64,000 nt of DNA, taken from positions 32,211,047 through 32,275,046 of the forward strand of contig OZ020489.1 of assembly GCA_963971405.1 (NCBI GenBank), written 5' to 3'. Each line of letters starts with the position of its first letter. Position 1 is the stretch's first letter. Origin of the DNA: Psococerastis gibbosa. Lineage: Eukaryota; Arthropoda; Insecta; Psocodea; Psocidae. The position numbers and the translations under genes were made by a program. Shown here piece after piece: positions 1 through 64,000 of the stretch. The notes beneath the pieces are model-generated. The model was not told the DNA's origin, did no database searches, and saw nothing but the letters and a program-made list of their open reading frames with translations.

Positions 1-1059
1 TTTTTATATAACCGTTTTAGTGTCTAGTAGTTTTACAGGAAAGTGAAGCTGGACTATTAATAGGAAATAGCTTAAAGCCATTTATTTACATTAAAATTAT
101 ACAATAATAGTTTTTTTTACCAGTTAACATGAATTTTAAATTAATGCCCTACGCAAGGGATTAATTTTTTTAAGTTGACATTAAAAGGCACCATATACTG
201 GACTGGCTGCAACATACTGTATAGTATATTAAATCATTGTAACATTGCTATGTTAGTAATTTCCTCTTTCAAATTGTTTGAGAAAGGCACATTTCGGAAC
301 AGTACGGGTCTCTTTGTAAAAAGCCAAGGTGTGCGTTTATTTTGATACCTAGATATATATAAAAACTTTGTAATTAGGGATATTCAATTCAAAATTGCAC
401 CGAATTCAATTTATTAACAATGTATTTCGAATCGCGTTGTTCTATCATCCATACAATATGAAACAAACAGCTACAATGAGAAACGTTTCGAGCAATTTTC
501 ATGTAAATAGCCTAGTATTAACAAAACTGCATTAATTTTTTAAATAGCTCCTGTAAGTAGGAAATAGAACAACTCAATTCGAAATACAGCGTAAACAAAT
601 ACAATTCGACGCACTGTGAATACCCCTTACATGGATTTTTGAAACATAGAATTATGTTAATAAATTCCGTGATCGTTTAAAAAATTGCTTGTTTATTTCC
701 CTATCTATCAAAGCAGAGAATAGCCGAAATAGCTACTACAGAGTCAGCATTAAGACCTCCCAGCAGCAGTTCTTGCCGGTCTAAATTGATAAGCAATGCT
801 GAAAGAAGAGAATCCCAGACGATTCAGTACATACAGACAATCAAGGCCGTAGCCAAGGGGGGGTTCGCACCCCCCCCCCCCCCACTAGTTAATGCGACGC
901 AGTTTAACATGAAAGATTGATTAATATTGTTTAAAATCTTTTGCGTAGTTTTGGCTTGGCTCAGTGGATTAGGTTGCGGATCTTTCGTGGTTGTTTATAA
1001 ACTGCAGCATCTGATTCCTCCTTGAGCATTGGGAATTATGTTACAATCATATTAGCCAT
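1..1059. other. AT-rich non-coding flank
   Basis: I see no gene in this stretch. It is AT-rich, with a run of about 15 C near 880 preceded by a 'ccgtagccaaggggg' phrase that recurs in other poly-C/poly-G repeat copies of the window (near 22470, 48360 and 58550). It lies downstream of the last serpin cassette in the direction of serpin transcription. Confidence 0.5.
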
Positions 1060-4000
1060 AACTAACAACTAGGGCTGACCTGCAGGCTACTAGCGGGGTC
1101 ACAGGTGGCGGATAGTGAATGGCCACCAGATATGGTGGTTAGCTGTGAATAAAATGAATAAGCAGCCCCCGACCAAGAGCGACAGAGGTTTAGGGCGTGG
1201 TGGCAAGTCCGGTGGTGGGCTTGTCTAGAAAATGCCACATGTGCCCAAGGATAACCTCTGTGACATGGCGAGAGACTACCGCCATGTAAATAAGCAGCCA
1301 ACCCGGCCAGACACAGCTCGTAGCTGTAGAGGAAGCAGTGTGCCTAAAGGAAGGTCCCCTGATACAAACCAAGACGTCAGGCCTAGTCATCCGGTTGAAA
1401 AAGTAACTAATCATATGCAATGAGTTGCGGAAATGATGTGAGCATCGGTAAAATAGCTAGGGCGTCCCCCAGAAGCGACGCACTGCAGCGGAGCCCGGCT
1501 GCAGTGACAAGAACCCGAGGGCTAAATACCACCGACAGAACTGAGAAAAAGAAGAAAAGAAGAGCTAACAGGCGAAGAAAGAAGAAATTGAAGATCTACC
1601 AGACGAAGGTTCACTTTGCATCACTAAACGTCGGCACAATGACAGGTATGGAAATAGTGAAAACTATGCAAGCCAGAAAAATAAACATTCTTTGTGTGCA
1701 AGAAACAAAGTGGAGAGGTGAAAGAAGTAGAGAACTGGGGGATGGATATAAGCTCATATACTATGGGATCGAAAGAAACAGAAACGGAGTAGGAGTGATC
1801 CTGGACCCCATTTACAAGGCCTCAGTCGTCGACGTAGTAAGGCAGAGCGACCGGATATTGTTGTCAAAAATTATTTTAACCAACAAGACAGTGGTCAATG
1901 TGATAAGTGCATACGCACCACAGACGGGATGTAGCGACGATGAGAAACAACGATTTTATAGTGACTTTGACAACCTCTTAGGCAATATACCCAGCGATGA
2001 AAGTGTGTTAATTGGTGCAGACATGATAAGCCACGTTGGGAAGAAAAGTGATGGATACCCCAATTGCCACGGAGGACGGGCATACGGTGAACGACGGAAT
2101 GAGGCAGGGAGGTGTTCCTTGAGTGGGCAACGGCAAACGATCTGTGGATTGCAAACACATGGTTCCTGAAAAGGAACGAGCACCTGATAACATACAAAAG
2201 TGGAAACCACCAAACCCAGATCGACTTCATAATGCTCAAAAGGACAGATAAAAAGGTCTGCTATGACTGTAAGGTCATACCTGGAGACCCAGTTACGGAA
2301 CAACATCGCTTGCTGGTCGCCGACCTGCATATTAGCGGGAGGCGAAACCGGGAAGTTGTAGTGGAACCAAGAATCAAGTGGTACCTGCTCAGACAAGATG
2401 AAACAAAGACGGATTTCGAGAAAGGATAAATGAGTACATGGAAGAGACAAGAGCCGCATGGAATGAGCAAAGTACAAATGAAGTTTGGAAGGCATTTCAA
2501 AGTTGGGTAATAAGTACTGGTGAAGATGTCCTAGGCAAGACCAAGGGTGGTAAGAAGATCGACAAAGAGGCCTGGTGGTGGAACGAAAGTGTCCAAATAG
2601 CACTAAAGAAAAAGAAGATGGCATTCAAAAAGTGGCAGACCACCAGAGATCCAAGTGACCACTCGGAATACAAAGAGACCAAGAGAGCGGCGAGGAGAGC
2701 TGTGAGGGAAGCAAGAGACGAGGCCGCAGACAGCTGGTACGAAGAACTCAATACAAAAGAAGGGGAAATGAAAATATTCAAAATCGCAAAGAACAAGACA
2801 AAACAGCAGCAAGATAGGTGCAGTTGTCTGCGTCAGAGACGAGCAAGGTCGAGTACTGACCCAAGCTAAAGATATTACTGTGCGCTGGAAGAAATATTTC
2901 GAACAGATCACGAATGACGGAGATACTAGGAAAGACGAAAATGTAGAAGAATGTGCGGGACCTGTCAACGAATACACGGAGGTCGAAGTGAGTAAAGCGC
3001 TACAGAAGATGAAGTCAGGCAAAGTGGCAGGACCAGACGGGGTACCAATCGAAGTCTTTAAGGCGCTAGGAGACTGTGGTGTGACCTTCATGACAAAACT
3101 TGTCAACAAAATCAAGCAAGAGGGCCGCATGCCCGATGCTTGGAGAGAAAGCATCACTGTACCAATTTACAAAAGAAAAGGCGACGCACAAAGCTGCAAC
3201 AACTATAGGCCTATAAAGCTGATGAGCCACTGCATGAACAAGGTATGAGCGCCTCCTGGAAACCCGCCTCAGATGCAAATTAGAAGACGAAATAACCGAA
3301 AACCAACTTGGTTTCATGAAAGGGCGGGGGACGACAGACGGCATATACATCTTGCGTACAATGCTAGAAAAACACCGAGAGTTTCAGAAGCCACTACACT
3401 ATGTTTTCGTTGACCTCGAGAAGGCCTATGACAGAATCCCAAGAAGCATAATATGGGAATGTCTAAAGAAAAGAGGAGTCGTTGCCGAAAATGTCAATGC
3501 CATCCAAGATATGTACGCGGAATGCTCCACAAGAGTAAGAAGCGCAGCTGGCCTCAGTGAGCCATTCAGTGTCAAATTCGGGCTGCACCAGGAATCAGCG
3601 CTCAGTCCGTTCCTCTTTGTTATTATAATGGACACGGTGACAAAACATATCCAAGGCGAAGCCCCAGCGAGCCTTCTTTTCGCGGATGGCATTGTAATAA
3701 GTACAGAAAGCCGACAGGAAGCTGAAGCTGAGCTAGCCAAATGGGTGAAAACGCTGGAGGACGAAGGCCTAAAGGTCAACAGAGGCAAGACAGAATACAT
3801 GGAGTGCGTTAAGCAGACTCCCGGTAGCATAAGCGTTGGTAACCATCAGCTAAACAAAGTAGGAAAATTTAAGTACCTAGGCAGCACGATTGGCGAAAAC
3901 GGAGGCTGCGATGACGATGTGAAGGCGCGTACTGCTGCGGGGTGGGCCAAGTTTCGAGAGATGTCCGCGGTCCTGACTGACAGAAGGATGCTAAAGAAAT

Positions 4001-4466
4001 TGAAAAGTCGCATATACAAACAAGTGGTCAGGCCATGTATGATATATGGCGCTGAGTGTTGGGCCGTGCGTAAACGCGAAGAACAAGTGATCCACGTAGC
4101 GGTGATGAGGATGCTGCGGAGGGCATGTGGCGTAACATTAAATGACAGGCGCAGAAACGAGGACATTCGGGAAGAAATGCGAACAACGGACGTGGTGCAA
4201 AAACTAAGAGGGAAGAGGCTCAGCTGGTGGGGACACGTGCAAAGGAGAGAGGCATCAGCGCTTATACGAAGAGTGGGAGAGGCGATGGTATCTGGACGCC
4301 GAGCACGTGGGCGCCCAAAGCTCACCCTGGAGAGGAAAATTGTAAGCGACCTGCAAGAAACCGGGCTCACAAGGGAGGAGGCGCAAGACAGAAACGTCTG
4401 GAAACGCCGCAGCTCTGCCACCGACCCTCCATGAGGAAATGGCGCGGAAAAAGTAAAAGTAAGTAA
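1060..4466 (+). mobile_element. Degenerate RTE-like non-LTR retrotransposon (LINE)
   Basis: A LINE with an apurinic-like endonuclease followed by reverse transcriptase, of the group often annotated in animal genomes as craniofacial-development-protein-2-like plus RT. The coding part starts near 1420 and ends at 4434. About 350 bp of 5' region precedes it, and an inverted relative of that region lies at about 53050-53260 (shared phrases 'ggtggcggatag' and 'cttgtctagaaaatgcca'). The 3' end is a short AGTAA-rich tail, without long poly(A), as is usual for RTE elements. The 5' boundary is approximate. It lies downstream of the serpin's last exon, in the opposite orientation. Confidence 0.85.
1420..4434 (+). 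pseudogene. RTE-like LINE polyprotein, endonuclease plus reverse transcriptase, frameshifted
   Basis: The reading frame is broken into pieces at about 1420-2169, 2112-2429, 2438-2869, 2880-3248 and 3316-4434, in different frames. The endonuclease part shows VQETKW, SAYAPQTG and an altered catalytic region (GADMISHVG where the family normally has an Asp-Phe-Asn motif). The reverse transcriptase part shows GPDGVP, the motif A-like FVDLEKAYDR, motif B with Glu replacing Gly (HQESALSP) and motif C as FADG where active enzymes have two Asp. The C-terminal part keeps the family's WWGHVQRR and GRPKLT segments. Frameshifts plus loss of a catalytic Asp mean this copy is dead. It has no role in the neighbouring genes. 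Confidence 0.9.
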
Positions 4467-4577
4467 CAATGCAATACGGTACATAATTTTTCGGTATGCA
4501 TATTGAAACCTTGCAGGCACTAGTATAGGACCAATTCAATTAATTGGGATAATCTAAATATAGTTATGGTCTTTTGG

Positions 4578-4919
4578 GTAGGATTACCAGACGTCACGGA
4601 TTCAAACTGCCGTCAGGAGTTTTACGAGAAACTTGAAAATGAAAAAAAAAATGGATGTGAAATAAACGTTTTTTTACTGAAATGAAAAACTTTCGGGTTT
4701 CAATTTTAATTCAATATTTAGTGGGAACTTATACGCAGGTATTACAATACAATGTTGCAATTTAAGTTAATTTAATTCACAGCTGTTTTTAACAGTGAAA
4801 TGCACAAGTTAATTTACACTAGATATAATGTGACACATCAGAAGGAAATTTACACTATATAGAATGACACTTCGGTTCAGGTGTCAGGAATTGAGCTTTC
4901 TGAAATCTGGTAATCCTAC
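4578..4919. repeat. Short inverted-repeat element (MITE-like)
   Basis: A 14-bp perfect terminal inverted repeat, GTAGGATTACCAGA at 4578-4591 and its complement at 4906-4919, bounds a 342-bp AT-rich segment with no coding capacity. This is the form of a non-autonomous DNA transposon. No target-site duplication is obvious. Confidence 0.7.
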
Positions 4920-5362
4920 TTATGGGGAACCTCAATCCAACTCTCGCCTATAGGAGAATATACGAAATTGGTGAAAATCAATTTTTTGGCTTGTCTCTGC
5001 GGATTGGACCTTTTACCATTCATAACAAATTTCTTCTTCTTCTTCTTCCCCCTTAGTGCCGCGTGCGTAGCGTGGGGGGGGGGGGGTAGTCGCCCTGAAC
5101 CCATTTCCTGAACTCGCCCCGAACCCATTTCCTGAACTCGCCCCGGTCAGACGCTAACGCCTTGAGCTCGGCCATTGTTTTCCCTCATAACAAATTACAC
5201 GGGAATTAAAGGAAAATGAAACGGCAGACGCAGTGTGTTAAAACATTCTTCAATCATTAATTAATTTTTTAAATATGTGAAACAAATCAAACAATAACTT
5301 AATATGACAAAATATATGCTTTTAGCAATAAAATATACAAATACTGTTGAAGCCTTTACAGG
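4920..5362. other. Probable 3' flank / 3' UTR of the serpin terminal exon
   Basis: On the minus strand this follows the stop of the last serpin cassette. I see no canonical AATAAA on that strand in this stretch, so the polyadenylation site is unresolved. A GAAGAAGAA-type microsatellite and a run of G lie near 5035-5090. Confidence 0.35.
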
Positions 5363-5490
5363 TTATGGAGAGGCAACGCGGCCAGCGAATAAAACGGAGC
5401 TTTCTTTACTGTTTATATAGAAGAGAAATGGATGGTCCACGTTAAGTTCTAGCGGAGGTGGTGGCATCATCCGCATCATCATCCTTACAC
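5363..5490 (-). CDS. Serpin RCL cassette 12 (terminal; P1-P1' Arg-Met)
   Basis: The most downstream cassette. Acceptor 'tttaatttctag' is followed by GT GTA AGG. The loop reads [12 protein letters not shown] and the core [12 protein letters not shown], ending FAGRVASP and TAA. Counting from the hinge as in antithrombin puts Arg at P1 and Met at P1', suggesting a trypsin-like target. Unlike cassettes 2-11 it has no good donor after its end, so it is probably the 3'-terminal exon. Entered in phase 0 from an upstream cassette, its first codons are GTG TAA (Val, stop), which would make it the common 3' exon. It is shorter than 60 codons and easily missed. Confidence 0.88.
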
Positions 5491-6084
5491 CTAGAAATTA
5501 AACAAGTTTAGAAGACATTTGCAACCAGCTGGATATAACAGCAACCATTATCAACTAACAGAGAATCCTCGCTCTGACTGTTCATTGGTTGGCTTGGGTA
5601 GAGCATTGTTTCCCGCCATAGATATATATTTTTTTTTAATTTACGCAATAGTGCAATAACAGACATTAATTGAAGAGTCTAGAAGCCGAGGGGGGCAAGT
5701 GAAATTTTTTGCGTTTTGGAGTTAAATGCACCATGCTGTTACTATAACTGCTATTTATCCTAGTAAGCAACAGGGGATCTATCATTTTGACAACGTTAGA
5801 ATACATGGGAAGGGGGTATACCTATATATTTTCAATTACGATCGTAATTACAAACTTTAGCCTCAATTATCTTGAATGTTTATTTTTGTCACTTGCACCC
5901 TTTGGCCTCTAGGCACTCCAATTTAAAAGTCTACTTTTTACAATTAAAACGATCAACAAACTGCTATTTCGTTGTAAAATGAATGAAATAAAATAGTGAT
6001 ACTACACGTCTCTCTCTCTCTCTCCATAAGTCAATAATGGGCGCTATTTTTGGGGATTTACCCTTAATCAAAGGACGCCACTTT

Positions 6085-6125
<41 letters not shown>

Positions 6126-9100
6126 CTATAAGGAATTTGTCGAAGTTCTAGGCTATGTAGGAGAAGAGTTCAAGTCAAGTCCTTTTCACATATTTTGGAT
6201 TTTAGTGATGGCAGGCAACAAGTGAATTCGGAATTGTCGGGAGTGAACTGCCTATTGAACTATTCATTAACATATTAGCCTATATGCTATTTTTAAAAGC
6301 TATTATGACTTACCTGGTAAATTAATAGGAAAGCAAGCTTTGTCCAACTATTCTAAAGACAAGTTTATAAACAACTAGTGTTTGTGTATAAGTTTTGCAC
6401 ATTTGCATTAAATTCAATCGGTTGCTTATAAATTAGTCTTTCGAACTTAACGCTCACTACCAAAAAAAAAAAAAAAAAATAATAAAGACATGCATTAGTT
6501 ATAAATAAATAAATAAATAAATATTGACTTTTTGTTCTATTGCTAAGTTAGTATTGTATTGTAGTGTAGGCGGCCCAAGGGCGTGGCGATCAAAAAATTA
6601 AAAATTAAAGTTCATTGTGTAATTAATAGTTAAGCCAAGCTTTAAACTTGGGTGGAAATGAGTGGAGGTTAAAGTTAATATAAATAAAAGCCGTTCATAA
6701 AGCAGAGCCGCCTAACGTCAATTATGCAAACTTACCGCTGTCGTGCAATGTTACTACGCCATTAAGAATTAATAAAGGCATTAAGCAATCAATAAAATTA
6801 ATAGCCCATAAAAAAAAAAAACTATGAAAATTAGTACCTTTTCACCAGGAGCATTAAGGCGTCCCATGAAAATAGTAGAAGAAGACGGTGAATGATAAAT
6901 GAAATAAATGAAAGGCTTGTCCAGATTGATTTTGAAAGGAGGAGGTGGAAGACTACAAAGCATCACCGTCAAGCCTACAACATAATAAAAGAACCGGTCC
7001 GAGTTCACTCAAACATGCTTTCCAATTTATAAATTAGTAGATATAGACATGTGTAATTTCATAGGAAATAATTTCCCTATGGTTAAATTTCAGATCCCTC
7101 GAGAGGGGGGGGGGGGTCCACCTCAATATAGTAAAAAAAAACCATTAAAACTTAATTGCATATTCTGGAACGAACCAACACATTGTAACAGTAGTAACAA
7201 TGACACACACAAGGCACGTAATGTTATTGGAGCGTGAATTTTCCATAATTTCTCAAAAAATAATTTTTGGCACAGAAGCAAATATTTTTTTGGGAATGCA
7301 ACCTGTCCGTTTTTGTTACCCTATTGAACACCTTAAACATACCTGAAGGTAGAAATCATCGATAGAAAGGTTCCACAGCAAATATATTTTTTAGTCATTT
7401 TTCATGAAAATTGAGTTATTTTTATTTTTTTACCCCCAGAAGCAAACTATCAAGGAGCAAGCGACCCCACGCATTTTGTTAACATTAATAACGACTATAA
7501 TATTTGTGAATTTAAAAGAAATCGTTGGAGCCGTTTTCGAGAAATAATTTTTTTAGACGTTTTTTTGAAAATATTGAGTTAGCCCAAAATATAAAAAAAT
7601 GGTCTCGAGGTATGATTTTTGTGAACCTATATATGCAAAATTTCATCAAAATCGGCCGAGTAGTTTGTCCGGAAATCGATGAACAGACAGACAGAGCGAC
7701 AGCGACAGACAGACATTTCGTAAAAACCACTTTTTTGGGTTCCTGAGACCTCAAAACGTGTAAATCCGAAATCTCGGAATCGAAAATTTGAACCATCACA
7801 AAGCTTTCCTAATACTACGTATAAATTGGAAAGCAATTAGAAGTGCACTAAGGCAGCAATAATACTCGGATATAATGTATAGTAGGTAGGTTAAAGATGG
7901 CGGACTGCTATAGGCATGACTTCTAAAGAAGTCTACCAAAAATAATGCGATGTTCCCCTTTCTCCAGTCCTCTCCATAAACATTGAACATAGCCAAAAAC
8001 ATACTGAACCAAATTCAAAACCCCAGATAGTACCTTATAATTTGGTGAAAGCAGGCGACCCATGAAAATCGTTGAAGCAGACGATGAATGGTAAATGTAA
8101 TACAAGAAAGGCTTGTCCATATCGATTTTTGGGGGAGGAGGTGGTAGACTATAGGTCTGCATAATTATACCTACAACAATAAGGTAGGCGATTGAACTAA
8201 AACGCAGACGGTAACACTCGGATATAATGCATGTCAGTATAGTACAGACGTACAGTGTAGGTAGGCTATAAATAGAAGACTGCAATTGCTATGACTTATA
8301 AAGAAATCTACCTAAAATATCTCCACCCCCCCCCCCCCTCAATAAACATGGGTCATAACCAAAACACGAAGCCTGTCTTAACAAGCCCTCTTTTAGTACC
8401 TTGTAATTTGGTGAAAACAGGCGACCCATGAAAAGCGTTGAAGCAGACGATGAATGGTAAATGTAATACAAGAAAGGCTTGTCCATGTCGATTTTTGGGG
8501 GAGGAGGTGGTAGACTATAGGGCTGCATAACTATAACTACAACAATAAGGTTGGCGATTGTACTAAAACGCAGACGGTAACACTCGGATATAATGTATGT
8601 CAGTATAATACAGACGTACAGTGTAGGTAGGCTATAAATAGAAGACTGCGATTGCTATGACTTATGAAGAAATCTACCTAAAATATCTCCACCCCCCCCC
8701 CCTTCAATAAACATGGGTCATAACCAAAACACGAAGCCTGTCATAACAAGCCCTCTTTTAGTACCTTTTAATTTGGTGAAAACAGGCGACCCATGAAAAG
8801 CGTTGAAGCAGATGTTGAATGGTAAATGAAATAAAAGAAAGGCTTGTCCAAGTCGATTTTGGGAGGAGGAGGTGGCAGCTTCTTACTCGCCATACCTACA
8901 GCTACAAAATAACGAGGTGGTCGAATGTCGAGGGGATTTGAATATTGGCGGGAGAGCCACATGATAGTGACAATAATAAAGTACTATAAATGTATCTTCT
9001 GCTTAAATTACTCTTCTATCTGAGATTGGTGATCATCATGGCAATTTGGATCTTGGAGACTGCTGCTTTGAAAAGGGAAGTCGCCCTCTTGCCAAACCAA

Positions 9101-12100
9101 ATTTATAGTGCTTTATTATTGATCATGCGGGAATTCGACTCTATCCAGGTTACACCGTCTTAGTTCAGATAGCTACATTCCAGGTATCCTTGCCACAGTG
9201 TAGCCACTCAACCACCGCTTCAAACAGTTGCCAACTCCCGCCAGTCTCTAGATACATGCTGCTGCACATCAGGAGTTTCAACAAGAGGTCAAGAAACCCT
9301 TCGTTTTTCCAAACTCTGATTAATAGCTAATGTAACAATGTAAATATTGTAATTGCTACATAACCTGGAAATAGGATGCACTATATTGTATGCTACAGTA
9401 CAAATTCATTTATCAGAAAATATTCCACTAAAACTTATATAAAAACAGGCTGATAATTGGAAATTTACCATGAATGTGAATTTTTAGCAGACTACGCCAC
9501 AAGAAACCATAAATTAATGTTGGCCACAATTTAAGGCTCAAAACGCGCAATTCGCTCATCGAAAAAAAATTTCTCGGTTGTAAATAAATAAATAATGAAT
9601 ATTACTAAGCCAACCTAGCGGAGTTAGAGCTCTTACACTCAACTAGGAAGGCTCGGGACCACCTGCTTTACATGCCCTCCGAAGCATGGCCAGAAAATGT
9701 AGGACTCGAACCAACAACCTATCGGGTGAAAGTCAGAGTGCGTACCACTACTTTACATGTCTTATCTGTAACAAGATCATTTTATAATGTGCCTTCGTGA
9801 GATATGTACTGTATACCGAGCATTGCAATGAACCTGGTCACTCGTCAAGTTGTCTGCCGAAATTACAGTAAGGTCCAACTAATTTAAAACATAGTTTAGT
9901 TCCTATTCACCCACAAATTATTAAAATACGGTACTCTACTGCTTAAGTAGAAAAAAAAGCAATGATATTAGATAGAAAGAGTTAACTAAATCCAAAACAA
10001 GCAACCAATCCAAGATTACATATACCTGTTCACCAGGAGAATGAAGGCGACCCCCGAAAACAGTTGAAGCCGACAAACAATCATAAATGAAAAACAGGAA
10101 AGGCTTGTCCAGGTCGATTTGGGGGGTAGGTGGAGGCAGACTTTCAATCTCGATTATTATACCTACAACATGAAATCTCTTCCTGAAGCAGGGAAAATGT
10201 GAAATACTAGTTGGGGGGGGGGGGGTATGGTATGGGGGTGGGCATTATTATTATATATTGTGGTTCGGCAGTGAAGACGCCGCCCCGGTTAGGCGTAGAT
10301 CGTGGGTTCGAATAGCGCCTCGTCCAGTTTTTTCTGCATCCTCTGATTTCGATTATAACAAATGTCATGAAATCGTAGAGTTGCCAAAGATATCAGGACA
10401 AATAGAAGAAATTTCTCTGAGTATTTTGATACATGATATGTATCTCTTTGTAGCACAGATTGGCTACAATTATTTAATTTGATTTCTACACAAACGATTG
10501 GTGTGATTTGTTCAAGAATTTTGGCCAATTTATGTAGTGGAGCATTTCTGCTCAATAAATAGATGTTTTTGACGGCTCCACGATCGATATTCCCTGTGAT
10601 AATTGACTTACTAAAAAAACGCGTATTGGGGGCTCCCAATAGCCAAAATAACACGAAACAAAGTCCCATTACCAACCATGAACCAAATCCAAGACCTCTT
10701 TAGTACCTGTTCGTTGGGAGAACAAAAGCGACCCCCAAAAATTATTGAAGCAGATGGAGAATGAAAAATGAAGTAAAAGAAAGGCTTGTCCAGGTCGATT
10801 TTAGGAGGCGGTGTTGACGTTGTCAGACTTTGACGCGCCATCAACAAACCTATAACACGAAATCTCTCCTTGAAGCAGCGAAAATATTAAAAACTACTCA
10901 GTGACCATGTGAAAAGCTGCAATGTGAGTAGCTCCCAAAGATTTGTAAGCAATGGACGCAAAACATGCAAACATATAAAAACGAAGGGTACAAGATAGCG
11001 AATCACACAATAATTATTTGTTATTAGTGTACCTGAGTAGGTGATGAAAAACGCCCAAAGAAAAGTAGTGTGTTAGATGAGGCATGATAAATAAAATACA
11101 AGAAAGGTTTGTCCATGTGAACTTGAGGTGGAGGGCGGAAACTTCTTAACGATAAAGATACACCTAGAACATAATAACCCACGTTAGTTCAAAACTTCTG
11201 TCAATAAAAATTGACAAAGCAGTGTCCTCCCACATTTAAATCACACATAAAACATAAAATCCCAAGATCGGTCTACACATAAATTTGGGTACATTCACTA
11301 CCCATTCTTTACATAACTTAAGTTCACAAAGGGTCATGATTACCGCCAGATACATCTCCACCGTATAAGCGTAGAAGCGGAACATTTCCGCTCTCTGTGT
11401 GACACCCAGGAAGAAATGGACAAAAAACACACTAAGACGTGGCCTACGCTAGTCAATAGTAGAGGTTCACCAGATTGTGTGTTGTATTGGGTTGCAAGAA
11501 AGCTGACGGCGGAAACCCGATATTATGGCGTAATAAAAAAACATAAGGTATAAAAGAAAAGCATTCAAAGAATGTGTTAATGTGTAACACACTCCTATAG
11601 AAATTATAGATCGATTGGGTTAATCAGCAGGTAAATACAGCTGGTTCAGTCGGACTTGCGAATGTTTGAATGATCTTGGATCCAAAGTAGGTGAACATCT
11701 GGTACATTTTATGACAGTTTTCCATCTGCCAAAACAATACAGAAGTAAAATAATACCAGTGATGTCCAACTACGAATGGGGTCCTTGGTTAGTTGCTGAA
11801 ATGGGCCACGAACCAATTTTTAACTACAAAAATACAATTGAAATTAATAATAATAGCATAAAGATTGACGGCGAACCGGTCATGAAAACTATCTATAATA
11901 CCCAGTTACAATACAATGGCGAAACTATATCTATTACATACATAGAGCTGTGAAAAGTACCTACTACCTAGTACCGGCAATAATTGAAGGTAATGAAATA
12001 CTGGGCTTATTCCAATTCCTGTATTAGAATAAACACAGTGTTGCATTCCTTTCAATTGCTGCTCGAGTGGTATAGTAATTCTTTTGAATTAATTTAGACA

Positions 12101-15100
12101 TTCTGTAACAATTACCGGTAATTAATTTACCTCCGAGGGGTTGCTGACACGACCCAAAAATACTGGTAGACTTGCAGTGTTGTGGTAAAAGAAAAATAGG
12201 AAAGGCTTGTCCACGACAATACGAAGGGGAGGAGGACCTCGCCGAAGAATAAAATGCACCTTGGATGCCATTATGCCTAACAACAGATAAATTACTTTTT
12301 AGCTACTTCTACGCTACGACAAAAATGTATACTGGAAAAGTTTGACCATTGCAGTAAACAGTCATACTTTTATGAAGATGGTACCCAAACAAGCAAATAT
12401 ACTACAACTCACACCTACAAGACAATAAGAGACTTGCAAGGTACCTTATTCTGGAAAGGTTACTCGGCCCCAAAACAGAGTAACATTAAGGGTCTTATAT
12501 TCAACGTAGAACAAGAAAGGCCTGTCCAGAGTGAGGGGTAGAGGTGACGGAGATGTTTCAAGCATATAGAAAGTAATAATTTCGTCTGGGAACAAAAGAA
12601 ATTGTATCACATGCAAGGGTTTGACACAAATTAAGGGCTACCTGCAATACAACTATAAAGGAAGCACCATTACAAAGTATTATTGTAATATTTGTTTTTG
12701 TTGGGCTGGTTAATTCCTCATAAAGTCTTAAATGTATTATAACTTAATTTAATTTAGCATATTTAACTTTAATTTTATACAATTTACCTGTATCATTTTA
12801 TGTATACTTGTCTTGTTGGAAAAATTGGAATAAATACATGTATGTATTTGATTTGATTGGATTATACGAGGCAGCTGACTAAACTATTATTTTTTTAAAA
12901 TTCATTTTACATTCAGTTAAAAAATACTTTGAATACAGCCATTTTTTTCACAGGAAGTATGCGCCAATTGTCTCGATATATCATACAACTTTTCCAGGCC
13001 GTGATGTTATGCGCGATAGTTTCAATCCAGCGCGCAATATAAATACCATAATTAGTACCTATACTAGTGCCTACTGTACACGTACGTACGTGTAATAAAA
13101 TAGACTAATAATACAAGTATGGTGTAGAAAATTCAGTTAAGCACGAAAGTTATACGTAATTAAAGCCGGCCGCCATACCAAGTTGAATCCAGCGGACCAG
13201 AGCAGGTTCAAAGATGCAGATAACTTGGTCGTGTGCACAGAGCCGGTAGGGAAACATGGTAGGACTTGCCCTGGTCACCTCCGAACTAATCGTGTGACTT
13301 CACTGTGTTTCCCGAGTGGTTCGGAATCCACTATAATCAGGAGGTCCACTGTCCTATGGGCCCACACCGTGGCCTGGGACTGTGTCCAACCATTCTACTA
13401 CTACACGTAATTAAGGAGTGTAAAGTACAGGGCCAGTGTAAAATGGTGTCAGCGTGCACAATGAACATGGGCGCCAGTCCTAGAGGCCAATTAAAGGGGG
13501 AAAGTATAGAAGAACTACAATAAATCGAAATACCAAAGAATTTGACAAATTTGAAAAATATGGGTTTATTAAATTAAAGCCTGATATGTGAAAAAAGTAG
13601 TACTGTTTATGGGCGGGAGAAAAGGGGTACGCGATTTCTTCTCAAACACGGGTGTCCACATGCCGACGCTGGTAAAGAAATAAACCATGAAGTATAAAGC
13701 ACAATAGTAATTTAATAAAATCTTAGTAGATGTAACGTATATTGATCAATTTTTGCAGTGTATACCTAGGCTTTACAATAAATTGATAAGCACTATATAA
13801 AAAATATTGGAAGTAAAGGTTTCTAAAACAAAATGTATATAAAACTGAGGCGAGGATGTAAAACTGTATGCGTGTACCTTAGGAGGGTAAGGCAAGACGG
13901 CCCATGAATAATATAACGCCAGATTGTTTATCCACGATAGAATACAAGAAAGGTTTGTCCAAAGAAATTGCCATGGGTAGACGAGGAGCCATGAAAGCAA
14001 CAGCCATTATTCCTAAAGACAAAAAACAAAATGAACGTCTGTCTGCAAAGGATAAACTTGATGCGACTACATGGAGGTAATAGAGATGGAGTAACATAAT
14101 ATTATAAAAAGGTACTACGAAATCCTCAATATAGTTTTGCGGAAAATGAGACAACCTTGAAGACTGAGTACATAGGCTACGCATTCCCACCGCATCGCTT
14201 ATTATATTAATGACGAAAATTACTGTAAAATATTGCAAACTATGAAAAGCGTACGGCACAGGACCAACAATTAATATTCAGATCACCAACAATTCGCTAT
14301 TGTGAGTTCGTAAGTGTGCAATTGAAACTGACAAATAAATATTATTTTATTGGAATCGGATCAAATACAGGTGCACAATATTCTTTCTTACCTTCGGAAA
14401 CCAGTATCTGTACTTTTTTCTTCATTAACTTTTCTTAACGAAAATGAACTGGACTTTTGGACGAAGCCAATAAGCAGGTAGTCTTTATAACCTATTCTAT
14501 GCAAGAAATTCCAATAACTGATGTCTCTCGCCAAAGAGGTAGGAAGTTTTCCGCAAATAAAATATTTCTGCGTAAGAAGACGAAACTAACGAATGCCCCT
14601 AAATGTATAGCATTTCTTTGCAATATTAACCTATTAAATATTGTAATTTTTGTTAAAAACATAAAAGACGAAAACAACACATACAAGATCCAGTTATTAA
14701 GATCTAGGTACAAAGTTGATAAGATGGGAACACACACATGCATACTGCTACAAAAAGTCTGGATTCCTTTAGTAAATGCACTAAAAAAGAATACATACAT
14801 ACATTTGATATTTCAGTTCTCCCAATTCAGGAGTCCATTACGATAAGCAAATAGGTTACCCACTCCATGACATACGAGTAGGTACATGCAGTACATACGT
14901 AAATACATTATATTAATATTAAGCATTAATCAATATTTTTTCTCCTTATAACTAAATTTTGAAAAATTAAAATTAAATTTATTTATTGTATACTAGAGCG
15001 CAGGACCACGCAGGCTGGCGCGATGTGGCAGAGCAGGCCAAGGAGTAAGTACGTAGGCTAAAAATGCAAGCTTTGCATTTTGCACCTGAAATATTTCGAC

Positions 15101-18100
15101 TCCAAAACACAATAAAGTTCATTTAACTGATTTTATAGAAGTGTCGTAAATCAGTCGCGTGAACAGCCTGGTTTTTCAGAAAGCCTGTATATGTTATGAT
15201 TTTTTCGCTGTACCTGTATTACGTATTATATTTTCAATAAATATTTTATTATTATTATTTATTATTATTATTTATTATTAAGACCATTATCTTATCTCTG
15301 GGGCTGTGTAATGTGGAATTAATCAAAATTTTGTTAACAACAATAAAACGGGGCATCATTTGTTTACAAAATATTTTGAAATCTCTGCTTTAAAAGGGTT
15401 TCTTTGCTCAGGAATAACTATCATGTTTAATTAGTTACATAGGTACTTCGGTACAACATTGGTTAGACTTAGAGTTAGGAGAAGTTGGACATTCAAGCGA
15501 GAAATAATTTTTTGAATTCTGGAGCGACCTGGTACATTTTTTCAATGACTGGTCAGAGGCGGCGTGGCTTCAGGTGGCCCCAGGATCTGAAAAATATTTT
15601 TGCCGAGCTCGAATATACCCCATCTGTCCTATGTAAAACTCGAGTTAGACTATCATTCAACAAAAAAATGAAAAAAAAAAAAAACTATAGATTATAGTTC
15701 ATCATGAACATCCATCTTTTCTTCGGCAACAGATCCAGGAAGGGTCCGAATCATTCCGGCGAAGAGAATGACACCAGACGCAATGATTGAGAAGAAGAAT
15801 GGACGATCGACGTCAATCACCAGCGGTTCTGCCACCATCAGCGATCGTTTCATTCTCACCTTCAAAGCTGCCAAACGAAAGAACCGTGCCAAAAATATCC
15901 TCGACATTAAAATTTTGTTAAGATTCTAATCCAATCACCGGTGTTAAAGGAAAAGTTCAAAACTTTGGAATTTAACGTTATGCTCCCCAAAATTGATGAT
16001 TTCCAGTTTGCAGATTCTTCCGATGGATTGTTAACAACTGTCCTTCGTACAACTACGCGATCTACGATATTAACAATCGCGCACTCCTTTGTAACAACTT
16101 CAGAAATTTATTTAGCAGTTTCTTTAACTATGTCAACCGACGAATGAGCGAAATCAACAACTCCTCAAAAACTGCTTTAAGTTTTATCACAATTTAGACA
16201 TTAGTGATTTATGCAGTGAGTTATGATGCTACTACCATAAAAGTTCTTTAGTCGAATTTCCGAAGCAACTTAATCGTTACAACTCTTACAGCCACGCACC
16301 GATCAATCAGTTAGTTACAACATAGTCTCCCAGCAGAATGTAACAAATTAATCAGTCCACACATTCACCACGCAGGTACAAGTATGCACAAGAAATAACA
16401 CATAGCAAGATACTATAAGATAATGTATGAAGCTGTTAATCAATCTATACATAAATCTGGTATCATGCATCGTCGGTTTTCTCGGAACCTATATATTGTA
16501 ACAACACAATTTGTTGCTTTACGTTTTCCGCAATTTTCAATGCCAGGTATACAGTACACACCATATACTATGTTTTATTGACGTGTAGAGACGATGGGAA
16601 GCATGTGGTCCTTGCCATAAAGCGAGTTTTGAACCAAATTTTGGAAAATTGACGTTCGTCGAAGTAGTTGATTTGAAAAATGTATAAGGACGTACAAAGC
16701 TACACTAATGGATTTTTAAATAGACATCTTTCGTATAGAAATCCGACATGTCTGCTATCCTCTGATTTTTCAGATTTACTGGAAGAAGCATTTGAAAATT
16801 TCTATACGAAAGACCTGCATTTTTATGGCCTTGGCTCGGTACTAACTGCAATGTAAGAGTCATTCAGCAAAGCAAAGCACAAATAAATCAGCTGAAACCA
16901 AAGCGCAAAAAAAAATTGTTCGCGTGACACAAATCTAGAAAGTATCAAAATCATTTTAGCTACTTCGCAAGTAAGGTGGTAGCGTGCTTGTACTTGTGCA
17001 AGTCTCTACACACCTTGCGATCGGAGACGTGTCGTAATTGGACACATATACCAACTAGGTTACTTAGTGAGGCGATTGAAGAGGTTAATCGGATGCATTT
17101 ATTAAAATTTTTGTACGCGATTAACTTTTTAGCAAAATATAAAAAATATATATATTTGAAAAAAAGCTTACCAGTAGCCGCGGCCGCTTCTGATCCCTCC
17201 TCATTGACTTCAATATAAGCCTTCTGGATGGCTTTGGAGACGTATAGGGGCACGTCGCAGATGCCACTTAGATCTGCCTTGTGCGCATCGAAAAGATCAG
17301 AAAGTCCCATCTTGAAAACAAAATCAACGGGATTAGTTTACAACGCAGTTCGGTGCCTTTGCCAAGCAACATCATTAATAATAATGTATTTTAATTGTAC
17401 AAAACAGAACATTGTGCCAATTTCATTGCACAAAAACAAATATAAAACACACAAAGACGTAGCCGAACGGGGAAAACCAAAAAGTGGTTGGAGATTCCCT
17501 CTCTATGCAGGATCACGAGCTGCACAATGGATGAGTTTGCCACGAAGGTGCGGTAGTGTTGCCTAATAAATCTCGTTGACTGCACTCACCTCCACTAGAT
17601 GGTCATTCAAGTCAATAGTCTCCTCTATTTTGAACCTGGGCATTTTTACCACCACTTCTCTTTTTGACATGTCGCCAATAAGACTTTGCAAACTGATATC
17701 TTTGAGTTTAGGTTCAATTTCTTTCAAACCTTCGATTTCATCGGGCACAATCACTATCATGCTCACGGCATCACCCTATAAAATGAAAGTGAAAAATAAA
17801 TATACCGTACAGTAGTTTACTATGGTGCATTACGAGCATAAAAAACTACATTGACATATATATATAAACCAAATACTAATGGCAATGTAACTAATATTTC
17901 CTAGCTATCATGATTGTAATAGAATAATAACGTGTTGAATGGTACTTTGTAGGGTGTATCCCGCACGCCTCTAAGAAGGCATGGGAGCCCTAATTGTATT
18001 TCAGTGTATGTTTGTATTTGATGAAACAAAGAATTTTATTATTATTATTATTATTACTTGGGGGCCCACGGGTTATTTGTATTATAAGGGTATAATTGTT

Positions 18101-21100
18101 AATTTATAAATATATTCCTTCGGCGCAGGGGAGTACCGGCCGAATAAGAAGAAGAAGAATTATTATACGGTATAAGCTTGAAATGCTGATATTTTTTTTT
18201 TCTCTTTTTCGTTGGTAGCTTCTGCTGAAAAAAATGCAATGTATGTAAACTAAAATAAGTTGGTTCAGTAGCCCTTCGGGGCTAAAGCTTGCCTAATATG
18301 TCATCAAATACAATAATGTCATTTCTTGAAAACTCCGTTAGATTATGACTCAATTAAACGATTTTTCATCAAAACTGTCGCAATATGCCGTCCATAAATC
18401 CAGTCCCAATATTCCTCTCAATGCAAGGCAGCCACATATACTGTAGATTGAAAAATCAATATTGCTATTGAAAAATAATTGATTGTGTACCAATTTTAAA
18501 GAAGCGTTCGAATGTTGCAAGAAAGGCTGAGGACTGAGGTTATGGCATACCTGGTACGGCAATTCAATGATCTGAGCCTTCAAGTTATCATTGCGGCCAA
18601 CGCGGAAAGACTTCTTAACATTCATGAATTCGACTTCTTTAGTTTCAGTTGCACTCAAATGGAAAACATCCTTCTTTGTCTCTTCAACAGGGAATTTATT
18701 GACCCAATTCCCCTTGAAATAAATAGCGTTCACAATGACAAGTTTGGTCAAGGCATTTATGGAGTCTGAAATGGAAAAAAAGTTGGTATAATTTAAAGAC
18801 AAATACTTTCCCAGTCCCGGTTTTACCCATTCTACAACCAAACTGTCAGCTGACTACAATTATTTTCTACGACTACTATTTGTACTATTTACTATTTGTA
18901 CTATTTACTATTTACTATTTACTATTTGTACTATTTCGTACTATTTGTTAAATAAACAATTTTTGTAATAGTCTAGCCTACTATTAGCCCAGGGTAGATA
19001 CCCTGAAAAATGGTGAGAAAAAAAATATTAAATTATAGTAGAATGAAACCCATTTGAAATGAAAGATAATATGACGGACATTAAAGGAAAAATAAATTCC
19101 GGGCGATCTGAGTTCGGGAGGCAGGTAGGGGTGGTTTTTAAGGGTGAAATACGGTACATCTTCATTTCCGACAAAACTACAAGTCCTTTGGAAAAACGTC
19201 AAATAGCAAAAAGGTAGATAATTCAAAGATGTAAAACTCTAGCGATTACACTTTTTTCACATAACCTCAAATTTTATTAGAAAAATGCCAAAAACCATGG
19301 TTTTGGTTTTTATTTTAAACTTTCACAAAAAAATCTATTTACGTGAAAATTGGGGAAAACCTACTTTTCTATGTTCTAAATACAGTGTAATTTTTTTGAC
19401 TTAAAATTTAATTTTTTCCAGCTAATTTTGACTATACATGGAAAAAGCGCCCTAATTTTCAATTGAAAAATCTCACGTCAAAATGTCGATTTTTTTTTAA
19501 ATTAGGTGAGCTTTTTGTTTTTTGAAATCTCAACTTTCCGATGGTATAAAGAACAATGTACACTACTGTGCAAAACATTCTTAAAAAATGCAAAAAACCA
19601 AATCGAAAAATGATGTCTTCAATATATAAAATATAATCCGGTCAATTTAGTCATCCAAAATTACAATAACTCGCATCTAATATTGTACTAAAATATCATT
19701 CGATTTTATTTTTTTAGGTTAGGTAACGTTAAACATTCTATTTAAGAACGAAAATATTACTATTTTTATTTTAGAGCTGATTGACACGGATATAAATATA
19801 GGGCTTAGATGAACTAAATTATTTTATTTTATTATTTAAAAAAAAAAAATAATAATAATAATAATATTAAATGGCTGGTCGAAAAGTATTTTACTCCTAT
19901 ATTTTCAAATATTCTCACCGGCCCCCCTGCTTGGAGCGGAAACATGTTTTCGTCTGTAGATCTAAAACTCTTTGTTGACAGTGCTTTAAAATGATAACAA
20001 AATCTACTATTTTGCACTTATATTTTCAATTTTTCCTCTGGCACCCTGCCGGATCTTGCTCGCAAAATCCTGAATCCAACCCTACTAGTGGAATAAGTGA
20101 GAAAGTTATGTAGGTCTATGGGAGAAGGGCGCAAATCTTGACCTAGTCAAAAAATTGTGTAAATACGGGCCTGAATAGTAAGGACTACATAATGGATAAG
20201 AATGGGCAAACTTGGACGGATTAAATAAATAATAAGGACTTTCTTTGTTTGTTCTATTACTAAGCCAACCTAGGGGAGTTAGGGCTATAGAACCCTCCCT
20301 TACACTCAACTAGGATGACCCGGGACCACCTGCTTTAAATGCCCTCCGAGGCATGGCCAGAAAAGGTAGCCAGTGTGGGACTCGAACCAACAACCTTTCG
20401 GGTGAAAGTCGGAGTCTGTACCAATGCTCTACAGGTCCTGATTACTGTCGAATCCTGGAATAATGTGGTTTCGTAATCATTAATACGCAGTTTTTTTTTT
20501 TTTTTTTACATAAAATACAAACCTTTCGAGATGAGTTCTTTAATTTTGTCTTTCGTTTGTTCGGCGACCCATCCATTTATCTTCTTGGCAGCATCTACGT
20601 TGTCAGAGAAATTGACTTGGTTAGGTTCGGCTTTGAATCCATTCATCAGTAATTTCTGTAGATATAAAATTAATTATTATCATAGGTACTTCTAGGATTG
20701 CTTCTATCGTTATATTGCTGTAGATAATGTGAGTTGTTTTTTTGTAGCCTAGTAGCCTGGATAAAAGCACTATAACTTACTCAAATAATGTAAGTAGGCT
20801 ACAGTTCCATCATCAGCTGCCCTGGCATGCCTTTTCTTTTTAAATAAATGGCTAATCGCATCCAAATAATATAATTAATATATCCAATTGACCTCTTCAG
20901 TCGCCCCTTAGTACCCATGTTGAGTTACGAAACGTCTCCGATCGCATGGCTTGCAGAGACTCGCACAAGTACAAGCATGCTACCACCTTGCCATCGAAGC
21001 CGATAGTTAACATGTGTAAATCTAAGCAAGACAACGTGTCCTATCTAAAGGCAAAAATATTCCTTCGTTAAGGCTTAGTGTTCAAAATGTTTTGTAAACA

Positions 21101-24100
21101 AGAAATTTTACTGATTTTTTGACGAAAATAATTTATTGCTCATTCCACAGATACAAAGATAACAAAGTGAACAGATAAAAAACTCATACAATTTTGTAGC
21201 AAAGTTGTAAATCTGTGAAGGAAATAGACAGCTTTCACAGAAAGCTCGTATATTTTAAGATTTTTTTTCATCTGTTCCCTTTTATATCTTTGTGGCTGTG
21301 GAACGAGCAATTAATTAATTTCGGTCAAAAAGTACGATAATTTCTTGTTTACAACACATTTTGAACACTCAGCCTTAAGTTTAAGCTTCCAAATTCTTAC
21401 TTATTACCCAGTTACGGTACCTAAAGCATACATTACTGTATAATTGTTGGTTCGGGCAGTCAACCTAATTTATCCATAGCCATACCTCGAAAATTATCTG
21501 CACTCCTTATCTAATCTCACCACAGTGTTTTTACTCTACCTTTGTGGTCCTTTCTCTTAGGCGCCGTTTGCTATCAGAAGTAGATAAGTTTAATACAGCG
21601 ACACAAAACTAACCAGGCAGCTTAGTTAAGCATCTCAATCAAACAATTCAATCAAACAAACAATCGTGACAGATTATAGACAAAATTAACTACTCGGAGA
21701 AAAGTAAATCCCTGTTTTCCCTACATCTCTTGCATTATTGAACCCATATTCAACAAACGGCTATACTGCACAGCTTATTTTATTCTTGTCAATTCTGGTA
21801 CTGTCGTCTGTCCAATATTATTCGAGAAGTTCTGTAGCCAAACTTACCACAAATTCTTTTTTCATAACAAACTGTTCGTCAGAAAATAGTGCGTTTGCAA
21901 TGTGTAGAGTCAAATTTGAATCCGATTTCGTGAGAGATCTCAATGCCGTCCCAAAAAGTTCAGCTGCCTTTTCTTTCGATTTGGGTAAAAATACGGAGCT
22001 CTTCAATTGCTCAGCTGTCCTGCCTTCAGCGCCTGCGTATACCATTGCGAGTGCGGCTTCAATGCTGATAGGCGAGAAGAATAAGTTTCCTGTAACAAAC
22101 AAGCAAATACAAATCTATGTAGTTTACTGTATATAAAAAACAATGTTGCTTTGATAAGTCGATAGTACTAGGTAGGTAGGTACGCAATTTTGTCAATTAT
22201 GACCATAGAATAAATATTTACTATTTATTAATATTTGACCAGACTTTTAGAGTGACCAAGACTCAATAGATGAACACTGAAGATCGATGTCACGGATGTT
22301 CAAAATTGTTATTCAAAATTTCGCTGCAAACTACCTACTACCGCATCTCTGATTTCCACCGTACCTTCCTCACTAGCTGCTAGCTTTCAACAAGATAGGA
22401 TAAATTCGATGCTAGCATCAAATCTCCTTTCTTCCCGTTACATCTTTACATAATAACTAAGTTGCCAAGGCCGTAGCCAGAAATTTGTATCGGGAGGGGT
22501 CCATCTGGTCACAGGAGGGGAGATAACCTCAATATATTTCAAACTCCATTCTATCTAGTATCCACTGCAAATATTTCGGGCGTAACTCTTAATAAAATCG
22601 AACAAACTCGGTGTTTCGTTCGTTTCAATTGCTGGCCCATCAGCAGCCTGATCGAGGCGATTATAATACCGCTATTTATTTAATCCCCTGGTATTAAAAA
22701 TTTAAACAAGATAATTTTATAATGGAAAGTGCTATTCAAAATTTGTTTGTTTACAGTTATAATCCTAGGGTATTTATTTAACCCCGGTGTTATAAACGCC
22801 TCGATCAGACTGCAGGTAGATCTATATTCGATGGGATTCTTTGAATTTACGATGGATGATTACATTTTTCCTTATGGTCGAATCCTGTTAGACTGTTCGT
22901 CATCCATACCTATCTCATCGTATTCAAACAATTTTTAAATTGTGTTTTGAATACTATCTCGTCATCACGTCATGGTCAGACGGACAGTAAGGTCGTGCTT
23001 GCTGTTGTATGTAGCTCATAATTGGAATAATGTTTCAGCCGCAGCCGATACCTAAGCCTGATAAGCAAATGCCAAGGTTAGCAGCCAATCCACAGGTATT
23101 CCTCATTTTTCATTTGCAGCAGCCAATCGCTATGGACATTATGAAAAATAACAAATTTATTTTTCAAAAAAATAGGAATTTAATTTTAGTCTTCAAGTCT
23201 ACAACTATACCTTATTAAGAGCTATTCAATGTTAACTTTCATAAAATATTTGACATGACTTTTATTATTATAGTCTATGTAGTTCAGACCAATTTCCGCC
23301 TTGACGACTGGAGCGTTCGTTGTTACAATTTTTAAAGGGTTGATACAAGTTTAGGTCAGAAGATGTAGAGTAGTGGTAATGACTTTGACTTTCGTCCAAC
23401 AAGTTGTTGGTTCGATTCCCACACTTACAGCCTTAACTCCGATAGGAGGAATCAGCAATAGAAAAACCTGAGGCATTGGTTTGGCCAGAGCACGACTTTT
23501 CTTTTCAGAGCAGCAGTCTCCAAGGTCCAAATTAGCATAATGGTCGCCAATCTTCGATAGAAGAGGCATTAAAAGAAGAAGAAGCAATAGAGCAACAAGT
23601 TTTATTTATTTATTCATAAGTTCCAAAGAGTTGTCACAACACCCAAAATGTTGGATATACCGTAGGTGACTTGAGAGATGTACCTACCTACAATCAGATT
23701 TGTACGCACGCGCAGATAAACGATTGGGCTAATTTCTTTATCGATTGATCGATAAGCGTAAAATACAGCAGCCTACTTCATATCAGAGCTTATAAAAATA
23801 ATAATCGTGAATTAAGAAAGTAACTATATACAAAACTCCGTCGTGAGGGGGGAAGCTGTGTTCAAACGAGCATACTGTACTTTCAATAACAACCTAGGCA
23901 TCTAACTTGATTACTGACTATGGTGACTAACACGTGAGTCAGTCAATAAATCCTATTGAATAAAATTGAAAAGCACTGGTGGCAACAAAGGACACGGGAA
24001 AACAGGGCAAGGTACAGCTTGGTTACACCGGCATATCTAACAAACAATTAAAGGCATTGAAAGGACTGTTTAAAAAGCCAGCATATGCCCTTGCGTAATA

Positions 24101-26844
24101 TTTTGAATATGAAAAGGGGCTATCAACAATAGTAATAAAAGGGAAACAAAGTAAGCCTATTCCAGCCGATGGCTGTTCAAGGTCAAGGAAACAGGCTAAA
24201 GTGAGACGCTTAATGAATGAGGCATGCGGGTCAACTGACACGGGATGGGAGCTGGCACTGGCAAATTGACAGTAATAGGGAAAACCAACTTTTACAAAAT
24301 ACAGTAAGCTTCAATGAACATTGGAATTTTATAATTTTCTGACAATGACCAACTTGGATAAATTCATTAAATTGTTGTAACGCGATTAACCTTTTTAAAT
24401 AATAAATAAAAGCTGGGAAAATGTAAATTACCCCAGTAAATAGTGAACCCCAACAGAAAGGTTCCAAGATGGCGTCGCTATCGTTATGAATCTATCAATG
24501 ATTTAGCGTAGCAAGTCAAAAATGCCAACGGTTAGCTTTAAGTATCAGACGTAATACATGCATACTGTATGTCAAGAACACCAAACACCAATAATTACAG
24601 TGCAGTGTTTGCATCCGGAAACGATAGCTATTGACGGAGAATTATCTTGCCCTGGACACACAAATCCATTTTCTATGCAGCCCAATCGAAATTTTTAGAC
24701 TTAAAGCAGACTAAGAATTTTCCATAGCCCGCGAAATTGCATTGTGATTGGCAATAATAAATTTGATGCAGCTCCTCCAAAGTAGAATGATGGGGATTCA
24801 AGTTGGATGAATGCTATGATTCAGTTATCTGATAAATTAATTAGCATACGTACATCAAAAACGTGTAGCCTAAGGCGAAATTTCACAAATATAAGAACCA
24901 GAATCACCTAGATAAATGTCTTATCATATGTAATCAAGCTTAAAGTTAGTCATAGTCAGTCCCAGTAATCTAGGAGCAGACGCATGCTATGAATCATAAA
25001 CTGGAACTTGGTTTTAACTACTTTAGCAAATGTGCAATTTCGAAGATTATTTATTACGCGTAAAACCAATAAATCTAGCTATTCTAGAAGCCCTCATTTA
25101 TTTATTAACTAAATGTCAATAGTGACTAAGCTGCTTCTGCCCTCTAATTTACAGTAAAAGCAGGGATTACAAATTAATTGGTGCCAGCGTTACATTTACA
25201 GTTGAACACAAGGCTGGGATACATACCAAGTGGACTAGAGAAGTATCGGATTGAATTATATTTAATACACAGCTGGTTTTGATCCAACGGTTGTAGAATA
25301 CATGCCACCTTGCCTTTGCTTACAATTAGAGGTCATTTATCAGCTTATAAAATTGTCAAGCATTGTTCTAACATTAAACAAATTGCCTTTGCCCACGAAT
25401 AGAGACCATTTCTCAGCTTGAAAACTTGTCAAACAACAGACTTTTTCCTGTTCGGGTTAAGACTTGATCCATTCCTGTTGATACCATTATTATAAAGCGG
25501 CACCATGTTAAAAGAAGCCGACCGGTTTGATTCTGTCAATTCCTGTTGAAGTCAGCAATTTGAGGGAAACTGAGGCATAACGAGAGTTTGAAACTGGAAA
25601 TTTGAGGGATGACCAAAAACTAGTAGATGAAAGCCACAAAGCGGAAAGGCTAATCAATCAATCAATCTTTGTCTGTCCATGACCCATCAAGTTGGGATAG
25701 ACGGCGTCCGCTAAGCCCCCGCAAATAGAAATTTCGGTTTCGCTACATTATGGGAACCAGGACTAAGGCCTCGGCGGATAAAGCAAAGATCATAATCACA
25801 GGATGTTCCGTTTTTAGTTAATAAGGCTCTGTAGGGAGTCAGTGACAGTTTTGGTCACTTAGACTAAAGACAATGAGATATCCACGTTATCCGAAATGGC
25901 CACCGTTTGATTGTGAAAACTAGTATCTATTTAATCCTTTTAATATTTTTTATAATATTTTTACTATGCCTGGAGCTTATTGTGTTGCATATGATTTAAT
26001 ACATAATTTCTCCATGATTTATAGAAAATTATCAGTTTAAAGTAATATAGGCCAAAAAATAAAAGAATTTTAAAATATTATTGAGGCATAATTATGCCAC
26101 CTAAAAAAATGAACCTCATAGTCAGATATAACAAATGCCAATTTACGTCTTATGAACCCGTCGGGGAATCAGAAAGCCATCCAAAAGCATAAGACTGCTG
26201 CAGTATCGGCATATAACGAAATAGTCGTCTTACCTGGGCTTTTTCGCAGAATCTCGTAAAATGAGCGAGTGAACAGGTCGTTGCTTTCGCCAACTGAATA
26301 AGCATCTGTATCCGACATTTTAAAAAAGAGAGCTGCAAATACGAGGAAAAATGAACCTGCAAAGCAATAAAAACATTTTTTTTCACATTGTGCGTTTTTT
26401 TTATGCTTGGATATTACTGTCATTAGTGACAGATTTTAATGCCTAATAAAAATCACCAAAAATTACTTAATTAGGCCTACATTTTAAAAATGAAACTTCA
26501 AAAGTAGCAAAAGCCAGCATTTTTTTCAATCTGAATTATAACGTGTATTAAATTGCTAACTTAATTAAAATTAAAATATTTCAACACTTTCCATTATTAA
26601 TGCAAAATGAAAATGCCATATTTTTTTTCTCCATTTATTTGAAGAAAGTTAGTTAATAGATTTCCAGCATGTGGCTAATTATTAATGGGCGTTGGGCCGT
26701 TGGCAATGGAACTGGAACTTTTCAGACTAATGTAAAGTCCTAGAAGCACAAGTTGTAGGATAAGTTTGAAAAGATCTTACCGAGCTCAACCGCCGCTAAC
26801 TTCTGACTAAGACTGACTAATTTATGTTCAAGCTTTAACGGCAT
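5363..26844 (-). CDS. Serpin gene with 12 alternative reactive-centre-loop exons
   Basis: A serine/cysteine protease inhibitor of the serpin superfamily, spread over 21.5 kb. The constant part (exons at 26234-26318, 21848-22089, 20523-20655, 18551-18765, 17590-17775, 17172-17310) totals 1000 nt, or 333 codons plus one base from the internal Met at 26318. It shows the family signatures [32 protein letters not shown] and the hinge [10 protein letters not shown]. The last base of exon 6 is the first base of a codon completed by any of 12 downstream exons, each supplying RCL, D-K/R/H-P-F and the last strands, so proteins are about 375-391 residues. The layout resembles Manduca serpin-1 and Drosophila Spn4 (Spn42Da), which make several inhibitors from one gene. 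Which exon is used should set the target protease. An upstream in-frame exon may give a secreted form. All junctions follow GT-AG and keep frame. Confidence 0.95.
5491..6837. other. Intron between serpin cassettes 11 and 12
   Basis: No further cassette is seen on either strand. It holds a (TC)n run near 6012, a run of about 30 T at 6090-6120, an A-run near 6462 and an AAAT microsatellite near 6506. A strong-looking minus-strand donor (GACAGCG/GTAAGT) near 6735 has no convincing exon in front of it. Confidence 0.5.
6838..6974 (-). CDS. Serpin RCL cassette 11 (P1-P1' Cys-Ser)
   Basis: Acceptor 'ttattatgttgtag', then GC TTG ACG. The loop reads [22 protein letters not shown] in two parts: GLTVMLC up to P1 and SLPPPP after it. 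The end is [11 protein letters not shown] followed by donor GTACTA. Cys at P1 is unusual and could point to an unusual target or to a non-trypsin-like role. It has no stop of its own; spliced in phase 0 to cassette 12 it would end Lys-Val-stop. The exon is 137 nt, the same length as cassettes 7, 8, 9 and 10. Confidence 0.9.
6975..8033. other. Intron between serpin cassettes 10 and 11
   Basis: Contains poly-G near 7106, a dispersed repeat at about 7270-7830, and from about 7860 a diverged relative of the tandem unit that carries cassettes 9 and 10. No extra cassette was found. Confidence 0.5.
7270..7830. repeat. Dispersed repeat with GACAGACAGACAG core
   Basis: This segment, ending with 'ttcctaatactacgtataaat', recurs in inverted orientation at about 52480-52875. 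Both share the cagacagacag/ctgtctgtctg core, 'cacgttttgaggtctcagg' and 'ggaacctttctatcgat'. It looks like a non-coding transposable element; short open frames across it on both strands are incidental. Confidence 0.7.
8034..8170 (-). CDS. Serpin RCL cassette 10 (P1-P1' Tyr-Ser)
   Basis: Acceptor 'ccttattgttgtag', then GT ATA ATT. The loop is [17 protein letters not shown], with Tyr at P1 suggesting a chymotrypsin-like target. The core [16 protein letters not shown] is followed by [11 protein letters not shown] and donor GTACTA. It has no stop of its own. It differs from cassette 9 at only a few residues (Thr for Pro near P2, Ile for Leu before FMGR, Leu for Phe before SPN). The first two codons in the wrong frame are GTA TAA. 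Confidence 0.92.
8400..8536 (-). CDS. Serpin RCL cassette 9 (P1-P1' Tyr-Ser)
   Basis: Sister of cassette 10. The acceptor region is ttgttgtag/TTATAG/TTATGC, so two AGs lie 6 nt apart and either keeps the frame. The first gives the loop [14 protein letters not shown] at the family length, the second a loop two residues shorter. The core [16 protein letters not shown] is followed by [11 protein letters not shown] and donor GTACTA. No stop of its own. Using the first acceptor in phase 0 gives TTA TAG. Confidence 0.92.
8765..8901 (-). CDS. Serpin RCL cassette 8 (P1-P1' Lys-Lys)
   Basis: I chose the acceptor 'cgttattttgtag' because it gives 137 nt and the same loop length as cassettes 9-11: [17 protein letters not shown], with Lys at P1. 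A second AG six bases inside (exon start 8895) would shorten the loop by two residues. The core [11 protein letters not shown] is followed by FMGRLFSPN, then TAA and AAG/GTACT. The stop differs from the Tyr codon of cassettes 9 and 10 by a single base. Donor sequence is retained after the stop. Wrong-frame reading gives CTG TAG. Confidence 0.9.
8902..10025. other. Intron between serpin cassettes 7 and 8
   Basis: Holds a copy of a SINE tail (about 9020-9120, 'gctgctttgaaaagggaagt'), a tRNA-derived SINE fragment at about 9590-9770, and unremarkable AT-rich sequence. No cassette was found. Confidence 0.5.
9590..9770 (-). repeat. tRNA-derived SINE copy
   Basis: Read on the minus strand, a tRNA-like head with the B-box phrase GGTTCGAGTCC (here mutated) leads into 'gcatgtaaagcaggtggtcccg' and ends in an ATTTATTT tail. 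The same family is at 20235-20442, 38420-38628 and 55270-55465. The head is too diverged and unpaired to be a working tRNA. Confidence 0.8.
10026..10162 (-). CDS. Serpin RCL cassette 7 (P1-P1' Glu-Ser)
   Basis: Acceptor 'tttcatgttgtag', then GT ATA ATA. The loop is [17 protein letters not shown], so P1 is Glu, which is rare and would fit an acidic-specific protease. The core [11 protein letters not shown] is followed by [11 protein letters not shown] (Gly for Met in the usual FMGR) and donor GTATAT. No stop of its own. The wrong-frame start is GTA TAA. Confidence 0.9.
10163..10706. other. Intron between serpin cassettes 6 and 7
   Basis: Contains poly-G near 10213 and a tRNA-like promoter phrase (GGGTTCGAATAG, about 10258-10325), probably a second SINE family. 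Related text 'ttttttccatatcctctaatttcg' lies near 31338. Confidence 0.45.
10707..10849 (-). CDS. Serpin RCL cassette 6 (P1-P1' Gln-Ser)
   Basis: Acceptor 'tttcgtgttatag', then GT TTG TTG ATG. The loop is [19 protein letters not shown], with Gln at P1 (Arg at P2) and a primed side two residues longer than cassettes 9-10. The core [11 protein letters not shown] is followed by [11 protein letters not shown] and donor GTACTA. No stop of its own. Wrong-frame entry reads GTT TGT TGA. Confidence 0.9.
10850..11032. other. Intron between serpin cassettes 5 and 6
   Basis: Short AT-rich intron of 183 bp with nothing recognised. Confidence 0.5.
11033..11163 (-). CDS. Serpin RCL cassette 5 (P1-P1' Arg-Ser)
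   Basis: Acceptor 'gttattatgttctag', then GT GTA TCT. The loop is [16 protein letters not shown], the classic Arg-Ser bond of inhibitors of trypsin-like proteases such as clip-domain or clotting enzymes. The core [11 protein letters not shown] is followed by [10 protein letters not shown] and donor GTACAC. It has no stop before the donor; unspliced it would read Val-His-stop. Wrong-frame entry reads five codons, then TAA. Confidence 0.9.
11164..12130. other. Intron between serpin cassettes 4 and 5
   Basis: Apart from one plus-strand open frame described separately (11642-11953), I see no gene or repeat of note here. Confidence 0.45.
11642..11953 (+). other. Unrecognised plus-strand open frame inside a serpin intron
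   Basis: An open frame of about 100 codons ending in TGA, with no ATG at its start. The predicted peptide looks protein-like: it begins [13 protein letters not shown], has [14 protein letters not shown] in the middle and ends [14 protein letters not shown] do not recognise the family. It could be an exon of a nested gene, a captured gene fragment or chance. No clear paired splice sites were identified. Confidence 0.25.
12131..12276 (-). CDS. Serpin RCL cassette 4 (P1-P1' Val-His)
   Basis: Acceptor 'tatctgttgttag', then GC ATA ATG. The loop is [17 protein letters not shown], with Val at P1 (elastase-like choice) and an unusually long primed side that holds a second basic pair, Arg-Arg. The core [11 protein letters not shown] is followed by [10 protein letters not shown] and donor GTAAAT. 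No stop before the donor; unspliced it would read Val-Asn-stop. Wrong-frame entry is GCA TAA. Confidence 0.88.
12445..12585 (-). CDS. Serpin RCL cassette 3 (P1-P1' Tyr-Met)
   Basis: Acceptor 'ttcttttgttcccag', then AC GAA ATT. The loop is [18 protein letters not shown], with Tyr at P1. The core [11 protein letters not shown] is followed by [12 protein letters not shown] and then G/GTACC, so the stop lies just before a donor. This is the only cassette without an early stop in the alternative frame, and the cassette in front of it (number 2) carries its own stop. Confidence 0.9.
12586..13877. other. Intron between serpin cassettes 2 and 3
   Basis: Holds one copy of a dispersed repeat (13177-13360, see entry) and AT-rich sequence. 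No cassette was found. Confidence 0.5.
13177..13360 (+). repeat. Dispersed repeat, inverted relative at 63725-63990
   Basis: The phrase 'cctggtcacctccgaactaatcgtgtgac' and 'gtggttcggaatccactataatcaggaggtccac' occur here and, reversed, near 63790-63880. Short open frames over both copies are therefore repeat shadows. Probably a fragment of a transposable element. Confidence 0.75.
13878..14012 (-). CDS. Serpin RCL cassette 2 (P1-P1' Phe-Met)
   Basis: Acceptor 'gttttttgtctttag', then GA ATA ATG. The loop is [16 protein letters not shown], with Phe at P1 (chymotrypsin- or cathepsin G-like). The core [13 protein letters not shown] is followed by [12 protein letters not shown] and G/GTACAC, so the stop precedes a retained donor. 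Longer upstream open frame is intron. Confidence 0.92.
14013..15691. other. Intron / possible 3' UTR downstream of cassette 1
   Basis: No further cassette. On the minus strand an ATTAAA lies near 15424 and AATAAA-type motifs occur in the ATT-rich microsatellite at 15243-15285. Either could end a transcript that uses cassette 1, which has no donor after its stop. Confidence 0.4.
15692..15867 (-). CDS. Serpin RCL cassette 1: furin-type loop with HDEL ER-retention end
   Basis: Acceptor 'ctttcgtttggcag', then CT TTG AAG. The loop is [15 protein letters not shown], carrying the proprotein-convertase consensus Arg-X-Lys-Arg before Ser, one residue longer than in the other loops. The core is [10 protein letters not shown]. 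The protein then runs on with [10 protein letters not shown] and an acidic tail to MDVHDEL and TAA. HDEL is an ER-retrieval signal. The combination matches the known furin-inhibiting, ER-retained isoforms of Drosophila Spn4 and amphioxus Spn1 in design. It needs ER entry, hence a signal sequence from an upstream exon. It differs most from the other cassettes and sits closest to the constant exons. Confidence 0.95.
15868..17171. other. Intron between constant exon 6 and cassette 1
   Basis: No exon is seen. It contains a small hairpin (CTTTCGTATAGAAAT and its complement near 16727 and 16800) and one copy of the dispersed repeat listed at 16978-17120. Confidence 0.5.
16978..17120 (+). repeat. 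Dispersed repeat family, copy 1
   Basis: The phrase 'gtacttgtgcaagtctctacacaccttgcgatcggagac', followed by a 'gaggcgattgaagaggtta' segment, recurs at about 20880-20998 (reversed), 48655-48790 and 57960-58100 (reversed), with a fragment near 24340-24395. No coding capacity. Confidence 0.75.
17172..17310 (-). CDS. Serpin constant exon 6 (RCL hinge)
   Basis: 139 nt, phase 0 in and phase 1 out. Encodes [18 protein letters not shown], then [18 protein letters not shown] and SEAAAAT, ending ACT G before donor GTAAGC. The Glu-Glu-Gly-Ser-Glu-Ala-rich hinge with small residues is the mark of an inhibitory serpin, because it lets the cut loop insert into sheet A. The split codon joins to all 12 cassettes. 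Confidence 0.97.
17590..17775 (-). CDS. Serpin constant exon 5
   Basis: 186 nt, phase 0 in and out. Starts [13 protein letters not shown] after acceptor 'cattttatag', includes [13 protein letters not shown] and ends DLNDHLVE before donor GTGAGT. Covers serpin strand 3B to helix H region (KMPRFKIE is a typical family segment). Confidence 0.96.
17776..18550. other. Serpin intron 4
   Basis: AT-rich, with an (ATT)n run near 18035; no gene seen. Confidence 0.5.
18551..18765 (-). CDS. Serpin constant exon 4
   Basis: 215 nt, entering with the last two bases of an Asp codon and leaving in phase 0. Encodes [19 protein letters not shown], then [17 protein letters not shown], and ends IIELPYQ before donor [15 protein letters not shown] is one of the most conserved serpin segments (strand 3A). 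Confidence 0.97.
18868..18948. repeat. TATTTAC-type minisatellite
   Basis: About ten copies of a 7-10 bp unit, TATTTAC or TATTTGTAC, in tandem. Confidence 0.85.
20235..20442 (-). repeat. tRNA-derived SINE copy
   Basis: Same family as 38420-38628, reversed: ATTTATTT-type tail, 'gagttagggctatag' body and tRNA-like head with the B box GGTTCGAGTCCCA. Confidence 0.85.
20523..20655 (-). CDS. Serpin constant exon 3
   Basis: 133 nt, phase 0 in and phase 1 out. Encodes [18 protein letters not shown] and [17 protein letters not shown] through ELISK. The N-x-W-V-x-x-x-T segment is the typical serpin helix F region. Acceptor 'tttatatctacag', donor GTTTGT (weaker than the others). Confidence 0.96.
20880..20998 (-). 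repeat. Dispersed repeat family, copy 2
   Basis: Reversed copy of the repeat at 16978-17120: 'ctccgatcgcatggcttgcagagactcgcac' and 'caagcatgctaccaccttg'. Confidence 0.75.
21068..21378. repeat. TTAA-bounded MITE with inverted repeats
   Basis: TTAAGGCTTAGTGTTCAAAATG at the left is mirrored by a near-complement ending in TTAA at the right. Inner arms (tgtaaacaagaaat, tccacagatacaaagat) also pair, so the whole 311 bp can fold back. TTAA ends are used by piggyBac-like and some other DNA transposons. Confidence 0.8.
21848..22089 (-). CDS. Serpin constant exon 2
   Basis: 242 nt, phase 1 in and phase 0 out. Encodes [20 protein letters not shown], continues [16 protein letters not shown] and ends QFVMKKEFV before donor [15 protein letters not shown] is the standard serpin N-terminal signature (strand 6B/helix B). 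Confidence 0.97.
22090..26233. other. Serpin intron 1
   Basis: A 4.1-kb intron. It contains a SINE composite at 23350-23590 and a decayed inverted relative of the 32.7-33.2 kb element at about 25820-26050 ('cagttttggtcact', 'ctccatgatttatagaaaa'). No coding exon or RNA gene is seen in the rest. Confidence 0.55.
23350..23590 (+). repeat. Composite SINE
   Basis: A tRNA-like head with B box (GTTGGTTCGATTCCCAC) is followed by a tail also found alone near 43975-44090, 31140-31235 and 9020-9120: 'ttggccagagcacgacttttc', 'ggtcgccaatcttcgatagaagaggcatt' and a final GAAGAAG run. Confidence 0.8.
26234..26356 (-). CDS. Serpin constant exon 1 (internal Met at 26318)
   Basis: Encodes [20 protein letters not shown] and YEILRKSPG, ending in a split Gly codon before donor GTAAGA. 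The Met at 26318 gives a leaderless, intracellular form. Two AGs, at exon starts 26356 and 26332, are 24 nt apart and both keep the frame. The longer exon adds the hydrophobic run [12 protein letters not shown] directly before that Met, which can join to the open frame of the upstream exon. Confidence 0.93.
26781..26844 (-). CDS. Candidate serpin leader exon
   Basis: From an ATG at 26844 the frame [20 protein letters not shown] is open to a strong donor (GAGCTCG/GTAAGATC) and leaves in phase 1, which matches the 26356 acceptor. The joined product has 34 residues before the internal Met and a 12-residue hydrophobic core, so it could be a signal peptide or anchor. An ER-entry signal is expected because cassette 1 ends in HDEL. 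Alternatively this is only 5' UTR: a TCAGTC initiator-like motif lies just downstream of the ATG. Transcript data would decide. Confidence 0.5.
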
Positions 26845-27139
26845 AAAGCTATCTTAAACATGAACGTGAGTCACCGTCACCGGCAGGCTGGGTTTGTCTA
26901 CTCATGACAAGATAATTTTCGCTTCTGCTTATTTTATATTTTATTACCTCGAATCTGCCAAATAGTAGTATGAGCCATTGTTTTCACTAAATGTATGCAC
27001 TGGAACACATCTAGAGAAGTAATGAAGTTACTTACTTGGAAACATACAACGCAATTAAATTTGAAGGCCAGCAATTTAACACAGGTTGGGTCTGTCAAAC
27101 AAGTATCGAAAGTTTTTCAAGGTTTGTTTGGCGTCATCG

Positions 27140-27153
27140 GCTTCCATAGTAAC
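27140..27153 (+). promoter_or_regulatory. X-box-like RFX site 1
   Basis: GCTTCCATAGTAAC fits the animal X-box form RYYNYY-AT-RRNRAC at every position. RFX factors bind such sites to activate ciliary genes. It starts 154 bp upstream of the IFT140 ATG. Confidence 0.7.
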
Positions 27154-27191
27154 ATGGTTCGAGAATCGCGATTGTTCGATAATCGATCCAA

Positions 27192-27205
27192 ATCTCTATG
27201 GCAAC
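27192..27205 (+). promoter_or_regulatory. X-box-like RFX site 2
   Basis: ATCTCTATGGCAAC fits RYYNYY-AT-RRNRAC with the ideal right half GGCAAC. It starts 102 bp upstream of the IFT140 ATG, within the distance usual for X-boxes of intraflagellar transport genes. Confidence 0.75.
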
Positions 27206-27293
27206 AAGAAAAACCCGCTATGAAATAAACAAACAAATCGTATATTGATATATTTAAAATATATTCTTACTTTTTATTTAAATATGGGCAAAA

Positions 27294-27434
27294 ATGTCAG
27301 TTTACTTTGAGAAGAAGTTGACTACAAGCTTTGGCGATGTTTGTACTGATGTTGCATGGTACAACGACAAAGTATTAGCCGCAGCATGTTTGTCACAATC
27401 TGATGGGAGTTACATAAATATTTATGATACACAG
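27294..27434 (+). CDS. IFT140 exon 1
   Basis: 141 nt, phase 0 out. [16 protein letters not shown] begins the first propeller; ends YINIYDTQ before GTAATT. Confidence 0.93.
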
Positions 27435-30400
27435 GTAATTTATTAAATAATGTTTCTTGGAAATTCGATTTAGTTTCAGGTTGAATATGATTGTCAGATT
27501 AGGCAGAAAAGTCAGCTTATATTATAAATTTAATTTTTTATGCAAACAGTAGAAGAAACCTACAGTAGGCTATATCTCTCTGCACGGGAAAGCGCGATCG
27601 GCTAATGGATATTGTACAAATCGACGTCCCAGCCCCAATTTTTATAACAATATTATATTGTGGATAGGCTCTATAATTGCAATTAAAATATTGAAAGAAG
27701 TACCAGAACACTGGATTTGTGACTGAAATCAAACTACACGCCATGGAAGTTAGTCCTAATGCGAGCCCACTATGGAGATTCGTGTCAACTTACTTCTGGG
27801 GTTACAAATCTCCTTCTTCCTCAAGCTACAGCCGGCTGGCTGGTTGGCAGCAACATGTGGTATCGATGGCCCCACTCCCCTCAACCCTTTCACGCCCTCA
27901 AACAATACAATTTTGAATAGCATTGTCCAATACAAAATAATCTTATTTACATTTTTACTCCCAGGTTAAGATTAAAAATAATCGCAATGGTAGGCCCACT
28001 GACCCTGTCTTCTAAAATTAAATTAGATTTAAAAAATAGCAATCTATTTACATTAGCAATTAACTAGGCCTATTACATATTTTTATGATAAAAATATTTG
28101 TCGAATTGACTGCTAAATATACTGTTAATTTTAATTTTATAATGTTTCGTTTCCACGAAGTCATTGGAGAAATTCTTCTTGAGTCTCAATCTAGCGATTG
28201 GTGTGCAGCTAAATTTATCAGCAAACATTCATAGTTGCAGGGCTACGCATGAGTTCTACGTTCTTATTGCAAGGTTATTTACAGTATAGACGAAGTAAAA
28301 TGTAAAAATCATAGGCGTGTTGGCCTGTTGGTTGTTTTATTATAGCTCTATTGTCTTTCATAAAGCCTAATATATTGTTTCAGGGTAATGTTACCAAGAA
28401 GCTATTGTCACCCAAGGACTGTGGCCCTGTGACGTCACTGGCATGGCATGCCCGGGGATCCCTTTGCGTTGCCTGGGGTGCAATGTTCTGTTCCTGTATG
28501 GAAGAAGACAGCGACGTTGCCATTGTTGAGTCCCCACACAGAGCGCCTATACGACTCCTAATATTTAGTCGTCAGGGGGGTCGCCTTATTTCTGCTGACA
28601 CGGTTAGATATTGATGACACTCTATTCCATATGAAACAGACAATCTTAGGCGGTTTCGACCACTAACGCCTGAATGCAGTGGACAGATCTATCCACTGTG
28701 CATATGAGGAGCAAACTTTCGAAACGGCACTAATCCATTTTCGTAAAATGTTCAGGAAACACGAAAAACATAATTATTTCGGCTTTATTATAACGGGAAT
28801 ATAGGATTTTAACCCTTCAGAAGACTGGGTTAAAAATTTTTTGTTTTTGTTTTGATTAGCAATCCTTTATTCAACTCATCTTCAAGATGGAAATTCGATG
28901 ATAAAATCAATTTTTATTTTTCATGGATTTGTGACGTTTTGAACGTTTGCTCCTCATTTAACAACTTCAAGCTGACTTCCGGGTAAAATTATCAGACAGC
29001 TGGACCTAGACACCTTTAAATACCCCTCAGTAGAACGGCTGAGAATAGCGTTATTACAAAAGTATTGCCATTTTCTCATTCCCTGAAGTTAATTCTAACT
29101 CATCCACAGCAAATGCATTTCAACGCCTTGTCGTACGCTTGATATTTATATCTCATTAGCATTTCTGACAGTATTTTGCCCACAGAAATAAGTCCGGCGA
29201 ACCATGCTTATGCTCTTCTAACGGATTGTTATATACTGCATATAATTCCATAGACTGATCCTAGTATCAAAGACATTCCTTGTCAGTGCCTGTGTACACA
29301 AAGCAGAAGAGACCTACAGTATAGGCAGTGACTACTGTTAGTGCAAGAGTAAAAAGATGGCTACGTTAAGAAATAGTGGCGAAAGTAAATAATCAATTAT
29401 GTGAGTATTTATAATTATCCGGTCAATCCACGACACGGATGCTGATTCTTACGAAGTATCGAGCCGCCATTCCTGTCCAACTAGGTAAGATTTACAGGTA
29501 TGCATATTATATGTGTTGCAGGACTAATCATTTTATATTTTTACAGGATGGTGGCCTGGTTGGTTGGAACTCAGCTGGTCGGCAGCTTCTGACTATATTT
29601 CATCACCAGTTTTCTGATTTCATATCGCATGCTGTGTTTATAAATCCGGCTGATAAAGGTGACCACATTTTATAGAAAAAAGTACAGGTATCCTAGTATG
29701 TTCTTTTTCTTTCATGGGTATAATAAAATTAAACTTCTTTAGCTTTTTTTTGAATACTGCATTATATATTCTATATAAAATAGAAACGCAGCAAAATATG
29801 TAGGGTGCTAAATGAAAAGTCAAGGGACACATACATGTCAAACTTACGTGCTCGATATGATGGATCTGTACTTGATGCCTCAGACTTTGTTGTCAAATTG
29901 TTATAGAAATATATTGCAATGTTGACCATAACTTTTACTTGCTGTTAAGCTATACATACTACATTTAAGTTGCGCACGCGAAGGATATTATGCCTTAGCA
30001 GAAATATAATTGTGCTTTTTTAAATAAATTAACAGTTTTGAATTGTATAATCAAGGCTTGGGTTTCAGGTTTAGATCTGTGGGGTGCTGCAAGAGCTGCT
30101 GTGGCAGGGGACGAGAGAGCACTGGATATGTTCACTAATCTCGACATGTTCGGATGGCGCCCAAAAACCGCGGGTAGACGAGCCATGACGTACCCCAGTG
30201 AGTCCCAGGAAGGCACTTGCCTTTTTGCAGCGTCGTCATCAGGTATGTCGAAATAAGTGTATAGGTTTAGTTTGCCACACAACCCAGCAAGGAAGCGCGA
30301 AGTGAAGATTGTTGAGGCTCGGCTCTGTTGCCTGTATGGCTTCGGTGTTGGCTGCACATAGGAATAAGTGCCTAAGTGGCAACTCTCTCCCTGGAAGTAG

Positions 30401-33400
30401 ACGCCGATCGTGAGAGGGGAAGTACTAATGGCGTTTCCAGCATTTACACTTGAATTTTAGCGCTCATTTTAGTTGCCCGTTTCCTACCCTTTACGGCAGG
30501 TAGAAAGGTCAGGGCATTTGACTGCAGCGTTTACTTTTGTGTCCAGTGGTATCAGCCGGGTTTTTTAATCATATTCCCTATGAAACCATTACTGGAATAC
30601 TAAAGGTGACTCCCACCAATGTCTTATCAGTTCGACGGATGGATTTGCCAAAGCATGGTCTCAATATGTTGGAAACAAGTCAATGTAAGATTTCCGAAAC
30701 ATGGTCGACGTGGCCCTAAGTCCTTAAGATGGTCTTTGTTCAGCCAAGGAACTAACAAATACGTAAACATTTTTTAAGGTGTTTTATTACACATCAATGA
30801 CAGTGGACGCTGCGAAGAAGTTTTGGATCTCGGTTGCAGTTGTCGCGATATCCTCTATCGCCCTGAAAAAGATCAACTTCTCGTCCTCACCGAGTACCTG
30901 GCAGTCGTCCATTTATCCATAGCAGCCGATGGCACGCTAGAGGAAATTGTAAAGGTAAGGGTCTACAAGCGCTTATTGTAAAAGTTAATCCAACTTTGCT
31001 GATTTGGACCTCTATTCACATGTACGCGTGACATTGATGTCATGAAACTGGCGAGGATGTGTGTGTTGAAACCATCTATAATAAAATTGAATAGATGGTG
31101 CCCAATCATTAGCTAAGTATGGCCGATAGTGATAACCTGAGGCAGTGGTTTGGCAACCTTTTTTTTAAATTAATTACAAATTATCTTGATGGTCGCCAAT
31201 CTTCGATTGAAGAGGCATTAACAGAAGAAGAATGTCGATATGTCACTAAGTAACCATGGACCATTAACCGGTCCTGGGTTTCTGGGACTAGCTTTCCAAC
31301 GTTCCAAAAGACTGAAGGGTGATAACCGCCAACCCAGTTTTTTCCATATCCTCTAATTTCGTTTAAGGGTGATAACGATGAGATGTACTGATTAGTTTGA
31401 TTAGTAGATAATGGTTGCGTAGTGACTGGTGTGGCCAAGGATGTTCTATATAAACTGCATGCGTAACTTGAAACTATTATTATAAGCTAAACATAGATGA
31501 GAATTATTCAGGATTCAAGCAGCCATTTGCATTGATACCTCAATCAATCAAAACGTGTATTAGAAAATACAAATACACATTACCTGTAGGGCCAGATGAC
31601 CCATAACAGACTATAAAAATAAATAAATAAATAATTTATAATTTACCTTCTTTGCATGTTTGCATAGCCTTTAATTGTAGATCTCATTTTTTTAAATAAT
31701 TTCTAAAGCTTTAAAAGATTGTAATTTTAAGCAAGATTTTCTAGTTTAATGCTTAAAGTTATAATTTGATATAAAAAAGCAAAATACATAAGAAGTAATG
31801 AAGAAAATTTGAATTTTGGAAACAATGCAAATGGCCGCGGTAATCCTGCCAACTGGCGGGCTGTTGCGAGTCCAAATGATCATATGTCCAATATTTGTCA
31901 CTAAGCGCTATTATTAATATTTAGGTGAAGTTGAGTGGAGACTGTCGAGAAGTTATACCAGCTATGGTTTGGGCGCGGAGCGATACAGTGGCCATTAACT
32001 TGGGTGGGACTTCAATGCGTCTTTGGAATCTGGATAGCGGCGAAAACACTGTTCTGCACCTTTCCGAGTCGGCCCCTTCTGCGGAACATTTCACTGCTTT
32101 GGCCAATGGATTAGTTAATGGTAAATCCGTGCACACAGTAAAATGACTTATCCGATATAAGACGCTACGATGAGACAATATCTTCTTTTGTTATGAAAGC
32201 AGCAACAGTGCCAATACTAGAGTTCTATATACATTCGAGCCCGCCAAAAATATTTTTTTTAATGCTGGGGCCACCTGCCACGTCCTTTCAATGCCTGTTC
32301 ATTGAAGACAGTTGCCCCAGAAATTCAAATATATATTTTTGACGGGGACGCCAGCCATATTATTAAGAGACAATCAAACTCCCAAGTGTAAGTTTTTTTT
32401 TGAAAAATAAAATCGGATGTCACTGGAAATAGCGATCGCAGAGCTATTACTGCTGTTTTTGAAACTACAGTAATACTGCAATTAAACGAATCACATGGGA
32501 CCCCGTTCGTAAAGTCAAAATTTGGTTAATTGGAGCTCTTATAACATGACTATAATATGGACGGAAAAGTGCTTGAAACAGTATGTTCGGTATTTTATGC
32601 ATCCTTTATAATTTGTAAAATTAATAGTAGTACAATACTGAAAAAGTAAGGCGTGTATTCCGCTTGTAATCTTTTCTTCATCTGTGCACTCAAAGATGAT
32701 GAGATTTTTGTTTCAAGGAGACTATTATGTAGATACTTAACATATCTGTTATAAATTAAGTTATAATATAGTAGCAGACATCAATAATAAGTCTCTACCA
32801 TATTATAGCTTAATTTATAATAGATAAGTTAAGTATCTACATAATGAGGTTCATTTGTGACGTTATTTTGTAGATGGCAGCCCCAGTTGCAATGATATCA
32901 AAGCGTTGATTTTTCCATAAGCCACAATACTATTTTAAAATTATTTTTAGTTTCGTATTATTTTAAAGTGTTATTTTTCTATAAATCATGGAGAATATAT
33001 GTTAAAGTTATATGCAGCGAAATAAGGTCCAGGCATAGTAAAAATATTAAAAGAATTAATTAGATGTTAAGAGCTTAGTTTTCACATGCAAACGGCGGCC
33101 ATTTTGAACAATATGGATATCGGTTTGTCGTCAGCAAACCTAGTGACCAAAACTGTCCCTAAAGAACCTCATAGTCTCCTTAAAACAAAAATCTCATCAT
33201 CTTTTAGTGCACTCATGAAGAAAAGATGACAAGTTGAATGCACGCCTAAACGGAACATCATGGTCAAAGTCACGTCAAAGTAAGCAACTTGACTGTTTTT
33301 GCACATATTTGAGAAGCCAAGCCGCGCATCGCCTTAAACTTTTCGTCATTTCGACATTTGGAGTTCTACTGTACTAAAGAAATGTACCATATGTAGTTCT

Positions 33401-36400
33401 TCTATCTCCCTGAATTTACTCTAAATTATATTGCCGACGCCATTGACAATTTCACTTCTAAAATGTGACCCTCGCTGCCCCCATCCTAAACAAATGAGTT
33501 GTGTAAATAGTGGTGCTAAATTTATAGATATTTCGCAGGAGTTCTCTGTGGCGGAACAAATGCTGGGAACTTGCTGCTATGGCGAAAAGGGGAAGTTGAA
33601 TGGGAGTCTGTTGGCAATACTGGAGTGTCGACCCCTGTCAAGCAGGTCATGTGGGGAGGAGAGCTTCTGGCCGTTAGTACCCTATCGAGTCTCTATCTTC
33701 TCCGTCAACACCCGCTTTCTGCTTACTTTTCACATCAGGTAAGTGGTATCATCAAACCTTAAGGCACGAATAATACTGCTCAAAAAATGGAAATACATTA
33801 TATTAGTCTATCCATGACCCACTTCAGGGTACAAACTTAGTTAAAAGAAATATTATCAAATTAACAAGAAATGGTCGAAGGCGGTCCAGACCAGGTACCT
33901 GCGTTGCCTGTTATGAATGGCCTCCTTTGGCTGTTTGGCCTGTGTGCCCAGCCACATAGGCCATGAGATTGATAAACTTATTTATGACAAGCCAACCTTT
34001 CCTCCAGGTTGGTTGCATTCAAGTGACCGGAAGCAGCGTGACGTTATTCGTGAACAATGGAGCCGAACCGTTGAAGTATGAATTATCTGCTGAAATTCAA
34101 GTGCATGGGCTAGCTATGTCTGCCAAGTATTGTCTTCTCTTCAGTGACAAAACAGTTGTGTGCAACCAGTACACTGTCGATAATAAGGGCGAATTTTCTG
34201 TTCAGAATGTTGGTAAGTTGTAATTTAAGAGAATAGACCTCTTTCATTTGGTAAAATGCTTGCTGCCGACCAATCAGATCATGCGGCTTACCAATCAAAA
34301 ACACTGGGTTTTAGCTTCATTTCTCTTATGGCTACCTACATATATTGCCGGCATTTTGGATTTGCATGCGAAAGAGATCCATTACTTTTCGGTGCCAAAT
34401 TAGGTCACTCTCGGGCGCACACTTGTTAAAAAATAATGTATTAATATATTTTCGCCATTATTTGTGTGGTTACAATTGCTACATTTGCTTACAAAATAGC
34501 CTGAATTGGATTTTATTTTAAACCTACTAACTGTGCTTGCAGATTATGGAAAAAAACAATTAAATTCAGTGTCAGTGACATCTCAATCAATGAAACGATA
34601 GGTAGGTACAGTGCAGCAAAGCATAATGTGGCATACTATTATAATTTTTTATTCATGGTAACAGGTGCTTTTCAATGTGAGTGCCAGGCTGCTGAAATTT
34701 ATGAAGAAAGTCTGATTATTCTGGAAGATAAACGTGTCACGATGAGAACTGTACAGGGCACTATAAAACAAATCCTGTTTTTCGTACCTACGGAGGGCGA
34801 TCCCATTGTCCTCGGAGTGTTCGGACATTTCGTTTCAGTTGTAACAGCAGAGGGTGTTCTCCGTCTTTGGGATATTAGTCGCAGGTAAGCCATCTATCCT
34901 ATTCCATAATTCTTACTTTTCGTGTCCGGTCACGTTTAGGCGGGGTTTCCACCGACCGGCTAGGGCTAAATACAAAAACGGTGACGTGGTAGCAGACATT
35001 CAAGACTTAGGCGGGGTTTCCACCGACCTCGCATTGCAGAATGCAAATGACATTGACGGAGATGTTTGTTTTTCTTTTCATAGAAAACTATTAAAATGTT
35101 TGTAATTAACATATCCCATGACGCCATCTTTTAATTTTAGTTTGTTTGTTTGTGATTTTACTGTATGATCATTGATCAATTTTAAATATGGCATAGAGTA
35201 AAACAAACATTTCCATCAATCTCATTTGCATTCTGCAATGCGAGGTCGGTGGAAACCCCGTCTAAGTCTTGAATGTCTGCTACCACGTCACCGTTTTTGT
35301 ATTTAGCCCTAGCCGGTCGGTGGAAACCGCGCCTTAGATTTGTTGTCCAAATAATATCGGCTTATATCGCCTCTCTGCAAGGCAGTGCAGTGAGAGGTTG
35401 GGCAGACCCCGCAGACCAACAATATAGCCACTGTGAAGCGAGAATTTAATTACTTAACTCTAACGCCATGTTCTTTTCCAAAAATTTGGGCTGATTCCCC
35501 TTAAAATATAACAATTTATTGTGAGCAATTTGAATAATATTGAAGTTAGACAACCGCATTGATACATTATTTAATGCTTCTGAAAAAAAAAAATATGGAT
35601 GAAAACCACTAGTGGTACAATCCCACACCCGTCCATTGGCTAAAAAACTTCTTTGTCAATTAAGCTGCAGTGACTGTGTGTTGTATAGCATCGACAGGAA
35701 GGATATACAAAAATTTGTGACAAAGGTAGGCCAACCGAAATCTGTCTCTTTTCCCAATATTTTATTTGCAGAGAGGCTAAGTCACATGGTCGTCATAAGA
35801 ATCTCAGGGACATAATTGATGACTTTGGTGAAGTCATGACCGCCTGCTGCAACAGTGACGGTTCCAAAGTTGCTTTAACTATCGCTGACCCCACGTTAAC
35901 GCCAGTCAACCGCCTCTACGTTTTGGACGTCGAATCTGAAAACATTCAGTGGCTGGACTTTACCTCCGGTTGTTCCAATGATGAGGAAGCTGATTCACAG
36001 TAATATTTTAATATAACATGTAATATCTCTGCCCCGCCTAATGGTTATTGGATTTCTCTTCGTGTTCTTTACTATTTTTAAACATGCTCTTGCATTAGAT
36101 TAGCAGATGCACTCCAACCCTATAAAACATTTTGTGAGGCTTATCTCTGTTACTATACGTGTTTAGTCTGTTGTTAGTTTCCGTTAATCAAATGTAAATA
36201 GTCTCTTCAGCATTGCCTCTATTATTGGTATTGAACGGTGTTAACGCTTTAAATTTTTTTTTGCTGATGAAATGGCATACGTATGAACATTTCTTATGAT
36301 ACACAGATTGTATAGTTTTAGTTCAGTTGTTTGTCTTCTCATTTCAGGAATATCGAAAATAATTTGATAGTAAGCTTCTCTTGGGACGAAGAAGATCCGA

Positions 36401-39400
36401 AACTCATTGTTGTCCACGCGAAACCTATGAATGCTGTTTTTGGGAAAGAAAACACTATAGTCTCTTTGTGGGTCTCAGCAGAAAAGGGGTTATTAGTACA
36501 CGAGGTAATTAATTCGTTCCAGAAAAACATGTTTAAATTAAGTAATGCTCGTACTCAATGGACCTCTTCGTATAGTATTCCAACATGGTCCCTATACATT
36601 GAGCTATTGAGAGATTACGTCACAGCACTGTTTGTTTCAATTTTTTGATTGATCGGTCTCATGATCTGAATGGTTGGTTGCAATTATTTTTCTATAAGAA
36701 TGAGGTCCATTGTCCATATTCGTTTCAGTGAGTTGAATTAGAAGCAAAATTGTGAATGAGTTTTTAGCATGTTGAGTCTTTGCTCAGACTGTTAATGTGT
36801 TCATAATCATAAAATTTTAACTCATAGACTATTTTTTTTTTAAACTTAATTGACATTAATTCATAGAGGAGCTCCAATTTTTCATTGTTCAAGATGAAAT
36901 TCCATTAACTGACTATTAATTTTAATTTGTCTCTAGGATATTTCTCCAATTGTATTTTTACTTTTTTCTAGAAATTACCTATGAAGTCATACCATACTCG
37001 GTTGTTAAACTGCAGTGCACCTTATGTTACCCTACTCGCGCATCAGACAGCGGAGCGAGTGGACCGGATTACTCTGGGAGACTTTGCGGGCGTTTCGGAC
37101 TTGACTACGACTACTCGGCAGGCCATCTTAAACTTCAGCTACAACTTAGCTGTTGGCAATATGGATCTCGCATTCAAAGCAATTAACACTGTCACCAGGT
37201 AATGTTCAATGTGAAATAAGACTATTTGTGTGCTCTTTCGATGTTGCTTGAGTGCTTGACTAACTGCGGGAATGATTTAAACTCTAATGTATTATAAACA
37301 AACAAAAACTTAGTGTTTTATCAAAACTTCAACTATAACTAGAATTAGTAAAACCCAAATAATCGTTAAAAAAACTAACTTTGTCTACGAAACCCCATGG
37401 TGCTAGTAAAAAAGCCTGAACGCTTTCGGCAGTTCTTATTAATTCTAGTTATTAGGTAGTTGTTTTAACAAGTTTTGATAAAACTCGTAAGTTTTTGTTT
37501 GTTTATTGAAATACCACGAAGTCACGAATAATTTAATTTTTTCTACTGAAATGTATAGAAGCTAAAAGGAGACATGCCATATTAAAATAGCCCCCTTTGT
37601 ATGATAGAATTCACTTTGAAACAGCGCGGTAATATTACAAAGTAGCACCTGACAAATCAGCGCCATTAAAATTGACCCATTTCTAGTTCAATAGGCCTAA
37701 TTGCCGGAAATCCTTGAACCTAATTTAATATTTTACTGTATATACCCAATTAATAAAAAAATCTATTACTTACTCAGTATTTGGAGTAATAATAAAGTAG
37801 GTATTAACAATAATTTGTTAACATTAAAACTCCCCATTGTGTATTGCGGTATGTGTTGCTGTTACTAACACCTGTTTTCTTGCTTAGTGAAAGCGTTTGG
37901 CTAAATCTGGCGAAAAATTGTGTAAAAACAAAGAGACTAGATGTCGCGTTAGTATGTATGGGACGTATGAAAAACGCAAGAGTCGCGCATGCGCTGCGAC
38001 AAGCTGAAAAGGAGCCTGAATTGGACGCTCGCATTGGCATTCTGGCTCTACACGTAGGAATGTTGGTAAGATTTTACTTATTCTCCGCCGATCCGGCAGA
38101 CAAACAGAATATTAAGGGATATTCCACTAAGCGAATATCAATCCATACTCCATTTCCTATTTCCACTGACAAGCCTTTTGCGGTAACCATTTAGTTTAGT
38201 TTGTCTCACTGGAATCGTTTGTCCATAAAGTAACGTCAAATTTATAATAATAATAATAATTTCTTTATTTTTCTGAATTTATACACATTTTTTTCCATAA
38301 TCAGGGCTTCTCCGAACGTTTGGCCTCAAACACCACTTACATGCGTCAGTGCTGTTTGCCGAAGGAGGCCGCCATGCATAGAAATGGGGGGAAATGGTGG
38401 CTTCTTTCATTTATCAGTAGGACATGTAGAGTTAGTGGTAGAGTGGTACGGAGCTACGGACTCCGACCTTCAGCTGAAAGGTCGTTAGTTCGAGTCCCAC
38501 ACGTGCTACATTTTGAGGGCATGTAAAGCAGGTGGTCCCGGGCCTTCCTAGTTCAGTCCAGCCCTTACTCCGCTAAGGCGGCATAGTAATTGAACAGAAA
38601 GTCATTATATATTTATTTATTTATGGTGGGAGCCATCCTTAATGTCTTCATTGCAACCAGAACTGATCGGAGACGCAGAAATTATGCAACACGATAACTC
38701 GTCTAAACTGGTTTTCTTTCTTTCACAGGATGAGGCGACAGCATTGTTTAAAAGCTGCGGCAGGTTCGATCTTCTGAACAAGCTACTGCAAAGTCTATCA
38801 AAATGGAACGAAGCGCTGCAAGTTGCTGAAGAAGCAGACCGTGTTCACTTGAGGAATACCTATCATCTTCATGGGAAATTCATGGAGCAGAGTGGGCAGA
38901 TTAACGCTGCGTTGGAGAGTTATGAAAAGGCTGATACTCATCGCATACATGGCCCGAGGCTCCTCGTCGATGATCCTGATAGATTGAAAAATTATATCGA
39001 CAAAACCGGAGACCCGTGAGTTGTTTAGGCCGGTGACATACTATCCCTTATCACCGTCCCGCTAAAAGGGACCGATGTGAAGGGATGGCATGAATGCATG
39101 GAGCCTAATGGGCGCGGTCACACTGTTCCGGGTGGCACCATGCCGTCGATTGTCGACCGGATGCGAAGGGAAGGGTAACCGGACACGGGTCAAATAAATA
39201 AACATTCAGTTTAGTGAGGCAAGATAGCATTTCAACCCATGCGACAGCAACTTCAGTAAGAGTGATCGAATCAAGAATTTCAAATACTAAAATCAGCAAT
39301 TTTTAACCGGTCGCACCGGGCAGTGTGACAGCGTCGTGTCATCCCGGCAAAACGCATCCCTCTCAGTCGCATCCGGCAAAAAGGGATAGTATGTCGCCGG

Positions 39401-42400
39401 CTTTACCTTATCTCAATGTCAATGTGTTTTTCACTTGGCATAAGGAACATTTTGCTATAGCGTAGTATCAGCTATATATTCTAAGAAGATAAGAGTTTCC
39501 TTGGTAACTTTGTGAACTTGGGGAACATTGACTGGTTTCGTGGGGAACTTCTTAGATTACGTTATGTAATTATGTAGGCAGGTAGCATATAATATAAAAT
39601 CGTGTATTTCATATGGTTCGTTCTTCTGATGACGGACGGTTTTGGACGACATCCAAAACCGGTCACGCTAACAAAATTTTGTACTATACATTAATTTTTA
39701 TTTCAGTCAAATGCTCAAATGGCTGGCTCAGTATCTCGAAAGCACCGGAGACATGCAAGAAGCATTAGAATACTATACGTTAGCCAAAGACTTCTGCTCC
39801 ATTGTCCGAGTTCTTTGCTTCCTCAACAACTTTTCACAAGCCAGCGACATCGTTATCAGCAGTGGCGACCGTGCTGCCGCATACCATTTAGCCCGCCAGT
39901 ACGAAGCCATGGAGAAATTTGATGAAGCTCTAATCTTTTTTACCAAAGCGGGTGCTTTCGGTAATGCCATTCGTATATGCAAGGTAAAGCAGGTTTAGCC
40001 GAAGGGGATCGTGATGAACGGAGTGAAAAGGGCTTACGTATCATACCTGGAGGGGATTATTGGCGATGATGATGTTTAGATAGTAAATTGTTTTGACTAT
40101 TATTTTCAGGAACAAGGTTTGACGGAGAAAGTTTGGGGTCTCGCCCTACAAGGCACTGCCAGAGACCAATGCGATGCTGCCCAGTTTTTGATGGAAGCTG
40201 GTGACCACCATAAGGCTATTTTGCTCTACCAGCGAGCGGCTATGCCTCACAAAGCTATGGAACTTGCCTTCAGGTAATGTTTGTGCTTGCACCTCGATTA
40301 TTTCATCGGGAGTTGGTACCTAGGCCTAATAACTGATAAGCCAACCACTCGGAAATTCCTATCGCCAGATCCATTATGTATGAACTATATTGCAACTGGC
40401 TAAGATTGGATCTGAATTCATTTACATAAATCTATAAGATAAGAAGACCTTGAAGAAAATGAAAAAGCCGAAGCTATCATGTTAATTTGGCGTCGATCAA
40501 CATTTTTCATTCGGGTGGTCCTGTGTATTTATACACATCTTAAATTTGCTAGGTAATAGATAAATTTGTTGACAGTTGTGGAGACTACGATGCTCTTGAA
40601 ATTATTTCCCATGGACTGAGCTCTGATATGGACCCTTCCATGCTTACGAAGCTGGCTGAATTTTTCATGACGAACCAGCAGTATTCTCGGGCTGTTGACA
40701 TGCTTGCTGCCGCAGGAAAGGTAGGTGTTGCCTAGTTAGAATAGAATAGAATAGAATAGAATAGAATAGAATAGAATAAATATATTTTTAAAAAAGAATG
40801 TTAAATAAGTACAATTTTGTTGCAATTGGAAGGGGGGCCCAAAGGATATCCCGTGCTGGGCCCCCCTTTTACAAAAATACAAAATAAATAACGTGATATA
40901 ATCTAAAAATAAAAGGTTAACATTGGAATAGGGGACATTCGACATACAGTACAGTTTATTATTATTATTATTTTTTATTTTTTATTATTATTGTTTATTT
41001 AATTAAGAATCTAAGTATTGATAATATTGTATATAAATGTGTTGCAATTCTTTATGTGTCTTTTGAAACATGACATGTTGACGGAGTCTTTAATGTATTC
41101 TGGTTATCGTATATCGAATACCTCCTCTTTTTAAACGCCATAAATATACAAAAACAATGCTGTACACAAAAAATGCAGTAAATTATATAGTTTCAGTGCG
41201 ATTGCAACAAAGATTCCATGTCAACCTTACCGTAAATTTAGAAACTGTAATTCTTGTCAGTTTATTCAAAAAAAAAAAGAGAGCGCAACAGTTTGTCTGT
41301 ACATGCATAATGCACTAGATATGCATTCTAGCATATTCAGTAGCTACCAAAATAAAGAAAGACTGGGCTGTTGCTCTGGAAATAATTTAAGAAGTTGCGT
41401 GTGCCTCTCACAGCACAGTATTACTGTGCGTACTTATGTTGTAGTTTTCAGAAGCTGTGGCGTTATGCACAGAGCTCAATGTTCAGCTTACAGAAGAATT
41501 GGCGGATAAGTTGAACCCTACTGGACCAGAGAAGAACCAGCTTCTGCAGGAGATTGCCAATTGCGCACTAGCCCAAGGAAACTACCATTTAGCAACGAAG
41601 AAATTCACCCAGGCTGGAGACAAAGTAACTTCAAAGTTTTAATCATTGCCTACATATATTAGTTTATTAATTTATTAATGGGTCTTAGGCTGGCGACACA
41701 CTATCCCTTCTCACCGCCCCGCCAAAAGGGTCGGTTTGAAGGGATGGCAAGAATGCATGGAGCCTATGGAGCGCGGTCACACTGTTCCGGTGGCACCGTG
41801 TCGTGGATTATCGACCGGATAGTGCTGCAGTTGGGAAGGTCACCGGACACGGGACAAATAAATAAACATTCAGTTGAGTGAGGCAAAACAGCATTTCAAC
41901 ACATGTGACATTGTAACTCGAGTATATAAAATACTAAAATCAGCAATTTTTAATCGGTCGCACCGGACAGTGTGTCCGCGTCGTGTCATCCCGCTAGAAT
42001 GTATCCCTCTCAGCTGCATGCGGCAAAAGAGGATAGTGTGTCGGCCTTACTGCAGTTAAACTCAGGGGTGTCTCGTGGTTACTGAAACTAGAGTCTAAGT
42101 CAACTTACCGTGATTTTCCTGGTGTGACGTTTGGCGTAAGACGTGAGTCGTATGACGTAAGTCAGCGTAGTTTTACAGTAAGCACTACCGTACTTGTTTG
42201 ATTTTCAAAGTTCCTTAGGCGGCCATTCCACCGGCAAATTTACTTCGTTTGTGATTTGAGATTTTTTGTTTATTTTGTTTTAAGGAAACTGTTATGTAGA
42301 TACTTAACTTATCTATTATAAATTAAGTTATAATATGTTAGCAGACATCATTAATAAGTCTCTACCATATTATAACTTAATTTATAATAGATAAGTTAAG

Positions 42401-45400
42401 TATCTACTGTTCGCCCAGAAAAGTTTGCAAATGCACATTAGAATATCCCGTAATGCTTTCCCAAGTCCCGCCTCTCCATCTACATTCCCTATGCTGCATT
42501 TTCAAATCAGATAGAACTACTTTGCATGTGTTTGTACTTACGACTTACTGCATTATGTAAGCGAAGAAGTGGCACGACAACCCGCTGAGGATGCATCAAG
42601 ATAAAAATCAGAAATGCTGAAGGCAGGTGTTGGAAAACAAACAACCTAACCTTTCTTGCTGAGTCTCGAACTTCGACCTTCCTTTTCATAGTCCAATTCC
42701 CTGGACTGGACTATTCAGATGCTAAGTAGATTGTAAAATCTGTTGACTGTAAATGTTAAGAAGATTTTTTTTCATGAGATAATTGTATTAGGTACCAATC
42801 TGTAAATACGTGTTGTTTTTTAGGTGAGTGCTATGAAGGCTCTTCTAAAGTCTGGGGACACTGACAAAATAATATTCCTAGCCAGCGTATCCCGCGAGAA
42901 AGATGTCTATGTGATGGCCGCTAACTACCTGCAGGCTCTCGACTGGAGATCCAACCCCCAACTTCTCAACACGGTTATTCAGTTTTACACTAAGGCTAAA
43001 GCTCACCAAGCGCTGGCTAATTTCTACACTGCTTGTGCCAATGTGAGTTTTTCTGAGTGTTTCTAGTTTCTTAGTTCACAAACTACGACGTAACATTAAT
43101 AATTAATTAATAAATAGTTTAATTCTATATTTCTTTATTGGCTTTATAAAATTAAATTAAAACAATATTATAAACCTGCCATCCCAGCGAACTAAAGGCC
43201 CTCTCTTATGTATATGTCTTATGTTATAGCCATATTGATGGCATTCGAAAAAAAAGTTCTTCCTTGTATATTTACAGCAAGACTGATTTTATTTCTGGTG
43301 TTAAATTTGTGCTTAACTTATCTAGGATGAATTCGTTTTTATCGACTACATCTTTTGTAAACAAAAAAATTCCAAACACACAAAAGACAGCAATGTCATG
43401 CATATAGCAGGGAAACCAAGGGATCCCAAAAAAGAAGGTTCAGCTCTGGGTAGTATGACAGAGGCGTAAAAAGTTTTCGACTCCCTGTTGCGTCCCCAGA
43501 GCCGGCAATCGGGTGACCATTTAACTACCGGAATATTTGTGATTAGACATTTTAAAATTATTTTTTCCCTACCGGTTTAGATCTAGTTAAACTTTTGCAA
43601 CGAGCTTACCACTATTCTACTGCTAAACATGCCCTTACTATTCCAGGTAGAAGTTGAAGAATATGACGACTTCGATAAAGCTCTTGTCGCTCTCGGAGAA
43701 GCTAAGCGTTGCCTGCTACGTGTTTCCGACGAAAGAACATCTCGACGTATTGCTGAAACGGTGGAGCGTCGCATTGCTGATGTCCAGCAGTTTATTGCGG
43801 CCAGGCGGGCTTTTGAGGCTGGAGATCGCGATGATGCTATAGAAATCTGTCGGCGACTGCTGGGAACAACTGACCCGGACGGGCCCATATCCCGTGGGCG
43901 TATCTTGGCACTAATGATCGTCCATGAGAAGGATAAGCAAGGAAGGCGACAATTGTAAGTTTTGAGTATCGTTTAATGGTTTGGCAAGAGCACGACTTCC
44001 CTTTTCAGAGCAGCAGTTGCCAAGGTCCAAATAGCCATGATGATCGCCATTCTTCGATAGAAGAGACATTCAAAGAAGAAGAAGATCGTATAATAGAATT
44101 GTTCCTCATTATAGTCCTTATATTCCGTAAAGATAGGATGACACACTGGGTGCGCATTCCATAGGCTAGTATGTTTTCCTTGTGGTCGTTGGCTCATGCC
44201 GCTGAGCCATCAGTTTGCCATAGAAAATCGCTAAAGTGTCGGTCTCCATCGAAGGAAGCCGGCGAGTGCTGGTAGTGTCGACGTGCCAACCATTGGCTCC
44301 GCGCGGCACGCAAGTTTAGTTTCAGTGTAAATCCTCCTCGTCTGACCTTTTGCCGCTGAATGCCAACGCTCAGTGTGGATGGGAGGGCAACCGATTAGAT
44401 TTGCTGCGTAGGCAATGCCGGTGGCCAATGCGGCATAGTATGGGCGCCGCTTTAGATGTTTATTTTTCATTTTCCTCTCTTAAAATTGTAAATTGGTACA
44501 AGCAAATTCAAAACTTGCAAGTTGTCCTCACTCCTCACCCGCAGAATCCCTGCTTCTATAGCAAACAGTGGAGGTGGAACTGTTCATAATGTTACCACTG
44601 TAAAATTAGTCATCTTATTAGATGATCAGAAGACAGACACAACCTCTTCTAAGGTACCAATTAGACAAAAAAGAAAGGTTTGGCGAGGCTGTGGCGCCAC
44701 CTCCAACTTGTATGACCGTAGCAAGAATTGGGTAATATTAATATAATCAGAAAGGCTTTCACAGCCAGAGTCAAATGATCAAGCAATAGAATCCGGGCTG
44801 ATGGGCCGAGGTCGAGCTGAAAGCGTACATGCAAACGTTTCGCCAACATCATCAATGGCACTCCATGTACTTCTACTATTGTACCTCGAAGGCTCATTAA
44901 CAACTGCAGCCCTATTATGGCGATTTGGGATTAACATAATACTTGCTTACTTACTTATTTTTTAAAACGGTATTAGTAAGGTGTCACGTGACGGGGTTAA
45001 AATATTCGGGGGAAATTCAAATGAATAAGTTATTGGAATACAGTAGAATGCTTCATTATTTTATAACTTAGGAGATACGAATGAACAGTACAGGTAGAAT
45101 TTTAAAATATAATAAGAAATTTAATTAATGTGTCTGCATCTAAGGTAGAAAAAATTGAAAACTCACCAAACTTACTAATTTATGAATTTGAATTTCCCGC
45201 ACTGGAAGTTCGCTTTCAGATCGAACACGGCCCACCAGCCCAGCCCGGATTCTACTGTTTCATCACTATTGACTGTATAGTAATTTGTCTCAGGCAGTAG
45301 TTTGTTCCAAAAAATGATGACTGATGACAATCATTATGTGGCTTATAATTAGACCACTTTTTATTAATTTTAATACTATTTATTATTATTATTGTGGTTG

Positions 45401-48400
45401 GTAATAGCGGCTCTGCCATTATCAATCAACGAAGATTGAAAGGATATTAATTTTAAAAAAGAAGAATCCGAAATTGTAATAATAATGCTGCATTTCAATC
45501 CGTATTGCTGTTCTGTGGAAGTTGACTTTTTAAAATCCATTCAAAATCTCCCAATCATTTCACTGCGGAAATCGTCTCTGGTTTTTCATTTCGAGTCGGG
45601 GGACTTTTTCAATTAAACCTTTCATAACTAATTGCGAAATAAAACTCGGCAGCGTCCCTCTAAACTAATTATAATAAAAAAAACAAGATAGCGACAACAG
45701 TTTGATTTCCAGTCATATTTTCCTTGTATTTTATTGCTCGTAACATTTCTATAAAATGTCCTGTCTTCATTCTGCTACATTGAAATGAAAGTGTCTTTGC
45801 TGATATTAAAATTTAAATTTTTCCGGTGTGGTGCTTATTTTTCTTAACTTTATTGGTCATTTCAGTGTGGTGTTGACCGTTTTACCTGCCTCATAATTTT
45901 TATCTCATCTTTTTTTTTAACCAAACTCAAGTTATGGCTCGTGAAATTTATCCATGACTTGAATATGTGCATTACGCTTGCCGTTCTGTAGTGACACAAT
46001 TTGAGAACATTACCCGTACGCAACTACAGTGTGATACTGTTTTCTTATGTTTTTACTGTTGATAGATATGTTTAAACGATCCACCTCGTTTATTACATAC
46101 ATTACACGTACTGTTCGCCCAGAAACGTTTGCAAATGTCCATGAAAATATCCCTTAATGCTTTACCAAGTCGGGGACAAGCCCCGCCTCTCCATGTAAAT
46201 TCCCTATGCTGCATTTTCAAATCAGATAGAACTACTTTGCATGTGTTTGTATACACAAAACTTACGGGGGTTCCATTCCAAATTTAATGCATTAAGGTCA
46301 CAAGTGGACATTGCTTATTTTTTTAGTTAAAATTGTCGATCTGTTGCACTTTTTACGAATTCACGACTCCAATGTCAAAATTAAAATTAAAATTTTCTGA
46401 ATGTTAGTTAATTGTCTTCAACTACTGTAGCAACGTTAGTGGAACGGTTTTAGGATCATCATAGAACAAAATCAAAGCAATATTTATTGTTATAAATATT
46501 ATTAGTGATGCGTTTCTTGAATTTGAGAAATTTATAAAATTTTCATCTTACCATACTGTGTTATAAAATGGATCAACTTGAAAGTAGGAAGTTAGGTAAC
46601 TTAAGAGCGTTCAGGCCACAGAATAGAGTTTCTGTGTATCACACCAATAAGGGTCTCGTCAAGGTATACAATGCGATTTCCTTCAGACCTGGCGTTTCGG
46701 ATTACTTGTAAATACCTATAACGCCAAGAAAGCGTGCGTGGCGACTCGACCAAGACGTTGTATTTTGTCAAACATCTTAAATCTGCACAGCATTTAAATT
46801 GTGACTTCTTTGTTTCTGCTGCACTTCTGATGCGTGTATTTATAATAGTCTCCTCAACCGACTGGTTGTGTTTTTTATTTTACCTGAAATGAAGGCGCCT
46901 AGAGATAAATACGCGGAGGCTCTCCTTGGGCATTTGGTAACGACCATCAAGCTCTAATATTTCTTGTCGCAGGGTGTCCAAGCTTAACAGTCAGCAATCA
47001 GTCAGCAATCATCCTAGGATGAATATACATAATTATGGGGTTCCTTATCATACTTTCATCACATTCGTCGAGATTATTGTAGTATTTTTGACGTCTTCTT
47101 TCTTTGATATTTTTGTTGATTTTATACCTCGACGGACTCCTAGAGTCCTAGACTCTGTATATAGGCTATATATATATAATATATATCTTAAATATAACTT
47201 TCAACTTCCTTAAATAGTTCGCAAAGGTTTAAGATCATCATTCATGCCTCCTAGTGAATTTGCTTGCCTTACCAAACGGTTCATGCGGAAATGTTGCTTC
47301 AGTTGCTTCCTCTTACTAGGCCTGCTTCCTTTGGTAAGACTTACCACTCTTTTCTGTGGTCTGAATGCCCTTAACTTCGATATTAACTGTCTACTTTCAA
47401 GTTGATCCATTTTATAACACAGTATGGTAAGATGAAAATTTTATGAATTTTTTCTCAAATTCAAGAAACGCATTACTAATAATATTTATAACAATAAATA
47501 TTGCTTTGATTTTGTTCTATGATGACCCTAAGATCGTTCCACTAACGTTGCTACAGTAGTTGAAGACAATTAACTAATATTCAGAAAATTTTAATTTTAA
47601 TTTTGACATTGGAGTCGTGAATTCGTAAAAAGTGCAACAGATCGACAATTTTAGCTAAAAAAATAAGCAATGTCCACTTGTGACCTTAATGCATTAAATT
47701 TGGAATGGAACCCCCGTAAGTTTTGTGTATACAAACACATGCAAAGTAGTTCTAAAAAAATAAGCAATGTCCACTTGTGACTTTAATGCATTAAATTTGG
47801 AATGGAACCCCCGTAAGTTTTGTGTATACAAACACATGCAAAGTAGTTCTATCTGATTTGAAAATGCAGCATAGGGAATTTACATGGAGAGGCGGGGCTT
47901 GTCCCCGACTTGGTAAAGCATTAAGGGATATTTTCATGAACATTTGCAAACTTTTCTGGGCGAACAGTACATTCTATTGAGTAACGCAAAAAAAATCACA
48001 GAATGTTGAGGCTACTGTAGACCACTCTAGCTCCTTCTTATTGTCATTACATCATACATTGTTTATCTCCCATAAATTATAACATCTACAATATATTGAT
48101 ATGAATATTATCATAACATTATTTTTGTACAGTGGAATGTGCCAGCTAGTGTTGATTTAGGAACAGACCAGCTGTGTAAATTTTGCTGTTGTTTTTATTG
48201 ATTAGTTGTTGCTATCATTTGTCGTTGAGGCCGTCCAGGGACAATGGCGGATCCGCAAGGGGGAGTAAATTCATATGATAGTAATTTTTTTTTTTTAAAT
48301 TGAATAAAACTCAAGTTTTCAACAAAAAAGTTACCTTTTAAACTTACATAAAACTTGTGACCCCCCCCCCCCCTAAATTTCCCGCTAGATCCGCTCTTGT

Positions 48401-49095
48401 GACTATGGAGGGGGCAACTCTAGAACATTATTGTGCGGTAGAACCAGGTATCAGGCCAAACTAAACATTCTTTGGTAATCGACGTTCTTTACTTTGTGAG
48501 GATCAATCAATACCACTTCTAATTAATTGGGTCTGCGACAGGGTTGAAAGCTCTTTGGTTGGGCAAGGGGATCTACTCAGTTCCACTGAAGATGTTGACC
48601 GTAGATGTTGACGAAACCTTTGGAAGCACGCTTCCTTTGTAACGGCCTTCAATGGCATAGTGGTAGCTTGTTCGTACTTGTTCGAGTCTCTACAGATCAT
48701 GCGATCGGTGACCTGTCGTAACTCAACACAGGTATTACCTACAGAGGCGACTGACGAGGTTATTCGGATACATTCATTGAATTGCGAATAATCTTTTAAA
48801 AGAAAAAAAAATTTTGCAAATACGAGTCATATTTTAGAGTACCTACCTAAAATTCTATGCTTGTGATTATTGTTGGCGTATTGTTCTTATTTTTATTATT
48901 AGTAGGTAATTTTTTTTTTGTGGGAAAAAAATAATTATGCACCTTCTCCGTTGTTGCAGATTTGAAGAACTGCGGAGTACAGTTTCAGATCCGACCAGAT
49001 TCATTCCACCACAGGTCCTTGCATCTTTGGGCCTTCTAACTTCTACAGTTCCACTTGAGCAAGACTCTGAAATTGAGTTCCAAACTTCGTTTTGA
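27294..49095 (+). CDS. Intraflagellar transport protein 140 homologue (IFT-A core subunit)
   Basis: Twenty-one exons with GT-AG junctions join to one frame of 4149 nt (1382 residues plus stop), a little shorter than the roughly 1460-residue human protein. IFT140 is a core subunit of the IFT-A complex, which drives retrograde transport in cilia and helps membrane receptors enter them. Residues 1 to about 680 are WD-type beta-propeller sequence (for example [13 protein letters not shown] and [11 protein letters not shown]). Residues about 720-1340 are tetratricopeptide-like helical repeats, with segments that clearly match vertebrate IFT140: [67 protein letters not shown] and [13 protein letters not shown]. 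The start ATG has AAA before it; a 9-codon upstream frame overlaps it at 27284. Introns carry many transposon copies but no exon is broken. X-boxes upstream suggest RFX control. Confidence 0.97.
27820..27880 (-). repeat. Fragment of a LINE 3' region
   Basis: 'agccggctggctggttggcagcaac' resembles the LINE fragment at 62040-62455 ('agccgggtgatggctggttggcacc'), so this is probably a small piece of the same family. Confidence 0.5.
28384..28602 (+). CDS. IFT140 exon 2
   Basis: 219 nt, phase 0. [18 protein letters not shown] to RLISADT; WD-type repeats. Confidence 0.95.
28603..29546. other. IFT140 intron 2
   Basis: No gene. Imperfect inverted segments ('catatgaggagcaaac' near 28705 and 'gtttgctcctcattta' near 28945) suggest a worn foldback element. 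Confidence 0.4.
29547..29658 (+). CDS. IFT140 exon 3
   Basis: 112 nt, phase 0 in, phase 1 out. [18 protein letters not shown] to FINPADK. The DGG-VGWN turn continues the preceding repeat. Confidence 0.95.
30069..30242 (+). CDS. IFT140 exon 4
   Basis: 174 nt, phase 1 in and out. [32 protein letters not shown]; the [13 protein letters not shown] segment matches vertebrate IFT140 closely. Confidence 0.95.
30779..30954 (+). CDS. IFT140 exon 5
   Basis: 176 nt, phase 1 in, phase 0 out. [19 protein letters not shown] through [14 protein letters not shown]. Confidence 0.94.
31138..31235 (+). repeat. SINE tail fragment
   Basis: 'gaggcagtggtttggcaac', 'atggtcgccaatcttcgattgaagaggcatt' and a GAAGAAG end, as in the composite SINE at 23350-23590. 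Confidence 0.7.
31925..32120 (+). CDS. IFT140 exon 6
   Basis: 196 nt, phase 0 in, phase 1 out. [20 protein letters not shown], then [15 protein letters not shown], ending NGLVN. Confidence 0.96.
32684..33213. repeat. MITE with terminal and internal inverted repeats
   Basis: Ends 'gtgcactcaaagatgatgag' at the left and its near-complement 'ctcatcatcttttagtgcac' at the right. Inside, 'ttataaattaagttataat' and its complement around 'agcagacatcaataataagtc' form a long hairpin shared with 42214-42408 and 58283-58505. Confidence 0.8.
33539..33738 (+). CDS. IFT140 exon 7
   Basis: 200 nt, phase 1 in, phase 0 out. [19 protein letters not shown] to [10 protein letters not shown]. Confidence 0.95.
34008..34212 (+). 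CDS. IFT140 exon 8
   Basis: 205 nt, phase 0 in, phase 1 out. [20 protein letters not shown] to KGEFSVQNV. Confidence 0.94.
34665..34884 (+). CDS. IFT140 exon 9
   Basis: 220 nt, phase 1 in, phase 2 out. Includes [20 protein letters not shown] and LRLWDISR; matches the vertebrate [21 protein letters not shown] region. Confidence 0.96.
34936..35337. repeat. MITE with nested inverted repeats
   Basis: Arms containing 'ggcggggtttccaccgacc', 'gctagggctaaatacaaaaa' and 'ggtagcagacattcaagact' reappear inverted at the right end. About 400 bp, within IFT140 intron 9. Confidence 0.85.
35772..35999 (+). CDS. IFT140 exon 10
   Basis: 228 nt, phase 2 in and out. [20 protein letters not shown] to SNDEEADS. 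The donor is read as CACA/GTAATA; shifting by one base is excluded by frame. Confidence 0.93.
36348..36504 (+). CDS. IFT140 exon 11
   Basis: 157 nt, phase 2 in, phase 0 out. [20 protein letters not shown] to [11 protein letters not shown]; end of the propeller region. Confidence 0.94.
36972..37198 (+). CDS. IFT140 exon 12
   Basis: 227 nt, phase 0 in, phase 2 out. [19 protein letters not shown] through [20 protein letters not shown]; start of the helical repeats. Confidence 0.95.
37295..37509. repeat. Foldback MITE, short copy
   Basis: 'aaacaaacaaaaacttagtg' at the left is mirrored at the right ('cgtaagtttttgtttgttta'); 'agtaaaacccaaataatcg' is shared with the longer copy at 54076-54449. Confidence 0.8.
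37888..38065 (+). CDS. IFT140 exon 13
   Basis: 178 nt, phase 2 in, phase 0 out. [19 protein letters not shown] to LALHVGML; one of the best conserved parts. Confidence 0.97.
38420..38628 (+). repeat. tRNA-derived SINE, best copy
   Basis: Head with A-box-like TAGTGGTAGAGTGG and B box AGTTCGAGTCCCA, then 'gagggcatgtaaagcagg', 'ggtcccgggccttcctagtt' and an ATTTATTT tail. Lies in IFT140 intron 13. It could not fold as a full tRNA and is best read as a Pol III retroposon. Confidence 0.85.
38729..39015 (+). CDS. IFT140 exon 14
   Basis: 287 nt, phase 0 in, phase 2 out. [20 protein letters not shown] through [20 protein letters not shown] and [12 protein letters not shown]-like. Confidence 0.97.
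39025..39405. repeat. MITE family X, copy 1
   Basis: Ends GGCCGGTGACATACTATCCC and the complement GGGATAGTATGTCGCCGGC. About 380 bp; a second copy is at 41685-42050. Confidence 0.88.
39707..39983 (+). CDS. IFT140 exon 15
   Basis: 277 nt, phase 2 in, phase 0 out. [19 protein letters not shown] through [18 protein letters not shown] to NAIRICK; TPR-like. Confidence 0.97.
40110..40273 (+). CDS. IFT140 exon 16
   Basis: 164 nt, phase 0 in, phase 2 out. [20 protein letters not shown] to [18 protein letters not shown]-like. Confidence 0.96.
40576..40720 (+). CDS. IFT140 exon 17
   Basis: 145 nt, phase 2 in, phase 0 out. [20 protein letters not shown] to [13 protein letters not shown]. Confidence 0.96.
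40736..40779. repeat. TAGAA pentanucleotide microsatellite
   Basis: About eight tandem copies of AGAAT directly after the exon 17 donor, followed by a hairpin around 'ggggggcccaaagg' near 40832. Confidence 0.9.
41445..41624 (+). CDS. IFT140 exon 18
   Basis: 180 nt, phase 0. [20 protein letters not shown] to KKFTQAGDK. The acceptor is 'tatgttgtag'; the AG six bases inside would drop Phe-Ser of the conserved helix. Confidence 0.94.
41685..42050. repeat. MITE family X, copy 2
   Basis: Same ends as the copy at 39025-39405 ('ggctggcgacacactatccc' and 'ggatagtgtgtcggcc') and shared body such as 'gaagggatgg' and 'cggacacgggacaaataaat'. Confidence 0.88.
42214..42408. repeat. Truncated hairpin MITE
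   Basis: 'ttaggcggccattccaccgg' start and internal 'ttataaattaagttataat' hairpin as in 58283-58505, but its right end is replaced by the CTGTTCGCCCAG sequence that follows. Confidence 0.8.
42409..42540. repeat. Solo terminal repeat of the 46-48 kb foldback element
   Basis: 'ctgttcgcccagaaaagttt' to 'tttgcatgtgtttgta' matches the outer ends of the element at 46111-47967. Confidence 0.85.
42824..43042 (+). CDS. IFT140 exon 19
   Basis: 219 nt, phase 0. [20 protein letters not shown] through [20 protein letters not shown] to ANFYTACAN. Confidence 0.97.
43647..43954 (+). CDS. IFT140 exon 20
   Basis: 308 nt, phase 0 in, phase 2 out. [20 protein letters not shown] to [11 protein letters not shown]. 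Confidence 0.95.
44788..45260. repeat. Nested inverted-repeat element
   Basis: Outer arms 'gaatccgggctgatgggccg' and the near-complement 'cacggcccaccagcccagcc' bracket a partial copy (from 44905) of the MITE complete at 50781-51194. Confidence 0.65.
46111..47967. mobile_element. Large foldback DNA element with about 0.5-0.6 kb inverted arms
   Basis: Terminal CTGTTCGCCCAGAAA at 46111 is mirrored at 47967, and homology extends about 520 bp inward on the left and 620 bp on the right. The right arm contains an extra tandem copy of about 97 bp (47658-47851). Both ends are flanked by TA, as after Tc1/mariner-type insertion. Each arm carries the start of an open frame beginning MDQLESR (46568 on plus, 47410 on minus) that I do not recognise. 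No transposase is visible between the arms, so it is probably non-autonomous. Confidence 0.85.
48655..48790 (+). repeat. Dispersed repeat family, copy 3
   Basis: 'gtacttgttcgagtctctac', 'catgcgatcggtgacctgtc' and 'gaggcgactgacgaggtta', as at 16978-17120. Confidence 0.75.
48960..49095 (+). CDS. IFT140 exon 21 (terminal)
   Basis: 136 nt, phase 2 in, with TGA at 49093. [20 protein letters not shown] to EFQTSF. The C-terminus is shorter than in vertebrates and lacks a long acidic tail. It lies 5 kb past exon 20, beyond a 1.9-kb foldback element. No clear AATAAA follows closely; an ATTAAA is near 49834. Confidence 0.92.
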
Positions 49096-49404
49096 TGTTA
49101 ATCATGAGGGAATTGTGTAAATTTTGGTCACGTCGATATGTAATTTTCACAGTGAGCTGATCATATGATATTAGCTAGAACTAATTTATTCTGTACGGTA
49201 GGTACTGTAGTCTATTGTGTAACTATGAGGCCTAAGTCTACTACTTACTACTACTACTACTACTACAAATCATATGATGGACTCTGGGCCGTGGTCGATC
49301 TGAACGTGAACTTCCTAACGAATCTTAATTAGTTGTGATCTGTAGCAAGAGCTGTTCTGAAGGGCTGAAGGACCTAGGCCCTTTGCCCAATGCCAACGAC
49401 TCCA

Positions 49405-49560
49405 TGGATTTCGGGCATTATTTGTATTGTTTCCGTATTCCGTATCCGTATTGGTAAACTGGTGTCCTCAATTACACAATTACACCGGCTACAAATGATA
49501 TTAATGGACAAGCTGAGACAAGCTTACCATTAACGCAATGAAACAGGCGAAAGCATGACT
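49405..49560. repeat. Dispersed repeat shared with 61868-62010
   Basis: Shared phrases include 'gagacaagcttaccatt' and 'cgcaatgaaacaggcgaaag'. Confidence 0.75.
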
Positions 49561-50780
49561 TAACCATGTACAGATACGAGTCTGTAGCAAGAGTTACGCC
49601 GAGGTAAAACCTTCAACGTTTACGTAGTGCCACTGAAGATGTTGACTGCAATTTATTCTTTCACAAATTGACGAAACGTTTGTAATTTCGATTTCAGATT
49701 GATTACTGCTCACGTAGTTCTTGACATACTTACCCTAAATTGTTAGACTTTATAACTTAAGATTTAAACCTAGGCATTTTATTCCTTATATTTATTTGAC
49801 TATTTGTGATATTATACCGTCCAATGCTAAATATTAAAATTATATAAAGCTAATTGTTGCAACTTATTTCACACTCCCTACTACTGATGTATAACATTAT
49901 TAGTCCCGACGTCTAATCTAAGCATCGGACGGGCTGACAAGTAAACCCCGGAGGACTATTTAGAAGTTATCCCATGCTTTAGAATAGATTAAAAGATTGA
50001 AAAGAACTAAAAACTGATACAAAATGGCGGATGACAATACCTGTCTAGAAAACAGTGATCAGAGGTGACGAGTGTACCAACATGCGCGACTAAGAACGAG
50101 GTTCTATTTCTATTTTGTTGGCAGCTCCATTAGAGGGGAACCATCATTGATATACATTGTGTGTATATATATATAGTTCAGTAGGAACCATTAAAGCGAT
50201 CTGGCAACTATGGGTGAACTTTTGTGTTACAGATGCTCACGCATCTTCCAAATTCACTCTCATCATTTTTTCATAACGCGGCTAAAGAAGTATAACTTCA
50301 AAAAGTGACGGCGGAAAACCTGTCATCCGCATTTAATGTTTTAATCATCATTGTGGCTGATGGTCAGTACACCCCTCAGTAGTGTACCTAGTTTAACAGA
50401 TATAGGCTACCTAGTTTATTTGTACGCTCGTACGGACCCCGCCTGAATTTTACTTGTAGCAAAATGTATATTTAATAAGACTTTTGATCTAACTGGGCCT
50501 AATTATATTATTATATCATTTTATTACGCTAGGCGGTTTCGGGCGGAAAATATAAAGTTCCTGCGTGCGCCAAACTACATAGGCCTATTTAAGCTTATGG
50601 GGTGTCTAAATTTTCCCTGAATCCCCAGGAATATGCCAAGAATACAGGTCATATTTAAATTAAATAACTTATTATCATTAATGAGTTTTAATGAGCTACA
50701 GGTAATTTTCCGAATTGAAATATGCAATACATCCACCAAATTCAACCATGGTTTGTGTTGTGGGATTTTAATTTGAACCA

Positions 50781-51194
50781 GCAGCCCTATTATGGTGATT
50801 TGGGATTAACATAATACCGGGTTTATTTTTTAATACGGTACTGCACTTGGTGTCACGTGACGGTGTTAAAATATGCGCGGGAAATTACAATGAATAAATT
50901 ATTGGCATACAAGAGAATAGTTGCATTGTTTTACATACCCTTACCGTAATTGAAGGAAATACTAATAAACATTAAAATGTTGAGGTAGCATTTTTAAATA
51001 GCTTATAATAATAATTTTATTTAATGTGTCGGCATCTATAAGGGAGAAAAAAATTGAAAACTCACCAAAAATATGCCGGTAGCCAATGATTAATTTGAAT
51101 TTCCCACACATTTTCAACTCATTTGTTTAATACAACTGAATAAACCCCGGTAATAACGTATTATGTTAATTCCAAATCGCCATAATAGGGCTGC
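50781..51194. repeat. MITE with 36-bp inverted ends
   Basis: Left end GCAGCCCTATTATGGTGATT continuing to 'aacataata'; the right end is its near-complement finishing GGGCTGC. About 414 bp. A partial copy starts at 44905. Confidence 0.88.
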
Positions 51195-51649
51195 AGGCAG
51201 ATGGTCTCATTTCAATTTTTTTTCCACATTGCAAGAAATGGCAACGCCAGGATTTCAACTTGGGGAGGGGAGCAGGAGGTGGTCCCCAGGTCCCCACCCC
51301 ATTAAAAAGTCATTTCGTAATTTATTTATTTATTTTTAAATAGGCCTAGGTAAGTGTTGTTCTCAGATCACACTGTGCTGTGCATATTTTGCCGTGCCAA
51401 CAGTAAAACACTATTTGGGGGCGGGGCTCCCAAAGCAGGCTCTAGGGGGAGGGCAGCGGATGGTCTAGGGGGGCAGTGTCCCCCCTGCCCCTCCGTCCGG
51501 CGTCGCCCTTGATGGCAAGCCGAAGTGCCCAACTTTTCAGTACGGTACCGGTACCGGTTCTTACTACGGTATATACATTTACCAATTGGTACAATATTAC
51601 ATTGGGCATAAGCCTAGTTCTATTTCTATAACTATAAGCCTCTTGTCAC

Positions 51650-52062
51650 TGAATGTACCTGAGATTATTCAAATCCATAACTTCCGCGAGATGGCAGCAC
51701 GCTCGCCTGGCACTACCACTTTCTTCCTTCGCTGCTGCACGGTGCACCGAAACAAAATGAATGCCAGTTGCGAGCGTGACGTTGGTGTGGGTGTATGAGT
51801 TCCGTCATTCCGCTGTTATTGCCGCGTTCGCCAAATTTCCGGCAGTTTTTATTAGTATTTTCGCTTATTAATTTTCCCATGCTTTGTGCCTTACTTCAGT
51901 TACTGTAATACACGTTTTAACTAAAGCCTTCCACTCAATTGTTAGTCGAAATTTTTAGTTTCTTTGTGAAAGTGCAGTGCAACAGTGGTTTTTAATTGTT
52001 TTTATTGGTGTTTCTTCCTGTGACAGCCCCTCCTACTTCATTTTGCAGTTTATGTCTGAAAG
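51650..52062 (+). promoter_or_regulatory. Candidate promoter and first exon of an unseen plus-strand gene
   Basis: A CpG-rich patch (51670-51840) is followed by an arthropod-type initiator TCAGTT near 51897. A stretch without obvious repeats then leads to ATGTCTGAAAG and donor GTAACA, with ATG at 52052. The exon would end at 52062. No second exon was found to the right, so this rests on composition and motifs only. Confidence 0.3.
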
Positions 52063-52479
52063 GTAACATATTTTTAGTCGTCTACATTATATATTTATAT
52101 GCATAAAGCCTAATTTTTTTAAGTCCTCTGCATTTATTTTAATAAAATGTTGTCACGTATCCTATGCTCATGGCTTCAAAATTAGTCGACTTTCAGCATG
52201 AATTCGTCATGCCTTCCTGGCTGTTCTTGATTTTTATTAGGCTCTATTCAATGCAGAATTTAACCTACTTTGTCAATGCCAGCTAATTTTTAACAAATTT
52301 TTTTTAGGTATTATACCAAAATAAGATAGTCTACATGAGTCAATGTTTTGATGTTGACCAAGTAAGGTTATAACAACAGTCCTTGAACCCAAGTAAAGTA
52401 AGCTAGTGTAATAAAATTGAACATGTTTCAGCTACAGAAGTGTTGGAATTGTAAAAATGCATCTCCTTCGTATTGCTAT

Positions 52480-52875
52480 CCTATTTATACGTAGTATAAG
52501 GAAAGCTTTGTGATGGTCGAAATTTTCGATTTTGGGATTTCAGTTAGGCTTATAGTCTACACGTTTTGAGGTCTCAGGAACAAAAGTGGTTTTTACTTTT
52601 TACGAAATGTCGATCAGTCTGTCTGTCTGTTCGGCGATTTGTGGGGATGTGGGCAAACTACCCGGTGGATTTTGATAAAATTTGGCATGTAGGTTCAGAG
52701 AAGCCATGGTTCGGACCCATTTTTATTTTGTGGGGTGTCATCTCACCCTGGTACTGGGGGTAGAAAAATATAAAGACTCAATTTTCATGATAAATTACAA
52801 AAAAATATTTTTTCTTTGGAACCTTTCTATCGATGCTTTCAAACTTCAGGTATGTTTAGGTCCGATAAAATGGAA
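52480..52875. repeat. Dispersed repeat with CTGTCTGTCTG core
   Basis: Inverted relative of 7270-7830. Confidence 0.7.
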
Positions 52876-53049
52876 CATTTAGTACCTATATACGCATAGT
52901 ATAGTAATGCAGTGGCTTCCCGATGTTTTCTGCAAGTTCTGCATCCATCCTTATGCTGTTGACCCTTCATTGAGTTCCTCCGCCTTCGGGGCCCACCCAA
53001 GCGCCCAACCCCAGACCTAAAGAGTGCCCTAGTAGTGGTGGCTTATTTT

Positions 53050-53260
53050 TTGGCGTCAACTATCTGCCCCGTCACATAGCCATCCTCGGGCTACTGTGGC
53101 ATTTTCTAGACAAGCCTGCACCACCAGACTTGCCAGCACACCCTCTGATTACGCCGCTGCTTGGTCTAGCCACCATTTCTGGTAGCCTTTTCGCTATCCG
53201 CCACCTTCGATCTCCAACTTTGAAGCCTTGGAGAGCTTGTCTATTGAGTGGTAATTAACG
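53050..53260 (-). repeat. 5' fragment of the RTE-like LINE
   Basis: Reversed, it contains 'ggcttgtctagaaaatgcca' and 'ggtggcggatag' as in the 5' part of the element at 1060-4466. Confidence 0.6.
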
Positions 53261-54075
53261 CCATTGATATTAGTGAAACTTCTTCAACTAGTCTCGAAAC
53301 TATGTTGGACACGTTTGACTGAGCTGTTGAAGCTGCTGTCCCGCTTAGGACCTAGAACCGCGTTGGAACCGCTTATAAAATGAGTCGATATAGCGAGATA
53401 TGTCAAAAAGACCCAAGAATTGTTATACATTTTCTGGATCATTATTAACAATATCTTAACTATCATAAATTTTATATTATATATGTATCCCATTGTTCTA
53501 ATTTTCCAGCAGATTGTTCAACCCGAACGCTCCGTGCTACCTAAGTACTTAGATGGTAACTCGGCCTGTGACCGGCTTGAGATGTGTAATCTGAAATAAA
53601 TTATAAAAAACGTGTCTTCGGTCAAGTGACTAAATAAGGGAAGACCGCAACTGAAGGTTTTGGCCGCCAAAAATAAAGCGTTGCCTAATTTTGGCATTAA
53701 ATATTGTACTTAAGCCCACTGTACTACCCAACTTGTAATTAACCGCACCCTCTGGACGAAAGCGTTTTATTACCATATCCATTTCATCAAGCAAGCTAAT
53801 GATGTGGACTTAGCAAACAAAAATTAATTAGCTCTCGATTTAATTGACAATCGATAAGTTGAGCCTATCCAGCCCAGCCTCCTATAATTACGTACGGTAT
53901 ATTGTATTTTCATTCCCCCTCTATGTGCGTACGGTGGCATTTTACTGCCGAGTGCGGCCATTTCAACCACAAACAGAGAAATTGGTTTCGACCTGGAAAA
54001 AAACTCCAGTAGCATGTGACTTGACATAATGATGCGGTACCCGTGGTGCGGACTTCGTGGTATTTCATTTTCATA

Positions 54076-54449
54076 AATAAAAAATAACAAAAACTTAGAG
54101 ATTTAGAAAAACTTGTGATAACAACCCGAATTAGTAAAACCCAAATAATCGTTAAGAAATTAACGTTGTCTAACAAACCCACTTGTGTTAGTATAAAACC
54201 CACTGCTATCTACAGAGGGAAACCCACTAGCACAGTTACACCTTATCTGCGATTTGAGACTTTGCTCAACTCGAGGAGAAGATGCCAATGTAGATGGCAG
54301 TTCTTGCCGAAAGCGCTCAGGGTTTTATACTAACACAAGTGGGTTTGTTAGACAACGTTAATTTCTTAACGATTATTTGGGTTTTACTAATTCGGGTTGT
54401 TCTAACAAGTTTTTCTAAAACTCTTAAGTTTTTGTTATTTTTTGTTTAA
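54076..54449. repeat. Foldback MITE, long copy
   Basis: Arms with 'taacaaaaacttagag', 'agtaaaacccaaataatcg' and 'gttgtctaacaaaccc' are mirrored exactly or nearly so in the right half; about 374 bp. Confidence 0.88.
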
Positions 54450-55269
54450 TAAAATTAATATAGTAGACCGCGATAGAGAAGTGGCAAATGGGTCCTGTCG
54501 AAGCTTCGTCGTTTAGTAGAAAACCTCGCTTATTAGAGAATTCCTAGATTGACCCGAACACAGCACGTATTTAACAGAGTTGTACTGTTTCTCTACAATC
54601 TACTGACCAGAAATTAAACTCTACAAATGTTATTTATTGGAAAACAAGCAAATCGAGATTGTGTCCCTAATGCCGAGGTCCTGAGGCGATTAGGTGCAGA
54701 ATCCGAATTGCTGCTGACGGTTAAGTATTGGAAACTAATATACTTTATCTATGTCATGGGGAATTTCGGAAAATTGCTGCTAGCCAAAAATTCCATCAAG
54801 AATCACCGTGTTTCCACAAGTTACGGCGATGGCTCATGAGGATGTAAAAGTGATAACTAATGTAGACTGTTCTGTAGAGAGGCACTAGGCAGACGGGTTC
54901 TGATCTCTCAGGTTCGGTCGGCCATTGTTATGCCGGCCCGGGATAACGGGTACACCCGAACGGCCTTGGACGACTGGTTGCCATGGCAGGCGATCTTCAT
55001 CTCTAATGTACCGTGCTAGTGCCCGCACTGCATTCAATGTAAACCTTTTCAATTTCGGTGGAACTCAATTTTAACCCTTTTCTATGGGACTGGTTGTATC
55101 TCCCCTAATATTAAACAGTGCTAGAGATCATTCTTAAAGAAAATTTCTTATGCTTGTTTGAGGACCAGCCATTAGTATTTAAAATAAATTACAGAAAGTA
55201 CTTTTGAACCAAAGCAGATTGCTAAGTATATTCTTCTCTACTTATTCTGGGGTTTCGTTTTTGCGTATA

Positions 55270-55465
55270 AATAAATAAGAACTTTTTGTTCTATTACTAA
55301 GCCAACCTAGCGGAGTTAGGGCTATAAAGCCCTCTCTTACACTCAGCTAGGAAGGCCCATGCCCTCGGAAGCATGGCCAGAAAATGTAGGAAGTGTAGGA
55401 CTCGAACCAACAACCTTTTGGGTGAAAATCAGAGTCCGTACCACTACTCTAAATGTCTTGACGTA
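55270..55465 (-). repeat. tRNA-derived SINE copy
   Basis: Reversed copy of the 38420-38628 family; head with GGTTCGAGTCCTAC and AAATAAATAAG at the other end. Confidence 0.85.
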
Positions 55466-55861
55466 TGCGTATGCACTTAAGCCGTATGGCCTATTGGGCC
55501 CCTGCTGTGTATTACTACAGCTTGTTCCTCAAGACCTTTCATAGTGAAGGGCTAAGAAATTGCGGAAATTCGAACCTTTTCAGGTAACGCTTTTCTCAAC
55601 TATATCTTACCCATGGCCAGCAGCCGTCTCACAAAGCTGCCAACTCCCATCAGACAGGTTTAGGCAACCTTTAACATATACATTGTTATTCAGACCGTTA
55701 GACATGTTAGCTAAATAGATTAGATAACGCAGCGTTCAAATAACTCAGACTGCATATAGCAGTAAGTCAATATTTTGAACAAAAGCAGTGCGTTTTCAAA
55801 AGCTATCTCGATGGCTTACTGAGCTAATATTGTAGCTCTACCCATTTCGGCATTGTAGTGA

Positions 55862-56462
55862 AATTCAACGTGTTCCCCTGACCCCCCCTGTTGCTATATT
55901 ATATTTTGTTTGTAATTCTGAGCAAATTACCTCTGCTTTTGGGAGGTGAGTCAATTTTTCATTGGTCCGTAGTGAATCCAGAATTTGCTAAAAAGTTAAA
56001 AAAATTAAACCTACAATTTCGCTCCTGTAATTTCAACATGTTCCCCTGACCCCCTACAGTTGCTATAGTTTGTAATTTAGAGAAAATTACCTCTGCTTTG
56101 GGGAGGGGAGTCAATTTCTCTTAGGCCCGTAGTGAATTCAGAATTTGCTGAAAAGTTAAAAAAATAAAACCTACTATTTCGCTCCTATAATTTCAACATG
56201 TTCCCCTGACCCCCCATTGTTGCTATAGTTTGTAATTTAGAGCAAATTACCTCTGCTTTGGGGAGGGGACTCCATTTCTCTTTGGCCCGTAGTGAATTCA
56301 GAATTTGCTGAAAAGTTAAAAATATAAAACCTACTATTTCGCTCCTGTAATTTCAACATGTTCCCCTGACCCCCTATGGTTGCTACACGCTCGTAGTTTG
56401 TAATTTAGAGCAAATTACCTCTGCTTTACGGAGCGGAGTCAATTTCTCTTTGGTCCGGGGCC
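55862..56462. repeat. Tandem array, about 160-bp unit, four copies
   Basis: 'ttcaacatgttcccctgacc' recurs with starts of its ttcccc at 55873, 56041, 56201 and 56361, giving periods of 168, 160 and 160 bp. Each unit also has 'gcaaattacctctgctttg' and 'gtagtgaattcagaatttgc'. Confidence 0.92.
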
Positions 56463-57109
56463 AACCATAACTCGCCACTGCTCCCGAGTCCCGACTAGGG
56501 GATGATGGGGCCATTTAGGAATGGAGAAATAGAGATTCCTTCAAAACATGGCAATCCATAAACTTTGTGTTTATGAAAAAAGGGAAAGAATGTACTTTTA
56601 AAACATTTCCGTGTTGAAAGATATTTGAGGGGGAAGTTTTGAGTCAGACCGCAGCGTAGATAACATAGTGACGATTTATACGTTTCACACAATTCATTAC
56701 GATACACATTATGTTGCTGAGCACGCACGTCTCCAAAGAGAACGGAGATAAAATATGACGTTTTAATGCATATTTTCTATGCTAACGTTTTCTCTGGTTT
56801 CTCCTGCTGCAGTATATACATTATAATTTGTATTCGATAATTTGCATTTTTATGCATGTGCAGCGGCAGTGACTCTCTTTACCCTCGCTACACACTGTGC
56901 TTTGCACCAAGTAACAGCTGCATTTTATAGTTTGAATTTCTAACATGAAATAAACACCACAATTTATGGAAATTTCCAAGGAAATGGTATAATTGGCTGG
57001 AAAACCAAAATTAAATGTGTATAGTAAAATATTCTTGTTACCGTTGATAGTACAGGGTACGTACGATACCTCTGTAGACTCAAAAGACATGAAATTATTC
57101 ATCTTTCTA

Positions 57110-57512
57110 TTAAGAGGACATGCTGCGTAGAAAATGAGCACCCCAAAATTTGTTGTTTTTATGGACTTTTTATTTTTTATTTAATTAACAAAGCAAGTCA
57201 TAAAAGATTTGGCTCATGGAAGTTGTAGAAGACTACTTCGTGAATCATATAATCGGGTATTTTTACTGTTCGGTTTTGTAGTTCTTCCAAACATCCCAGA
57301 ATACGCATAATTTGAGTCCGTTCTGGTATTTATGAAAGAACTAAGGTACCAAAAATATCATATTTCCCATTACATGATGCATGAAGCAGTCTTCTACAAC
57401 TTCCTTGAGCCAAATTTTTAATGACTTGCTTTGGTAAATAAATAAAAAATAAAAAGTCAATAAAAACAATAAATTTTGGGGTGCTCATTTTCTACATAGC
57501 ATGTCCTCTTAA
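57110..57512. repeat. TTAA-bounded MITE with about 130-bp inverted arms
   Basis: Starts TTAAGAGGACATGCTGCGTA and ends with the near-complement finishing TCCTCTTAA. Arms include 'gaaaatgagcaccccaaaat' and 'ggaagttgtagaagactact'. Confidence 0.9.
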
Positions 57513-57959
57513 TGGAGACCTGCTCTGTACACATCACTTCCATAAAATGTCTTAAAAAGGTGAATAACATCCAAATTACGTTTAATTTACAAATTTATTT
57601 CCCTCCTATAACTTTAATTAGGGTACTCGAGTCGCATGAAAAACGAAAATTGTTTTAGTGCGAAGCGTGGATCATAAAAGAGCGAATGTATTCGCCCTTA
57701 GAATATTGAAATGAAAATTTCAACTTCATTTTCCCCGAAACTCACTCACTCAATGGGATATGTGCCCTTTTTCAATAATAGTCCTCAATGACACTGTATG
57801 ATTTAAATTTAATTATTCTGCGTGGTACGATAATATGCAAAATCAAAAGTTTGTAATTGGCCCCTGTAGCTTGGGATTATTGGATTATTATTATTGTTGT
57901 TGTTACGGACTATTCATTACAGACAGTGTGTATAGATTTTTTTTATTTTCATTTTTTAA

Positions 57960-58100
57960 AGGATAATAGCATACAAACAATTTAATGAATGTATCCGATT
58001 GACCTCTTCAGTCGCCTCTGTAAGTTACATTACAGTAGTAAGTACATGTTGAGTTCGATGCGTCTCCGATCACATGGCGTGAAGAGACTCGCACAATTTA
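57960..58100 (-). repeat. Dispersed repeat family, copy 4
   Basis: Reversed copy of 16978-17120: 'gtctccgatcacatggcgtg' and 'agagactcgcac'. Confidence 0.75.
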
Positions 58101-58282
58101 TATTTATTAATTTTATTAATTTTTTAATATCTACAATTGTTTCATGAAAAAACTTACTTTGTTATTATTGTTAACCTACTACAATAGTATAAGCTACACC
58201 ATCCTTATCTATTATAGATTATTTTATATTTGGTTGTTGCAACTATCAAGTAGCCTTTTTTTTACATAATATTAGTAAAGTA

Positions 58283-58505
58283 TTAAGGCGGCAATTCCAT
58301 CGACTAATTTACTTCATTTGTGATTTGAGATTTTTTGTTTGTTTTGTTTTAAGGAGACTATTATGTCGATACTTATTAATGATGTCTGCTACCATATTAT
58401 AACTTTATAATAGATAAGTTAAGTATCTACATAATAGTCTCCTTAAAACAAAACAAACAAAAAATCACAAATGAAGTAAATTCGCCGGTGGAATTGCCAC
58501 CTAAA
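58283..58505. repeat. Hairpin MITE, complete copy
   Basis: Two arms of about 105 bp, from 'aaggcggcaattccatcg' to 'ggtggaattgccacctaa', with 'tttaaggagactattatg' mirrored near the middle. The family is also at 42214 and, in part, 32700-32850. Confidence 0.9.
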
Positions 58506-58541
58506 TGAAGTTTACTGTAAAACAAACTAGGTGATAGGCAG

Positions 58542-58784
58542 GCGTGGATCTACGGGGGGGGGGGGGAGCCCCCCCCCCCATTAGTTTCCTTAAAATGCGT
58601 ACAACCCCACTATTTCAGTCCTATTTTTCACAAATTCCCCCCCCCCCCCTGTGATCAGTTGTATTAATTACCTATAATATAGAACCGTTATTGCTCTGAA
58701 AATTCGTAAAACCCCAAAATGTCCCCCTTTCATGTCTTAGCCCCCTCCCTCCTTGGTCTCATTCTAAATCCGCGCCTGGTGATA
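58542..58784. repeat. Poly-G/poly-C inverted-repeat element
   Basis: Ends AGGCGTGGATCTA and its near-complement TAAATCCGCGCCT enclose G and C runs. Similar C/G-run elements sit at 48245-48400 and 51260-51510. Confidence 0.75.
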
Positions 58785-61700
58785 GGGTTCTGTGAGAATA
58801 CGTCGCACGGCGATCACTTTGAACTCACTAATAAATTAAAAAAGCTCTCTTGTTGTATGATACATATTTCAAATTAAATTAAAAGGACCTGGCATTAATA
58901 TATTATTTGCGGTATGAATTAATCATGTGCGGAAAAGTTGCAACAGTAAATCTTTTCAGTCATAAACCCATGGAAACGCTTTTCCAGCTGGAATTGAAGA
59001 TTGCCAAAGCGACCCCTGGAGTGGCGCAAACACCATCTCGGCATTTCTCCAAAACTAAAAAAAAATGCATTTTGAGTTGGCTTCGTTTACGTCGGCCGGC
59101 CATTTCAATAAAAATCTATTGTCCTGTGCATGGTATTGTGCTTTAAAAAATTCTTTTCTATCGCCAATCCACGTAAATATGATATTTTCCAGTCTTTTGC
59201 ATCACTGCCATGGCTAAATAATTTCATTTAGTTTTATAGGGTCGGACAGTGTGAGCTGCTCCTGTTCCGAGCCTTCGAGGTCTTTTGTATTTAGAAACCT
59301 CACAGGAAAGTGAGTTACCGTCAGCTGATCGGTGCGATGTGAATCAGCATTTTATCTTTCGCTCTCAATTTTGAGTTTTATTCGCCCCAAAGCCGTATCT
59401 GTTACAGCACACTTCCGTGCGTCTAGTGGTCGGATTTCAAAAATCTGTGAATCAAACATATTTAACGGAATACTTATCAATTGATAAGGATTTCCATTCG
59501 ACTTAGCACGAAGAAGGATGTCTCACTTGAGAAAATATTTTGGTATGCATTCAAATTATATTATCACGGAATGAGTAACATTATTCCTTAAGGTAATTTG
59601 GAACGTAGATGTTTCTTTTGGTGCCGATTTTCTACTGTCTATATACTCTTAATATATTAGTGATTCATCTTCTGCTCTGTACTTAGGCCAAAAAGCCACT
59701 GTGATACGAGCAAAACCTATCAAAAAAAGGAAATATGGGCTGAGTAGCAGGTAATACATGCAACGGGGCTGTGCTGTGTGCGTTGGTCCTTTTTTAGCGT
59801 GAGACATGACCGCAATTTTTAGAGAAATTACCGTCATTTGCCAAGATTCCATATCCGTGATAACATACGTAATTTGTAACACCACACACCCAGGTGCACG
59901 TAGTTAGGTACTAAGTAACAACTACAATTAAAATTTTAAAAAATTATTCTAAACTATAGTGAAACTTATTTAGATTGGATCTGACGTCAACTGCTTAAGA
60001 TTGATACGAAGACGGCTTTGGTGGACTCGCTATGGGTTCTACCAATGATAATAAAATCGATTGCGTGTATCTATAATTTGCATATTTGAAGAAAAATAAA
60101 AAAATTAATTATGTTCATAGTTATGCACCAGGAATGCTGATAACTTGATTCTAGAACATAAAAATTCCATGTTTGGTAAAAATTCTGTGTTTGACTTTGG
60201 AATTAGTCGTTATATTATAAACTCCTGGCTGAAATCTAGAGGATCGACAAGTTGGACGCCTTCAGGAGTGCTTTGTTTAAAATTATGCGGAATAGTTAAT
60301 TGCACGGCTCTTTGTGGTACCACTAAATCAACTTTACTGTGATCGATGGATTATTGGCCATCATTAGCATTACATGCTACTATCAACAACAACAACAACA
60401 ACATCATAAGCTAACTATAGTCAATAGTGACAAATAGATAGGTGGTATGAGACAAATCGTCGTGGATGGAACTGTGACTGTGTTGTCAAAAAATGTAAAC
60501 ATACTACCACCTGGCATTGTTTTGCATCCCCTTTTTAAAATCAAGCAATAAATTGAGAACGTAACTGAAAAATTGTGCTCTATATTGTGAGAAAAAGAAG
60601 TTTTATGAAGCTCCGTTTTCGACGCAAGTTAAAGCATGTCAATCTTGATTATTCCAGTATCGGTTATTTTTAATGTGGTTATTCGAGTCAGCTCATAAAT
60701 ACTCACCTATTAGGGAATACAGGTCTAATTTAAAAAGTAGTGGACCTTTTCCATTCTTCTTATTGGGATAACAAGACGAATAGTTAATTTAATGATATTG
60801 TGAATTTAAATAATGATTATCAGAATTTCCAGATTGCTGAAATTTCTACGCATTTGATAGTTCAGTGCTTTCTGCTTGTCCTTTTTTCGGGTGTTAGAGC
60901 GGGCCCGTCTGGGTTCTACTAAATGTCCACACGACGAATTGGTAAAAGAAGCCAATAATAATTCACTTCACTTCACTTTTTTCCTTGTCCAGTAACCCGG
61001 ACAATTTGCATGTATTAAAAGAAATTGTTATGTGTATCATTATCACGCTCAAGCTTTTTTTTTCTTTCCCTTGTCCAGTATCCCCTGGACAAGGACCATA
61101 TATTTACAAAATACAATAACTTTCTTTCTTCTTTCTTTCTTTTCCTTGTCCAGTATTCCCTGAAGAAGGAGCATATATTACAAAAATACAATACATAATA
61201 ATACCATCCCGCATCCTCAAGCTAGCGCTTATTTGGGACAAAAGACTCATACAGTGCTGCTAAACAAGGCTTAATCATTTATTTTTGTTATTTATTTATA
61301 ATGTTTATTTTATTTTATTTTAACTTGTTATTTTAATGTCAGTTTTTATTATTATTATTAACTCCCATTGACCAGCCATCTTTTTATACCCGCTTTTAAC
61401 TCACCCATCTGTTTAAATTTTTTCATTTGTGGAGGAAGGTCATTAAATATCTTTGGTATAAGTACTTTGTTTAATCTCTCTCCGTATTTGTTATATGTTA
61501 TCTCAAACTTAAGCTTTTTTGGGTTTCTTGTATTGTACTTCCCTTTATCATCTATTTGGTATTCTTTTTTAAATTAGTTATCTCTTATTAATTTATACTT
61601 GAATAGTTTCGTTATTGGCAGAATGTTAGCATGTTTGAATTTTTCTTCGTATTGTTTGTATTTCTTGTTGATTTTATTTGATAACATGTTTTTATTATAC

Positions 61701-62039
61701 GCTTTTGTATCATTTCTAGTTTGTAGGTTTAAATTTAATAATAATAATAATAATAATAATGTAATGTCCGGATGGTCCCCAGCCACTCCATTAATAAATG
61801 GTTATTTTCTACAAATCGTAAAGATATTGGAACTGTATATTTTATTTTTGGCATTTGAGCTGGTATAGTAGGATCTAGATTTCGGACATTATTTGGATTG
61901 TTTCCTGGCAAACTGGTATACGTCCTTGATGTCAACCTACACCGGATACAAGCCATAATGGACTATCAGAGACAAGCTTACCATTGACGCAATGAAACAG
62001 GCGAAAGCATGAAAGAAGCCAACTTTCATAGCAAATCCA
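58785..62039. other. Intergenic
   Basis: AT-rich sequence with CAA (60393) and AAT (61738) microsatellites and three copies of a 'ccttgtccagta' phrase at 60975-61160. Short open frames here have no recognisable product. Confidence 0.55.
61868..62010. repeat. Dispersed repeat shared with 49405-49560
   Basis: 'gagacaagcttaccattgac' and 'gcaatgaaacaggcgaaagc'. Confidence 0.75.
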
Positions 62040-62455
62040 CACTGTCTTCTTACTATCTCTCTCTCTTCAAGTAACAGCCGGGTGATGGCTGGTTGGCACC
62101 AACTTATTGCAGCGATGTCTCCAGTCTCCGCGATTTTGACATGTCCTCTTCAGCTCCACATAGGACGTTATCCCCAAATCATTTTTAACTTGTTGGAGAT
62201 ATTCGTCTCGTGGCCGTCCCCTTCGATTTACGCCTTCTATGGTCCCTTCAACGATGCAGCTGACTAAGTTATCATGCGAAGTAGGTGTCCGATCCAGCGT
62301 GCCCTCCTAGTGGATATGGATGCAACAAGGGTCATTTTTTCATTTATTTGGTTTAGGACTTCCTCATTAGTTACATGGTCTTGCCAAGGTATTCTCAAAT
62401 TGCGGCGATAACACCACATTTCGAATGCTTCTAGTTTCTTGACATATTATCTTAT
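62040..62455 (-). pseudogene. 3' fragment of a LINE reverse-transcriptase ORF
   Basis: On the minus strand the frame reads KLEAFEMWCYRRNLRIPWQD, then VTNEEVLNQINEKMTLV and RARWIGHLLR. After one missing base it continues VEGTIEGVNRRGRPRDEYL and ends near a WRHRCNKLV segment. The WIGH and GRPR motifs are typical of the C-terminal part of LINE RT proteins. It is a truncated, frameshifted copy with no catalytic domain. Confidence 0.85.
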
Positions 62456-62552
62456 TATCATTACTAAACAAATGACATCAGATGCAATGAAGATGAATGA
62501 TAAATCCGCTTTGCCTGCTTAATTTCATGACTAGATTGCATATACGAATACA

Positions 62553-62684
62553 TTGCTGAAATCGTAGAAACGGCGATAAATATTTAAATGGGGATTACAG
62601 AAACTAAAATCAGTGTGTTGAAAAATCAATGTATCATAGGACAGCAAAAATGATAATTCAATTCAATAATTTCTACGATTTCAG
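62553..62684. repeat. Small inverted repeat
   Basis: 'gctgaaatcgtagaaa' near 62553 and 'tttctacgatttcagg' near 62670. Confidence 0.6.
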
Positions 62685-63498
62685 GAAGATATCAGACGCA
62701 GGGGAATAAAGGACATGAAAAAGGTGCGACAAGGCGTATTTATTATTGAATGGCCCGATACTTATTCCCACGCACGGCCTTTGAATCTTCACTAAAAGGT
62801 CCTCAAAGAATTCAAATAAAAATATAGTGGAAATTCTTATGATCGTTTCTACGCATGATTTGTTCATTTTTTTCTCAATTTATTGCTGTGGTGCTAATTT
62901 TTCATTTGTATTATTATAATAAAAAATGTTGAGGAACTGAAATAGCTTACACCCCCCCCCCCCATAATGAAAGTAAAAAACTTACGCTATCACCTTTTTA
63001 ACGCAACTTTATAACTCTGCTTTTTCAATTGAGGCCTCGACATTTTCCATCTGCCTGAGGACGTCTTGAGGAAAATTAGGAAAAGGGAACTGAGGAACAA
63101 GTCTCATTATGCCTCAATTTTTAATGACATGTAAATTAAGAAAGGCGACGCGGGGAGATTGTGGTTTTAAGATTACGACAATTTTTCAAAGCTTCCCCTA
63201 TTTTCCAGTCCAAAAGGTTTGTTTTGATTTTCGCTTTCTTCGTTCAGTAGTCGTCAGTCATTAATGGAAACTTTCCGACCAAAGTTTGTAAACGCTAGCC
63301 ATTTTTAGCCGGCATCTATTGTTTTTTAAATGTTGACTAATAAGATAACTGTGTCGAATTTTTGGCGGTGTATTTGGTACATAAATCTGGAGACTAATGA
63401 AGGTATCGTAACTTAAACAGAAAATAAAAAAAATGGCGAATAAGCTACTTTAGTGAAGGTAATTAATTCTCCTATGGGCCTACTATGTCGTTTAACTT

Positions 63499-63620
63499 AT
63501 AATCTGAAGGTTAAAAATGTAGCAAAACAATTTCGAATAGCACTTTCTCTTCTGAAATCATCACCATAGTAAGCCCACTGTTCTCCGGACCTTAACCTTG
63601 ACATGCACTCTTTCAAAAAC
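63499..63620 (-). other. Possible terminal exon of an unseen minus-strand gene
   Basis: After an acceptor-like 'gttgtctttttttcag' the minus strand reads FLKECMSRLRSGEQWAYYGD, DDFRRESAIRNC and stops shortly after. The peptide looks protein-like but I do not recognise it, and no neighbouring exon is visible before the window ends. Confidence 0.2.
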
Positions 63621-63724
63621 TGAAAAAAAGACAACGGTAAATTATAAAAAAAACATATGCTGTTGTTATTTCCAACGCCAGCTTTCAGCATTTCTGCTTT
63701 AAGCAACCCTGTCAGCCTGGCGGG

Positions 63725-63990
63725 GGGCTGAGTCTGTTAGTTAACTTGAGGCACCCAAAGGGACAGATTCTTTCACCTTGTGGGAAAGGGGAGTTGGCTG
63801 ACAGGGTGGACCTCCTGATTATAGTGGATTCCGAACCACTTGGGGAACACGGTAAAGTCACACAATTAGGTCGGAGGTGACCAGGCCTCGACACACACAC
63901 AGACTGACTGGTATAGTCTCAGCACGTTATCATGTCCCCTGCCAACGCTATACACACTACCAAGTTCGCCGCAGTTTGAAACATGCTCTG
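63725..63990 (-). repeat. Dispersed repeat, relative of 13177-13360
   Basis: Reversed match: 'ggtggacctcctgattatag', 'tggattccgaaccac' and 'aggtcggaggtgaccagg'. Confidence 0.75.
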
Positions 63991-64000
63991 CTCTAATGGA

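Follow-up and report, generated by a model that had tools for sequence, protein, structure and literature searches.

The minus strand of the window, the whole 64-kb stretch of DNA that was analysed, carries a serpin gene that is very probably of the Spn42Da/serpin-1 type. Judged from its sequence, this gene would make inhibitors with different bait loops by joining a hinge exon to one loop cassette out of 12. Six constant exons (26356 to 17172) are followed by the 12 cassettes (15867 to 5363). What the DNA itself shows is the anatomy, the phase, the residues of the hinge and of the loop frame, and a match between cassette 1 and the furin-inhibiting loop of Drosophila. We propose that there is one pre-mRNA, in which the hinge exon (17172) is spliced to a single cassette per transcript. 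The products would be suicide protease inhibitors with a common body, differing in the bait loop, from P7 onward, and in the C-terminus. The constant exons are as follows (here and below, a slash marks the border of exon and intron or the position of cleavage).

26234..26356, minus strand: first body exon; acceptor in the top 0.2% of AGs, donor in the top 0.1% of GTs
21848..22089, minus strand: serpin body exon
20523..20655, minus strand: serpin body exon
18551..18765, minus strand: serpin body exon
17590..17775, minus strand: serpin body exon
17172..17310, minus strand: hinge exon (exon 6), ending in the 10-residue hinge plus one base of the codon that follows; donor CTG/GTAAGC

The six exons form one open frame of 333 residues from an internal ATG to the hinge, and the four middle exons are each open in frame and covered by the Pfam Serpin match. 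Together with cassette 1, the body constitutes a full-length serpin domain (PF00079, E 1.3e-110, residues 12-373 on profile positions 2-367 of 370). Splice sites were scored with a generic matrix, and acceptors were ranked among the 3,396 AGs of the minus strand. On this generic scale, the donors of five of the six constant exons were within the top 1% of GTs and the sixth was at 5.3%. The hinge exon ends in ACT G and is followed by GT, in phase 1, one base into the next codon. Most insect genes of the Spn42Da and serpin-1 type are spliced at this same position. The hinge motif of inhibitory serpins is E-E-G-[ST]-E-A-A-A-x-T, similar to the fly consensus, and the 10-residue stretch at the end of the hinge exon fits it, as an inhibitory-type hinge does.

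The 120 relatives of the body that were listed, of 7,066, are 37-49% identical to it and include vertebrate and bacterial serpins; the Menopon match among these 120 is only 42% identical. A glutamine that replaces histidine before a 10-residue stretch of the body was considered as an oddity and dismissed as ordinary, with Q in 47, H in 67, and no matched residue in 6 of the 120 relatives. An NCBIfam search matched no family, and tRNA and Rfam scans gave no matches.

Downstream of the hinge exon lie the cassettes, for which P1-P1' pairs were counted from the hinge.

15692..15867, minus strand: cassette 1; furin-type loop (14 residues), C-terminal HDEL, a stop of its own, donor absent from the homologous place
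13878..14012, minus strand: cassette 2; P1-P1' F-M, own TAA, then donor AAG/GTACAC
12445..12585, minus strand: cassette 3; P1-P1' Y-M, own TAA, then donor AAG/GTACCT
12131..12276, minus strand: cassette 4; P1-P1' V-H (counted), without own stop, donor GAG/GTAAAT
11033..11163, minus strand: cassette 5; P1-P1' R-S, without own stop, donor CAG/GTACAC
10707..10849, minus strand: cassette 6; P1-P1' Q-S, weak acceptor, without own stop, donor CAG/GTACTA
10026..10162, minus strand: cassette 7; P1-P1' E-S, weak acceptor, without own stop, donor CAG/GTATAT
8765..8901, minus strand: cassette 8; P1-P1' K-K, TAA, then donor AAG/GTACTA
8400..8536, minus strand: cassette 9; P1-P1' Y-S, without own stop, donor AAG/GTACTA
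8034..8170, minus strand: cassette 10; P1-P1' Y-S, without own stop, donor AAG/GTACTA, close copy of cassette 9
6838..6974, minus strand: cassette 11; P1-P1' C-S, without own stop, donor AAG/GTACTA
5363..5490, minus strand: cassette 12; P1-P1' R-M, own TAA, weak GT (CCT/GTAAAG) at the homologous place, exon end 5360

Each of the 12 cassettes begins after an AG acceptor whose phase is the one needed to complete the hinge codon, and the frame stays open through D-[KRH]-P-F (K in 9, R in 2, H in 1) and F-x-G. The loops of fly Spn42Da are described as having similar conserved clusters, H-P-F plus an F and a G (PMC4006314). Tandem loop exons of one phase with x-P-F and F-x-G, as in genes of the Spn42Da and serpin-1 type, were present in 12 of 12 cases. 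A cassette HMM was built from the 12 and used to search the six frames of the 64 kb, which gave 2,911 open fragments of at least 15 residues. It recovered the 12 at E 1.1e-26 to 4.7e-16; since the profile was made from those same cassettes, the informative result is the gap to the next best fragment. That fragment scored E 0.31, and no thirteenth similar cassette was found in the 64-kb window by this six-frame search.

These results bear out the first-pass annotation in its central claim, that one serpin body is followed by 12 cassettes of the same phase, and its P1-P1' pairs for cassettes 2-12 were reproduced by counting from the hinge (11 of the 12 pairs). Two of its statements needed adjustment. 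It had given each cassette a consensus acceptor, and an AG in phase is indeed there in all 12, but the strength varies: only 5 of 12 rank within the top 5%, 3 fall at 6-9%, 2 at 13-16%, and cassettes 6 and 7 have weak ones that reach only the top 27% of AGs. It had also called several cassettes shorter than 60 codons; they are short, but this is true of all 12, at 42-58 residues. The HDEL end of cassette 1, the donors downstream of the cassettes, the possible alternative N-terminus, and the likely taxon are not among its points.

Some of the splice sites have neighbors that could also be used. Cassette 8 has a second possible acceptor (exon start at 8895) and cassette 9 a second possible exon start at 8530. 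Beyond the AAG/GTACCT of cassette 3, two GTs score slightly higher, and in cassette 11 an alternative GT, CTG/GTGAAA at 6846, outscores AAG/GTACTA. Where cassettes 5, 6, 7, 10, and 12 begin, a regenerated donor (AG/GT) was noticed by eye only. These were considered as recursive splice points and set aside, since the GT follows from a GGT glycine codon.

The C-terminal pieces are spread across about 10 kb, as they could be if the 12 cassettes were not parts of one gene and were instead the remnants of separate serpin genes. We regard this as barely credible. When the body was used as a tblastn query against the 64-kb window, its six segments were each found once, no second body appeared, and nothing beyond these segments matched better than E 2.9. 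The common phase and the tandem copies also argue against separate genes and for a single gene with an array of loop exons.

The downstream ends of the cassettes were then considered. In 10 of 12 cassettes (2-11), an AG/GTA is found at a distance of 24-27 nt from the F-x-G glycine, against an expectation of about 0.005 per cassette. These donors are modest, in the top 1-8% of GTs, and the eight that read AG/GTAC are only in the top 5-8%. Cassettes 1, 2, 3, 8, and 12 have their own stop before a donor or without one, and the other seven have none. Given the donors in 10 of 12 cassettes and the seven cassettes without a stop, the majority resemble internal exons, which would run on to a shared 3' exon, and we propose that cassettes 2-11 continue in this way. 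One homologous codon is TAA in cassettes 2, 3, and 8, GAA in 6, 7, and 11, TAC in 9, and TAT in 10, which suggests that single changes have created or removed stops and that a stop further downstream has probably served as a reserve.

For the shared 3' exon, the minus-strand AG acceptors below 5363 were scored. Several were good and none stood out among the 15 best that were listed. Well-scoring acceptors include those at 550, 1540, and 4947, and several are within or beside a LINE-type element at about 1.4-4.4 kb, whose reverse transcriptase is in 3238-4434 (E 3.2e-26). The shared exon may be near or beyond this element, or outside the window. Cassette 12 would be an attractive candidate for a shared last exon, as phase-0 entry into it reads V-stop. 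It has a GT after its TAA, about where the other cassettes have donors, and this fits a further 3' exon.

Another possible explanation is that the cassettes are alternative last exons, each with its own transcript end and poly(A) site, and that splicing competes with polyadenylation for the choice among them. Cassette 1 would suit such a scheme, having its own stop, no donor at the homologous place (the best nearby scores -2.1 bits), and AATAAA at 15276, 15263, and 15250 on its 3' side. However, poly(A) hexamers are uninformative in this AT-rich DNA, with 1.86 expected per 640 nt, and a fair donor, CAG/GTACAG at 15214 (5.8 bits), also lies 3' of cassette 1. With AG/GTA at the same place in 10 of 12 cassettes and no stop ahead of the donor in 7 of 12, we consider this mode unlikely for the array as a whole; it may be true of cassette 1 alone.

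Internal cassettes with donors raise the question of transcripts that include two of them. To our knowledge, no double-cassette transcript has been described. If a second cassette were entered from an upstream one, it would be read in phase 0, and reading would end almost at once. Each downstream cassette would then serve as the stop codon and 3' UTR of the preceding one, the 5'-most included cassette alone would set the inhibitor, and strict mutual exclusion would not be needed. Phase-0 entry meets a stop at codon 2 in 9 of 12 cassettes (3.2 expected, p 4e-5), and counting every stop within 3 codons brings this to 10 of 12 (4.7 expected, p 5e-4), where the expectation comes from redrawing synonymous codons from the gene's own usage. 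The excess held when one member was taken per related cluster (p 0.0003-0.004 for codon 2, 0.002-0.011 for 3 codons) and when the cassettes were reduced to five deep groups (p 0.003-0.04). It also appeared in cassettes 5-12 considered separately, with a stop at codon 2 in 6 of 8 (2.1 expected, p 0.001). With cassette 1 left out, the counts were 8 of 11 at codon 2 and 9 of 11 within 3 codons, and entry in the other wrong phase gave a stop within 3 codons in 0 of 11. The five constant exons, in both wrong phases, stopped within 2 codons in 1 of 10 cases and within 3 codons in 3 of 10.

Against this reading, the excess was noticed after the fact, and cassettes 3 and 5 have no early stop of this kind. 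Open phase-0 donors occur only in cassettes 4-7 and 9-11 and, thus, only cassettes 5-12 can be entered in phase 0. When these are clustered, the p values are only 0.008-0.094. Cassettes 1-4, which cannot be entered in this way, still stop in 3 of 4 cases (1, 2, and 4; 1.1 expected, p 0.03), and the excess may therefore come from something else, for example a constraint on how exons begin. For these reasons, we think it quite unlikely that the first included cassette prevails in place of mutual exclusion. It is very unlikely, on the same evidence, that the cassettes are written twice, as a loop in phase 1 from the hinge and as a stop within 1-2 codons in phase 0 from an upstream cassette. Wrong-phase stops in serpin cassettes were not mentioned in the titles or opening lines of the literature matches listed, and the feature may be new. 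Counting them provides a cheap general test of the tolerance of such arrays to double inclusion.

The cassettes themselves have multiplied by tandem copying. Cassettes 5-11 are one direct-repeat family of 95 bases, cassettes 2-12 have a common 53-base core at 60% or more, and cassettes 9 and 10 match at 96% across 300 bases. In the comparison of cassettes 8 and 9, 13 of 29 sites differ in the loop, 8 of 108 in the rest of the exon (p 9e-6), and 1 of 60 in the following intron, and the upstream intron is out of register (41 of 60 differ). The contrast between the loop and the rest was evaluated in seven pairs. Four of them (8-9, 8-10, 11-10, and 11-9) showed it at p < 0.05; in the other three (9-10, 7-9, and 7-10) it was not significant. 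The pattern in cassettes 8 and 9 looks like the result of an exchange between copies that broke close to the loop, of selection acting there, or of the two together; the fly gene is described as prone to recombination at the loop (PMC2556349). A small tree of the loops had weak support and plays no part in these conclusions. Cassettes 1 and 12 are like the loops of distant relatives; the loop of cassette 12, GVRMMMRMM, resembles loops of lancelet and mosquito relatives.

Such copying could also leave an array in which few cassettes are used and the others are duplicated, silent copies. The weak acceptors of cassettes 6 and 7, the modest donors, and the close duplicates among cassettes 8-10 would agree with this. 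However, the open frame, the phase, and the frame residues are kept in 12 of 12, and in some pairs (the four of seven above) differences are much denser in the loop than elsewhere in the exon. We find this explanation doubtful.

The 68-residue tail of cassette 1 aligned with PDB chain 4p0f (Drosophila serpin 4), with VRMKR/S on VRRKR/A and no gap at the site. This chain was the second of 8 matches for the tail, behind 3ozq, which does not have such a site. In Spn42Da, the RRKR at P4-P1 is described as a furin-type site, with cleavage after the P1 Arg (PMC4006314). Cassette 1 has an R-x-K/R-R of this kind at P4-P1 in register (RMKR/S), and its C-terminus is HDEL, an ER retrieval tetrapeptide; both are features expected of the furin isoform of Spn42Da. 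Strict counting from the hinge gives K/R at its P1-P1'; the first-pass annotation had read KR/S, and the alignment with 4p0f upholds R/S. Of the target readings, the furin reading of cassette 1 is the best supported, through the register of RMKR/S with RRKR/A and the HDEL end. Combined with a leader exon, cassette 1 would yield an ER-resident inhibitor of furin-like proprotein convertases. The remaining loops might act on trypsin-, chymotrypsin-, or elastase-like enzymes according to their P1 letters, which do not prove targets.

A protein search with the cassette 1 region alone turned up nothing related, as not one of 12 candidates reached E <= 10. Among the 120 relatives of the body that were listed of 7,066, similar loops with ER-type endings were seen by eye in those from a beetle (Asbolus, ...VMMKRS...HDEL), a cricket (Gryllus, ...RFRRS...HTEL), and a crab (Eriocheir, ...MRRS...RDEL). 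Convergence is described as possible for ER-type serpins across phyla (PMC2556349).

One exon upstream of the body could provide a signal-peptide-like start.

26948..26978, minus strand: candidate leader exon, from ATG to donor CGAG/GTAATA; open and in frame, donor in the top 2.4% of GTs

Joined to the next exon, the candidate leader would give a start of 31 residues that reads like a signal peptide. The internal ATG of the first body exon begins MSDTDAYS, and on its 5' side this exon stays open in frame and encodes a strongly hydrophobic stretch of 11 residues (mean Kyte-Doolittle 2.6). Forms with and without a signal peptide are therefore possible from the sequence, with the leader exon as a candidate. 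Of 153 insect genes in this clade whose N-termini are alternatively spliced, 115 are reported to make extracellular as well as intracellular forms (PMC10513286).

The divergent neighbor of the serpin gene, on the plus strand, is IFT140, with TPR domains. Over residues 900-1300, taken from a rough exon join, it is 68% identical to that of Menopon gallinae and 62% to that of Polyplax serrata, both Psocodea, and 49-53% identical to those of the next insects listed. This points to Psocodea as the probable order of the animal.

The gene is of an already known kind, which it fits in the features that sequence can test, with arrays in moths, flies, and wasps (serpin-1, Spn42Da, and PpSerpin-1). In Manduca sexta serpin-1, copies of the loop exon are reported to be mutually exclusive (Jiang 1994 and 1996). 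The moth gene has 12 of them. It is alike in having such copies in one gene, a likeness by description and with another insect order. The earlier suggestion that this locus uses the same device as Manduca serpin-1 and fly Spn4 agrees with the splice position at the end of the hinge, the loop-frame residues, and the alignment of cassette 1 with Spn42Da.

Drosophila Spn42Da (Spn4) is similar in several ways. It has a body followed by alternative loop exons, with the furin loop first, exon 5 before 6-8 (PMC2770083), and the furin site is in register with that of cassette 1. The fly gene has an ER targeting signal (PMC2556349), and HDEL is found here; it is also described as making forms with and without a signal peptide (PMC4006314), which the sequence would allow here. 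In contrast, the fly has four loop exons and two core exons (PMC4006314), compared to 12 and six here.

Among related insect genes, C-terminal alternative splicing is reported for 192 of 731, with a mean of 7.32 proteins per gene, and in 161 of the 192 the splice is one base past the hinge (PMC10513286). PpSerpin-1 of Pteromalus puparum is of this type, with a splice one nucleotide (G) past the hinge and a large C-terminal array (PMC10513286). It differs in having 21 C-terminal forms confirmed by RT-PCR, whereas the 12 here are known from DNA alone. It also has an alternative N-terminus (PMC10513286), to which the candidate leader exon here may correspond. The gene described here places a 12-cassette array in Psocodea, the order of lice. 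Its furin/ER-type cassette heads the array, as the furin loop does in flies, and the relatives from a beetle, a cricket, and a crab have similar loops with ER-type endings. Cassette order and cassette 1 thereby become testable as an old, fixed part of these genes amid the turnover of the other loops.

Cassettes 8-10, three of the reactive-loop exons, lie within a tandem array:

7882-8907: repeat units, each about 366 bases long and arranged in tandem, containing cassettes 8-10 together with intron sequence

The similarity between cassette 9 and cassette 10 is 96% across 300 bases. Separately, copies of a dispersed repeat were seen by eye at 9600-9760 and 20270-20420, with a third perhaps at 23400-23440. 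The repeat includes a stretch that, also by eye, resembles GGTTCGAGTCC(C)ACACT, and it is perhaps a tRNA-derived SINE. ARAGORN reported no tRNA.

Downstream of the last serpin cassette, a LINE-type element was found:

about 1411-4434, plus strand: LINE-type element, with reverse transcriptase (PF00078) in 3238-4434

Its reading frames are broken, and no Pfam family matched its open stretches at 1411-2166 and 2772-3245.

The serpin gene is arranged head-to-head with IFT140, whose top relatives among the matches listed were two lice, pointing to Psocodea as the likely origin of the window:

27297-43960, plus strand: IFT140 gene

By eye, a putative second first exon was seen on the minus strand at 26781, ending in GAGCTCG/GTAAGATC (the slash marking the end) and preceded by TCAGTCTTAGTCAG. 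As read from the sequence, this exon could give transcripts in which the internal ATG of the first body exon is the sole start.

Among the 120 matches listed of 7,066, the constant serpin body showed its top identity, 49%, to P0003 (377 aa), a relative whose loop is ALKIAMRSM.
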